In this document: positions 1 through 64,000 of the stretch, piece after piece
Layout of the letters: each line of letters opens with the position of its first letter
How positions within the stretch are numbered: position 1 is the first letter of the stretch
Assembly (NCBI GenBank): GCA_963969365.1
Contig: OZ017754.1
Coordinates: 372,001 to 436,000, forward strand
Source: Asterochloris sp. CNOR1
Lineage: Eukaryota; Chlorophyta; Trebouxiophyceae; Trebouxiales; Trebouxiaceae
Direction of reading: 5' to 3'
Length of the DNA: 64,000 bases
Program-made: the position numbers and the translations under genes
The notes under the pieces: generated by a model
The model's input: the letters and a program-made list of their open reading frames with translations, nothing else
What the model was told of the DNA's origin: nothing
Database searches by the model: none

Positions 1-243
1 ACGCCGGACAAGATGTGTTCCTTCATGTGGAGCTATCCAAATCTTCTCCCCCTGCCAAGCAGTGAGGTGGAGCGCATTGCAGACCGCGTCAAGCCTCTGC
101 AGTTTGACAAGGTCTTCGGCATCATGCCCCCCATGGAGATCCCTGTAGATGGTTCTGAGGTGGTGCAGCGGTCTGCCCGGCGGTACATTGCCGCTCTGTC
201 CGGCGAGTACCACCAGCATGACCCAAAGCCAGTTCAATGTTGA
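1..243 (+). CDS. MBL-fold metallo-hydrolase, C-terminal end (5' partial)
   Basis: The reading frame is open from the first base and stops at 241-243, so this is the 3' end of a gene that begins outside the window. The visible 80 residues include a tract YPNLLPLPSSEVERIADRV followed by FDKVFG and a terminal RSARRYIAAL helix. I recall this as the tail of a bacterial and plant metallo-beta-lactamase-fold hydrolase family, where a Y-P-N-L-x-P-L-P motif precedes a helix and an F-D-[KR]-[IV]-[FY]-G motif. The HxHxDH metal site would lie upstream and cannot be checked. The gene is convergent with the minus-strand PhzF-like gene. A decayed copy of this 3' end lies near 2840-2960. Family assignment is from memory of the motif only, so confidence is moderate. 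Confidence 0.5.
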   Translation, partial: TPDKMCSFMWSYPNLLPLPSSEVERIADRVKPLQFDKVFGIMPPMEIPVDGSEVVQRSARRYIAALSGEYHQHDPKPVQC

Positions 244-324
244 GGAGGCATGCTTGACACTAGTGCGGTCCTGCTTAACACAGCAGTCAAAACTGTTCAG
301 GTGGTCTATGAGGGAGTCATCTTT

Positions 325-400
325 GTGAGCCTTGCGCAGGGCCGACAAGACCACCATACTGCTGTGGTCAAAGTGGCCATGAGGTCCTTGCGCAAGATTT
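325..400 (-). pseudogene. Relic of the golgin 3' coding exon
   Basis: The plus-strand stretch from about 333 matches the golgin terminal exon near 3215-3290 over roughly 65 bases with scattered substitutions and a one-base gap. Both contain GCGCAGG, GACCACC, a CTGCTG-GGTCAAA block and GTGGCCATGAGG in the same order. The piece follows the hydrolase 3' end and precedes the PhzF stop codon. It has no open frame of its own. It is best read as a leftover of a tandem duplication that also copied the hydrolase 3' end (see 2840-2960). Confidence 0.6.
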
Positions 401-429
401 GGGGTAGGAAGCATGGGTGAAAAGGTTGG

Positions 430-2334
430 TCAAGCGCCAACACTAAGGCTACCGGAAAGCATGATCACAGCTTGGCCCAACACCTGAACTTTGCCTTCGC
501 CCTCTAGCACTTTGACATTCAGCTCGCCCCCACGAGGGCTGCACTGTCTGGCTCTGAACTCGAGCCTGCTTGGCATCTTGGAGGCCCAGTAGGCTGCAAG
601 GACAGAGTGTGCCGACCCAGTCACCGGATCTTCTGCAATTCCCATCCAAGGAGCAAAGACCCTGGAGTAGAAATCGTGGGTCTGGCCATCACCTGAAGGG
701 CATCCAGCCCGTCTGGGGCACTTTGCCGACCAGTGCATGCAATGTGGGCTCCATTGCAAAGATGGGCAGGCATCACAGGCCTTGTGAAGAACCCACGCAC
801 AAGCCACAATTCTCAGACAAAGCGCAGATGGGGGCAGTTGGGGTGGAGGGGCAACTACCTGCACATGTGAGGATGATCTGGTTAACATCGCCCTCAGTGT
901 GGAGCTTCAGCAGGGACTGAGGGTCAGGGGTTGGCAGCGCCTCCAGCTGTTGCTGGGAACAGTCCACTGCCATGAGCAGGTACCTCACGGTCTTGTTGTA
1001 CAGCACCTCCCTTACGGGAAGCTTGCCAGCAACTGCCTGCAGCAGCAGGACAATCACACTGCAATGTTGGTGCAGGCAGAGCAAGGCTGTGGTTTGTCGG
1101 ACTGCGGCAGCCACAGCAAGCAGCCATCTGGCACATGCTGCTGGTCAGGCGATGGGGAGCAGTGCGAGCTCTGAGCTCTCCTGAAGCATGCACTGCAGCT
1201 GTAGGGAGGTCGCATGAACTCCGCTGCTTTGCAGGCCGAGGATTCTGTCTGAGTTCACACTGAAGGCGCAGTGTAGGGCTGCGGCCAACTCCAGCACTCC
1301 ATTTGGACAGCAGAGGCAGCTGACCTGCTGGAGGGTGGGCACGGCAGGCAACCACAAGGCGCCGCCTTTTCGCCAGTTTGGCCACTTCACAAAGTTCCAT
1401 CACTGATGTGGCATGCTCTGCCTCCTTCCCAGAGGGCAAGCGAACAGAAAAGGCTGTTGGTGTGCAGGTCCTGACCTCTGGGAGCCCTGACACGCCTGGC
1501 AGCTTGTCGGTGGGTGCCAGCAGGGGAAGCTGCATGGCATAGCCTTCTGCAGTGCGCTCCACCGTCAGCGTCCTACTCTTTGTGTCAAAATGGACTTTGG
1601 GGGAGGCATTGCCAGTCTCTGCATCAAGGGCAGATGCAGATGAGGGATGACATGGGTGGCAGCAGCTGCTGGCTGATCAGCAGGAGCATTGCCAGTTTGT
1701 GCGTGCAGTTCAGCCGCAAGTCAGCGGGGACAGCGCAAGTCAACAGCATTCTGTTGGAAAAAGGCCACAGCTGGGCAGAGCATACTCTGCAGAGCAGACG
1801 CAACTGAAGACAAGGAAGGCCCAGGGTACCTCTCAAGACTGGTTGATTGCAGCTGGTGCAGATGCAGATGGCGATGGGGCAGATGTGTCAGCAGCATGGT
1901 GCTGATGTTCTGTTGAAACCATCACTTGCCCTGAGCATGCAGGTCGTATTCAGAGGGGGGCTTAAGAGGCCAACACTACTGCTGACCGACCAAGATGCCT
2001 GCACAGAGATGTAAGTAAGAGCAGCAGCCGGCCTGTCAAGGTCGGAGCTGCATGTGCATGTGCACTCACCTGACCACAAAACTACAGCGGCTGCCAATGT
2101 GCCATGCCCACAGAGCGGGACCTCTGTGCTGGGGGAGAACCAGCGCAGCTTAAAGTGGCTGTGTGTCTCAAAGCCGCCATCAGTGGCTGACACAGGCTCC
2201 ACGAATGCTGTCACATTTTGGTTGAGCTCAACGGCAATACGCTGCAGGTGTGCATCGTCCAATGGGGATGATAGCAAGCACACTGCTGCAGGATTGCCCC
2301 TGAAGGCTTCTGATGTGAATGCATCCACCTGCAT
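430..2334 (-). CDS. PhzF-family isomerase-like protein (multi-exon)
   Basis: The first exon (2334 to about 2070) begins MQVDAFTSEAFRGNPAAVCL and ends at GHGTLAAAVVLWSG before a GTGAGT donor. This is the classic N-terminal half of the PhzF/diaminopimelate-epimerase-like fold. The catalytic Glu is present in VELNQNVTAFVEP. A second exon near 1618 continues SPKVHFDTKSRTLTVE. Middle exons lie near 1150-1340 and 859-1035 (VREVLYNKTVRYLLMAVD). The last exon, 692-430, carries DFYSRVFAPWMGIAEDPVTG followed by SAHSVLAAYW and CSPRGGEL, the second-half signature. Middle exon edges are uncertain. Length fits the usual ~300 residues. PhzF relatives act as cytosolic isomerases, mostly on unknown substrates, so the reaction here is not assigned. 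The frame stays open upstream to about 2406 but without an ATG, so 2334 is preferred. Confidence 0.85.
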
Positions 2335-2839
2335 GCATCCTTGGACAATGAGATGGCCAGTGGCCAGCAGCAGCAGCACTGTACAGAGCCAAAGTGGCAA
2401 CGCCACGCATAGCTCTCACAGTGTAAGTGGGAATCCGGACATTGCTCATTGCCAGACACTCTCGGGCCTTGCACTCCCTGTATTGTCACTACTTACTGCT
2501 GCTGCTGTGGAAGCAGCATGAAAGTCACGAGAGATGTCGTCGATCTGACTACAACTGACTAGGAAGTTGGTAATGCATGCCATCATGGCTTCAGGCAGCC
2601 AGCATTGACTTCTGCTTGGGACTCATAACATGTTTGGGAAAAGGTAGGCAGCACCCTGGACAGATGGGTGTGCACCACATGCTGCGTTCAGTCAGGAACC
2701 CACCCAGAAAACATTCTCTCCTGCTGGCCAACCTTTGTTGATGGGAGACAGGATACTGGTGCTGAAGGTACACTGCACCTGCCAAAGCAGTGTTGACTGC
2801 CATGCTGTGAATTTGTAAGCACTGGTTGCTGCAGCATCA
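2335..2839. other. 5' flank of the PhzF-like gene
   Basis: Together with the next entry this makes up the gap of about 760 bp between the golgin stop codon (3094) and the PhzF start (2334), both genes being on the minus strand. I find no convincing coding exon. The part beside 2334 is presumably the PhzF promoter and 5' UTR, but I could not identify a TATA box or other defined element. Confidence 0.4.
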
Positions 2840-2960
2840 CACCCCGCATCCTTCTGTGCGTGGATTGCCGCTCTGTCTGGCACCACCAAAATGACCCAAG
2901 GCTAGTCCAAATGTGAGATGGCATGCTTGACACTTTGCTCAACATGGGCAGTCAGAAATT
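2840..2960 (+). pseudogene. Relic of the MBL-hydrolase 3' end
   Basis: From 2864 (ATTGCCGCTCTGTC) through GACCCAA and GGCATGCTTGACACT to about 2955, the sequence tracks the hydrolase 3' end and downstream flank at 186-295, with small deletions and many substitutions. A weaker match continues upstream into the tract that corresponds to 118-152. It lies immediately beyond the golgin stop codon. The original arrangement was therefore probably hydrolase(+) meeting golgin(-) tail to tail, and this unit was later duplicated around the PhzF gene. It has no intact frame. Confidence 0.6.
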
Positions 2961-3093
2961 AATTTGTTCTGGTGGGCTGTAGGGAAACGTCTGGAGGTCA
3001 AGACAACTGCCACCAATACACTCCTTGCTCTGCAGGCCGAGTGCTCGTGGAAACTCAGAATGAGAAGGCAGATGCGAAGGCAGGTGGGAGAGG

Positions 3094-6000
3094 TCAGCCA
3101 TTCTGCGGGAGGCCGGCCACAGTGGCGGCCTGGTGGGATGACAGGCTGCACAGCAGCAGCAGGCAATGGAGGACCACCGTGTACAGCAGCACGCCAAGCC
3201 GTGCAGCGGGCCACTGGCGCAGGCCCGAGAGGACCACCCCGCTGCTGCGGTCAAATGTGGCCATGAGGCCCTGCAACCGGGGCGGCACCTGCAGGTTCTG
3301 CAGCGCCGCCAGGCTGCTCAGGGGCCTGAGGGCCGACGTGCGGCCCATCAAGAACTCGTCCTCACTGGAGGTGGCCTCGTCCATAGGGATCTGAGCCTCC
3401 AGGTCAAAGGCACGCGTGTTCCTGCGCTCAAGGCGCTGCCCCTGCACCCAAAAATCACTCCATTGATGGCTGAGGCTGCACACCAGTGTCTGTAAGCAGT
3501 GCCCTTACACACAGACATGTGGTCATAGGTGCCAGAGCCAGCGTGACCATATTACAGGCATGTGTGTTCCCGTCCTACGCTCCACGCGGTTTGTCCAGCA
3601 AGTGGGCAGCGCAGCTGCCCAAGCAATGCATGTCTCTGGCTGTCATAAGAGGCTTGGCAGGCATCAGCTGCAGCAGGCAAGAGATGGCTGAGACGCCCAG
3701 CTGCAACACAGCCAAAAGCAGGCAGTCACCTGGAGTGAGATAGCGCCTGAGTCACCAAATGCGCCGAAACCGCTCCAGGGGGGCTGGCCCCCTCCAGCAG
3801 CAGCAGCCCCAGTGGTGGCGCTGCTGCTGCTGACTGGCAGGGGCTGCTGCGGGGGGGTGTCTGTGGCCTGCTTGCGCTCTGCGGCAAGGAGGGCTTCTTG
3901 GAGGCGCTCCACCTCGAGCTCTGCTGCTGCAGCCTGGTCCTGCAGGGGGCAAGACCAGGTTGTTGTGGCAACATGGCTGAAGCTGCACAAAATCACATGA
4001 TGCGCAGGGACTCATGTTTCGCAAGGACCTGCATCAGGCATGGTCTTCCTGCTGGTGGTAGGTTAAGCACTACTCAGGAGGTGCACAGCCCAGTGCATCT
4101 TCCTGCTGGACTGGCTGGGACAGCCCTGCAGTGTTCTGGGAGCATGGCGAGGGTGCGCCCCAAATCTCAGCAGGTGCATGCCTGGGAGGGTCATAGCATG
4201 CAGGTCTGTGTCGTGAACAACTTGGCATGGCAGTCATCCAGACAAGCATCCTGAATGTTCAAGACATGGACCACACCAGAAGGCTGGCACGAGGAGGAGC
4301 AGGCTGGGCCCCTTAGTGACCCTGTTCACCAAAGACTGACCTGGAAAACTGTTGTGCTGCCGATCTGCTGACTCACTTGCAGCTGGGCGATGGCGACCTC
4401 CTTGTGGCTGCAGCCAGTCCTCCTCATGCAGTGATGCATGCATGGCCGGCAGCCCTTACAAAGTAATGGTAGGTTCCAAGGCACAGACAAAGAGACTGGG
4501 CCCTGATCACAAAGGACTGACCTGGAGGGCTTTCATGTCGCCAGCCAGCTGCTCAACCTGCTGCCGTGCGGTGGCCGCCTCCTCGCGAGCTGCGGTCAGC
4601 TCCGACTGCAGGCCCTGCCCATGCTGACTGCGAGACTGCAGGTAGCAAATAGGACTCTGATTGAATTTTTGAGCAGAGGCCCTCCTGAGCTGAATCACAG
4701 GCCCACAAGATGCTTTTCAGTGCATACGTGCTGTGTGTGCAGCTGCCACTGGGCAACCTGCCAGACAAACTCCCTGACCTGCATGGCACATGGGGGCAAA
4801 CCCTTGGTCTCTTGCCAACCCCACACCACATGCTGTTGTCAGGCAGCATGCTGATCTGCAATGCCTGATTCTGAGCTGCCTTCAGGCTGTCTGCCAGTTT
4901 TTTTGGGCAGTATTGCTCACAGCCTGCCACTTTCAGCCAGATCTCACTAAAACCCATCAGAGTCACGTCTGTGCTGCTCTGAGCCACCAGAACCTGCATC
5001 ATGGCCCCTTGCTGAGCCAAGCCTCCAGACAAATCGCACCTGTGCCCGGGAGGCCGCATTTCCAGCTGCATACAGAACCTTGCACTGAGGCGACACTGCG
5101 CATCAATCTGGCATCATCAGCCGAGATCTCACCTGTCTCTGGCACTCTGCGTCTCAGCTGCTCCCAGGCCTAACGCTGCAAATTGCAGCAGCCCCACAGC
5201 AGCGTGCATTACCCATGATAGCTGGGGCATACATGGCTTAGGAGGCGCTTGAGCACAGCACCAGACCTGCATCAGTGCCACAACATCCAGCCCACACCTG
5301 TGCCTGGGATGCCTGGCTTTCAGCTGCCTCCAAGCTGTCTGCCAGCAGATCAATCCTTGCAAGCGCCTCCTCGTGCAGGTCCTCCATCCTCAGCCTGGCT
5401 GACTCAGAGCTGCTCAGCTGCTGCTCAGCCTGCACAGGCACAGCAACAGGGTCCTGAGCTGCTCTGTGCAGTAAGGCTGAGACACATAAGGTTGAAAGTT
5501 GGTGATGCGGCACACATGCCTGCCTGACTCAGACCCCCAGGATCCTCAGCCTGCACAGGAACAAGAATAAATAGAGAGCAGCAAACTGACACACGCAGAG
5601 CGGCTCCTCGGTCTGTGCAGGCTTGGAGTCGTCAGGTGCCGCTGCAGCACACACTCGGCTCCACACGCAGCCTGGCTGACTTGGAGCTTCTGAGCTGCTC
5701 CTTCAAAGGCAAGGCATGGGGCAGGAGCTGGACACTGCAGTCTGCCCCTGGCAAGCAATGGTGTCATGGGGACAAACTGTGTGAACAGCACGCCTCGTCA
5801 AATCAACAGAGCGATGCGGAAAATGCGGACGCCACAAGGGGAAAGACACAGACAGGGACTTGCCAGTTCTCCTTTTCACCTTCAAAGGCTGGGAACAGGC
5901 ATGCACCAGGCTCAAACAGCGTCCTGAAGTCCCGCGCGACGCGCTGCAACCCTCTGGTCACTAAGGAGCCACTCTGCCAAGAGGGGTGCATGCACCCACA

Positions 6001-9000
6001 TGTTTGATGCCAGAAACATTTCCATGCTGGTGGTGTGGACTTGTCACCTGTGTCTCCACTGCTGAACCCACCTGGTGCAGCTGCTCCTCCAGTGCCACCT
6101 TCTGCTGCCGCATGAGGGCGAGCTGCGCCTGCCTATCCCTGTCGCTGGACTGCACTGCTGCCAGCTCGCCCCGCATGCTCGCCACCTGCTGCTGCAGCCT
6201 GCCCAGCTGCCTGGCCCCCTGCTGGGCTTGGGTGAGCTCCTCTTGAGCTTGGGCAAGCTGCTGCTGCAGTCTGCCCTGCAGCCTGGCCTCCTGCTCAGCT
6301 CGAAGCAACTGCTGCTGAACAGCAGCTAGCTGGCCCTGGACCTCAGCAGCAGCCCTCCGTCCCTGGTCCAGTTGCCGCCCCATGTCCTGTACCTGGGCTT
6401 CAGCCTCTGCTGCCACCTTGTTGGCAGTCTCCGCTGCCTGCTTCAGCTGGTGCCTCAGCGCCTGCTCCTGGGCTTTGGCCTTCGCTGCTGCTCTGCTGGC
6501 AGTCTCTTCTGCTTGCTCCAGCCTCTGCTTCAGGCCCTGCTCCTGAGCTTTGGCCTTTGCTGCTGCTGTGCTGGCAGCCTCCTCTGCCTGCTTTAGGTGT
6601 TGCCTCAGAGCCTGCACCGGGGCTTCAGCCTTTGCTGCCGCCGTGCTGGCAGCCTCCTCTGCCCGCTCCAGCTTATGCTTAAGGGCCTGCACCTGGGCTT
6701 CGGCCTGTGCTGCCGCTGTGGTGGCAGTCTCCTCTGCCTGCTCCAGCCTCTGCTTCAGGTCCTGCACCTGGGCCTCAGCCTCTGCTGCTGCATCACTCGA
6801 AGACTTGTGTGCCAGCTCCAGCTGCTGCCTGAGCTTCTGCACCTGAGCCTCAGCAGCAGCCGCCGCCGTGCCAGCAGCCTGCTCTGCCCGGCTCTGTGCA
6901 GCTGCAAGGTGCTGCTCGGCCTCAGCCTGGGCATGGACAGCCGCGTCCTGCCGCCTATGTGCCGCCTCAAGCTGCTGCTCCGCTTGCGCTCGCCGCTCAC
7001 GCTCTGCCTGCAGCTGCGCCTGGCGCTCAGTCTGAGCAGCCTGTGCCTGGGTGACCTGTTCCCGCAGGTTGCTGAGCTGGTCTTCGGCCTCAGCATGACG
7101 TGCACCTGCCTCAGCAGCCTTGCCCTGGGCCTCCTGCAGCTGCTCCTGGCCCTCAGCCTGACCAGCCTGTGCCTCTGCGATCTGTTCCTGTAAGTGACTC
7201 AGCCTTTGCCGGGCCTTGGCCTGTGCCTCATGCAGCTGCGCCTCGGCCTTGGCCTGAGCAGACTGAGCCTCAGTCAGGCTCTTTTGCAGTTCCATCTGCT
7301 GGCCCGCAGCCTCCTGCTGTTGAGCTGCATGTCTGGCCAGGACTTCGGTCAGTTGTGCCTGCAGAGACGACCGTGTTGTTTGTTTCCTGCTAAAAGTAGG
7401 GCGGCTTCTGTATCCAGGACAGCGTGAGGGGCCAGCACCAGCACAGGTTGTGTGTGCAAGCACCACGAGCAAAAGCAGCACACGCTTCAGAAAAGACGCC
7501 TCCTAAGCACTGCTCCGTTTGTTGATGTGTTTGCGAGGTCAGCGCATCTCTTCACTTCCCACGGGGCAGTCCTGGCAGCAGCACCTCCCCAGCAAAAGCT
7601 GTGCAGGATAAGCAGCATCTCCTCTCACCTCCAGCGCTTTGCAGACCATCGAATGCGGGGAGCAAACATGCACTAGGCTCACCCTTGCCCTATATCCATG
7701 CCTTGTGCACCTGCCTATCAGCATCTGCAACTGCTATCAGTGAACACAGCAGCTATTCCTCTCACCTCCAGCGTTGACACCCTGGCAGCAGCAGCTTCCA
7801 ACGCTTCTGCCTGGCTGTTAGCCTGCATGCGCCCAGCAGCCTGCTGCTGTTCCTCCTCCTCCTCAGTTCGCCCTAGAGCAGGCTGGGCAGCCCTGAGTCT
7901 ATCGCCCAGCTGCTTCTCATGTGCAGCCTCTGCCTGCGCTGCCTGTAGCTCCTGCTGTGCCTCGGCCAGGGCACCCTCAACGCGCTGCAGCTCAGCAGTG
8001 GTCTCTGCACTCTCCCTTGCCAGCGCCTCCGCTCTTGCCCGTTCGGTGAGCAGCTGGGCTGTCAGCTCTTCCTGTCTGCACCAGGCAGAAACGGGCACCC
8101 TGAGCTGCATGTACAGAGCCAAATGCCTGTCTGCCAGCTGCACTTGCTCATCAACTCTACGAGATGCTCACTCAATCCCACTGGGCGCGGTGAGGCTGCT
8201 CCTGCACTCCACCCTCAGTGTATGGCAGCAGCTCCTCCCGACAGCGCCACAGGCAACACAAGGACGACACTTGGACGCCTACAATGCAGGAACTCTCCAC
8301 TCCTGCCTGCGTGCATGGGCACCCCAGTGCACACAGCACACAGGACGATGCTTGCAGTGAGCGGCTGCCTGCCGTCTAGCCCAGGTGTGTCTCTGAGGTG
8401 AGCCGCTTATCTTGCTCCATGCAGATGCAAGCATGTTGAGGCTGCCTGAGGTAACCCATTAGTCTGAAGCTCACCTCTGCAGCGCCCCTGCAGCCTGCTC
8501 AGCCTGAGCCCTGAGGTGCTCCTGCAGGCTCAGAGCCTCCTGCACCCTCTCTTCAGCCTGCTGCAGCTGTGAGTGCGCATCTTTCAACTCGGCGTCCAGC
8601 TGCCTTGCCTCTGCCTCTGCAGCCGCTACTTTGGCAGCAGCTGTGCCGTCTCCCTGTGCTGCTGCTGCTGAGGCTGGAGCCTGCGCAGCAGAAGTAGCGG
8701 CCGGGCCAGCCACAGCTGCCGCCAGTCCTGGGGACTGCGGCAAAGAAGTGGCGTCAGCAGTGGGGGCCTGACCAGCAGCGGCCCCCTCCAGTCCTCTGCT
8801 GAGCGGGGACTGCGGCAGCAAGCTTGCAGCAGAGGTAGCGGAGGATGCCAGGGACTGCATACTGACCGCGCCCTTGACTGGGGAGTTTTGAAGGGACAGC
8901 CCTGCCGCAGGGTTGCTCTGCCACACTGGGGTGTCAGCGCCCTGCAGGAGCAGGCATAGTATGGAGTTGACCTGAAGGCAGCGGTTCAAAGGATTGTTGG

Positions 9001-12000
9001 TGCCTGCGCGGCAGTACACTGCATAAGCAAGCGCAAGGTATCGACATGGCTGGTGGTTGTGCTTGTGAGTATGCCTGTGCCCTACCCTGAGGCGCATGCT
9101 CTAGAATGCCGCAGCTGGTCACCGCCAATCACTCTCAGTGCAAGTAGAACTGCATTGCAGTACTATGTGTGTGTCCCACCTGGGGCGCCTGTAAGGCCTC
9201 CACCTGCTGCCGCAACTCATCTCGTTGCTGCTCAATGGCCTTGCCCTTCTTAACAGCAGCCCTTAGCTTGGTCCTCAAACCCTCGCACTCCTGGACTTTG
9301 GCTGCCAGCTGCCCTTCGGGCCCTGCCTCTGACTCCTGGCCACCAACATTGTCAGCTTGTACATCGTGGGCCGTGCCATTGACTGCGGCACCAGCACTTG
9401 CCCCTACTGGAGCAGGTACATCCCTGCAAGCGCCAGCAGCAGCGCCTCAAAGTCTGCGGCGACTTTTGTGCAAATGCTGATCAGCGGGACGACTTCATGC
9501 AAGGGCATGGGGCTGGCAGCTGCCCACAAGAGGACCCAAGCAGGGGTTGTTGCAGCAACTTGTGCAGGCCACTCCCCTTGCCTGCCCTGCACAGAGCCTG
9601 CTCCAGGCATACGTACTGCATGCCTGACCTGTCCAGTGCCAATTACAACCGCACATGCAGCGTCACTCTGGCTGTCTGGGCTTTGCATGGCAGGACAGCC
9701 GCTCCCTGCCTGCGCATGCAGCACTCATCCCAGCAGCCCAAGCACAAGCACCAGGGTATACCTCCCTGTCCAAGTGTGCAGGGCCTGCCTCAACAACACA
9801 TGGAGGCACTGCTCAGCTCACCTGCTCCGCGCTCTACTGTGCTTCAGCTGAACCCGCTCCAGCTCAGCCCACGTGGCAGCATGGTCCTGCTGCACTTCAT
9901 GCAACTCCTGGCGTGCTGCTGCCAGCTGCTGCTGGGCAGCATCCCTTTTAGCTGTCTGGCTCTCCAGGTCACAGCGTGCTGCTGCTAACTGCTGTTGGGC
10001 AGTATCACTCTCAGCCAGCTGCCCCTCCAGCACCTCTCTGTGCTGCTCAGCATCCTCCAGCTGGGCTTGCACTGCACAGGACAGCATACCAACAGTCGTG
10101 ACATCATCTCTGGACCCTACAAGGCCAACCTCTGCTCTTTCGCCATACTTGTTGGCATGCATCTCATCAGGATGCGTGGTGGCAAAAGCTAGTGGCTGGA
10201 GGCCAGCAATTCATGGTATTGTTGATCCAGCAGGACACCTAGACCTGGCATGCATGCACAACACTCGGTGACAACCCGCTGCCAACAACATTGTGCCCCC
10301 ACTAGTTTTCGGTACCCCACAATTGCATGTACCACATGCTGGCAGACGAGCATCAGCAGACAGCCAACAGTAGCAGCTGGCAGTTACCTCCCTGTGCAGG
10401 ACCGCCGTGCCTGCTCACCAGTTTGCAGCTGTGCCCGCAGCGTCCGCAGCTCCCTTTCCCGCCCCTGCAGGGCCTGGTCCTTCCGCTGCAGGTCCCCAAG
10501 TCGTGTGGCCAGCTCCTGCCCAGTGGATGCAAGCTCCGCCTGAGTGCTCTGAGCTGATGTCCCTGCTGCTTGCAGGCCGCTCTGGGCAGCCTGGAGCTGC
10601 TCACTCAGGGTGGCAGCCTCGGCCGCTGCCCTGCGCTGGTCTCTTTCAGCTGCCTCTGCATGCTCCTTCAGCATCTCAGCATCTGCCTTCACTGACTGCA
10701 GGTCACTCTTAGCAGCCTGGAGCTGCTCCCTCAGGGTGGCAGCCTCGGCCTCTGCCCTGCGCTGGTCTCTTTCAGCAGCCTCCACCTGCTCCCTCAGCGT
10801 TTCAGCAGTGGCCTCCGCTGCTTGTAGGTTGATTTGTGCAGCCTGAAGCTGCCCCCTCAGAATGCTGGCCTCAGCCTCTGCTCTGCGCTGGTCCCGTTCA
10901 GCAGCCTCTGCCTGCTCCCTCAGCGTCTCAGCATCGGCCTTCGCTGCTTGCAGGTCGCTCTGGGCAATCTGGAGCTGTTCCTTCAGAGTGGCGGCCTCGG
11001 CCTCAGCCCTGCGCTGGGTTCCTTCAGCAGCCTCCGCCTGCTCCCTCAGCGTATCAGCATTGGCCTCTGCTGCTTGCAGGTCGCTCTGGGCAGCCTGGAG
11101 CTGCTCCCTTACACTGACAGCCTTCGCTTCTGCTCTGCGCTGGTCCCGTTCAGCAGCCTCTGCCTGCTCCCTCATCGTCTCAGCATCGGCCTCTGCTGCC
11201 TGCAGGTCCTTCTGTGAAGCCTGGAGCTGCTCCCTCAGAGTGCTGGCCTCAGCTTCAGCCCTGCGCTGGGTTCCTTCAGCAGCCTCCGCCTGCTCTCGCA
11301 GCGTATCAGCATGGGCCTTTGCTGCTTGCAGGTCGCTCTGTGCTGCCTCTAGCTTACCCCTGAGCGTGCTGACCTCTTCCCGCAGGCTCTGCAGGGTAGT
11401 GCTGGCGCTCTGGCGTTCCTGTTGGGCAGCCAACAGCTGCGCCTGCAGCACGTTACTCTCAGCAGCAGCTGCCTGCAGGTCACCCCTGGCCTCTGCCAGC
11501 TGCTGGTGGGCTGCAGCCAGGGCAGCTTCCAGCCTCTGCCCATCTGCAGCAGCAGCCTCATCCGCGTCTGCCCTGGAGTCAAGCTCAGCCCTGGCCTCTG
11601 CCAGCTGCTGCTGGGCATCCTCAGCTAGCAACTGCAGGGCAGCAGCGCCAGCAGCAGCCTCCTCTGCATTGCTCAGTGCCACTGCCCTGCTGCTAAGCTC
11701 AGCCCTGGCCTCCGCCAGCTGCTGCTGGGCACCCTCGAGCTGGGTCCGCAGGGCCTGCTCCTCAGCACTCCGAACCTGTATAGGCATCACATTCAAACAC
11801 CAACACAGTGAGCTCTGAACCTGAAGCTGCATATGCAAGAAGAGGATTGCTGGTGCTACACATAATATGCAGCTCAGCAGCTCCACTTGTTGTGACCCAT
11901 TGTCTATCTCAGGAAGGTACTCCACTAAGCACATAAGCACTAAGAAAGGGCCCTGCTTTGCAGCGTCTTCCAGCGCCCCTACAACATTCTGCCAAGAAGA

Positions 12001-15000
12001 GGGCAGCATATGCGGCACAAGGTCTGCTGCTGCAGCTGCCAGAGTACGATTGCTCAGACAGAGACAAGAGGAAGACTAGAAAAGCTGCACCTGAGCATGC
12101 TCCGCGACCTTTGTTGCAGCATCCTGCCTTGCAGCATTGAGTTTTGCCTGCTCAGCAGCAAGCCTCTGCTCTGCAGCACTGAGGGCTGCCTGCAGCTGCT
12201 TGGCTCGGTCTGCCTGGGCTTCGAGGGCCTCAGCCTGCTGCTTTGATGCAGCCAGGTCGGTTTGGGCACCAGCCAGCTCCCTCTGCAGCTGCTCTGCGAC
12301 ATGCTGGGCCTGGGCCTCATGCACTTGCCGCTCTTCCAGGCGAGCGTGTGCTGCGTTTGCAGCGGTCACCTGCTGGTGGGCTGCTGCCAGCTCAGCCCTC
12401 AGGGGGCCCACTAGCTCTGCCTCTGCCTGGACAGCCTGTAGACGCCCCTGCAGGCTGCCGCCCTCTGCCTGTGCTGCTGCCAGCTCAGCCCGCAGCTGAT
12501 CGACGGCAGCCAGGGCATCCTGGCACTGTGCCGCTTGCTGCTCAGCTGTTGCCATGGCGACCTCGCACGCTTCCCTGGCAGCTGTCAGCTCAATACTCAG
12601 CTGAGCGCCACCAGTGGCAGCAGCCTCAGCACGTGCCTGCACGGATGCCAGCTCCCCACGCAGCTGCAGCAGCTCCCCTTCAGCCTGTGCTAGGGCGGCA
12701 GCCTGCTCGCCGTGCTCAGCAGCAGCTGTGGCCTCAGCGGTGGCCAGTGCAGCCCCAGCCTCCTGTGCTGCCTCCTGTGCCTGCTCCAGCAAGCCCTGCA
12801 GCTGTGCAGCCTCAGCCCCAGCTGTGGCCTCAGCTGCTGCCTTTGCAGCCTCAGCCTGCCGTGTCGCCTCATGAGCTGCCTGCTGGGCAGATTGCACCTC
12901 TTCGCGCAGCTGCTGCAGCTCTGCCTCAGCCTGGGCCAGGGCGACAGCCTGCTCGCCACGCTCGACAGCAGCTGTGGCCTCAGCAGCAGCCAGCATGGCC
13001 TCGCCGTCCTGCTCTGCTTCCTCCAAAAGGGCCTGTAGCCGTGCAGCCTCCTGCTGGGCTGCTTTCAGATTGCCATGAAGTTCCCCTTGAAGCTGATGAT
13101 GGGCACTGGCGGCCTCCTCCTGACTGGTCGCTGCCTCTTGCGCCGCAAGCTGTGCCTGCTCTAGCAGGGCTTGCAGCCTCACGCATTCCTGCCTGGCCGC
13201 CTCCACCTCGCTGTGAAGCTGCTGCTGGGCATCAGCAGCATGCTGTGCTGCCGCCTCCACCAGGCCTTGCAGCCTGATGCTCTCCTGCCGGGCTACCTCC
13301 AGGTCATCATGCAGCTGCTGCTCAGCGCCAGCAGCCTCTTGCTGTGCATCAACAGCATGCTGTGCTGCTGCCTCCAGCAAGCTTTGCAGCCTCATGCTCT
13401 CCTGCTGGGATGCCTCCAGGTCATCTCGCAGCTGCTGCTGGGCACCAGCAGCCTCCTCCTGTGCAGCCTGCTGTGCTTGATCCAGCAGGCCCTGCAGCCG
13501 AGCAGCATCCTGCTTGGCTGCCTCCAGAGCACTATGCAGCTGCTGCTGCACACCAGCAACCTCCTGTGCTGCTGCTTCCAGCAGGCCTTGCACCCTCACG
13601 GTCTCCTGCTGGGCTGCCACCAGCTTATCACGCAGCTGCTGCTCAGCGCCAGCAGCCTCCTGCTGTGCGCTTGCCGCCTCCTGTGCTGCCGCCTCCAGCA
13701 GGCCCTGCAGCCTCCACATCTCCTGCTGGGCGGCGTCCAGCTCATCCCGCAGCTGCTGTTCAGCAGCTGCAGATCTCTCCTGGTCACGTGCTGCCTCCCG
13801 GGCACTGCGTAGCTCGCGCTGAAGCTGCTGAGACTCTGTCTGCACCTGCTCCCTTACCTGCTGCGACTCATGGAAGTCGACCTGCAGCCCTGCAATGTGG
13901 GCAGCCTGCTGCTGCAGCTCCTCCCGGAGGTTGCCAGCCTGCACAACAGGCTTGCAGGATTGGCAGCAAGCACACAGCAGAATCAGCGTGCATCCTGAAC
14001 ACAGGAGGAGTGTCGCTCCCACTCGGCTCAGCTCGACCAGCGCTATGCAACAGGCTCACCAGCTTCTGCACATACAAAGCAGTTTTTGCACAGGCAACTT
14101 TCTGCTGCACTTTCTGGCTACAAATCCCACCTTCAGGCTAACAGCCAAAGCTGTAAAAACTTCACTAGCGACAACCCAACTGCAGCCCAACAGAAGCTGC
14201 AGCTCTCACCTCAGCCTCAGCCTCATGAAGTTTGTGGCGCAGGCCAGCCGCCGCCATGCGCTCCAGCTGAAGCTCTTCCACAAAGCCCCCTGACTGCTGA
14301 GACGGCAGGGACTGCAGCGACTCATAGGTGCTGCTGCCGCCCTCGCTGACTGCCCTGCTCCGTATGCTGCTAGGCAACAGCAAGGGGTCCTCGCCTGCAG
14401 GCAGCAACACGACGCTCAGCCATTAGTGCTGGGAGTAGGCCTGTTCAGGCCAGAGAGAGCAAAGTGTTGTCCGTCAAGAAGACGCCACTCACACAGGTGG
14501 CTCTTCTTTCATGATGAAACAGCTATTCTAGCAAGGGACCGCTCACTGCTGTTTGCTGGGGCAGCCAGTCCGGCTGGGGGCCATACAAACTGTCTCAAAA
14601 GCAGACAGTGACACAGGGAAGCACACTGCCTGTCTCAAAGCAGCCAGGCAAGGGAAGCATTCTTAATCTCAGGAAGCAACCAGTCATGCTGGCATATATG
14701 GTAGTTGAAGACAATGCTACCTGTATGGACGGTGCTGCCAGCCTCACTCCTGGCACTTCCTGGCTCCCGCAGGGTGTGCCTGTCCCTGGCTGCGCTCTGC
14801 AGGCTGTGCTGGTGCTGCACCTCGTCCAGCTGGGTTTGCGAGGCCTGCACAGTCCAGCAAACATAGTTTCCCAGCTTGAGTCGCCTCTGGCTGCGTCGTG
14901 CAGGCTGTGCGGGTGCTGCACCTCAACCATCTGGGGTTAAATGCCCGCAGAGTCAGACTAGTTGATCAGAGTCAAACTGATTGATCAGGCACTCTCTCTG

Positions 15001-18000
15001 GGAGCATTGTGCCTCTCTTGGTTGGGAGCATGCACCCCCAGCAGGCTCTCCCACAAGATGCCTTGTCCCTGAACACAACACACCACTTGAACACATGCAT
15101 GTGTAGCCCCACTCATACAGGGACTCACCTGCAGTGCCCACTCCAGATCAGCCACACGGACGGCGTACGCAGCCTGCTGCTGCGTGGACAGCTGGCAGAT
15201 CTCGTCCTTGGCAGCAGCCAGCTGCTGCTCTGCTGACGTCCGTGCCTCCCTGGCCACCTGCAGACCACGATTTTGTGTTGTGAATTGGGTCAATACGTCT
15301 GTGAGATGAGATATGAGGAACGTCTTACAGGACACGCAAGTGCACTGAGCCACCAGAGTTGAGGAGGGTTGGCTCCACCTACAGATGCAGCCCAGCTGGC
15401 AGCACCTTCAGCAGAGAGAGTGCCACAGCACAGTCATTGGCAGGCCCTGCATCAAGGCGCCAGATGTTCGATGCAGGCACCCCAGTGCCGGCAGGGCCTT
15501 ACATGCTGTAGCGTCTGTCGCTGACAGACTCAACTGCAGGGCCACCTGATGACATAGTGCAGTGCAACAGACTGCAGGCAGGACCAAGGGAGCTGCAGGT
15601 CCTGTGCAGGTTCAGCGCCTGGCTGTCAACAGCATTGGCCAGACTTTAAGATGCTGGGCAGCAGTGCCAGCAGCGCTTCAAGCGCATGCTGACTGATGAC
15701 CTGGAGGGCCACAAACCCTTTTCAGCAACTGTGCAGCTTGAAGAGGACTGGCCATTCAAGAAGTGGCACAGCTCAAGCATGCACCTGCCCCTGTAGTGTG
15801 CAGTGCAGTGGCGGCAGAGCAGGGGAGAACACCTGCAGATCCTCAGTCAGCCCCCTGACTATGCTGGCCCAGTCCTGCTGAGCATCCCGCAGCGCCAGGC
15901 TGCTGGTGCGTGCCTCGCTGCGGGCTGCCTGCAGCTGCTGGCTCAGCTCGGCTGTGCGCTGCTGCTCTGCCAGAGTGGGTGCGGGGGAGTGGACCAGGTC
16001 CGCCTGCAGCAGCAGAATGTGCACCTTACACTCTTGGCAGCTGGCGCCAAAGGCTTCATGCCCCGCCTCTTCTTGGGCACCCAGCTGCAGACTGCTTGGC
16101 CACTCAAGCTGAGCTGCAGGCCTTTGCCGCAGGCAAGTTGGTTTTCACTACGCGCCTGCCTGCTGAAGAAAGCAGCTCAGGTAGCAGCAGGCGCAGTGCT
16201 GGCGCCTTCAGGCACACGGCAAGGCAAGCTGCTTCGCCCAGAAGCAGCATAAGCTAGTGGGAGCAGCCAAGGAAGACCTCAAGCTATGGTCTGTGCCAGA
16301 GCTCTTCAAAATGCCAAAGATTGGGGCAGTAACCGTGGGCAGTAGCAGGATCTGGGGATGCATTCTGCTCCAAGCTGCGCTTCGGGTGCCTGATCCATGT
16401 TGGCAGGTTGCTCAAGCCTAAGTGCAAAGCGAACAAGCCCTTCACCTGTGCCTGGGCAGCATGCAGCTGCACCTCGAGCTCTGCAACCCGCGCCTTGACT
16501 GGCAGCAGCACAGCGGCATCCAGATTCCCGCTGGGAAAGTGCGAGAACACAGCGCCGCCCTGTACACAGCAGGATAAATGAGAGCACAGGACGTCAGAGA
16601 GATGTAAGGAAGGGCATGATTGCAATCTATTGGGATTCCCCAGAACAGGGACTGCCCTGCAAATGCAACGAGCCTCTCATGCAGCCACGCTTGCATCCTG
16701 GGGAACAAATCAGGGCTTGGCCTGTTGGCCAGAGCAGCACCGCCATGAGTTTACGTTTCACAAGAGCGACCACGGCCTACGTGCAACAAGTTCTCACAAC
16801 ATCACACGAAGTTGCAGCACTCGCCTTGCCGGGGGGCAGCGGCGGGCGCGCGGCGTCCTTGGCAGTCTCCAGCTGCTTCCTCAGGGCCTCGCGCTCCTCT
16901 GCTGCCTGTGCCAGCTCAGACTGCAGACTCCCCAACAGCTGCCTGAGCTCCTGTGCTTCACCAGAGGCCGCCTGCAGCTGCATGTGCAGATGACCCTCCT
17001 CAGCCTGGGGGCGGGGAAGGAGGGGTGTCCATCCACTGGGTGGCACAGGTGTCGAAATAGCAAGGGCTGCTGCCACGTTGCTGCCTGCAGCTACGCCTGT
17101 GGAGGGGCTGTGCTTCTCGCCAGCCTGCATGTGATGATGTTGCCTGGTGGGGCAAAGGTTGCGAGCATCGGCACCTGAGAAGGTGCGGCAGGGCTCCTCC
17201 CGGGGGTGTCAAGCAGGTCACGCCTCGCCAGCTCAGAAAGGTATCAGCAGCATGGGGCTGCCTGCCAGTTTGGTGTGCCTGCTTTACTTGTCAGCGGGCA
17301 GAACTGGCTCATGGGCGAGCTCCTACAAGCTTCCCATGGCACACGTCCAACCACCTGAAGGCTTGCCTTTAGTGACATGGCTTCCTGCTCTGCTCTGCTG
17401 GCCTCCAGCTCAGCCACAGTCTCATGGAGGTACTGCTGCAGAGCCTGGGAGCGCCTGTCCTGGTCCTCCGCATGCTCCTGCGCAGCCTGCAGTGTGGCAA
17501 GGCTGCTCCTGTCAGCAGCTGCGCCTTTGGTCGTGGTGCATTGCTGTGAGGACTGCAGTGTGGACAGGCCAGGGTGGTCCTTGACGTGGTCCTGCATCCA
17601 CTGCAGTGTGGGGGGATTTTTAGCAGCTGCTTTGTCGGAACGCCAGGGTCTGCCTTGTACAGGGGCCTGCAAAGCCTGGAGAGGAGGGTTTGCCGGGCAG
17701 TCAGTGCGTGCTGTACACAGAGGCATGCATGCATGCATACATGCCACTCTACATTGCCAGACGATATGGCATGATCTGCGCAATCTATGGTGTGGTTTGA
17801 CAGGGCTGTCAGCGCTGGAACACAGCGTATGCAAGAGCAGCTCCTACCTGCAACTCTGAGCTCGTGCGCTGTTGCACCGCCCGTGCATGCTGCAAGTCCT
17901 CCCTCAGAATTTGGGCAGCAGCCTCTGAAGCTGCCAGCTGCTCGCGAAGAGCAGCCACCTGCAGCAGACATGGACCCCAGGTGGCACACTGCAGCATGAA

Positions 18001-20126
18001 CTGTTTTGTGGAATAGGCTCTCTACTAGTAGGGACAGCACTACCACTGCAGACACTTTTGGCCTCCTGCTGCACAGAATAATGTCCAGGGCTATCGACAA
18101 TGGTGTTGTTTGCTGACCACCAGGTTTCTTGTCAATGCCAACACGCAGGCAGGCATGCACCCAAACTGCTTGACTGAGCCTAGGCCCTGCAGCCTTGACA
18201 CCTGCGGCCTTGAACCTCGGATGTAGATGGCCAAGCATGCTCTGCCTAAGGCCTCAGGGGCGCGTCCAGCAGCCTGTACAACTCTGCAGGGCACAGCCAG
18301 CACGCTACTGCTATGCACCTCTTCAGCCCAGGATCTAGGTCCCTCCCCTATCCCGGTCCCACCATTGTTCATACTGGCAGGGCAAAGTATGAGCTGAGCA
18401 CAGCGCTGTCAAAGTTTAGGCCCGTGTGGCTGTCAGACTTTGCTTTGTGCACCCCAGGCAGGGCAGTTCGTTCCAGATCTGACTGCATGTCTTTATGATG
18501 GCGAAGCCTGCAATCCTGTAGAGCACACAGCACTGCATACAATGGGACTTGCACACTAAGGTGCCTGGGCCAAACGCAGTCACAAGTTGCCAGAAGACCC
18601 TTGACAAGGATGTGGAATTGTCCCAACAGGTAGTCCTGCAGTGATGTCTGGGTATGCCCAGCATCCATGCTGCAGCCTCTTGCAGGGGTTGTGTTTGCAG
18701 TGCAGCCTGCCCCAATGCCGCGCACCTGCAGCTCTGAAGCGTCATTGTCCTGAGCTTGCTCCTGCTGGCCCCTGATGGCCGCTGCTGTCATCACAGGTGA
18801 ACTGTCAGCAGTGGATGTCGAGGGGCTGCCTGACTGATCATCCTGCATGTCAAATGTGCCAGATCGGTGCTGAAAATGCTTGCCCTGCCGTGCCTTGTTA
18901 CCTGCACACTCACCTGTAAGGCAGGCTCGCGCGAGTCCTGGCTGCTTTCTGACCTGCCTTTTGTCTTGAAGGCCACCAGCTGCACTCAAGAAACCACCTT
19001 GTTCTTGCAGGCTCATGTCTGCTTTCATTGCAAGCTGCACTCACCCTTGCCCTGCCAGCTGCCAGCAACTCAGCCCTTCTATCCATTCACTCGACAGTGT
19101 CGCTTGCTGATGGCTGCTTGATTGCACGCATGTGCCAACAGCTTGCAGTTGTCTGCCTTCAAGCTGCGCAGGCTTGAGGCTTGGCGAATTGCCTGCTGGC
19201 TTGTACTAATGGCCTACTGCCAAACTTTGACCAGCAGAACAAAACTTGTGTTGGATGTGACATCTGATCTGGGTTACCCCAGCCACTCACTGTGTCAGTT
19301 CTGATAGGGTACTTCATGCCCAGGGGCTGCCAGCAGGCCTATGTTCGTTTGTGACTTGACCAAGTCGGGGCTGACCAGTGACTGAGGTTGTGCCAGGAGA
19401 CCTGGGTATGTTGCTGTGCGTGCTCCTGCCTGATGGTGCGAGTGGCCTCATGCATGACAATTTGCACCATCAGGCAGGAGCACAGAAATCCCCAGGTGCA
19501 GTGCTTGGTTGTTGGTGCGCAGGCAGGCATGGTGACACCCTTTTGTAGGGTTTGTGTTCACTGTTCTAAGTTGTTGGACACACAATCCTGAGCAATGAGA
19601 AATCCTGTAACCTGGCACTCAATTGATATGTGGGGCATTGTCTGCCAGCCATCTCACATCAAGCTTCCCACTGTCGATAACGTCCACATTATCCTCGTCT
19701 GTTGCCTCCTCCTGCATGCTGAAGTAATCCAGGCTGGTGTAGGTTGCTGCAGGCAGACAGTCTCCATGGGAAAGTAGCTCCACAGTTCTTGCCTGCAAAA
19801 ACACAACAAGTTGACAAGGAGCAAGACAGAATTTGGGGTGGCACCAGCCTTAAGAGCAGAGCATGCAAGCTAGCTTTGCCTTCAACGCAACTGCTTAAGA
19901 GCAAAGACAGCGGCAGTACCTTGAGGTGCTGCTCCAACCTGCTCAGTGCCTCCCCTGCACTGTTGCCGGTTCCAACAACTGGCTCAGAGCCCACCCCCTG
20001 GTTAAGATCTGGCAGATGTGCAATAAAACAGGGAGGGTCTTTGGCAACTTCGCTGTGAATGACTTCAAGGATCCAGAGAAAGGTGCAAGATCGTCTCAGA
20101 TCTTGTGGGGCAGCGCGGTCGGCCAC
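3094..20126 (-). CDS. Giant coiled-coil golgin with C-terminal membrane anchor (golgin-84/TNO1-like)
   Basis: About twenty or more minus-strand exons read as continuous Ala/Gln/Glu/Leu-rich coiled coil. The largest are near 12090-13960, 10430-11780 and 6047-7362. The terminal exon (about 3445-3094) encodes an acidic TSSEDEFL patch, then LRQWPAARLGVLLYTVVLHC plus LLLLCSL, followed by a short polar tail. Metazoan and plant golgin-84 end with the same layout (R-x-[YW]-P-x-A-R then one hydrophobic segment), so a type-II anchored Golgi tether is inferred. One exon near 9180-9370 carries KLRAAVKKGKAIEQQRDELR, resembling plant TGN coiled-coil proteins such as TNO1. Estimated length is 2,700-3,000 residues, far longer than golgin-84. 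The 5' end is unresolved: the most upstream plausible exon (20126-19920, ending SRLEQHLK) lacks an ATG, and the next exon offers MQEEATDEDN at 19717. Introns contain decayed exon copies. Confidence 0.75.
4321..4425 (-). repeat. Decayed duplicate of a golgin coiled-coil exon
   Basis: The active exon at about 4521-4617 (minus) encodes ELTAAREEAATARQQVEQLA and ends at a GGTCAGTC donor. About 180 bp away, 4333-4422 repeats the same order of blocks (GACTGACCTGGA, CTGCTG, GCGATGGCGACCTCC, GCAGCCAGTCC) with many changes. It includes the donor region and the flank (GGGCCCC then CAC-AAAG). The copy is not open in the coiled-coil frame. A similar pair is 4850-4925 against 5300-5360. Confidence 0.6.
6385..6910 (-). 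repeat. 75-bp coding tandem repeat in golgin (about 7 copies)
   Basis: The block CCTG-[CT]-[AT]CC-[TG]GGGC or a close variant recurs exactly every 75 bases at 6385, 6460, 6535, 6610, 6685, 6760 and 6835. On the minus strand each unit is 25 residues of the type QVQALKHKLERAEEAASTAA plus KAEA. Twenty-five residues equals two heptads plus one hendecad, so the register of the coiled coil changes within each unit. The frame is preserved across all copies, which argues that the repeats are translated. Confidence 0.85.
10560..11400 (-). repeat. 126-bp coding tandem repeat in golgin (about 7 copies)
   Basis: The block CTGCGCTGG (Gln-Arg-Arg on the minus strand) recurs exactly every 126 bases at 10631, 10757, 10883, 11009, 11135 and 11261, with partial units at both ends. 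Each unit is 42 residues, exactly six heptads, of the type RRAEAEAATLREQLQAAQSD followed by LQAAKADAETLREQAEAAERDQ. Copies alternate between ERDQ and EGTQ endings. Exact spacing without indels indicates either recent expansion or strong constraint on heptad phase. Confidence 0.9.
12090..13960 (-). repeat. Irregular 32-39 residue coiled-coil repeats in the largest golgin exon
   Basis: The 1.9-kb exon encodes repeated segments of the type EQQLRDELDAAQQEMWRLQG followed by LLEAAAQEAASAQQEAAGA. Neighbouring units are 39, 36 and about 32 residues long, so the period is not fixed as it is in the 75-bp and 126-bp arrays. The units are strongest between about 13150 and 13770. The 3' half of the exon is less regular and rich in LEQAQEAAQEAGAAL-type turns. 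The exon is open throughout on the minus strand. Confidence 0.8.
14880..14940 (-). repeat. Decayed duplicate of another golgin exon start
   Basis: The active exon near 14720-14850 begins (minus) ASQTQLDEVQHQHSLQSAAR. About 90 bp upstream in transcript sense, 14886-14938 repeats GGCTGCG, GTGCAGGCTGTG and GGTGCTGCACCTC followed by a CATCTGGGGTT that mirrors CCAGCTGGGTT. This includes the beginning of the exon. The copy is too degenerate to be confidently coding. Confidence 0.5.
19420..19483. other. Perfect 20-bp inverted repeat (hairpin) in golgin intron
   Basis: The 20 bases at 19420-19439 (GTGCTCCTGCCTGATGGTGC) are the exact reverse complement of 19464-19483, with a 24-base loop between them. 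An imperfect outer stem is possible between ACCTGGGTAT near 19400 and ATCCCCAGG near 19489. It sits between the first golgin exons, within a region of about 600 bp with no supported exon. A precursor-miRNA-like fold, a small MITE or a chance palindromic duplication would all fit. Confidence 0.6.
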
Positions 20127-20191
20127 ACTTATTAGCAGAGCTCAACACTGACAGTTACAAGTAACGGGGGATGCTAAAATTTGGATGCTGA
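20127..20191. promoter_or_regulatory. Very short divergent intergenic region
   Basis: Only about 65 bases separate the most upstream golgin exon I can support from the first ATG of the plus-strand membrane-protein gene. The stretch is locally A/T-richer (GCTAAAATTTGGATGC near 20172). If the golgin start lies further downstream (for example at 19717), the shared promoter would be longer. No defined element is recognised. Confidence 0.3.
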
Positions 20192-20859
20192 ATGCAGGTG
20201 CTTGCAGCAAACACATCACGCACCATCACCAGCATGCAGCAGCAGCACGGCTTCGTGCCCAAGGAGGTGTCCCCTGCCCAGAGCATTGTTTCGGGCTTGG
20301 CAGCCTTCCTTGCTGGGGCAGCAGCAGCTGGGGGGGCACACTACTCGGTGACAGCCAAAAAGCTGCAGGAGGATGGCATTGACCCCAGGCTGCGCATGAA
20401 GGCAATGCCTATTGCGGTCAGCGTTTTGCTTAGTGCCGCTGGCACAACAGTCAGAAAGTGCACCTCTGCATTGCCTGGAGCCCTGCCTCTCATTTATGCA
20501 TGGGCCAAGCTGTGCCTGCAGCTTCGGGCCTTGGCACTCAGCACTCTGGCATGCGGCACCATTGGAGCGCTGGGCTATATGGCAGTCAAGCACAGTGGGC
20601 TGCAGATGAAGGACACGGCAGCTGTGTCATCTCTGCACGATGCCATTGGCCTGGCGCAGCAGCAGAGAGTGAGTCGCTGTCTGCCTGCATGCCTCTGCCA
20701 GGCACCCTTCTCACGTTGTTGACTAACTTAGCCAATAACACAGAGGCAGCAGAGGTAGAGCTTGTTTGTCTTATTGCTTTTCAGGAGCTGGTCCGCGAGG
20801 AGTTTCAAAAGAAGCTGCACGAATGGGAGACACAGCCTAGCCAGGCCGGCACACACTGA
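20192..20859 (+). CDS. Small unknown membrane protein
   Basis: Exon 1 runs from ATG 20192 (or the second Met at 20234, MQQQHGFVPKEVSPAQ) to QQQR at 20668 before GTGAGTCG. Exon 2, 20785-20859, encodes ELVREEFQKKLHEWETQPSQ and ends AGTH-stop. The frame closes in phase. Hydrophobic segments are VSGLAAFLAGAAAAGGAHYSV, PIAVSVLLSAAG and LALSTLACGTIGALGYMAV, followed by a charged helical tail, so two or three membrane spans are likely. A possible in-frame 72-base intron (20450-20521, GT...CTGCAG) would shorten the protein from 183 to 159 residues. I do not recognise the family. The gene is divergent from the golgin and tail to tail with the channel gene. Confidence 0.6.
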
Positions 20860-21346
20860 GGGCTGGGAGGCAGACATTGTACATTACTTCAGCAGATCCC
20901 AGATTTTGTTCAGTCTTGCTATCAAATCTGCCCCAACGCATGCGCAAAGCTGATAAGAGTGCAGAATTTTGACCCAATCATGCCCCTAATGGAATGCCAG
21001 CAACTACCTGCTGTCTTTCATGTGATACTTCATTGCATTGAGCTCTTGAATCAGAAGCGTCTGGAATTCAGTGAGGTCTCGCCTCATTCTAAGCACCTCT
21101 GCTATCAAGCCTGCCTCTGCTTGGTCACCTGCAGAAATGTGCACGCAGTCAAACCAACTTGGCTGGGATGCCCTGTCAACAACTACTCAGACAAAGGAAG
21201 CGTCACCACATGAACCACCGACAGAGGACTCTTGCAGGCTGCTTCTGTGGATCTGTGAGAGCGTGTAATCAGAGCAAGTCACGCGCCAACTGGTGCCAAG
21301 TGGCAGAGGCCAGTGGTGAATTTGCAAAGAAGCTTGCACCGGGCGG

Positions 21347-24300
21347 TCAAAAAAAAAGTCCGTGCTCACCTGGCATGGCCTGCTGTGCGGGTGCATCCTG
21401 GAATGTGCTGGGAGCTGTCTGCAAGGCCCCTTCAATGTGTTGGGAGTGGCTCTGCCTGGACAGGCCAGAGAGGCGCAGCGGCGGCAGTCTGCCTGGCAGG
21501 TGATGCTGCATGGGACTGGTCTGGGGCTGGTGGTGCATGCTCACTGTATCTGACTCTGGAAGGTGGCTGCTTGATCTGCCACTCTGCTCTGCTGGCTCGA
21601 GCCCTGCTGATTGCGCTGTCAGGGCATCTGCAGGTAGCTGGTGCAAGGCCAGCTGCACTGGGCCCTGTTGAGGTGGCAGCTCACCAGCTGAAGCCTGCTG
21701 AGGCTCGGCTGCCTCTTGTGGACCGGACTGCTGTTGAGCAGGCAAGCGCTGCCCCAGCTGTGCTTCTTGCTGCACACTACACAAAGGATGAGTAGACTGC
21801 CTGCCTGCCAGCTGATCCCCACCTGTCCAGTGACCCAAGGAGCCTCTAGCTGGACCTGAGACTGCTAGCGCGCCACTGTGGGATGGTAGCTGCCGCTCCT
21901 GCTGCAAAGAGGCGCCATGCCTGCCTACAGCATGCTGCGCAGGCTGCTGGCTGCCGACTGTAGGCGGTGGCCAGCCCTGTGCAGCCCTGTGCTGCGCAGC
22001 AAGATGCCCAAGAGGCCCACCAGGCTCGTGCCGCTGAGCGGCTGCCTCCACCAGGACAGTGTAGGAGGCCTTGCGCTTAGCAAGAATCCTGTCCAGCGCC
22101 ACCAGCTTGAGCAGCTGTCGCAAGCGCCGAGCCTGCAGGGAGGGCAGCACACCTTTGTGATACTCGCTGCAATACTTGAATTGCACAGCAACCTGCCCTC
22201 AGGAAGTTCTGCAGGCATCAAGCTGGCAGAGTGCACCGGTTGCGCATGGCATGCAGTGCAACTGCACAGAAGCACAAGAATGTGCAAGACGACACCAGCA
22301 TGAGGCAGTGTCGTACGCAACAAGTCTGCAGGGAAGGGTCCTGTGGCTGGCTCATGCTCTTCTGCGCCGTCACTGTCGGTTTGCTTGTGCGCGAATGTGT
22401 TGTACTCTGCTGCCAGGGGGCAACGCCTCAGGCGCCACTCCAATCTAGATACACATGCCAGGGACGAGCTGCCGTGATGCAGCACTGCTTACTGTGCAGC
22501 TCTGCATGCCTGCTCCAGCTGCTGTGCTGCGTGACTGTCTGGACAGTTGCCAATTGCCTGTTGGGGTCTCAACACTGGCTCAGGTCCTGGCTGTGCCGGC
22601 TGTCCTCACCTTCCAGCCTCGCCACAGCTTCTGGATGGTGATGGCAGCAGCGTGCAGCTCGCCAAACCTCTCAGGCCACTCCTCAAACAGCAGCTCCAGG
22701 ATCCTGCACTGGTGATGTCAGCTGCGTTCCTTCTGTCCAGAAGCAGCAGCTGCACCGCAAGCTGGGCGTGCACCCATGCCTGTTGCCGCCTCGCTCACAG
22801 CAACGCAGCTGAGGGGGTGTGGCCCGCTTGTCGTCCACGTCCTCCAACAGCAAACTCAAGCCGAGGGCACTGTGCAGCAAAAGGTGCAGGTGGCCACATT
22901 GGTTTGCATTCCAGTTTGTGCTGGCTGATGAGCATAGGGGATGGGGCCCCACTGCGTGTATGTACTTTCAGAGCAGGCAGGTGGCCAGGTGTGCAGCAAA
23001 AGGTGCATGCGGCTGCCGGCATGACCCAGTCACACTGACGGGCAGTAACGATTGTGGTTGTTGACAAGGAGAAGGGAGGGGGCCCCACCTTGTGTACTTC
23101 ACATCAGGCAGGTGGCCAGCTCCCAGGGAGGCTGCAGTGGGCAGCACTGCTGCTCCAGGCAGCGCCCAGTGGCAGCGCACATGGGCCACTGCTCGGGCAT
23201 ACACGACCAGGCCCTCCCTCAAGGCTGCCTTCACCACAAATGCCCGGACAGCCCTGCGGCTGGCGGGATGTCTGGCCAGCAAGCTGCAGGGCAGGGGCAA
23301 GCTTTGCGCAACAGCAGGGCTGTGGCTGCGTCTGGGCGAGTGTCCACAGGCAAAGTCAGCTGGGGCTATGGCCATTTCTCCAGCAGCACCATGGCAGGCA
23401 CTGCCGCCCTCCTCAAGTCAACAGCAATCCCCATGGGCCGGAGACCCTTGCAGGTGCCAAGGCGAAAGGATCTACGGTGTGCATCACCGCACATGTTTGC
23501 ACTGGGTGCAGACTTTCCAGCTGCGCACATCTACAGACAACCTGGCAGGCTGACCTGTGAAAGGTCTCCTTGTCCAGCGAGATCAGAGTGCTGAACGTAA
23601 GGGTGCGAGCGGAGTGTGCCCAGGTGATCTCCCCCTCTGGCAGAAAGAGCTGTGCCCCCAGCAGCTCCCCATGCATGAGCCAGCGTCCCCTGTGCATGAC
23701 TGTGCCTGCTGCCACCACGTACATGCGCTGACACTTGTCCCCAGCCTGGACAATGGGCTGCAGGCAGCAAGGGCATGTGTAAGGGCACAGGTTGGGCTTC
23801 CAGCAGTCATCAACTGGCTTGACGGATGCGTCGCCAGCATCATGAGCATGGCCAGGGCACAGATGAGCTTGCATCAGCCACTGATGGGCTTGGCAAATGC
23901 ACTGGTGGCAGCAATCAGCGAGTCTGGGGCACAGATGGACCTGCTTCAGCCAACAACAGGCTTGAAAGATGCGCTGCTGGCAGCAATGAGCATATCCAGG
24001 GCACAGATGGGCTTGCATCAGCCATTGGTTGGCTTGGCAAATGCACTGTTGGCAGCAATTAGCATGTCTGGGCCTTGACCAGCCTTGCAGCAGCCATCCT
24101 GAATGTCGAAGATCATGCTCCTGCTGTCAGCAGACTTTATGTAAACCGTTATGCTGCAGTGCAGGGCAAGCATTGTGCGAGGCTGCAGAAAGACGGTCGG
24201 CCTGTGTAGCTCAAGGTCACGCGGCTCACCTCACCAGGCGGGTAAGAGTTGGATTCTAAGGCCAGAGCAATCTCAGTCTTCAGCTCCTGAGACAGGCCGC

Positions 24301-27300
24301 GGAAGGCAGGCACCTGCATTGCAGGGAATCTGGGAATGGACAGCGGCCTCGACGGCATGCAGCTGCACCTTGACAGCCACACGGACATGCACTGTGGTGC
24401 CATGAACTTCAGGCAGCAGGCACCTATTGCCAAGAGATGTTTCAGGGCTCACTAGAGCGTGCCGTCTCGGTGCCACTCAGCACTGCAAGGCCCACTGCAG
24501 GTCTGACATGAGCTGAGGCTCACCAAGAGGACCCACTTGGCCTGCAGGCTGGCTGCCACCTCCGCCCTCAGGGCGGGGCTGAGCACCTGCATGAGCTGGG
24601 GGTAGTCCTGCAGGCTGCGGTGGGTGCGCCGGTAGCGCAAAAACTCGCGCAGCCGGCGGCGCACTGGCAGGGGCAGGCGCGAGCGCTTCATGAAGTGGTT
24701 CAGGCTGCAGGGGCACGATGGCAGAGTCAAGAGGCTGAGCTGGCAGGTTGTGCTGGGGCCGAGCCAAGGGGCATTGATCAGATTTGGGCTGCAGCAGGTC
24801 AAGCAGGTGCTAGCGACCCTGAGGTGGAGCAGGCTGCAGGGGCAGCAGCAAGAATAGGTGTTCAGTGGTGGCAACGAGGGAAAGGAGTGCTGACTGGATT
24901 GCGGCTGCAACCGGTGAGGCAGGTGCAAACTACCAGGAGGTGGAGCAGACTGCAGAGGCAGCAGCAAGAACGGGTGCTGACTGATGCAGGCTGCAGAAGC
25001 CGGTGTGAGGCATGCACCTGGCTCAAGAGCCGCAGGTAGGCTTGGCACGCAGCTCAAGGCAGGAACAACATGCGGACCCTCGATGCATGATGGGCACATG
25101 GTCTCAACAATGGAGATGTGGCAGCCATCAGGGATGCGCTGGCACTGCAGCTAGGGGCACAGCAGGAGGAACCAGCTCCTGGCCAGAGCGCAGCATCTGT
25201 TCCAAAGCAGATGGACCTGCTGCCTCTCATGCTCCAGTTTCGGTGACCAATTCTGGTATATGCCCTGCAGAATGCCCTGCAGGGCAGCCTTCTTGTACAT
25301 GCACCTCCCTGTGTGGAGTCAGCTCTGAGCCAGCTCCACCACACTGTACCCTCGCGCAGTCAGCATTCAGGAACACCATTCAGGCTGCACCCTGCAGATC
25401 TGCTGCAAGGCAGCAGAAACGAATGCCTCCAAGGCTCTGGATGCCACAGCTGATGGCCGCTCAGATGCTCGGCAGAGCCACGTCAGAGATGGGCTGCTGA
25501 CCTGTCCATGAGGCTGTAGAACTCCAGCTTCTCTGCTCCCATGGAGGCCACAATCCCGCAGATGCTCCCGACCTGTACATCAAAGTTACAGGTGAGCGCA
25601 GTGTAGTGGCAATGCAGCCAGCAAGCTCAAACAGCCTCCTGTGATGGCCAAGCTGCTGAATCCTCACATTCTAGGCAGCGATCATGCAAAACATCGCAGG
25701 AGGTCTCGAGAAGTACTGAGGCTCGTCAAATGTATCACAGCAAACGGCTCTTGCTTTATGGACAGCGGCTCTTCGGGCCATGAAGGCCTACCTTGTGCTC
25801 ACTCAAGTGCAGCAGCTCACCATGTAAGCATACAGGGAAGCCCCAATGAGCATCCCAACTATTGCATAGGATCGCTCCGCATTGGTGACCGGGCGAACGT
25901 CACCGTACCCTGCAAGGGCAGGACTTGTTTAGTTGCCAGAAGTGTGCTGGGGCTGTCCTGCTGCTGATTGCCAGCACGTGATTTGCCCAAAACACCCTGT
26001 TGCCAGAGGAGATGAGGTCACTGCAGAACTGTGCAGGGCAGTCATGCTGCACACAGTTTGCAAACGGTGCAGCATGGATGTGCCTCTCACACTGCAGGGC
26101 TGCTGTGTTGCACACAGCCTGTCAGCACACCAGCAGCTCCTGCCAATACTTGGGTGCCCACCGATGGTGCTCATTGTCTGGACGGACCACCCAAGTGCCA
26201 CCAGGTACACCTCGGCAGCTGTGGTCACCTCATCCCCAGGTATTGACTCGTTGTAGGCCAGCACCCAGTTGGCGCCCTGGCATCAGGCACCAACAGGCAA
26301 GTGGTCAGCTTGGCAGGCGGGCAAATTTAGGCAGGCAAGCCCATCTGCAGATGCCAGGCTGTACAACAGGCCAAGTGGATGCTGCTACCACATGCCAGCC
26401 CTAGTCATCCCACTGAGGAAGCAGCAACTCTGCAGCCAGCATCGGTTTATTGCAGGAAAGGCCTTCTGGAAAATCCCAGGCAGGGCATCATGCAGCAAAT
26501 GGGCAGCACTTTCGGCAGCCCGCATCAGATGGCTGACTGTAATATGCAGCCAAAATCCGTGAATGCAGCAGCCCAACATGCAGAGCTCAAGGCTCATAGT
26601 GCTGCTCTCTAAGGTTACCAGCAGGTCGTGTCCGCCAGTCAGCCAGTGTGCCCCAGCACTCAACCTTCACTTCACCAACCAGCACTGCGCCTCGACTCAC
26701 AAAGCCCCCGGGCCCCTCATGCTGCTCAGCACAGTGACCCTCAGGTGGTGCCTGCAGACCAGCCAGTGTGTGTCCAAGCGCTTCACCTCCACCCCTCAGC
26801 ACACTGCCCCAGCTCACAGTGCTGCTCTCCAGGATGACCACCAGGTGGTAGCCACACGCCAGCCAGTGCGCGCACACCATGACCACCACGACTGACTTGG
26901 TCAGCTGGACGACGCTGTAGTTGATCGCCAGCTTGACCTCCCAGCGCTGCAGTATGTGCCCGGCGCGCAGGATGCGGAACAGCTTGGCCAGCCTGACCAG
27001 GCGCAGCAGCCGCAGCACCTGCACCAGGCGGCCACAGGTGGGGCCTGGCAAAGCACAAGCATGCGGAGCAGCCGCTTGCCAGCCTGGCCAGGCGCAGCAG
27101 ATGCAGCACCTGCAGCAGCAAAGTACCCCTGCAGATATTAGGGGCTGGGTCATGCCTGCCAGAAGCAGCAGGCACTGCCCCACAGACCAAGCAACTCAAG
27201 GCAAAGACAGTGCCAACTTGCTACATCACATCAACACCTTGACACGACTGGCCCCAGTGACGCTGATGTGGTGAAGAGTCCCTTGCTGCTCTGATGGCCT

Positions 27301-28770
27301 GGCTCTGCTGATCAGGCAGGCTACACTGCACATAGACTGCACAAGCTGCAGGTAGCATGTCCTATTCGGCTGACACCATGGCATCAGGCTGACACCATCA
27401 GGCCCCAAGCTGACCTTGAACTTGGACAGCGTCTGGCTGCTGAGAAGCATGGCCACCACGTCAAAGGGGGCAGCAGAGATGATGTCCAGCAGCAGCCAAG
27501 TGCGGCAGTACCGCCACAAGACAGGCCCCAGCGAACTTTCCCAGCGCTGGCGCTTCTTGTCCCAAAACCCCATGAGGGCTTGCAGCACCATGTCAAGGAT
27601 AAAGCTCACGTCCACAACGCGGTTGCAGACAAAGAGGGCTGCAGGCAGACGCAATTTTGTGCTCAGGAGATGAATCGATGCACATGCAGGTGTCTGCCTG
27701 TGACTGATCATTGTGCTGCAGGCACTGCATGAGGGAGCCGCATTGGTGGGAATACAGGCCTGTGGCCATGTGTACAGGAATCAGATTTCTGACAGCCGTG
27801 ACAGACGACAGGCATGTGTGCACTCACCATTGAAGTGCTGCTTGAGGAACGAGATCTCGAAGGGAGTGACCAGGGCGGTGAACAGAAGGACCACAGTCAT
27901 CCACAGACCCCAGTAGCGCACCTGCAAACAGAGACAATGGCCGGAGCGGGCTGGCAACGTTTACTCACTGCAAATGGTACCCAGCAGGATTGGTGTCCGC
28001 TCCATCAGGGCAACCCTTGATCCAACTGTGAGCAGTTTACCATGGGTCTGGTGTTTGGCTGCTTAAGATGTGATGACAGATGTACCTCTGCATCGGAGCA
28101 CACCTTCCAGGATCCTCACGTACAGCTTCAGATGCCGCCTCACATGCAACATGCAGCCATCTGAAGCGCACAATGCTGCCTCTTATTACATTGTGCCAGT
28201 CACTTGCCCCGAGAGCCCTGTTCCTGCCCAAGGGTGTTAACTGCACAGGCTTAATGCAGTCAAGCACGCTGTGTGGGTGGGCCACTCCCTGCCAGGCTCA
28301 AAGATGCTGTACTGACCTCTGTCAGGTTTGGATTGATGACCAGCCAGCTGTTCTGGACCCAGGAAGGTAGGCCGTCCACTGAGCGGCTATGCCTGTTCCA
28401 TCGCTTGATGCGGCTGGCCCCAAGCGTGCTTGGGACCCTCCTACTAGCTGCCTTCCTGGGGCTGCATGTGGTGGGACAGGGATGACAACCACCTAGCAAA
28501 ACGCCAAAGGCAAGGCTGCCTTTGAAGCTCTTTGCATTGATGCATTGCGGGTTGAGCGGCAGTGACGCTTCATTGTGCAGCTGCTCAGGGTGGGTAGAGA
28601 GACGCTTTCACAGATGCTGCAGAGGACTGGGCTCACCTGGTAAGCGATGTCGCATCAAGCTGATGCTTGCTGTCAATCTCGATCCTTTGGAAGCCTTGCT
28701 TAGCCTCATTGCTGGGCACCACCCTGGGCCCTCCCATGGCCTGCCTGATGCCGTTGATGATCACGTTCAT
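21347..28770 (-). CDS. Voltage-gated potassium channel with cyclic-nucleotide-binding-like domain and IQ motif
   Basis: Exons in order on the minus strand: start MNVIINGIRQAMGG (28770); PSWVQNSWLVINPNLTE (near 28318); S1 VRYWGLWMTVVLLFTALVTP (about 27930-27830); S2-S3 VVDVSFILDMVLQALMGFWD (27650-27415); S4 LRLLRLVRLAKLFRILRAGH with regularly spaced Arg/Lys, then S5 (27020-26825); pore helix VALGWSVQTMSTIG (to about 26172); filter half GYGDVRPVTNAERSYAIVGM plus S6 (25917-25825); C-linker (25570-25500, 24705-24525, 24312-24232); cNMP-barrel-like exon GDKCQRMYVVAAGTV (23760-23560); IQ motif ITIQKLWRGWK (near 22618); long Gln/Pro-rich tail ending at 21347. TIGYGD predicts K+ selectivity. The architecture is that of the EAG/KAT/HCN superfamily in a membrane. 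The barrel is divergent, so ligand binding is uncertain. A GTGAGC inside the last exon could splice to an unseen further exon. Confidence 0.88.
22930..23125. repeat. Tandem duplication within channel intron/exon edge
   Basis: The segment GGGGCCCCACTGCGTGTATG at 22944, running to GGCAGGTGGCCAG, is repeated about 135 bases later as GGGGCCCCACCTTGTGTAC to GGCAGGTGGCCAG (about 23080-23122). The right copy abuts a probable channel exon, so the left copy looks like a duplicated intron-exon edge. Confidence 0.5.
23783..24070. repeat. 72-bp tandem repeat next to the channel cNMP-barrel exon (4 copies)
   Basis: The block GGGCACAG[AG]T recurs at about 23783, 23855, 23927 and 23999, a spacing of 72 bases. 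Each unit also carries a CAGCCA/TCAGCC stretch and GCAGCAAT-type ends. The lowest-coordinate unit runs into the acceptor of the exon that encodes QPIVQAGDKCQRMYVV. The repeats stay open on the minus strand with a 24-residue Cys/His-rich period, but the composition is unlike the channel and they are best read as intronic. Confidence 0.7.
24787..25000. repeat. Two-copy ~121-bp intronic tandem repeat in the channel gene
   Basis: Blocks GGCAGGTGC or AGCAGGTGC, AGGTGGAGCAG, CTGCAG and GGCAGCAGCAAGAA occur in the same order in 24787-24870 and 24910-24990, about 121 bases apart. Both lie in the intron preceding the exon that encodes LRYRRTHRSLQDYPQLMQVL. Divergence is low compared with other intron copies in the window. 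Confidence 0.65.
26588..26790 (-). repeat. Two decayed copies of the channel S5 exon end
   Basis: The active exon edge at 26812-26880 reads CTGCTCTCC, GACCACCAGGTGG and CCAGCCAGTG on the plus strand (minus: CAHWLACGYHLVVILESSTV). The same blocks occur in degraded form near 26597-26650 and again near 26718-26775, about 118 bases apart, inside the following intron. The first copy still reads AHWLTGGHDLLVTLESSTM on the minus strand. They include the donor side of the exon. Confidence 0.65.
27050..27116 (-). repeat. Decayed copy of the channel S4 voltage-sensor exon start
   Basis: Active S4 sequence at 26960-27035 reads (minus) VLRLLRLVRLAKLFRILRAG. Just upstream in transcript sense, 27050-27116 reads VLHLLRLARLASGCSA in the same orientation, with the same GCGCAGCAG and GCAGCACCTGCA blocks on the plus strand. 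Its Arg periodicity is partly lost and it is probably intronic. If spliced in, it would add a second voltage-sensor-like helix, which I consider unlikely. Confidence 0.6.
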
Positions 28771-29646
28771 GCTGGGCTGCAAATATCATATAGGAGACCT
28801 GCTTCCTGACTTGCTAGCAGAGGCGTTGTAGTTCTGTAAATGTCGGCAACTACATGCACGCGGGGATTGGCTGGGATTGGCTGGTCAACACGGAATCTGA
28901 CTGTCAAATGGGAGCATAGCCTCCCTCCTTTCGGGTGACAGGAGCAAAAGCAATGCTATTATTGGCTTGATCAGCACAATTGAATGCTTGTTTGCCTTGT
29001 CCAGTGGGTGTCACTCTGCCATGGACGTCCTGCCATTCTAGAAGCCCCATTATGCATAAAGCAGGGCCAGCAGCACAGCAAGCTGCCCAGCAGTTTGCAC
29101 ATACAGCACGCATCGCTGCGGAGCTTGATGTAAAGCTGGCTGTGGCTGCATGCACATGTATCATGTCAGCTGTCTTGAGCTGTCCTGCAGGGGCCACTGG
29201 TGAGGCCTCCAGCCTTGCCATCCCTACTCTCGCTGACCAGCAATCTGCAGCAGCTTCAGTTCCTGATTAACGGAGTCCCCAGATCTCGGATTGAACCGCT
29301 GGCAGATGGATGACACCAGACCCAAGCCTTGAGACCCTGGTGGCGTGCTGCGTTGCTGATGATTAGGATGCACTCTCATCAAGGCCTCTCAGCTGGGCCA
29401 CGCAAGGCAAAGGGCACTTGTGTTTGGCCATGGTGGTTGTGATCACATCAACAAGACTGTGAGGCCTGGTACAGAGGCCTCGGAGCTAGCCCCAGTGGAG
29501 GTCCATGCCGCTGGGCTTCTGTCTGTACGCACAATATACTAGAGAAGGCCATTGTCACCTGTATTGACAGGCTTTCAGTAAACTAATCTCGGGACAAGGA
29601 CTGTTGCTAATCAAATTTCCTATGAAATGAAGCAAACACACCAGCC
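28771..29646. other. Intergenic region upstream of the channel gene
   Basis: About 875 bp separate the channel start codon from the prolyl hydroxylase stop codon, both on the minus strand. A plus-strand open stretch at 28980-29270 shows no family match and no splice context. The region is locally less GC-rich (for example around 29580-29640) and presumably contains the channel promoter and the hydroxylase 3' UTR. Confidence 0.4.
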
Positions 29647-31909
29647 TCAGAAGTGGTTGTAATGATCGACTCTCATCCATTTGGTCGCAGACCACTTCTC
29701 ATCGTCTGACAGCACTGGGCATCCCATGTGCAAACTGAGGGGCTCGGTGTCCCCACTGGTTGACTGGGAGAAGAAGAGCAGAGCATCACCCTGTTTTGCC
29801 TTGACTGCTAAGCCCCGCTGTGCACATGTGCTCCAGTTGGACTGCTTCTGGTAGTCCTGCAGCAATGCTGCCAGTGTGGGCTGGAAGCAGCCCTGCCGTG
29901 TGTGGGGACAGCTAGAAGGAGCTCTGTGCAGGTAGCTAGCTTACCTTGGGTGTTGTGTCAGGAAAGACTGTCTCCCCGCCCTCCTTGACATCTGTAAGAT
30001 AGAGCAGCATGGTGGCAATCCTCTGGCCCCCGTTCCTGCAACACAGCAAGGCTCCTCAAGCTATCCTTAGAAGGCCTGAACGGGGTGCTTGGACGCACTT
30101 CTGAGCAATGCGGATGCTCTCAGGAGCCAGCAGCTTCACTCAATGTAGTGCATCAGCAAACTCAACAGAGTCTCTGCTGGCATCCACCATCCAGCAGGCT
30201 AATGGCCAGGCTATTTTGTACCGGCATGAGTCCATCACGACAACTACACCTCCCAGAGGAAGAGGTTGACAAAGGTTGTGGTTTGAATGCAGCCTGCTGC
30301 TTACTTGGTGTTAAAAGTGTCGCTGAAATAGTCCCAGTGGGCCTCATACTTCTCATTATGCTCATACTGCAACAACAGAGGTCACAGCTTGTGTAAGCTG
30401 CACATGAGGTGGGAACAGCTCGCAATCTGGCCCCAGCATGCTGAGTGCCGGGCAGGCTGCTGCGCAGTAAGCCGTGACTCCGCCAGGCATGCACTTTAGC
30501 GATAACGATGAGCCAGGCAAGGCGTGAGGGCAGGCTCAGAGAGCAGAGACTGCCTCCAAGCACCAGGCTGCCTTGCAAGCGGCTACCACTCTGAACGTGC
30601 AGCAACCACCTCCACTGCTGCAGCCCTGCATGGCAGTACTACTCCTGCATCCACGTCGACGATCTGGAGTCCAGCTGCAGTGTCTGGCCTGAAATTAAAC
30701 ATGACTCACCTGCACTATGTGCAGCATCTGCCCGTCGTCCCTGGGCACCAGGCTGAGCCATGCATTGAGCAAGTGACACATGCAATGAGCAATGCACACG
30801 ACCCTTGGCAAGTTACCAACAGGGACCAGAACATGTTAACACACCTGCAGTATCTGCAGGCCCTCCCCATGGTCGACAGGCACCAAGCTGAACCTGGCAA
30901 TGCGGTCCTCAATGGCGGAGACCGTCTCGTCCTGGTGAAAAGTCAGGAAGGTCCCTGAGCTGGTGCGCACGCTGCAGAGCACACAGGGACAGGGGTTCAG
31001 GTGCTGGGCCTCTCACTTGGATTCCTGACCTGCATGCTGCAGATCACAGGGGCTGGGGCGCTGCGCCAGGCGTTGGCACCTCTGGTGTAATCAAGCCTGC
31101 TCACACGCCCTCCCTCTGGTGCATGCAGTGCAAGTGAGGAGCGTTTATGAAGAGTGCAGGGAGGGGTCACTTCGGAGCCGAGCGTGCCTGGCGGGGACTT
31201 TGCTGAGGGCACTCTGGGGTGGCCCTTGTAAGGCCAACCTGACTCAAGCAGACTGGGGCAGAGCTGCAGCTGGCAGCCCCTGAGATGCCCTAGTCGTGAG
31301 GCTGACTGCCTGCACAGTATGTTGTGCTGATTGACCTCCACGGCTGTCTTCCGAGAGCTGCAGGCCTTCCCAGGCTGCCCCTGCTTCCCAGCTCCCATTG
31401 TCACAGTGGCATTGCAGCCTGCGGTAGCACCCAGCTGGGGACAAGGAGCAGCTGGAGCCCTTCTCGTCCTGTGTTCACCTGCTGGGCACGCTGCGGCCGC
31501 TTCCGGCATCCACTACAGTGGACTCCTCCATGTGCCCCTTGGCCAGCTTGATGAGGTGTTCACATTCAGCTAGGCTCAGGAAGTTATGGTACCTGCAGGG
31601 CAGCAGGTGACATGTGGCAGACAGATGCATCCAAGGCACTATGGCCGGCAAAGCAAGCCATCAAGGCCAGGGATGTCGTGGTGGACGCAGGCCGCTGTTG
31701 AGGCAGGCAGGTTCAATAATGTGGCAGCTGCAGGTGAATGTGGCTTGTGCAACTGAACTGGACCTTGTGATGCGAGGCTCAAACGAGAGCTGCTCAGCAC
31801 GGATGGTGCCCTGAGGGGGGTGTGCAGCAGCAGCAGCTGCCCTGGCAGTCCTGCAGTGCAGCATGCTCCGTATAAATGATCTGGCACAAGCCAAGCAACA
31901 ACAGAACAT
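29647..31909 (-). CDS. Prolyl 4-hydroxylase, 2-oxoglutarate/Fe(II) dioxygenase domain
   Basis: Six exons assemble in phase where checked. A short N-terminus (ATG 31909, in-frame second Met 31864) leads to EQLSFEPRITR. Then YHNFLSLAECEHLIKLAKGH (near 31595-31480), VRTSSGTFLTFHQDETVSAI (30972-30844), YEHNEKYEAHWDYFSDTF (near 30368-30305), NGGQRIATMLLYLTDVKEGG plus ETVFPD (30037-29946), and finally GDALLFFSQSTSGDTEPLSL followed by HMGCPV and KWSATKW. Iron ligands are the HxD in AHWD and the His of SLHMG. The Lys of SATKW fits the 2-oxoglutarate contact. Plant and algal members hydroxylate prolines of wall or secreted glycoproteins in the ER/Golgi. The usual N-terminal membrane anchor is not obvious here, so localisation is open and an upstream exon may be missing. 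Confidence 0.9.
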
Positions 31910-32138
31910 TGCGTTTGCTTCGTGTGTCTCAGTGGTACACAGCAAGGTTTCAACATAGGCAGACAAGACAGGCTCACGGGAACAGCCAAGCCTGAGCAGG
32001 CAGACATAGTGATTGAGCCAGCAGAAATGCCAGTGCCACCAGCTGCGCGAATGCCATGCTCAATGGGCTGTCCTGCTCTCAGCAACTTATTGGCTCCTAA
32101 TTCTTTCTTTGGACACTCCTCTTCTTGGGGGATCACTC
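31910..32138. promoter_or_regulatory. Divergent promoter between P4H and PPTase genes
   Basis: About 230 bases lie between the hydroxylase start on the minus strand and the PPTase start on the plus strand, so both promoters must share or overlap this interval. It contains an A/T-richer stretch near 32085-32120 (CTTATTGGCTCCTAATTC). No consensus element can be assigned with confidence. Confidence 0.4.
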
Positions 32139-33598
32139 ATGTTAGGCTGGCCCAGAATGCTGACGACATCATGGCTGAGCAGGGCACATGCAACAGTCCC
32201 CACAGCCAGGTGCTACAGCACATTGAGTCTTTCAGGAGCACCAAACCCAGCTCGGACATTGCAGAATGTGACACCTGTGCATCTCACAGAAAATGAAGTA
32301 CACATCTGGTGGCTGTTTCCCCAGCAGGTATCTGAAAGAGCGTCACTATATGAATTGTTATGTTATGTTGCAGCAGAATGCACCTTGCGAGCATGCTGCT
32401 TCAGGTTCAGGACCCCGCACTCCTTGACCTGTATGCCAGCTTGCTGTCACCTGAGGAACAGCAGCATGCGAAAGCAGCCACCTCCCAGGCTGCACGTAAG
32501 GAGCGCCTGCTTGCCAGAGCTCTGCAGCGCTCTGTGCTGTCCAGGTCAGCAGCAACCCCTGAAGCTCTTGCAGTCGAAGTGCAAGGAGTGGAAGGGAGCA
32601 ATGATTGCCTCCTGCTCTGCCATCACCATTGCTTCTGCCATCACCATTGAAAAAAGCAGCCTTCCTGTGTCCATATCTTGGCATGCAGGCTTGCTGCTCT
32701 ACAAAGCCATGCTCAGCTGGCCATTGGCTCCTGTACTGCCTTTCAGCAATCGGTACCTGCATCTGCATTGCAGGTACTGCAGTGACTGCTGGACGCCCAA
32801 CAACCTCAACTTCAAGCGTAACCCGGCCGGCAAGCCTGAGCTCTGCTGGGCAGAGGGCACCCCTGATGCACCACAGCCACTGCACTTCAACCTTTCTCAC
32901 ACCTCTACAGCCATGGGTGAGGCTGCTGCCATTCTGCTGGTGACCTTTCTGCCTGTGGCTCCGACCAACAAGCATGCCGGATGGCTGACAGAGCTGCCAG
33001 TGATGCCTGCAGGCATCGTCATTGGTGCCAACAGGCTTGTGGGCTTGGACGTGGAAGAAAGTAGCAGGCTCACGCGGCAAGACCCTCTGAAGCTTGCTCG
33101 TCGCAGATTTGCATCTGCTGAGGTGGCCCAGCTGCAAGGTGGGCAGACCATCCCGTCACTGCTTCCTGGCATGCTCCTGCTCCTGTCTTAGCCCCAGCCT
33201 GGAGAGCACTGCCACGTCTGGCTGCAGGCATTGAATATGCAGAAGAAAGGGCCAAGCGTTTTGTGCAGCTCTGGACCCTGAAAGAGGCATACGTCAAGGC
33301 TCTTGGTCGAGGAATCAGCGCATCTCCTGGCCTCAAGGGCTTCAGCATAGATATCAGTGGCAAGTCTGGCTTGAGTCAGGCCACCATTACATGCAGTTCC
33401 TGTGACACTAGCGGTCATCAGTGGCACTTTCGTCTTCTGGACCTCTCAGACAAGCATGTGGCTGCACTCTGCATCCAAACCCAACAGGAGTCAGAACACA
33501 TTGACCTTAAAATGTGGCAGGTGGTCCCAGGCATGACTGAATCCCCCCTGGCTTGCCAAGCACAGGCCTGCTCTCAAAGACCTCAGCCTCAGCTCTGA
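32139..33598 (+). CDS. 4'-phosphopantetheinyl transferase (Sfp type), probably mitochondrial
   Basis: Five exons (32139-32327, 32405-32544, 32774-32916, 33013-33138, 33228-33598) close in frame to 322 residues. The product starts with an Arg/Ser/Thr-rich acid-free stretch (MLGWPRMLTTSWLSRAH...RCYSTLS) typical of a mitochondrial presequence. Then come VHIWWLFPQQ, KPELCWAEG, LHFNLSHTS, the Mg-binding motif GLDVEESSRL, and the W-x3-KEA-x3-K signature in WTLKEAYVKALGRGISASP. These enzymes transfer the phosphopantetheine arm of CoA to acyl- or peptidyl-carrier proteins, here inferred to be mitochondrial ACP. The long C-terminus past the signature is typical of plant homologues. The gene is divergent from P4H and ends 136 bp before the convergent eIF5 stop. 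Confidence 0.92.
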
Positions 33599-33734
33599 CA
33601 ATTTCACAGCTCTCATTTACAACAGCAGGTACACTCTTGCAGTAATAGGGGACATGACAAACGGCTCAAACATGCAAGGGAGTCAGTGTTGGGAAGCAGT
33701 CCGCACAAGTATCTGTGCAATTCTTAAGGGAGCC

Positions 33735-36700
33735 TCAGTCATCGCCAGCCAGGGAATCATCATCCTCCTCAGAGTCCTCATCTTCATCTGCCTCCTACAG
33801 GTACGCAATAGCACACAGTAAGTTCCTGACTAAAGACGGGGTGCAGAGTTGTCCAGCTGGCAAGCGCTGACTGAGCACTACAACTGCAGCACAGAAGTCA
33901 TGGCAGGCGCTGCAGGGGATAGCTTGACGCCTGCAGGAGCTCAATAAGATGCACGCCCCAGGCACGCATGCAGAGAAGGCATCCTTGCTGTGTTGAGCTG
34001 CACAATGACCAGCACAATGCCGCAATTGGCCATGGCTAGGTGGGCAAGGCGCACCCCGCCTGAGCCTTCATCACCCACCTTGAGCCACTCCACAAACTTT
34101 GCGGCAGCCTCACGCACGGCCTTGGCGGTTGCAGCAGGGATGCCCAGCACCTTGCCAGCGACTGGCTTGTCAGCCCAGGCCAAAATGAGATCCTCCTCAA
34201 CAATGTCCTCGTCATACAGTGCCTTCAGGGCCTGGGAGATCTGCAGAGCAAAGCGCAGGCTCAGATGGAGGCCTGGGGCAGCATGACATTTGCCTTCAGG
34301 TGATATTGCTTTTGAGGATGTTAGAGACTGGGGACACCTGCAGCACAAGAAGGTGATTCGAAGGAAACTCGCAATGGCTGATGCGCCTTAGCAGGCTCAG
34401 AGCTGTGCAACGCCTTTAGAGTCAGGAATGCCCGCACCAGCAGCTGAGGTGTAATGAGAGCAGACACAGGCTGCAGGAGACGGGTTGAAGGGGCTGACAG
34501 CAGGCTGTGCAGCGAACTGCAGCAGCCAAGCATTGAGATTGAGGACCAGTGCTGTTCTGGACTTGTACTGGGCAGAGCTGCTCCTGGGTCAAGAGGGCAT
34601 GCTTATTTCTCAGCAGGGGCCTGCAACAGCGGGGTCCCACAGCCTGCAGTCTACATAGGCGCCCACAGCCGAAACTCAACCCAGATTGGCTGCCCTTGCA
34701 CTGGGCTCTGGTACTCGCAGGCTGTTCTGCGTGTCTGCGCCCACAACAAGCATCGGCAGGACCTTGCATGCAACGCCCCTGGTAGAGGGCACCAGACCCA
34801 GACACACCGGGCAAAGCAGGTTTCTCTATGTGAGGACACATCGGCCGCGTCTGTTGGCAATGGTGCACAGTGGCCGCCCACAAGCTCCTCCAGGTTCAGG
34901 AGACTTGCAGCATTGCCTGGCGTCATCCCTTCACACAACATGCTGAGCGCTGCATGCCCATGACCCACCTCCGCTGAGCTGTTGTGCATGGTGGCCGCCA
35001 GAATGGTCTACAAAGGACAGCATCAGTGCAACGCTGCCTACATTCAGCATTTGACACAGCATGGCCAGTGTTGCAGTGCCATTTTACCAGCTTTGCCAGG
35101 CGGTGCACACAAGGTGCACCAGCAGCAGCGCAGTGCTGCCACACTCGACGCGTCCGCAAGGCATGCCCAGTGCTGCTTAGTTGAACACCCACCTCTCCCA
35201 GGCGGTGGGGTGCAGTCACGCCCACAAGGTACTCCAGGGCCAGCAGCTGCGCGATCTGGCTGGTGTTGTCGTCGCCCACGGCCTGCAGGATGAGCTTGCG
35301 CTTGGCCACCTGCACGCCCAGGCGGGTCTCCTCGTCCTCTGCAAATAGGGCCTGCAGGCAGTTGGGGGGAAGCGATCTGAGGTGAGCTGCTGATGAGTGT
35401 GAATGACTGCAAACATGGTTTCGCCCTTGCATAGGCCTGCCTGCATGGAGAGCGCCAATGCTGCCCTGACGTTGCAGAGATGTGCTCAAAGCTGTGAGCA
35501 TGGGTAGGAGCATGAGAGCACTGCAGGCACATTCAGCCGGGCCTGCTCATGTTCAGCAAGGAGGGCCTGCAGGGGGAAGAGAGGATAGCTGGCCAGAGCA
35601 GGTGCGGGTAAAGCTTTGTGAGGCTGCCTCGGCTGCGAAGGCAAGTGCTAGCAAGCCTGGGTGCAGAGCCAGCCGCGCAACAGCAGCAGGTGCCTGGTCA
35701 GTCTGCAGTCAGTCGATCAATGCATGAGGATGCGCGAGTTAACGCCAGCTGCACCAGCAGAGAGGAGGCTCATGTCAGGCCAGCCAATCACAAGTGCAGC
35801 CAACACGGCACCCACCAGGTAATACACCACCTTGGCAGCGCTGCCAATGCATTCACTGCCTGAGTCAGAGACCAGCAGGCCACTGACAAGCTGTGGCACA
35901 TGGGGCACCCGCGTTTCATCCCATGCGCCCTCAGACTGCAGCTCTGTCACCAGCAGCAGCACCAGGCACCTGCCATAGCAAACACGATGACCAACCCACA
36001 ACTTCCGGACAGGGGGCACCGACCTGATAGAGCACCTGCAGCAGCTCCGTGAGCCCACCCCCCATCTGCTGCTCAAGAACCAGCAGCATCCCCTGGCTTC
36101 ACATCAGAAAGTGGCTTCATGAGCATCTCATGCAGAATTGACGTCGCGCTAGCAGCACAGACTCCACCGCTGAGCAGCCACACACCTGGCTGCAATCATG
36201 GCATACATGACCACCAACCACCAGCCTGTGGCAGGGGCACCCACCTCGTACAGCACCCTCATCATCCCAAATGACCACCAACCACCAGTCTGCAGCAGGG
36301 GGACCCACCTCGTACAGCACCCGCATCATCCCTGCGGGCCCGCCCTCAATCTGCAGCCCCCGCAGGGCCTCAGACACCTTGCCCGCGCTCTTTGTCTTGG
36401 CCAGCACCTTGCGCATGGCGTCCACAGCCTCGGCTGTGGCCGCGCTGGTGCCGTTTGAGGCTGTGCCATTGGCCTTCGCAGCCTCAGCAGCCGCTCGTTC
36501 CTCCTCCTCCTACAGGGCAGCACTTGAGGCTGAAGATTGGAATGCTCTTGAGCTTTGGCAGGCTGAGCTATCATGCAGGTGCCAGATACAGGCCCCAAGC
36601 AGGCAGCAGATTGTCCAATTCAGCAGCATTGGAGGGCCCACAGCGGTAAGGCGCAGGCTGACAGTCAGAGCTCTGCAGAGGGGTGTACAGCCTAGACTGC

Positions 36701-39700
36701 AGAGTGTTAGCGATGGCACAGCACATCCAGCCCTGGTGGCAATAGCCTGCCCGCAAGTAAGGTGCCTCCAGAATCCATGAGGTCCCGATCAGCCTGCTCC
36801 AGGGCAGCTACCACACAATGACAGGCCGATCCCCGACTCAACACACATGCCGGGCAAAGTGCAAGCGCTCCCTAGGCCGCGCTTGCGCCACAACAGCAAA
36901 AGAAGCTCACATGCATCCTGCTTGCGGCGGCAGCGGCCTGCCTGTCAGGCCAGCACCGCACCTCTGCCCCATCTGAGTTGCAAATATAAATAACATGATA
37001 GATGATATGCAGCCCCAGGCCAGTGGCATCCCAGGCAGCTCACTGACAATGCAAAGGGCCACTGCATCTCTGCTGTGTGAAGAGCACCCCCGGCCTGATT
37101 GTTGACATCAGCCCTGTCTGCTGTCATACATCAACGCACGTAAGACTGCACTCACACCTGAAGACACAACACGGGCATCTCGGCCATTGCAGCAGCCTCC
37201 CCAGCAGCCTCCGGGTTGATTGCTGCGTCACAATGGTTCTCAATTGATGTCCCTGTCACACAAAACACACCTTGACCTTTGCAGCAGCAGCCTCCTCGTC
37301 AGCCCGGCGCTGCGCCTCGGCCTCATCCGCCTCGCGCTGCCGCTGCTCCTCCTTCTCGCGCTTGCGCTCCTCCTTCTCGCGCTTGCGCTGCTCAGCCTGC
37401 TCAGCCTCAATGTTGCCCTGCAAATGCGGAGGTGAAGTTGATATACTGAGCCTTCAGAGACTACCACAGCCTCGGCTCGGCCAGCATAACGGGGCTGGCA
37501 CCTTGGAACAGAACCACTCAAGAACATCCCACACTTAGACTGATGCCCTACATCAGCGCAGAGAAACCTTGCAACTGGAGTGATCACCCAGAGGCCCACC
37601 TGCAGGCAGACAAAGCAACAGCGCAACCCAGACCTAAGGGGGTCAAGCCGCCCCTTGGAAGTCTGAGGAACTCAGCTTCAGCAAGAGCTCCATTGTGTGG
37701 ATGGGTTCAGCTGCAGCTCTGTGCTGCAACCCCCAAACCTGTTGCCCACTAATTCAACAGCAGTTGCTGCTCGCCTGGGCGGCCATGTCAGCCGCTGACA
37801 GATGTTGCTGAGCTGCTCCTCACAGAGGAACATTGTGCGCTGATGCAGTTTCTCAGAAAATCTTAGCCTCTTTCCCAAACCCTGACCTCCCAACTCCATC
37901 CCAGGTCAGAACTGGTCCCCTCTTGATGTTCTGCTGCCAACTGCTCTCCCAAGACCCGCCTGAGTTGACCTGCTGGCCATGACATTGCCAAGCTGCTCCT
38001 CTGCATGCAGCAGATGTGTGGGCCAGTCATCCAGATCACTGTGTCCTCTCCCAACACTGACTGCCGACCTGCGTGACCATGCCGGCCATGGCGTCGCTCA
38101 GCTGCTCCTCGGCACGCTTCCTAGCAGCGGCGGCGCTGGTGTCGGTCATCCAGACCACCTCCTTCCCTCCTCCGTTGTTGCCGCCCTCATCATCGTCGTC
38201 ATCCTCGTCATCCCCATTCTTGCCACCGTCACCGCTCTTCTTCTTCGAATCTTTCTCCCTGCAAGCAGAGGGTGTGGTCACAGAGCAGGCCGTGGCTTGT
38301 AGTTGTTTCTATGAGGCTTTGCCTCTGCTTGGGGGCCACACCTTCTATGGCACACCCAGTCATGCAGCTCAACCCCTGAATCATGGGGTGCAAAATACGC
38401 TGCAGCTCACTTTTTGCGCCGCCGCTTCTCCTCCTTGTCCAGGTTGTCCCCTGCCGCCTCCTTCAGCCGCTCCTGCTCCATCTTCTTCATCCTGTAGGCA
38501 GGAGCAGCTGGAAAGCTTGAAGAAGCTCTTTGGACGCTGCTGTCCGCATTGTAAGGGAGAACATGCAGCAGGTTGACCACGGGTCAATGCACTGCAAGCC
38601 AATGCCGTGTAGGGGTGCTGCAGAGCAAGGAAACGCCCAAGCTGCAAACAGTGGGTAAGGTAAAACGCTGCTCTCGTGCTGACAGCATGCTTGCAGTGCC
38701 TGTGGCAGGTGCCTTCAGACAAGCAGGGAAGTGCCTGTCAGATGGCAGGCTACTTGGATGCTCATGAGCAAGCACAGCCACAGCAGCACTTGCAGTGTCA
38801 CCCTCTCTGCTGCCAGCACCACAGCCCCCACAAAGCCCCCGTCCTCTGTGCTGCAACAGGCCCCCAGGAGCCCCCAGCCCGTAGCAAAGGGCTGCATCGT
38901 CATGCTGCAGATCTCAAGCACCCAGCGCCACACCTCACCCAGCGCCATACCTCTCCCCAGCTTTACTTAATAGCCCCAGCCTCCAGCCAGCATCCTGCCA
39001 GGATCCAACAAAGCACCCAAATCAGCAGCTCAAGCTTTTTTGGCCATGCTCAAGGGCTACGACCGCAAACATTGCCTGCCTGATTCCAGCAAATTATCCA
39101 GGCCAGCAGCTCACTTCTTCTCAGCCTTGCTCATCTTCTCCTCAGGTGGGTTCTTGAGGATGAAAGTGTTCAGCTTGTGACGGGCGTCCACATCGGACAC
39201 AAAGCCACACGCCTTGCACTTGAGCAGGATGTTCTCCCGCTTGACCTTGACCTGCACATCGGAAAACCTTTCGTTGAAAGAGGTCTCAGGGTGGACACGA
39301 GGGGCCAGCAGAGGCCCTGACCAGCACAGAGTGGGGTAGCTGAGTATGAGTAAGACAGCTTCTGGGGAACATCCAGGGTCAGGCCAGATCTCGGAGCAGC
39401 GCTGACAAAACCCGCAAGCAGCTGCTCTGAAGGCTGCGTGTGTGTGACATGGTGAACAGCCACAGGCTGGCAGTGAGCTGCTGTTATCCTGCCACATGCG
39501 CTGCAGGCAATCAGTGAGGGCACCAATCCATGCCTTGCATGTGTGGAAGGAAGGCTGAAACCCACCCACATCTCAGCCGTACAGGCTCTAACAGTACTGC
39601 ACTCAGGTGCAGCTCGACTGTGACCCAGATGTCCAACTGACCTGACCTGCATCGTGATCTGCGGACCCAGAGCACAGCGCTGCGCAAGCTGTTGCCCAGT

Positions 39701-40935
39701 GGCCCTCACACCTTTTGATGGAGGCCCCAGAAGGTAAGTGAGAGTCCTCACCTGCGTCTCGGGGTTGCGGCAGGCATAGCACTGCACGTAGGTGTTGATG
39801 AACACCTCCAGCAGCTTGGACAGCACGCCTGAGTCGTGAGCGCCATTGACAATAGAGGTCCCTGAGCTCTTGTCGTACTTGGTCACCGCCCCCAGCTCAT
39901 TCCCAAAGAACTTGATGATGTCTGCGCAAGGGGCAAAGAGGGTCTGTCAGAGCAACGATGCAGTGCAGGGATCCAGGGCCCAGCTCATGAACAGCTCATC
40001 ATGCCTGCAAGAGACCAAGGTCAGGACTTGTGCAGGAGTGTAGGGCTTTTGCAGTAATGTGGTGACTGCGCCCCCCACACAATTTGATCTTGTCTGCAGG
40101 GGACCATAATAGCACCATAGATTGTGGCGGTGCAGTGCCTTGTAAAGGTCGGGAATTGCGCTCCGCTTGATGATGAAACCTGATGACATCTCAGAATGTG
40201 AAGGAAGCAGCCCTGGTTCCTCCAGCACATGAATACCTTGTCATGCCTGTAGCAACTCTGCAGGACTGTGGTCACCAAGGCCAGCTCATTTGCTGACAAC
40301 TTGAATGATGTCTGCACAGGGGTAAGCCATCAGCACAACCCTGATGTGCAGTGCTAAGACAAGCAGGGTCCCATTGGGTGGAGCTGCGCTCAGAGGTGCA
40401 GTCTGCTGCTTATGGGTCATAGACGGCTGGGCACCTCTGAAGGCTCAAGACGTCATAGCAAACAAAGCTTAGCAGCCCTGGTTGTAGGGTCAAATACAGC
40501 ACCAGGCCACCAGAGCCGCGGGGGGCGCTCATGCGCACAGCAGGCTGCGCTGGCTGCTGCAGCCCAGCAGCAGCATGCAGAAGCTGCACAGTGTCACTCA
40601 CAGTCTGGGGGCCGCTCCAGCGCTTTGGCAATCTCGACATTGTTCACAACATTGGTTTTGATGCCATTCCCGCGCCCCTCGATCTGCAGCATTAGTATAT
40701 TGAGATGAAAAGGACTGCTGCTTGCTCTGCTGATGACACAAGATCAGGACTCCAGGCACTTGAGAGGAGCCATGGAGGCCGCCAGAAGCTACAGGCATGG
40801 ACACCTCGGGGGAGCGTACAGCCCTTGGGCTGTGTGAACAGGGCATCTGGCACCCACCCTAGCCTGCAGCTTAGGCATCTTGTAGCGGTAGAACTGGTCG
40901 TCTGCATTTGCTTGGCCAATGTTGATGGTTGCCAT
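33735..40935 (-). CDS. EIF5: Eukaryotic translation initiation factor 5
   Basis: Eleven exons. The start (40935) is MATINIGQANADDQFYRYKM; Arg17 in QFYRYK matches the eIF5 arginine finger that promotes GTP hydrolysis by eIF2. Then GRGNGIKTNVVNNVEIAKAL (near 40684-40604), the conserved IKFFGNELGAVTKYDKSSGT exon (39921-39751), and the zinc ribbon CYAC...CKAC (39751, 39250). Next come RHKLNTFILKNPPEEKMSK, a Lys/Glu/Asp-rich linker including DDEDDDDDEGG (38258-38069), and a charged KREKEERKREKEEQRQRE helix (37419-37272). The C-terminal HEAT-like W2 domain spans 36509 to 34079 and the acidic end EADEDEDSEEDDDSLAG closes at 33735. The estimated size of about 480-490 residues is above the common 430-450 because of the charged linker. 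It acts in cytosolic 43S scanning complexes. Confidence 0.96.
36242..36330 (-). repeat. Duplicated exon end and donor site in eIF5
   Basis: The exon end MMRVLYE with donor GTGGGT lies at 36306-36309. An almost identical block (TACGAGGTGGGTGCCCC on the minus strand, with the same CTGGTGGTTGGTGGTCAT downstream) lies 64 bases further into the intron, near 36242-36265. Use of the distal copy would add 64 bases and shift the frame. It is therefore either a silent relic or a nonproductive alternative donor. Confidence 0.7.
40035..40325 (-). repeat. Two decayed copies of the eIF5 FFGNELGAVT exon start in the adjacent intron
   Basis: The active exon edge (39868-39935, plus: GGTCACCGCC, CCAGCTCATT, CTTGATGATGTCTGCGCA) is echoed at 40268-40322 (GGTCACCAAGGCCAGCTCATT, CTTGAATGATGTCTGCACAGGGG). 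A weaker echo lies at 40060-40104 (GGTGACTGCGCCCCCCACA, TTTGATCTTGTCTGCAGGGG). The copies extend across the acceptor into intron sequence and share flanking blocks (CATGCCTG, CAGGACT). The better copy still reads ANELALVTT on the minus strand. Confidence 0.75.
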
Positions 40936-42923
40936 GCTGGGCAATTCGCTACTAGCAACTCCCGCTGCTGTTCAGGCTGTACGGTGCTCCAGTTCAAACT
41001 GCAAAGAGCAGTGTGTTAAGCTACTTGCAGAATACAAGCAGGGGTGCGTGTCTTGTGTCGTGCAGCAAGCGCGCAGCCGCCACACAAGCTGGCAGATGTG
41101 GCATTGGGCACATCAAGACAGCCTCAGCAGTCTAGAGGGCAGCCAACTGCATTGTGCAGGGAGGTACGCACGCAAGCAGCGGGCTAGGCGGATCGTATGG
41201 CACAAGGCTGCGCATCTCACCAGAAGCAAGCCGGCAGGTGTGCGGTGGGCTGTGTATGAGGTGACCTCTGCTTCTGGGGCTGCTGTGTATCACCAGGCTG
41301 AAACTCAGGACATTCAGGATGAATGTGCATATAGCTGGGCAGCGAGCAGCTCTGTGTGCACGTGGGCTCCAACGCTGGGGTCTGTGGTGGTTGTGCTCAA
41401 CTTTGCAAGAATGCCAGCAGGAGGAAAGTTTTATGGGAACTCATGGTATCTCTGGAGCTGCATGATTTGATGCGAAGGCTTGAGTGCTCTTGCATCAAAG
41501 GCCTCAGAGCTGTCTTTGGCTGAAGATATAGGGGAGTGGGACCTGGCCTGCCAGGCCAGACATCACCAGCTAACAAGCTTCAGCAAGCACCGGCTTGACA
41601 GTGTCAGTGGAACCACAGAGCTCTGAGCTGAAGCTAGTTGAGGCGGCGATATAGCAAGCACGTATGCGCTGGTGTTGAGCCTGGCATTTCTGTGATTCGC
41701 GGTGTGGCGCTGCAGATCTGTCGATGCACAGGTCAGCTTCCCCAGATGCCCTCCCAGAAGTGCACTGCAAGATGCTGGAGATTGGAGCGCTTCATTGGTG
41801 TTGCTTGGCAGACAGGTCTGCCACTGAAGAGCTCTGCACATATACTGTTTGTACTGGGGCACCCCCTTTCATGTGCTCAACAGGCTTCTGTGGCATCACT
41901 GTGGAATGCCTGGCCTTGCACTACCCTGACGCACACTTTCGATTCGCTACAGCATCGCAGCACACGTCCTGTGGTTTTGAGTTCCCGAGCAGCTCTACCA
42001 GCACATCTTGAAACTTTTACTGTCAGCAGCCCAGCCAAAGATAGAGGCTCAGCGTTGCCCACATTGGTCATTACCATAGGCATGCCAAGCAGCTTTCAGG
42101 TCCTCACTTATGAGGTCTTCAAACTCAGGCCTGTCCCAGTCAAGCAGCCATTGTTTGCCTGCGCATCTACCCCGCCAGCAACAGCAGCTTGGGGAAGCCT
42201 GCATCTCAGAACCTGTTAACGTGCTGCTTCTCATTGCCTGTAACAGTCAGAGCCTCGCTGGCGGTGTCACCTGCTGCCTGCAGGAAGAGTGGATTCTACT
42301 CTGACACCAAATGCTGCTGCTACAGCTCAGTATAGCAGCATCAGAGCTGGACAACATGCTCAGCAGCAGCTGCCAGGTCTCGGGAGGCCTGGGGTTCTGC
42401 TCACGGGAGCTGTCCTGATCACAATCTCATGCCTGATCACATCTCAATACATGCCCATCATCTGGGGAGTGGTTGCAAATCACTTCAACCCAGGGATCGC
42501 CCCCATTTGAGGCCCTCCATTCAACAGCATGATGCAGCTGCACCCAGCTTCCTCTCCCTGAGGTTCGGAGTTACGTACATGCAGGCAGGTGGCAGTCAGG
42601 TTGTCACCTAGACGGGCATGTTGTGACTGTCAGGGCTGTCCTGGACATGACCCCACACATTCAATGGCCTGTTACTCTTGATCTGGTCCTGCTGGTGTCA
42701 CCGCATCACGAATGAACCACTCTTCTCTAAGAGGAGGCCGTTGATCTCTCTGCACCAGTGGTGAAACAAACCTACCTGCATCATTGTGCTGCCGACTACA
42801 CCAACTCTGAGCAGGGAACCACAGATCAATCGAATTGCAGAAGTTTTGTCACAAGAAGATGGAGAAGCCGTTGTCAGATGGGCTGTCGTGCTGCCTTGCG
42901 TATTTGATTCCGGCCTGTGAGCA
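40936..42923. other. Two-kilobase divergent gap without a recognised gene
   Basis: This lies between the eIF5 start (minus) and the scramblase start (plus). Open stretches exist but none shows a family I recognise. Candidates are plus 41638-42219 (low-complexity-free but featureless), minus 42234-42049 with a protein-like KQWLLDWDRPEFEDLISEDL stretch, plus 42289-42510 with a hydrophobic VLLTGAVLITISCLITSQY segment, and plus 42600-42715 (HVVTVRAVLDMTPHIQW). Splice-like signals are weaker and base composition is less GC-rich than in flanking genes. It could hold promoters, a rapidly evolving gene or a gene relic. Confidence 0.3.
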
Positions 42924-45900
42924 ATGAGGGCTCAGGGGCTGGCCCGCCTGGCCGTCTCGGAGTCCAACATCTTGCTTGACAGCTGCCTGATCTTGCCTTC
43001 GCCTGCGTTACAGCAGATCAGGCCTTTGAGCAGGCTTCCCAGCCTGCCTGAGGCATGTCAGAGCCGTTGGCACCCGCAGATCTCCAGCAGAGGAAGTTGG
43101 CCTGCCCACCCTACTGCCTCGCAGGAAATGTTCCATTGCCATGCTTTCTCAACTGGCAGGCGGCAAATCAACCGAAAGTCTCCCACCCATTGGATAAACT
43201 CGCAGCAGCAAAAGGAAGAGGGACATGTCATTGACCCCGCAGTGTTGCAGCCAGCCTCACAAGATTCGAATCAAGCCCCAGAGGCTGCACAGGACCCTGG
43301 CAACGCTGTGCAGCCGTCAGCCACCAGGGCCTCGGACGTACAGGTGCGCCATTGGCAGCTGCTGTGAGCTTCAAGCCTTGACAAGGCTACTGCAATGTGC
43401 TTTCTCATCACAGCTTTGTGGCTGCAGGTTGCAGCTGTGGTGGACCATCCTGCGCTGGTCGTTACCAGAAATGTGGAATGGTGTGCTCAAGGCACAGCCC
43501 GATGCATTGCTTGCCATGCCTCGTGCAAAAGTGATCCGTCCCCCTGTAGCTTGGCCACGTGCTTGATGGCCCCAAGGGGGGCCACTGGCTGCAGCGGTGC
43601 AGGCCTGCATCTTATCATCATGAGCCCTGTCCATGTTGTGCCACGCTGCCCCAACTGCCATGGTGAATATTGTTGCATGCCTGCCCAGAACAGCTGGCCG
43701 CTGTGCAGGGTCAAGGGGCCTCTGGCCTTGCATCTGAGCAGCACCTTAACTTGCTCGACTTCCCCTCTGTGCAGGGGCACAGTCATCTTTGGCTTTGAGC
43801 AAGCCAACCGCTACACAGTGCTGGACCAGAATGGGAACACGGTGGCGCTCATGGCAGAGGAGCTGGGGTCCTTGGGGACAGAGGTGGGGCGTCAGTTCCT
43901 GCGCACGCGGCGGCCCTTCAAGGCCACTGTGTTTGGGCCGGATGGGCAGCAGGTCATCTTCACTGTCAGGCGGCCCTTTTACTTTATCAACAGGTGCGCA
44001 GGCCCAGCCCGCAATATGCTGGATTGTGTCAGGGTGCAGTGGGCAGCAGGTCATTGTCACTGGGCAGCTCAGACTACGTGCAAGGGCTTCTCAATGCATT
44101 GCACCTGCTGCTGTCTTCGCTGGTCCAGGATGAGGTCATATAATCAGTTGAATGAACAGCAGCAGGCAGGGCTCAGGACTTGACAAAGCAGCCTGGATGC
44201 AGCATCTTGCAGTGCTGAGCCTTTTTGAGATGTGCACCATCAATCGTGCCAGCCTGCCAGGTACCTTGTCTGTCATCTGCCCTACAGCTGCCATGTTTGT
44301 GAAGTGGCGCAGGCAACGAGCATGCTCTGCTGTCCTGCACCTTGCATTTACTACACCATGTTGCAATGTGTTCCCGATCTGAGCTGGGCAGCAAGGCTCA
44401 GCACTCTTCTCTTACTCTGTCCTGCAGCTCGCTGTTTGTGGAGGACGGCGCCGGCAATGTGATTGGGGAGGTCCACCAGAAGTGGCACCTCTGGCGCCGC
44501 AGATATGATCTTGTGCTGAATGGAAAGCAATTTTCGGCTGTCAACAGCGGCCTGCTGGCGTGGGAGTTCCTGCTGAGGGATGAGGCTGGAGGTGAGCCAG
44601 GGTTTGGCATGGTCTGCTGAGCGGGGCTGCAGCAGAGCAATGTCTGGACCGCTGAAGGTAAACGCCACTGTGCACGGCGCACCATGGTCTGCCGAGGTAA
44701 CCGCAGCTGAAAATGCATGCTGTGGTAGTCAATGTCCCCACTCCAATCTGAACTACAATGTCCTAGAGTTGGGCAACAGCACCTGCAGCAGATCAGTGTA
44801 TGCACAGCTGGAGGTCGCTGCTGCTGTGCATGCTGTGCATTGTCACCTGCTGAGGACGCCCATGGCAGGGGCCTGGCTGGGGCTGCTGATAAATACGTGG
44901 TTATCACAATCAGACTTGCATCTTACTGTTGACAGGCTGACAATGCCACATCCAGTTGCAACTGCTCAAGGTGGATCCAACTGTGTATGGCGCAATCTGC
45001 ACTGACGGCCCCAGGCCTGCTCTAGTGAGCCTGTGGGGCAGTGCATATCCCACTGCTACCCCAGGCAGCTGCTGTGCTGGCAATAAACAACTATGGCAAG
45101 ACCAGGTAATGTCCTGGCTGCAAGGCTGTGTCACATGTGCATTGTGCTCACTGCAGCGCTGCGGTGCCTGCAGGGCTGCTGGCACTGATCGACCGCAACT
45201 TCCAGGGCTTTGGGAAGGAGATCTTCACAGGCAAGGCTCAGTGAGACCTTGACAGCTGCGCCGCTCTGAGCCATCTGCAACACGCACAGGTTTAGATTTC
45301 TGGCATTGCATCAGCTGCTTGTCTAGCATGCCCTGCATTGCTCAAGTGATGCTTGAGCCTGCGTTAAGCCTGAGTGGCTGGAGATGGCGTGCTGCCAATG
45401 TGCAGACAGCTTTTGAGCCCAGATAGATCTTGAGCTCAGCTCTGACAGGCTGCTCTGTGCAGATGCGGGCAAGTACATCATCCACTTTGGGGACAAGCCT
45501 GAGCAGGCCGCAGAGCAGGCCGCCAACACGGTGGCGGCCGCCCACCCAGACAAGCCCCGCCCAGAGGTCACCACGCTCGCAAAGTATCGGAACCCTGACA
45601 TGAGTGTGGTGCCCACTGCAGCGGGCGACCAGCTGGTGAGGCGCCAGCGTGCATGTATGGCAGGGCAGCAGAGGAGCTGCTGTGACATGCAGCTGTGACA
45701 TCCAGATGCTGCAATGCATTCAAGTCACTGGCAGCATTGCACAGGCAGCAGGCTCTCAATGGAGACAGCTGCCGGCCAGGCTGGGCGGGGTCGCTAGGCA
45801 TGCACTTATTCTTGCATGACATGAATTGTCGCCCGGCAGCTGTTTGGCCAGGCAGGCTGTTCATTGCCGTGCTGCTGCAGTCAGCAGGTGCTGCTGCAGT

Positions 45901-47851
45901 CAGCAAATGGCGCTGCGCACAGAGCCCCTGCCCGCCTCTGGCTCAGAATGTGCAAGAGCAGCGCTCTTGCAGACCTGGCACCCCATAGCTTCCACTCTGC
46001 TGGCATGCAGGCCACCATCAGGTCGTTGCAGCTGGATGAGCGCATGGTCGCACTGGCTGCTGCCATATCGATTGACTATGACTACTTCAGCCAGCACTCG
46101 CATGGGCATGGCCTCCTGGGGCCCATGATGTTTCCAGGTGACTCCCTCCCTGCCTATTTCACACACTATCTTGTGTGCCAAGCCTTCTGTAAGGAGTGCA
46201 ACACTGTGCAAAGCGTTCACCAACTGGGCGCTCTGCAAGTCTGGCACTGTTGCGCCCAAGCATGACCCGCAGCTGTTGCTTGTGCACACCAGGTTCCCTA
46301 GTGCAGGGCAGACATCCTCTGCATGCAGTGTGGCAGCTGGCAGGGAAGGCCCTGGCCCTGTCAGAGACACCAAGTTGTCCCAGAGGCAGTACACTGCGGC
46401 TGCCTGTCGGTACTGCTCGAGCAGGTGCACACACCCAGGTTGCAGCATGGGTCGGCTGCAGCCCAAGCAGCTTTGACAGCTTCCCATGATTGACCATTGT
46501 CTGCCGCAGGGCCGGTCATCCCATACCCAATGCCGGGCGGAGGCGGAGGGGAGGGGGCAGAGGCAGGGGCAGATGCTGGAGCTGGAGCTGGAGCAGAGGG
46601 GGCTGCAGGTGACCGGGAGAGGGCCCCTTGCTGAACATTGTGTCACTATCTGCTCATTGTTCCACGCATCTGACAGCGAAGAGGCCAGCCTCTAGGTCCT
46701 CTGGGCTCGATCAAGTATGGCCTGTGCAGCAGTGCCTGCTGCCATGCCCAGCACGTGCTATCTGTTGGCAGAGCTAAAAGGCAGGAGATCAACAGAGGTG
46801 GCCAGGCTGCAGATGCACAAGATGGCCACAGGGGCAGCAGGGGAAGGGGATCCGGAGATCTTGGGCCTGCGTCAAAGCCATTGCGCTGAGGGCTGCTTGC
46901 TGTCAGGGTGCTGCGACCTGTGGCAAACCCCTCCACCGCTTTCAAGCGTGGGTTGCTCTGCATGTGTCCCCAGCTGTGGCCTACTGTATGACGAAATAAT
47001 TAATCTCCTTGGTGTGCAGTGCCACCAGAGCAGGCGCCATCCGGGCAGGCCCTCCCTCAGGAGGATCTCAGCGGCCAGCAGCAGCAGGAAGGGTTTCAGG
47101 ATCCTTCGGCAACAGACCTGGGTGGGGATGACTTCAAGTTCCCTGACGACGGCTTTGGAGGTGAGCGTCGGCTACATGCTGCAGATGCATCGACACTTGT
47201 TGTCAGCCACCAGTACAGGCAGGTGGGCTCTGGCGAGCATGTCGACGCTGCGCCAGACCCGCCCCTCGGCGGCTACGCAGCCTCTGTGGGATGTCGTGGC
47301 GGGCCGCGACTTCCTCCAGGCTGCTCTCGTCTTCATTGCTTGTGCGCAGAGAGCAGCATGGGCCACCCGGCGACCTGGCAGGAGCTGTTCACCTTCCTGT
47401 GTCTGCAGCTGTGGGCATGTTGCAAGGGCAACCTGGCCTCCTGTGGTTACTCTGGTTTGGAATGTGCTACCATGAGCACATGCTCGGCAGGCCGGCAACC
47501 TGTGTCCGCGTGCTGAGAGACAGGTTTTGGGAGGCGCCCAGCCAGGCTCAGAGTCCAGAGCTAAAGGATCTACATGACTGCTTGCTTCTGTGTTGCAAAG
47601 CACTGGCTTGCGCGGACGAGTCTTGCTGGTGCAGGTGATGAAGGGGATGGTGGAGCGTTTGACGGTGGGGGCGACGCCGATGGTGGCGGCTCAGGTCTCT
47701 TAGGTGAGCTGCTGCAGAGTTTGCGCAGCTACTCGTTTCTGGCGTTACCGTCCAAAGCTGATGCACAGTGCTCTACAGATCACAGCTCAGTTGCAAGGAC
47801 CTCCTCACATGTGCTGCAGGTTCCCTGTGGGATGCGTTCAGCGATGATTGA
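42924..47851 (+). CDS. Phospholipid scramblase family protein, mitochondrial type (AIM25/PLSCR-like)
   Basis: Eleven exons close in phase to 517 residues: 42924-43343, 43428-43480, 43775-43993, 44428-44591, 45174-45230, 45463-45635, 46011-46137, 46510-46608, 47020-47160, 47635-47703 and 47820-47851. Residues 1-140 are Arg/Ser-rich with few acidic residues at first, like a mitochondrial presequence plus linker (AFSTGRRQINRKSPTHWINS). The family core then follows: VIFGFEQANRYTVLDQNGN, FLRTRRPFKATVFGPDGQQV, VIGEVHQKWHLWRRRYDLVL, ALIDRNFQGFGKEIF and LDERMVALAAAISIDYDYFS. The last forms the terminal hydrophobic helix. A long Gly/Pro/Asp-rich tail ends SLWDAFSDD. Yeast AIM25 and animal PLSCR3 are mitochondrial relatives implicated in lipid movement and stress. 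The fifth intron (after 45230) uses a GC donor. Confidence 0.9.
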
Positions 47852-48101
47852 GGCAGATGGTTGCCCAATGAAACGCATACCCATCTTTACAAGATTGTTC
47901 AGATGGCACTGCCAGCAGGGTAATGCATGCTTTGTCTCCCTAGCCTTGTACCTGTATTTGGTGAAGATAGGCACTATGTTTGCTAAGAGTTTCGTAAGCC
48001 TCATGAGGTCAGGCTTAAACAAGGAATTCAAACCATCCACATCAGGGACAAACCAGTATTCCGCCACTGATTGATCAGATCTTCGGGTTCAGAACGCAGT
48101 C

Positions 48102-51100
48102 ATGGCACCCACCGTCAAGCTTGGCCAGCCCAGCACCGAGCAGATTCAGCAAAACCCCCGCGAGGCCGCTCTCTATTACCAGCTTCTAGAGAGGGACTCT
48201 GTCACTCCCAAGGTAGACATCAGAGAGATGATCGAGTTTGGAATGCCGATGCATGCATGTGTGCCACAGGAAACAGGCAGGGTGGCATCATGCTTTGATG
48301 TTGGCAAGCCTGCCAAGTAGGCCTTGCACGAACATGCATGCATTTTTGGTCATGCCAGCGGCATGTTGGCAGTGTGATTTTACCTTAGGCTGACTGCCCC
48401 TGCACCAGTGCTGGGCCAGCTCTGCCTGAGGCATGGGCTTACTTTGACAGGTGTCTGACCGTCCACAGCCTTGAACCGTTGCTTGACTGCTGCACATCTG
48501 TGCACAGAGCCGCCACCAGCATTTCAGCTCCAACCTGTACCCAAAGCTTCCTGGCCTGCAGGACGTGGAGGCATACTCCAAGGAATTCGGCAGCGGCAAG
48601 AGCTTCTCTGGCTCAGAGGTCAGTTTCAAGGAGCTGGTGGAGCTCCTGCACAAGCCGGGGGAGAAGGTCGAGGGCTCTGGCAATGCGCTCAGCTATGCCG
48701 TGAAGAAGGCTGGCGCCAAGCTGGAGCCCATGAGGATCCCCCGCCGCAGCCTGAGGGATGATGACGTCCACTTCGCCATCACGCACTGTGGTGAGCCTGC
48801 CTTGTTAGATGTGGCTGGGGCGCCGTCATTAGGTTCAGTGCAGAGTAGACTCATGATGAGTGCGCCCTGTCGTCTGACTGCCCTGACCTTCTGCGGTGAG
48901 CCTGGGCTTGCGCGGTGGCAGTGTTAGCCCACTTGAGTGGAGGGCTGCTGCCAGCCCAGTAGTCATCGGGCTTTGTATTCCGAGATAGCCTTTGTGTCTG
49001 CATTGTGTGGCCTGACTCTCTGTGGGCAACAGCACACTTGAGTGGAGGGCTGCCAGCCATGCAGTCATTGGGCCCTTAATTCTGCATCAGCCTTTGTGTA
49101 TGCATTGTGTGGCCATACTCTTTGTGAGCAGAAGAAATAGCTGGGTGTGATCAGCACACCATGCCGTGAGACTGCCTCACAGCACGCTGTGCTGTCAGCT
49201 CAGATATCGGGAAGCGTTTGCAGCCAGTGCTCCATCTTGGAGGTGTCACGGGTGTCCTGTCATTTTGAAGGGCCTTGCATGGCTGATTGGCTCCAGGCCT
49301 TCACTCCATCAACACAGTGCTGTCCTCCGCTACCACTGCTGGAGTGCAGCAGCTCACACTTCATATGCTGCCTGTCTGCCTGGAGCTTTGCCTGTCATAG
49401 ATTGCAGTGCCAGAGTGCAGTATCTGACATGCTTGCCTGTCTGCCGCCTGGCTTGTGACCTTTGGACAAGGTTGCTGCTTTTTCAAAACACTTGTGGTGT
49501 GCTTGCTATGCACAAGCACACAAGAAGCAACATTTTGAGATGTGTCGTCCTGTGCTTGCTTGTGCTACTACGTGCTAAGCAAGTCGCGAAACAATACAGA
49601 CAAGTAGTTAGCACAAGGGCGCGTCCGTAGGGTGCAATGGTAGCCAAGGCTCACTGCGCAGCATGCCACTGCTGTGCAACATGGCTCCCCAACCCCTGCC
49701 CTTGTGATTCACCCTGCAGGCATCTGCCACACTGACTACCACCAGGTGAACGATGAGTGGGGTGGGGGCATCTTCCCCATGGTGCCTGGCCATGAGATTG
49801 TGGGCATCGTGACAGAGGTTGGGCCCAAGGTCAAGAGCCTGAAGCCTGGGGACCGTGTAGGGGTGGGCTGCTTCGTGGAGTCGTGCATGAAGTGTGACAG
49901 GTACAGCTCCTTGCCTCTGGTTGCCCATACCTCTGCATGGCACCATGCCAGGGCGCTGCTCGCTGCACCCCCTTGTGCTTGGCCTGCAGATGGCACAGTC
50001 TTGCTCTGCAGCAACCCCAGCCAAGTGCAGCTCTCTGGAGAGGCTGTTTCTGCAGTGGCTGCTGATGCTGCTCTTCTGCGTTGTTTGTTGTACTTGGCCG
50101 TGAGATGACATAGTCTGGCTGTGCAGCAAGCCCAGCCGATTGCAGACCTCACTGGAGAGGCTGCCGCTGCAGTGGCTGCTGCTGCCTTCTGGCCCCAATG
50201 CAGCTGCTGTCCACAAAGCATTCCTGTGCTGCAGGTGCAAGAAGCAGGAGGAGAACTATTGCCCCAAGTGCGTGCTGACCTACAATGCCAAGGACTACCA
50301 TGGGGACGTGACATATGGCGGCTACAGCACACATCTGGTGGTGCCTGAGCAGTGAGTGGCCTGCACGCAAAGGTTGTTTGCATATCTCAGCAATGTTGCT
50401 GGTGGTGCTGAATCTGAGAGGTGGGGGCGGGGCTTCAGGCTGGCAGCCATGTGGTGCATGAGCAACAAGTGGCATGCCTGCTGGCCTTGCCACGTAAGCG
50501 CCAACCACTGCTGACCAGCTTCTCAAGCACTGCTTCTGTCCAGTCATGCTGCTGTGCAAGGTCTGCTTTGCGAGGCCTGTCTCAGACTGGTTTGTGTGGT
50601 GCTGCAGCTACGCCCTCAGGGTTCCCAAGAACCTCGACCTGGCTGGCTGTGCCCCTCTGCTGTGCGCTGGCATCACCACCTACTCACCCCTCATGTACTA
50701 TGGCCTGAACAAGCCAGGTGAGCTGCTTCGCATCAATGTCAGTTGGGTTGCCCCATTGGGTGGGGGGTCTGGGGGGTGCACGACACCAGCTTTCATGATT
50801 CAGATTGTAAGTGCAGCTTGTCACCTCTTGAGCAAGCCTGGTAGGCCTACATGCTTCATCATAGTCCTAACACGCGCTTGTGACATGTGCCAGTCACAAG
50901 CTTGGCTGGCATGCAAGCATGGTGTGCAAGCCCGCCTGGTTCTGTTCGCTGGCTCACAGCCTGCTTCTCGCCATGCAAGCTGTGCTGGCACTGGAAGCCT
51001 GGTGTGACAGCCTGCTTGGTCCTGTTCCCTGGCTCACTGCCTGCTTTATGTCATGCCTGTAGGCATGAAGCTGGGTGTGATCGGCCTGGGTGGCCTGGGC

Positions 51101-53203
51101 CACATGGCTGTCAAGTTTGGCAAGGCCCTGGGCCTAGAGGTGGGCACACACTGCGACTGTGCACCTTGGCTGCTCAACACTAAGGCATCCCTGTTGGCAG
51201 CGTGGTTGTAAGCGCTGTCCAGTATTGTAGCCTGCTGGGTCTCAGTCCCCATCGGTGCTGTCTATCCACGCCAGAGTCCCTTTCCAGTGCTCTAGCCTGC
51301 TGATCTTCCACTCTCCTGCATGCCCTGCCTCGGTTGCAACGGCCTGCTCTTCATCTGGCAGCAGAGCGCTCACCACAGACTGACCAGCACCGTTGGCGAC
51401 AGGAGAGGGGGCAGGGGGGCAAAGGGTTTACTATACGAGGGTTGAGTCTACTGATGCCGGCGTTCACTGTACTGATGCCCGTCTGGAGCCCTGCAGGTGA
51501 CTGTCCTGTCCACCAGTGCCCACAAGAAGGAGGAGGCCATCAAGACACTGAAGGCTGACCACTTCATTGTCAGCAAGGACCAGGAGCAGATGAAGGTGAG
51601 GCGCCGTCACTCATCACGATCGAGCAGCGCATGCTTGCCTCCGAGGTCTTGAGAGTGGTCCTTCACACACAGTCCTGGCTTCAGCTTGCCCTGATGTTCT
51701 GCTGCATCATTTCACCCGGCTGTGGTCCCATGGAGCTCCGCTGGCTTCTGTGCTGGCCCCTCTGCTTCAGTGGTAAACGCAACGATTGTCTTCACCAGGC
51801 TGCTGCCCTGCAGGCTGCAGCCAACTCCCTGGACGGCATCATCGACACAGTGGCTGTCAAGCATCCCCTGGCTGACTACCTCAATCTGCTCAAGGTGTGC
51901 TGTTCACCTCTGCATGAGCAGCACCTGCAAGGGCTCTCCACTCGCCTGCCACCACATGGCAGCGTGCAGCAGCGTGTATGGGCAACACGCACCCCCTCCC
52001 TCTCCCCCAATTGGTCGTATGAGTGCGCAGCAGCCCCCTCCCCCAGGATGGGGGCCCCCTGCCTTGTCTCTGTGCGGCAGCTGTGCGCCGCCTCAGGCAG
52101 CGGGTGTGCAAGGCTGCCAGCCCACTATTGAGGCTGCCAGCCTCAATGCCAGTCCGCTGCAAGAGGCAAAGGATGCGGTCTCCCAGTACCAAAGCCTGCC
52201 TGTGCAGCACCTGCTAGCTGCGGTCTGCTACCCTGCAATTTCCTGTCACAACTGGCTTTCCATTGTCTTGCGTTCCTACCTGGCTTGGTCGTGAAGTGAC
52301 TGCGTTGCATGCTGCAGGTTGATGGTACCATTGTGATTGTGGGTGCAGCAGCAGAGCCCTTGGACCTTCCTCCCTTCGCCATCATCTCAAGTAAGCTTGG
52401 CCCTTTGTTTGTCCTGGCTGCCTCAGCTGTGCTACTTTGTCATGCCCATCCCTTGTTAACCCTCATGTATCTGGGCTTTCAAACAGCACATCCTGTTTGC
52501 AGAGAGGCTGAAGATTGGGGGCAGGTGTGTGCCGTGTCCTGTTGATCGCACACGCTTGCACCTGCATGTTGATTATTCAACCGGCACAGTGCTTTATTTT
52601 TGGTAATGCCAGTTACATGCCCTTTTGCCACAACAACTCTCACACAACTCCACCAGAACAACCTGCCAGCTTGTGACAATTGATTTGTTGCTGCTTTCAG
52701 CATGATTGGCGGGATCAAGGAGACCCAGGAGATGCTTGACTTCTGTGGTGAGTGTTTGCGATGGCGATCTGCAGTGCAGCAGTTGTACTGGAGCAGTTTT
52801 GATGGCAAGCATGAGTCCAGTCAGCCCTGCACAAGTTGCATGCTGCTGTTGCTGGAGGCCCTCAGGGTTGCTTGCTTTAACGCCTTGTCTCATGCCCATG
52901 TTGCCAAATGACTCCCCTTACGTCTGCAGGCAAGCACAACATCACCTGCGAGATTGAGAAGATCCCAATGGATTATGTGAACACAGCTCTTGAGAGGCTT
53001 ATTAAGAATGACGTCCATTACAGGTGAGGGTTGCTGTCAAAGTGTGCTCAGTTCCTCATGCAGTGACGCCAGTTAAATGTTACTGTACCATACATCTCAG
53101 CTTAGGCTCTCTTGACGGTGCACTCTTATATTGTCTCACACAACATCACATGGTGTGCAGGTTTGTGCTGGACATCCAGGGCTCACTGATCAACACAAAG
53201 TAG
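48102..53203 (+). CDS. Zinc alcohol dehydrogenase (cinnamyl-alcohol/YahK-like, NADP type) with N-terminal extension
   Basis: Thirteen exons, phase-checked, give 445 residues. The catalytic-zinc Cys is in [11 protein letters not shown], the His in GHEIVG and the second Cys in [13 protein letters not shown]. The structural zinc set is complete in [17 protein letters not shown]. The cofactor motif [20 protein letters not shown] is followed by [10 protein letters not shown], whose Ser/Lys pattern favours NADP(H). The end [15 protein letters not shown]...[17 protein letters not shown] fits medium-chain CAD-type reductases of aldehydes. Residues 1 to about 100 ([20 protein letters not shown]..., [20 protein letters not shown]) precede the normal domain start and are not part of the usual ~350-residue protein. 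Exon 10 (52503-52524) is only 22 bases. Exon 12 to 13 joins at HYR-FVLD. Introns 2, 3 and 5 carry tandem duplications. Confidence 0.93.
48930..49138. repeat. Two-copy ~105-bp tandem repeat in ADH intron 2
   Basis: CACTTGAGTGGAGGGCTG at 48930 and at 49035 begin two copies that also share CAGTCATTGGGC/TAGTCATCGGGC, AGCCTTTGTGT and GCATTGTGTGGCC in order. The copies differ by about one base in eight, so the duplication is moderately old. No coding potential is seen. Confidence 0.75.
49991..50190. repeat. Two-copy ~115-bp tandem repeat in ADH intron 3
   Basis: Blocks CATAGTCT or CACAGTCT, TGCAGCAA-CCCAGCC, GCAG, CTGGAGAGGCTG and CTGCAGTGGCTGCTG occur in the same order from 49991 and from 50106. 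The second copy ends close to the acceptor of the exon that starts at 50235. The unit contains its own TGCAG sites. Confidence 0.7.
50934..51057. repeat. Duplicated intron 3' end before ADH exon 6
   Basis: GCCTGGTTCTGTTCGCTGGC and GCTTGGTCCTGTTCCCTGGC begin two copies 80 bases apart (50934 and 51014). Both continue CTCAC-GCCTGCTT and CATGC. The second copy runs directly into the acceptor CCTGTAG of exon 6 at 51063. The first retains CCATGCAAG at the matching place, a potential decoy acceptor. Confidence 0.7.
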
Positions 53204-53420
53204 ACAAGGGACCAAGTGTCTTCATGCAGAAATGATATTGAATTGCCATCACTGTGATTTTGGTATTGCGACTGCAGCTCAATACTCATAAACCTGAGTG
53301 GGCATGACCATCAACACTTGGCATTGCCAAGAATTACGCAAAATATTGTTGTCCATCCATTCATGAATGAACAAGTCGGTTAGATAGGCAATATGTTTAT
53401 AACTGTGCAAGTGCAGAATC
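53204..53420. other. Convergent intergenic region, shared 3' ends
   Basis: Only 217 bases separate the stop codons of the ADH gene (+) and the condensin gene (-). The region is A/T-richer than its flanks (for example AAAATATTGTTG near 53340 and AATATGTTTATAAC near 53388), as expected for 3' UTRs and polyadenylation signals. A TGTAA-type chlorophyte polyadenylation signal could not be identified with confidence. Confidence 0.4.
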
Positions 53421-56400
53421 TCAGGTGGTCATCTGGGCTCCCAACGGATTGAATTTAGGGAATATACTGTACAAGCGTTCCTGCAGTGGCTTGCAGGCGG
53501 CATCGTCAGACATGCTGGAACCAGCTTCCCCAGCTTGTAGCTTCTGCAGCAGTAATGTGGCTGTAGCAAAGGCTCTGCCTGTCCGGCTGCGGCCTGCAGT
53601 AGTGGTCCCTGCAACAGATGGCTGACATGAGTCTGCACTGCTCCACGGGATAGAAAAGGTTACTGCAGTGAGACGCACTGAGCGGCCACTCACCTTGCAC
53701 CCCTAAGGCTACACACAACTCCAGTGCCCCCAAGGCTGTGTGCCACTCCCCTCCTTGCCAACTGGACGCTGCCAGTGCAGCTGCAGCATCTGCAAATTCC
53801 TCTTGCACCTGCAGGGTTGCCGCCATGACCTGTCTTGGGATGAGCCAGTATTTGTGTCCTCAACTCAATGGCACGATTATGAGGATGCAGCCCGTCAGAG
53901 AGGCAAACGCTTGCATCATCTGCCAATGTGGCCCCATGAGCTGCCTCAGGCCGCACCTTGGCACCCTTAGCTGCAGCCAGCAATGCTTTGATGCCCACAT
54001 TGTCAAGCACTGCTGGGGCCTGCAGCACTGCTATGCCCTGTGGGTGTGGGCGCTCCTCTTTCGACCCTGCCCCAGTCTTGCCTGCCGTCAGACCTGCAGG
54101 CCCAGCTGCCATGTTGGCAGGCCCTGGACTGTTCTCCTTATCTGCAGCGAGGGCACACAAAGCTTTAGGGCTGGCACCAGCCCGAAGAGAAGTGCTCCCA
54201 GATCCAGGTGGCTAGTGACAGCACCATCCACTCTGGCCATGGAGCATAGGTGCAGCTGGCACATGGTATGATATTGGAAAGAACAGAACAGAATTGCATC
54301 AGCTTCAGCTGTGGTTGCCGACAGATAAGGTTGGTGTGCGTGTGAGCCTGTACGGGCTGCTTGACAGCAAGCTTGCAAGGTTGACCAGTAATCTGATGCT
54401 CACCCTGCTCAGAGTCTTGCTCTGTACAGCTCTCTGGCTCATCCCTGTCCTGCCTCTGCTGAATCTGCATGTCTGCTGCAACCTTGGCTGCTGGATCCAA
54501 CCACCTGTGGGCAACAGCCCGTATATGTTGCACATTCCAATAAGCAGGCAGGGTTGCGTCTCTGGCCTCTACTCCGTAAAATGCAAGTTTGCAGGTGAGC
54601 TTCATGGGCAGGACATTAGTCACACAGGAAGCCTGATGGCTTGTGGGAACAGGGTCCTTTGGGTGTACACAGTGCAAGTCAGCCGATGAAAGTGTTTGCA
54701 GCGCAAAGTTGGAGCGTGAATGGCAGACCCACCTCTGTGGCAAATGGCGGCACCCCACAGCAGCCGCCACGCAGCTGGGCAGCACTGGGCGCAGGGCAGA
54801 GACCGCAGGGCTGCTGCACTCCGTCCCAGCCACCAGCACCTGCACTGCTGCATGCAGCAGGTCTGTGGCCACCTCTGCCTGAATGGCAGCCTCGCCTGCG
54901 GACTGCAGCAGGTTGCGCGCCAGTGCAGCGCAGTGGGCAACTGCAGACCCCAGCAGCTCTGCTGCAGCCTGCCTCCCTGCAGGGGTCCAGCAGGCCAGTC
55001 AGGCTGATCTGGAGAATGGAGGGCTGCCAGCCCTGGCAACTCTGCTGCGGCTTGCCTTGTGGCAGGGGCCCCTGTGGAGTGCAGCTGTCACGGCTTGTGC
55101 AGGCAGGAGAGAACTTGTGCTTGCTTGCTGCTGCAGAGCAGACGGGTCAGCCTGCTCTGTGGAGTGCAGCTGCCACAGCATGTGCTGGCCGCGGGAAGCT
55201 TGCTGCGTCACAGCAGACAGGTGGGGACCAGGTGACACACCTTCATCAGAGGCAGCTGCCTCTGCCGCAGCGCCCTGCAGCTGCTGAACCAGGGGGGCTG
55301 CCAGCTGCCCTGCACACTGCACAGCAGAGGCAGCTCCAGTCGGCCCCAGCAGCTGCACAGCATCGCCTGCCAGCGCCACCAGCTGCTCCACCAGCTGCAT
55401 GGCTGCAGCTGTGGCGTAGAGCCCTCTGGGGCCAGCTGGCTGTGCAGCTGGGGCTTGCTGCGCTGTGCCCTGATGGCCCCGCCGCGCACGCTTGGGCTGC
55501 GGTGGCTGCGGCGCGGCCTCCTCCGCAGCAGCAGGCGCCTGCATGGGGGCACTGTCTCGTGAGTGTGCGCTCCACAGGCTCTGTTCCCCCACAGGCTTGC
55601 CCTGCCGTCCCGGCCTCCGTGGAGCACACTCCTTCAGCGTGCGCGCCACAGGCTCGCCACACAGGCTTGGCCTGCCCTGCCAGCCTGCAGGTGGCACCTT
55701 CTTCCATGAAAGCATGTGCTGTCGGCTTGAGCATGACAGGCCCTCTGGGAGTTGCCTCCTGTGGCGCTAATTGCAAAGCCTGGCTTGTGACACAGGAGCA
55801 TAGCATATGTGGCTCCACTGCACTGGTTCAGTGGCCCAATGCTCTACAGATCTGACCTGTACTTTGCATCGAGGTGAGAGTGTGGTGTCATGCTGTGCGC
55901 CACAGGCTTGCCACACAGGCTTGCCATGCCCAGCCAGCCTGGCATGATACCCATGCACAAGAAGTCAACTTGTCTGCTCCCATCGACCCAAACGGTCTGC
56001 ATGGCTGGGTGTGATCTTCATTGCGTGTTGGTCCTTACAAGCAGGCAGCTGCACACGGCACACAGCGTGGCGCACCAGGCTGTCAGCAGTCGCCGCCGGT
56101 CCTGCCTCCGCCAGCTGCCTTAGCAGCCTGCACCCGGTCTCTTGCGCCGCATCAAAGGCAGCGTTGAGCAGGGAGGCCGGGTCCTGCCCTGGCAGCAGCA
56201 ATGCCACGCCTGAACCTTCTCCTGCAGGTGGTGGCTCACTGCAGCGGGCGTCAGCAGCCTGGCCGGCACCAGCTGCAGCGCGCACGGCAGCCTGCGCATG
56301 CAGAGCAGCGCGGCAGGGCAGCAGCACGCTCAGGGCTGCAGCCTCTGCCTGGAGCTGGCTGAGCCTGAAGACATTGGACTTGGAGTCCTCCAGGCTGGCT

Positions 56401-59400
56401 GTGGCGTCGTGCAAAGGCTGCAGTGCTGCCTCCTGCTGTGTGACTGCCTCGGGGGCGAGGGTGCAGGCCAGCAGCTGGTGCAGCAGGCTGGGCTGGCCGG
56501 GGGCCTCCTGCAGGAGGGCGCTGCGGCACGCCGGCATGTGCAGCAGGACGTCCAGGCACCTGCACCGCACATGTGGGTCAGGCTGCAGCCCGTCGGTATC
56601 TGCAGCAGGATGTCCAGGCACCTGAACTGCACAGCTTGGTCAGGGGACGGCTTCGCACGCCTTGTGTCTGGGGCAGTGGGGGGCACCGGGACCGACCTGC
56701 CCCCACAAGCCCAGAACATGGTGACACCTCTGCATGTGCTGGGTGAGTGCTGCTTGGTGCTCTGCTGAGGCACACGCATGACTCAGGCATGCTGCCAGGG
56801 GTTCCTCCTGCTGAGTGCACCTGCCAGCCTAGATGCAGCCTGAGAGAGCTTTGCACAACCTGAAGCAGCTCCTCGCCCACCTCAACGCTGCCCCATGAGT
56901 CATCTCAGCCTGCTCCACGATGGCACTGCACTCCTCGCAGCACCAGCGGCCCCCCTGGCTGCTGCAGCCCTCAGCGGCACAGCGATCATGGCAGGCAACA
57001 GGGCATGAGATGCAGCGCAGCATGGGGGCACCCTCAGCCGCTTCTCGGCTGTGCCCGGCCTCCATGCAAACACAGCAGGAGGCAGGTGCTGCTTCTGCCT
57101 CCTTGGGGGCAGGTTCTAGGGCTGGGGAGATCTGGCGAAACCTGCTGCGACCAGAGCGCCGCGCACCTGCACAGGCCACCAGAGTCAAGTTCAAAAGCAC
57201 CTTTCGTGGTGGGGGCTGCCTACACCCAAAGCCTTCTGCTGTGAAGTAACATCCTTGCGTGTGCACCAGGGCGACTTCACAGGCAGCAGGGCTGCCAGGG
57301 CAGATTCAACGGCCCTTGAAGACGTGCATGGATGGCCTTAGCCACCCTCGTCCCCATGGAGGCTCCTGCAATTGAGGCAGCACAGCCAGGGGCACGGCTG
57401 TGAATGCCATCCAAAGGCCTCAGCAGGATCACTTGAGACCAGCCCAAAACACACTGACGCTGTCCTGTCCCCCATGTCAGCACGGCAGCCAGCTTGCCCT
57501 GCATTTCACGCGCCACACAAGACTCGCCTGGGCCTTGGGCGACCTCCACTGCTGCTGCTGGTTCCCGTGCCACGGCACTCCCTGCCTCCTGCTCAGCCGT
57601 GGCAGGCCAGATTGCGCCAGGGTCCTGGCCCAGACCCTTGGCCATGCCTCTGGCAAGCAGAGCCAGGCCCGGCCCACTGGCAACGGCGTGCAGCAGGGCC
57701 TGCAGCTCCAGGGAGCTCATGTCGGCCAGGGCCTCGGCGTTGCAGCTGAGCACAGCCTCCAAGCAGCTGCAGGCACACTCTGGATGTCACAGCACGAAGC
57801 TGAAGTCAGTCCCATGCCCTGCAGTGGGGCAGCTCTTGGACAGCCAGGACTAGACATGACATGCAATCTGTAAGCCCCATGTGGGCCTGCTTTGCAGCAG
57901 TCAACTGTGATCCAGCACTGCCACGCAGCTGTGACGTCACGCCCCATGCCTACCTGCAGGTAGTGACTTTCCTTGAGGACATGTGGCCCCTGTGCTTTGC
58001 AGCGTAGGGTGCTCAACAGGTTTCCTTCATGTGCAGCTGATTCAGTCACAGTGCGACAGCGGCCCTGTGGCAGCGCTTGCGCACTGGACAGAAGCAGTGC
58101 GCAGATGAGCAGCGGCTCAGCCCACACTCAGCTGCTGCGCCGTTGGCAGCTGTGCAGTAGCTGTTGGAATGAGCAGCACAGCAGCACTGTGAGGGGCACC
58201 ATCACCCACCACCAAGACGCATGCAGTGCGTCTGCAAATGCTGAGACTCACCCTACCCTCAGCTCCTGAGCCGCTGGCAGCTGTGCCACTGCCGCTGCAA
58301 TGGCCAGCACAGCTGCCCGAGCCCCAGCACTGCCACATGATGCGTACAGCTGCAGCAGGGACCCAGCTGGCAGCGCTGCACTGACAGCTGCAGGCGGCAG
58401 GGTGCCGGCCGCCACTGCCCGCGCCACCCCCGCAAACAGCTCTGCCAGGCCGCCCAGAATCCCCTCCCAGCCTTCTGGTTCCTCCCTTTGAGTGACCTCC
58501 ACCTGGCGCAGCGGTCTACCTCAAGGGCTTGACTGATGCAGGGGAGGCTATAGGTAATTCTGAGGGCTGCGCAATGCCTGCATGCATCTGACAGCAGACC
58601 ACAATTCAACGTGGCCGCATGCAGCGCTCGAAAGAGCACCGTGCATCTGTGCAGAAGTCTCGGTAGCAGCCATGCAGCCAGACAGACGCGCCTGACCAAT
58701 GCTGTCAACTCCTATCTGCATGAGGCACAACCCTGCGTACCTCCTCATTGCCCCCTTCCCGCTCAGGGAAGTCATCACGCTGCCGACGCTGGGTGGGCTT
58801 GCTGCTGGCCTGCCTCCGCTTGGCCTGCCTGCCCCGGCCGCCAGCTCTCCCTCTTCCAGCCTTCTGCGCTGCCTTGGGTCCAGCAGGCTCAGGTCCCTCC
58901 GGCTGCTGTGCTCTTGACGAGTCTGGGGCACTGACCAGCAGATGGTCCAGCAGCACAACTGCCAGCTCAGCCAGGTGCTCAGCAGAGATGCTGCTGTCTG
59001 CAGGACAGGTCAACAGCTATGTCAGTTCCTGGAATATCTGCATGCAGCTCTGACAGGGCATACTGAGCTGTCTATGCCATGGCTGCTGTACCTGAAGTCC
59101 CTCATTCTGTCTGCCAAGTCATTGAGGGGGCTTTTCCCGGTCAGTGTGTTTACTTGCAGACAGATGTGACACAGCAAGGGCTCACCAGCTTTGCTCGCTG
59201 TGCTGCAGGCTGTACCAGCCAGATAGCTGCAGAACGCCCTGCCTGCAACAGGGGTCTGCCGCAGCAGCATCGCCACGCGAGCAGGACCCTCGACCCCATC
59301 TGCATACAGCACATCAAGGGTGTAATCTGCTGAAATGGACCCAGTTCTCACAAGCACAAGAACAAGCCCTGCCCTCATTGTCCAGTCTGGGCTACAAGAC

Positions 59401-62400
59401 TGTAAGCGACTTGCTGCGACATTGAAAGAGCCTGCCTTGCATAACCCCAGGTTCCTGCGGCTGCGCACTCTGCTGACATGCAACGTCGGCAGGGCAGCGT
59501 GCATAGCCTTTGCCTGGAGCTGCAGCAATGCACGTGCAGCGGACCTGGCTAGAATCCCCCAACACACGGGTTGCTGCTTTACGTCACGTTTCACCTGGAT
59601 GCAACCACCTCAAGCAGCCTTGGCATCTCACCCGGAAAGTAGCTGGGCAGCAGCACCTTCTGGATGCGTGCAGAGACAGCTGAGCAGTCCGTGGTCATGG
59701 CCTCCAGCAGCACGTCAAGGGGAACGACATTCACAAAATGCAGCTCCTTCACATGCCTGCAGGGCAGCATTGACACTGCAGTTCCCCCTGTGCTGCCCCA
59801 CGAGCTAGTAAGACCTCCGTAATGCCAATCCCGTGTGCCCACAGGGCAGCACAGCTTCACTTATGCGGCGGGTGCCACATGGATGTGCAATCCCTAGCTT
59901 TGTTTCTGATGGCAGGTGGACTTCGACTGAATCAATCCGTGACTTGCTACGTGTGTCATGCTATGCATGCCCCCCGCTGCATGCAGTAATGCCTCAACAA
60001 ATGCGCCGGCGGGCAGTGTGCTGTTGACGGACTCACATGACTGCCAGCAGCAGGTCTGCCACTGCAACACGGACCCTCTGGGCGCTGTCCCACACCAGGG
60101 GCCTCAGCTTGGGGAGCATAAGCTTGAGCACAGGCTGCGTCAAGGGGTTCTGCACCAGGCTTGCCAGCCCCTCCACCACTGCCGCACGCACTGCTGGCGC
60201 ACTGGCATCAAAGGCCAGCTGCTCTGCAGCAGAGGTGAAGTGGCAGAGTTCAGGTGCCTGGGCCTCAGGTGTCCATGTTAAGAGGGCAGCAGCAGCAGCA
60301 GCTTGGAAGCGCCTGTGTGATCACCTTCTCCTTCACTGGGCTGAAGCGCCGCAGCTGAAATGCAGCACCAAAGCCCAGAGGCACATCACTTAAACCAAAG
60401 CCCCCACAGCAGTTACAAGGCACTTCAGCACTCCTGCAAGCCATGTAATCGTGCAGCTGTCGCAGCTCAAGCAACATCAGGCCTCCAGCACTCATGAGAG
60501 GCGTTCCGCACCTGTCAACCGCTTGAGGTAGGCCGCCGTAGTGGCTGAGGGCACCATCTCCCAGAACACGTTGAGGATTTGGCAGATGCCAGCAATGGCG
60601 GCCACCCTGACTGCAGGCGCAGGGTCCTCCAGTCCGGCCGTCAGCCTCTGAAACTGCTGCATCAGCAGTTGGTCAGCCTCCTGCAGCAGGCCCACATTGT
60701 TCGGCCTCATGCTAAGCTGGGTGGCATTGGGGCTGGAGGGAGCGCAGTCTGAAGCTGCAGGGTGCAGCATGCAGCAATCACTGGACAGGTTGATGCAAAA
60801 GCACCCAGCGCAGGAGAATGGTCGGCACAGGTCTTCTTGCTAGCCACTGCATTGCATACGGTCACCAAGCCAGCAGCATTAACATCACCTCCTTGCCTGC
60901 TGGGTATCTTCCAGGCTCGTCAGACAGATCATCTTCCCCACTTGCTGTGAACCATCGACATCTCTGCGCAAGCTCACCTCCCGTGTGCCATCCAGGTCTG
61001 TGAGAGGGAAGGCCTCCACCAGCAGCTGCAGAGCGTTTCGGCGCACAGCAGGGTTGGCAGCTGCCATATCTCTGAACAGCAGGGGCTCATACAGGCGCAG
61101 CAGCATCGCGTCTGTCGCCCCGACAGACTTGTGCTGGTGCAGTCCATGCAGCACACGCCGCAGGGAGGTGGCTACTGCTGGGCTGGCCACCCTGAGGGCT
61201 TGCTTCATCAGGCTCTGCATGCAGCAAGAGGCTGATGCGCATTGCTGCACAGGCATCTGCACTGCTGATTGGCGATGCGCCGACTATCTGCTGGCAGCAC
61301 GAATTAAGTGCCAAAGGATACTTGGTCTGCACATCACGTGCGCACCCATACGCTGGGCTCAAGCAGCAGGAGGTGCTTTTTGTCTTACATCATTGCTGAC
61401 ACCGGCCGATAAGGGATTCAGCACACCTCCTGTAATTGCAGCACAGTGCCATGTCTTTGCAGAGGCGCCTCTTGATGCAGCTAGGCCCAGGAACAAAGGA
61501 CTCACACAGCCGACAGAGGACACTCACATCTTGGATGAGATGGTTCTCGATGCGCTCCAGGCAGGCTCCTGTTGCATCCCTCCACGCCTTGTACACTACC
61601 TCGCCATAGGCATCCAGCACAGACTTGCGCCCGCTCAGAATTTGGTTCAGCAAGACCGCCGTCAGTTCGACCACCATCTTGGGCTGCAGCGGCCAGCAGG
61701 GCGGCGGTCAGGAGCGTGGCAGTGCAGCACAGTTGCGCGGGTCCCCCATCTCACACAGCTGCAGGGAGTAACAGAGCACTGCACGGTAGGGTCACATCTG
61801 GCTCAGTGACATGGCCAAGACGTCAACCACCATTCTGTGCTATGCAGGCAGGTGCAGCAAAACAGCACAGCAGGGATGATCTGCACCCCATGCCATTGCA
61901 TGGAAACACTCTCTTATACGGCGTGGACACTGAACCAGTTCAGTGCCTTGTCCCTCTGGCATGCAGAGATCACACAGCCAGCGTCCTGCATATCTGCCCC
62001 CCACAAGAGGCGTTTGCAAGTAGGCAGTGACAGGAGCATTCGACCCTGCGCGCACATGCATGTTACTGTCTCCCTCTCCCCTCTCACGTGCAGATTGAAG
62101 AGGTAGGCCACAAAGCGCCGCCCCTCAGCCAGGCGCAAGAAGGCCGGCAGCATGGCCGCCCGCAGCAGCAGGCCCTGCACGCCCTCGATGGAGGCATCGT
62201 CGAAGTCCAGCAGCTGGAGCGCGGGGCGCAAGGCGTGGCAGCGCTTCACGTCCACTGCGCGGCCTGCAGGGCAACGCCAGGGCAGCGCAGGAGCAGTGTC
62301 AGTGTTGCTGCTCTGCCACAGCTACGTCTGGCTTGTCAGTGTGGCCAGTGCTTGCCACTCGAGCTTTCAGTATTCACCAGCAGGCATGGTGCTGGTTGTT

Positions 62401-63907
62401 GAGCTGCTTGGTAGTGCCTGACGTGCACCACGCTGCACCAAATAGCAAGAAGAGCTGATGAGTTGGTCAGCAGCGAGCCTTCACCTTGGGCATGGCCAGC
62501 AGCCAGCAAACATGTTGGACTAGAAGCCAGGTTTTGCAAAAGCACTTGATGGGAGCACTTGATAGGGGCTAGGAGCAGCTGCGAGGAGCACCAACCATTT
62601 GTCTTGCTCAGGTTTCCAGCCTCACCTGAGGTGACAGCCTGGTACAGCAGGTAGGGCACCATCTGGGGCACCAGGCAGTCTCGCCCCGGCAGCTCTGCCT
62701 GCCACCAGGCACTGCAAAGGCGGGCCACAGCATCTGCCACCTCTGGGCCTCTCTGCTGCAGCGCCTGCAGCAGACTGGCTGGTCAGTGTGCAGCCTGAGG
62801 GTGTCTTGTCCAGAAAGCGTCACATTGGCCTGCCCAAGCGGCCAGTAATTTTGCACCAGCGCCAGACCGGCCGCGACCCTGTGGAGCTGGAAGCCTTGCC
62901 TTGTCCTGCTGCTTTACTGTGCTCCAGCATTCCTGGACCCACCTGGAGTACATGGCGCACGTGGTGTAGGCCGCCAAGTCGCACTTTGCTCCTTTGAACC
63001 GTGACCAGGTTCGATCAACAATGAGCAGGAGGCACTGCAGCACACCTATGCATGCAATTGCAGCTAGTCAAGGCTGCATTGTCCTGCCACTGGGGCATGC
63101 CTGCAGCAGCAGCAGCAGCAACCGTGGCTCAACAGACTCAAGGGCGGCTCACGAGAATGGCATTGTCGTGCAGGCGGGTCACTGCCTGCTGCAGCGGCTG
63201 CGGCACGGCGGCTGGCTGCGCACTGCTCTCCGCCACCAGCTTTCCAATGATGCTGACCAGGGCTAGAATGGCCTGGTGGCCTTCCTCAGCCTGCATGAGC
63301 CATGCAGAAGGGTGGGGGTCCTCTGGTATGATGGCTGCTTTCTTGACCAGGGCTGCGGTCAGATCAAGTAATCTGGGTCAGCCAGTCACACAGAGAGTTT
63401 GGCTGCAGGTTGGGGGGCCTGCTCAGCCACCTGCTATGCTGTCTCTGCATGATGCTTGCTGGCGCTGGTGACTGGTTCAGGCCGATTGCATGAGCACAAG
63501 ATGAAGTTGAGGCTTGCCTGCTGGGGAGCTGCCTCGTCTGGCAGCTGGCCTTCATCTGTGTCCACGAGGGCCATGAGTGCCAGGGAGACATCCACCTGCA
63601 TGCAAGTGCTTGGGTTGGTGCCATTCAACAAGAGCAACTGGGAGGACAGAGCTCCATTGGTGCCTCACCTGATGCAGGATGCCACTGCAGAGTTCATGCC
63701 TTTTGTTTTTGGGCCAGGCTTGCAGCAGCTCATCCAGACAAAAGCAGCCATCTGCACTCTGCAGCAAACAAGAGAGGGTCAGTGTAATGCGAAAAGCAGC
63801 ATTGGCAACAGAGCCTGCAGCGACCTCACATCTCTCTCTACCAGCTCGAGTAGCTTATAGGGCGCCTTGTCACTCAATGCATCCAGCAATACTGCAGTGA
63901 CCTTCAT
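53421..63907 (-). CDS. NCAPG2: Condensin-II complex subunit G2 (NCAPG2/CAP-G2) with an embedded PHD finger
   Basis: The start is ATG 63907 (MKVTAVLLDALSDKAPYKLL), with an in-frame TAA five codons upstream. Exons then follow the known NCAPG2 order: CFCLDELLQAW; AVARLCSAWWQAELPGRDCL (near 62700); LQLLDFDDASIEGVQGLLLR with AEGRRFVAYLFNLH (near 62100-62220); VYKAWRDATGACLERIENHL-IQD (61677-61530); MLLRLYEPLLFRDMAAANPA then NALQLLVEAFPLTDLDG (61150-60980); LEDPAPAVRVAAIAGICQIL then FWEMVP (60700-60500); RIQKVLLPSYFPGEMP (near 59640); LLRQTPVAGRAFCSYLAG (near 59250). The C-terminus EFADAAAALAASSWQGGEWH...LELCVALG matches the conserved tail, and the stop is at 53421. These HEAT repeats organise condensin II for mitotic chromosome compaction in the nucleus. 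A PHD finger interrupts the C-terminal third. Confidence 0.9.
56539..56632 (-). repeat. Duplicated acceptor and exon start in the condensin gene
   Basis: The active exon starts (minus) GTGCCTGGACGTCCTGCTGC and encodes CLDVLLHMPACRSALLQEA. About 62 bases upstream in transcript sense, at 56601-56632, the near-identical GTGCCTGGACATCCTGCTGC follows its own CAG, giving CLDILLQIPTG. This is a tandem copy of the splice acceptor plus the first dozen codons. It offers an alternative acceptor. Confidence 0.7.
56928..57077 (-). other. PHD-type C4HC3 zinc finger inside the condensin-G2 gene
   Basis: The minus-strand exon near 57170-56900 reads CCVCMEAGH, then MLRCISCPVACHDRCAAEGC, then GGRWCCEECSAIV. 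The spacing is C-x2-C-x17-C-x2-C-x4-H-x2-C-x13-C-x2-C, with a Trp two residues before the last Cys pair. This is exactly the PHD consensus. PHD fingers usually read histone H3 tails. The exon opens after a TGTGCAG acceptor and is preceded by a basic RRSGRSRFRQ stretch. HEAT-like exons of the same strand lie on both sides (LQALLHAVASGPGLALLARG upstream, CLDVLLHMPACRSALL downstream). Confidence 0.8.
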
Positions 63908-64000
63908 GACGGAAGCTTAGCGAGCGGGCTCGCATGGCATGTGGTCAACTTTGACCGGCATGGCTGGGCCGCTTCGAGCTGCTTTTCCACTGGCCCTTGG
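63908..64000. promoter_or_regulatory. 5' flank of the condensin-G2 gene
   Basis: This holds the presumed 5' UTR/promoter-proximal sequence upstream of ATG 63907. The stop codon TAA in frame shortly before the ATG supports the chosen start. No promoter motif is recognised and the region is cut by the window edge. Confidence 0.3.

What the first reader, a model, noticed from the sequence alone, without database searches (positions are those of the whole stretch)
56928..57077. A PHD finger embedded in condensin-II subunit G2
Sequence shows a complete C4HC3 PHD signature in one exon, flanked on both sides on the same strand by HEAT-like exons of a gene whose start and C-terminal tail both match NCAPG2. 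Characterised animal and plant CAP-G2 proteins are, to my knowledge, HEAT-only. If one mRNA spans both, this alga has a condensin II with a built-in histone-reading module, which would give the complex a direct way to choose chromatin.
Basis: partly seen in the sequence, partly recalled or inferred. Interest (0 to 1): 0.78.

Follow-up and report, generated by a model that had tools for sequence, protein, structure and literature searches.

The report
PHD-like zinc finger inside CAP-G2
A gene for a chromosome-folding protein (condensin II subunit CAP-G2) in an unnamed eukaryote appears to carry, in one of its middle exons, a small zinc-binding module of a type that in other proteins often grips histones, which would give this machine an extra handle on chromatin if messenger RNA confirms it.

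Summary
The C4HC3 (PHD-type) signature is real, exactly at 57077-56928, minus strand: the only such pattern in the window, in 0 of 100 shuffles. A 24-exon minus-strand model (63907-53421) joins into one 1505-aa frame with the finger at aa 896-945. The N-terminal half is clearly CAP-G2 (Pfam 3e-43; human CAP-G2 5e-65). Skipping the finger exon breaks the frame; an intact finger has no plausible start of its own nearby. Weak points: PF00628 scores at most 12.1 bits (cut-off 24); single-sequence AlphaFold models are poor; the exons downstream of the finger match nothing, so the claimed C-terminal CAP-G2 match is not confirmed; ab initio scoring does not decide on including the exon; no relative was found, so conservation is untested. 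The finger lacks the aromatic cage of H3K4me readers, so 'methyl-histone reader' is unlikely; histone-tail docking, as shown for the PHD finger of land-plant SCC2, is the better guess. New variant of a known kind, pending RNA.

The parts
56928..57077 (-). C4HC3 PHD-type finger, C-x2-C-x17-C-x2-C-x4-H-x2-C-x13-C-x2-C, Trp two before the seventh Cys; aa 896-945 of the model
   Evidence: sub-threshold full-length PF00628 match
56881..57166 (-). exon 17 holding the finger, 286 nt, enters in phase 1 and leaves in phase 2
   Evidence: acceptor gcctgtgcag| and donor GAG|gtgggc
57167..57527 (-). intron 16, GC-AG type (CAG|gcgagt), 361 nt
   Evidence: best-scoring of 484 GC dinucleotides in 58502-55241; 7 of 8 consensus bases
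56560..56880 (-). intron 17, 321 nt, GT-AG
   Evidence: 3 of 165 GT in 58502-55241, itself included, score at least as high as its donor; 7 of 288 AG, itself included, at least as high as its acceptor
57528..57766 (-). exon 16, upstream flank, no database match of its own
56076..56559 (-). exon 18, downstream flank, no database match of its own; its donor was chosen by dynamic programming
53421..63907 (-). CAP-G2 (NCAPG2) gene model, 24 exons, 1505 aa, ATG at 63907, stop ending at 53421
   Evidence: exon boundaries are predictions without RNA
59186..62774 (-). exons 6-13, aligned to human CAP-G2 residues 125-569 (the alignment starts in the last residues of exon 5), holding Pfam Condensin2nSMC and one HEAT repeat
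   Evidence: Pfam 3e-43 and 7.4e-06, PDB 9f5w_G 5e-65
56520..56643 (-). 62-bp tandem duplication (82% identical) that doubles the exon-18 acceptor; only the downstream copy keeps the frame with exon 17
   Evidence: frames

Best explanation
An exon coding for a PHD-type zinc finger is part of the CAP-G2 gene of this eukaryote and is translated in frame with it, so that the second HEAT subunit of its condensin II carries a zinc-finger module about 280 residues past the end of the part alignable to human CAP-G2. Shown from sequence: the finger signature, the CAP-G2 identity of the N-terminal half, and phase-compatible splice sites on both sides. Inferred: that one mRNA carries all exons, and that the finger folds. 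Inferred by analogy only: the finger is an extra chromatin contact that binds histone tails without reading H3K4 methylation, much as the PHD finger of the land-plant cohesin loader SCC2 does, helping condensin II to dock on nucleosomes. My odds: the finger is real coding sequence 0.9; it is in the CAP-G2 mRNA 0.75; histone-tail docking is its role 0.4, the remainder being protein-protein contact or structural support.
For: C4HC3 pattern 1 in the window against 0 of 100 shuffles and 0 of 200,000 residue permutations with the aromatic. One 1505-aa frame across 24 exons. Joining exon 16 to exon 18 shifts the frame and meets a stop within exon 18. The only donor of the exon-16 frame with 7 of 8 consensus bases has the phase that exon 17 needs. 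The first Met of the finger's own frame is the fifth residue of the finger, after two of its eight ligands; among ATGs at 58250-57170 spliced directly to 57166 with a donor of 6 of 8 or better, the three candidates are two inside exon 16 and one of 13 nt. Third-position G+C 0.68 against 0.69 for the other exons; synonymous-codon score +3.9, within the range of the other exons. Two-gene readings that keep the finger whole or unused score 6.9 to 8.6 units lower at an intron cost of -10, before any cost for an extra stop and start. Best PDB sequence matches of the core: 7 of 9 are PHD proteins (CHD4, AIRE, BRD1, PHF12, TRIM66 three times), at E 0.22-0.82. Precedent: land-plant SCC2, another HEAT-repeat SMC regulator, carries a PHD finger that binds histone tails (PMC7304647, abstract, found passages and sections 12 and 16 read).
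Against: No RNA and no relative. PF00628 is below cut-off and C1_1, also below cut-off, scores higher. Two of the nine PDB matches of the core are sodium channel subunits; the whole open frame matched three LIM-type chains and ATG4B, no PHD protein. Two AlphaFold runs without alignment gave mean pLDDT 60.0 and 59.1, and Foldseek found no PHD. A plain ab initio search did not choose the whole exon: at intron costs -10 and -12 its best path leaves the finger out, at -8 it keeps only 56958-56881. Trained on the finished model, paths with and without the finger score 157.5 and 156.0 before equal intron costs. The two-gene comparison depends on the intron cost: from the parts, stopping at 57277 and restarting at 56537 is behind by 2.9 at -12 and ahead by 1.1 at -14; restarting at Met 57065 inside the finger is behind by 1.5 at -10, ahead by 0.5 at -12, and ahead by 1.0 by synonymous score at -10. 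Exon-17 full-codon score is near zero, 0.02 per codon. The intron-16 donor is GC, not GT. No database match ties exons 14-24 to CAP-G2.
Confidence: 0.6

Rival explanations
1. Two genes: CAP-G2 ends before or with the finger (stop at 57277, or at 56829 after the finger), and the exons from 56537 (or from Met 57065 inside the finger) on belong to a separate protein.
For: Exons 18-24 have no detectable match to CAP-G2; in-frame ATGs exist at 56537 and 57065. By the parts, restarting at 57065 scores 116.0 against 117.5 for one gene at intron cost -10, and slightly more than one gene at -12 or by synonymous score (55.1 against 54.1).
Against: Stopping at 57277 or 56829 and restarting at 56537 scores 110.6 and 108.9 against 117.5 at -10, without charging for a second start and stop; the extensions past exons 16 and 17 to those stops have full-codon scores of -1.6 and -4.9. 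A start at 57065 would leave a finger without two of its ligands. No TGTAA (the green-algal poly(A) signal, recalled) lies on the minus strand between 60417 and 56039; the one at 56039 is downstream of the finger, in intron 18, and the next, at 53022, lies past the final stop (scanned down to 52000). Human CAP-G2 has 574 residues beyond the aligned part, so a long C-terminal half is expected (lengths).
Confidence: 0.15
2. The finger exon is not part of the main mRNA: an alternative or cryptic exon, or a remnant in an intron, skipped in the functional transcript.
For: Ab initio search at intron costs -10 and -12 prefers a 69-nt exon 57235-57167 joined to 56599 in its place.
Against: Direct splicing of exon 16 to 18 shifts the frame; the rival short exon ends at the finger exon's acceptor, which it reuses as a donor, and scores 1.5 lower after retraining; an unused remnant would not be expected to keep eight ligands, the Trp and an open frame.
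Confidence: 0.12
3. The module is a zinc finger of another kind, for example a degenerate C1-like or RING-like module, or a PHD finger that serves as a protein-protein or structural element and does not touch histones.
For: C1_1 is the top Pfam match, though partial (positions 10-44 of 53) and below cut-off; no Tyr or Phe in the finger; structure models inconclusive.
Against: The C1_1 match does not cover the C-terminal CxxC; the ligand order C4HC3 is that of PHD, whereas RING is C3HC4 (PMC10693458, passage); spacing and Trp fit PHD (recalled pattern).
Confidence: 0.3

Closest known systems
Condensin II subunit CAP-G2 (NCAPG2), human, PDB 9f5w chain G
   Same: Model aa about 156-615 align to human residues 125-569 at 5e-65; Condensin2nSMC domain 3e-43.
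   Different: Model is 1505 aa against 1143; it carries a C4HC3 finger and a basic linker (exon 14). Neither search with the finger brought up a CAP-G2 chain. The C-terminal half is not alignable by these sequence searches.
Land-plant SCC2 (cohesin loader) with PHD finger (PMC7304647; abstract, found passages, sections 12 and 16 read)
   Same: A PHD finger in a HEAT-repeat regulator of an SMC complex; no aromatic Y-Y-W set for methylated H3K4; its authors show binding to H3, H2A and H4 tails and a need for it in meiosis.
   Different: Cohesin loader, not condensin II; the authors report the SCC2 PHD absent from the green algae Chlamydomonas, Volvox and Micromonas. Its sequence was not at hand, so no alignment was made.
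Human CAP-D3 and CAP-G2 binding H4K20me1 tails by HEAT domains (reported in PMC5819170 and PMC4671695, passages read; original paper not read)
   Same: CAP-G2 as a chromatin-contacting subunit. PMC5819170 also reports human condensin II anchored by TFIIIC and H3K4me3.
   Different: The contact is by HEAT repeats, not by a zinc finger.
MMD1/DUET PHD protein of Arabidopsis (PMC10693458, passage read)
   Same: Links a PHD finger with condensin II in plants.
   Different: A regulator of CAP-D3 expression, not part of the complex.

Membership tests
CAP-G2 (NCAPG2) | Condensin2nSMC domain PF12422 | tested here: met
   147.9 bits, cut-off 27
CAP-G2 (NCAPG2) | homology to a known CAP-G2 chain over the N-terminal half | tested here: met
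   9f5w_G 5e-65
CAP-G2 (NCAPG2) | homology over the C-terminal half | tested here: inconclusive
   exons 18-24: no PDB sequence at E 10; exons 13-16: only an SH3 chain at E 1.6
CAP-G2 (NCAPG2) | assembles with CAP-H2 and SMC2/SMC4 | not testable with these tools
   needs an experiment
PHD finger | C4HC3 ligands with PHD spacing and conserved Trp | tested here: met
   (pattern recalled)
PHD finger | PF00628 at or above gathering score 24 | tested here: not met
   at most 12.1 bits, full profile length
PHD finger | cross-brace fold | tested here: inconclusive
   single-sequence models, pLDDT 60.0 and 59.1, no PHD in Foldseek
H3K4me-reading PHD | three aromatic residues (Y-Y-W, PMC7304647 section 12) | tested here: not met
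   no Tyr or Phe in aa 896-945, one Trp at the structural position (sequence, by eye; no structural alignment)
C1 domain | PF00130 at or above 26.5, full length | tested here: not met
   15.6-17.7 bits in exon, core, open frame and exons 17-18, 7.8 in the 1468-aa model; positions 10-44 of 53

The most novel reading that the evidence does not exclude
A lineage of eukaryotes has built a histone-tail-binding PHD finger into the HEAT solenoid of condensin II itself, so that the complex docks on nucleosomes through its own subunit, independently of the land-plant invention of a PHD finger in the cohesin loader SCC2.
Probability: 0.3. Interest if true: 0.75.

Novelty: new variant of a known kind. 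Interest (0 to 1): 0.5.

Why it matters
How condensin II chooses where to act on chromatin is open. A natural CAP-G2 with a finger in the same chain would offer a separable module that can be deleted to ask the question. With SCC2 of land plants it would be a second case of a PHD finger grafted on a HEAT-repeat regulator of an SMC complex, pointing to repeated evolution.

Tried and rejected
Relatives: viral contigs with exon 9, the finger exon and exons 7-13, and genome contigs with exons 6-13 found none (exon 13 only in its first residues in the last two); these are collections of viruses and of bacteria and archaea, so absence says nothing about conservation. The window's own genome is not held.

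Separate start for the finger: not supported, but one search tested only ATGs at 58250-57170, one first exon, and direct splicing to the acceptor at 57166. Transposon origin: BLAST of the finger exon and both introns against the window gave only short matches besides themselves and the 62-bp tandem duplication; the three inverted-repeat pairs in 56500-57900 have arms of 14-18 nt. A lenient tblastn of the finger against the window (low-complexity filter and composition correction off) gave many weak matches, best E 4e-04 at 36% identity, which I take as composition; not followed up.

Ab initio gene finding: my codon and splice scores do not decide the matter. The path search had too low an intron cost, made many tiny exons and was set aside (its splice-site scores are used). 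The first exon list had off-by-one ends, the second an unresolved exon 3/4 junction, which another acceptor at 63290 solved; the exon 18/19 junction was changed likewise.

Structure: both AlphaFold jobs used single sequences and are uninformative. NCBIfam has no match for the finger. Rfam and tRNA scans of the window are empty.

Literature: in ten searches no listed title or abstract start describes a PHD finger in CAP-G2 (one search listed 20 of 21 papers). Of five papers opened I read passages in PMC5819170, PMC4671695, PMC10693458 and PMC8044525, and the abstract, passages and two sections of PMC7304647. The library lacks most subscription papers.

Full report
What is there. On the minus strand at 57077-56928 one open frame spells CCVCMEAGHSREAAEGAPMLRCISCPVACHDRCAAEGCSSQGGRWCCEEC: ligands C-x2-C-x17-C-x2-C-x4-H-x2-C-x13-C-x2-C with Trp two before the seventh Cys. 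The window holds one such match in six frames; of 100 dinucleotide shuffles none holds one for the strict pattern and 2 do for the loose pattern (patterns recalled). Because the stretch is rich in Cys (11 in the exon) I also permuted residues: 0 of 200,000 permutations of the exon give the full signature and 5 give C4HC3 without the aromatic; for the core 0 and 24. Chance is not a good explanation.

How strong is 'PHD'? By curated score it fails: PF00628 gives 11.9-12.1 bits for the core (cut-off 24) although all 47 positions are covered; 10.1 in the exon and 7.8 in exons 17-18; PHDvar_NSD 12.7-12.8 in the core; C1_1 16.6-17.6 in the core but only positions 11-44 of 53. In the 1468-aa model PF00628 is not listed at E 10, only PHDvar_NSD (E 3.6) and C1_1 (E 3.9); in the 158-aa open frame only C1_1 is listed at E 1. 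PDB sequence search of the core lists PHD proteins (CHD4, AIRE, BRD1, PHF12, TRIM66 three times) in 7 of 9 rows and sodium channel subunits in 2, all at E 0.22-0.82, so none is significant alone; the whole open frame gave three LIM-type chains and ATG4B. Two AlphaFold runs without alignment are poor (pLDDT 60.0 and 59.1) and Foldseek shows no PHD. I call it PHD-type on ligand order and spacing.

The gene. Exon by exon I assembled a model of 24 exons, 63907-53421, one frame, 1505 aa. Pfam finds Condensin2nSMC at 3e-43 and a HEAT repeat at 7.4e-06 in the earlier version of the model, and PDB finds human CAP-G2 (9f5w_G, 1143 aa) at 5e-65 over human residues 125-569. So the upstream part is CAP-G2. 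Exons 18-24 (562 aa in the earlier version) match no PDB chain at E 10, exons 13-16 only an SH3 chain at E 1.6, and exons 19-24 no Pfam family at E 10. The model's end fits its surroundings: a zinc dehydrogenase gene (ADH_zinc_N 7.1e-19 for a fragment stitched by eye) lies on the plus strand with its last frame ending at about 53203, facing CAP-G2.

One mRNA or two? Exon 17 enters in phase 1 and leaves in phase 2. Exon 16 offers one donor with 7 of 8 consensus bases in its frame, CAG|GCGAGT, a GC donor of the right phase, the best of 484 GC sites in 58502-55241. The donor of exon 17 is equalled by 3 of 165 GT sites, its acceptor by 21 of 288 AG sites and the exon-18 acceptor by 7 of 288, themselves included. 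Joining exon 16 straight to exon 18 shifts the frame and meets a stop inside exon 18. The finger's open frame has its first Met at the fifth residue of the finger, and of ATGs at 58250-57170 spliced directly to 57166 with a donor of at least 6 of 8, two lie inside exon 16 and one, at 58222, makes a 13-nt exon with a weaker donor. At an intron cost of -10, readings with two genes restarting at 56537 score 110.6 and 108.9 against 117.5 for one gene, without charging for the extra stop and start. A second gene restarting at Met 57065, inside the finger, scores 116.0, and by synonymous score 55.1 against 54.1 for one gene; it would lack two zinc ligands.

Results against. A free search with my simple scoring left the finger out at intron costs -10 and -12 and kept only its tail at -8. 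After retraining on the finished model, the path with the finger scores 157.5 and that rival 156.0 before equal intron costs: a near tie. The two-gene comparison also leans on the intron cost: taken from the parts, at -12 one gene has 109.5 against 106.6, 102.9 and 110.0, and at -14 it has 101.5 against 102.6, 96.9 and 104.0 (stop 57277 with restart 56537; stop 56829 with restart 56537; stop 57277 with restart 57065). A likely reason for the weak coding score is that Cys-rich sequence is rare in the training exons: exon 17 scores 0.02 per codon by full codon use but +3.9 in total (0.041 per codon) by synonymous choice, within the range of the other exons. So ab initio scoring neither supports nor excludes the exon; the signature and the frames carry the argument.

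What it does. No test of function was possible. PHD domains that recognise methylated H3K4 have three aromatic residues, Y-Y-W (PMC7304647, section 12). This finger has no Tyr, no Phe and a single Trp at the structural place, so reading of H3K4 methylation is unlikely, even though human condensin II is reported to be anchored by TFIIIC and H3K4me3 (PMC5819170, passage). The nearest working precedent is the PHD finger of land-plant SCC2: it too lacks the aromatic set, is shown by its authors to bind H3, H2A and H4 tails irrespective of methylation (acetylation inhibits), and is needed in meiosis; they report it absent from SCC2 of Chlamydomonas, Volvox and Micromonas. Human CAP-G2 and CAP-D3 are themselves reported to contact H4K20me1 tails, through HEAT domains (PMC5819170 and PMC4671695, passages). 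A tail-docking finger in CAP-G2 is thus plausible, not shown.

Novelty. Ten literature searches listed no paper whose title or abstract start describes a PHD finger in CAP-G2, but the library lacks most subscription papers and no eukaryote protein database could be searched, so annotated relatives with the same architecture may exist. Four scans of viral and prokaryote collections found no relative, as expected. I rate it a new variant of a known kind, interest 0.5, dependent on RNA and on conservation.

Noticed in passing
56520-56643: 62-bp tandem duplication, 82% identical, doubling the acceptor of exon 18; the unit is not a multiple of three, so only the downstream acceptor keeps the frame with the finger exon.
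   Followed up: partly
55634-55687 and 55888-55941: A direct repeat of about 55 bp, 87% identical, inside intron 18.
   Followed up: no
   Followed up: no
about 51000-53203, plus strand: Convergent neighbour: zinc-dependent dehydrogenase (ADH_zinc_N 7.1e-19 for a fragment stitched by eye).
   Followed up: partly
39170-39946 minus; 43368-44183 plus; 23413-24126 minus: Of 20 further long ORFs scanned, three with notable Pfam matches: eIF5/eIF2B domain (1.6e-14), scramblase (1.6e-14), cyclic-nucleotide-binding domain just below cut-off (1.2e-05); two others had weak matches below cut-off.
   Followed up: no
63517 and 57527, minus strand: Two of the 23 introns of the model use GC donors (introns 3 and 16), more than the usual share of about 1% (recalled); a trait of the genome, or a sign that these junctions are wrong.
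   Followed up: no
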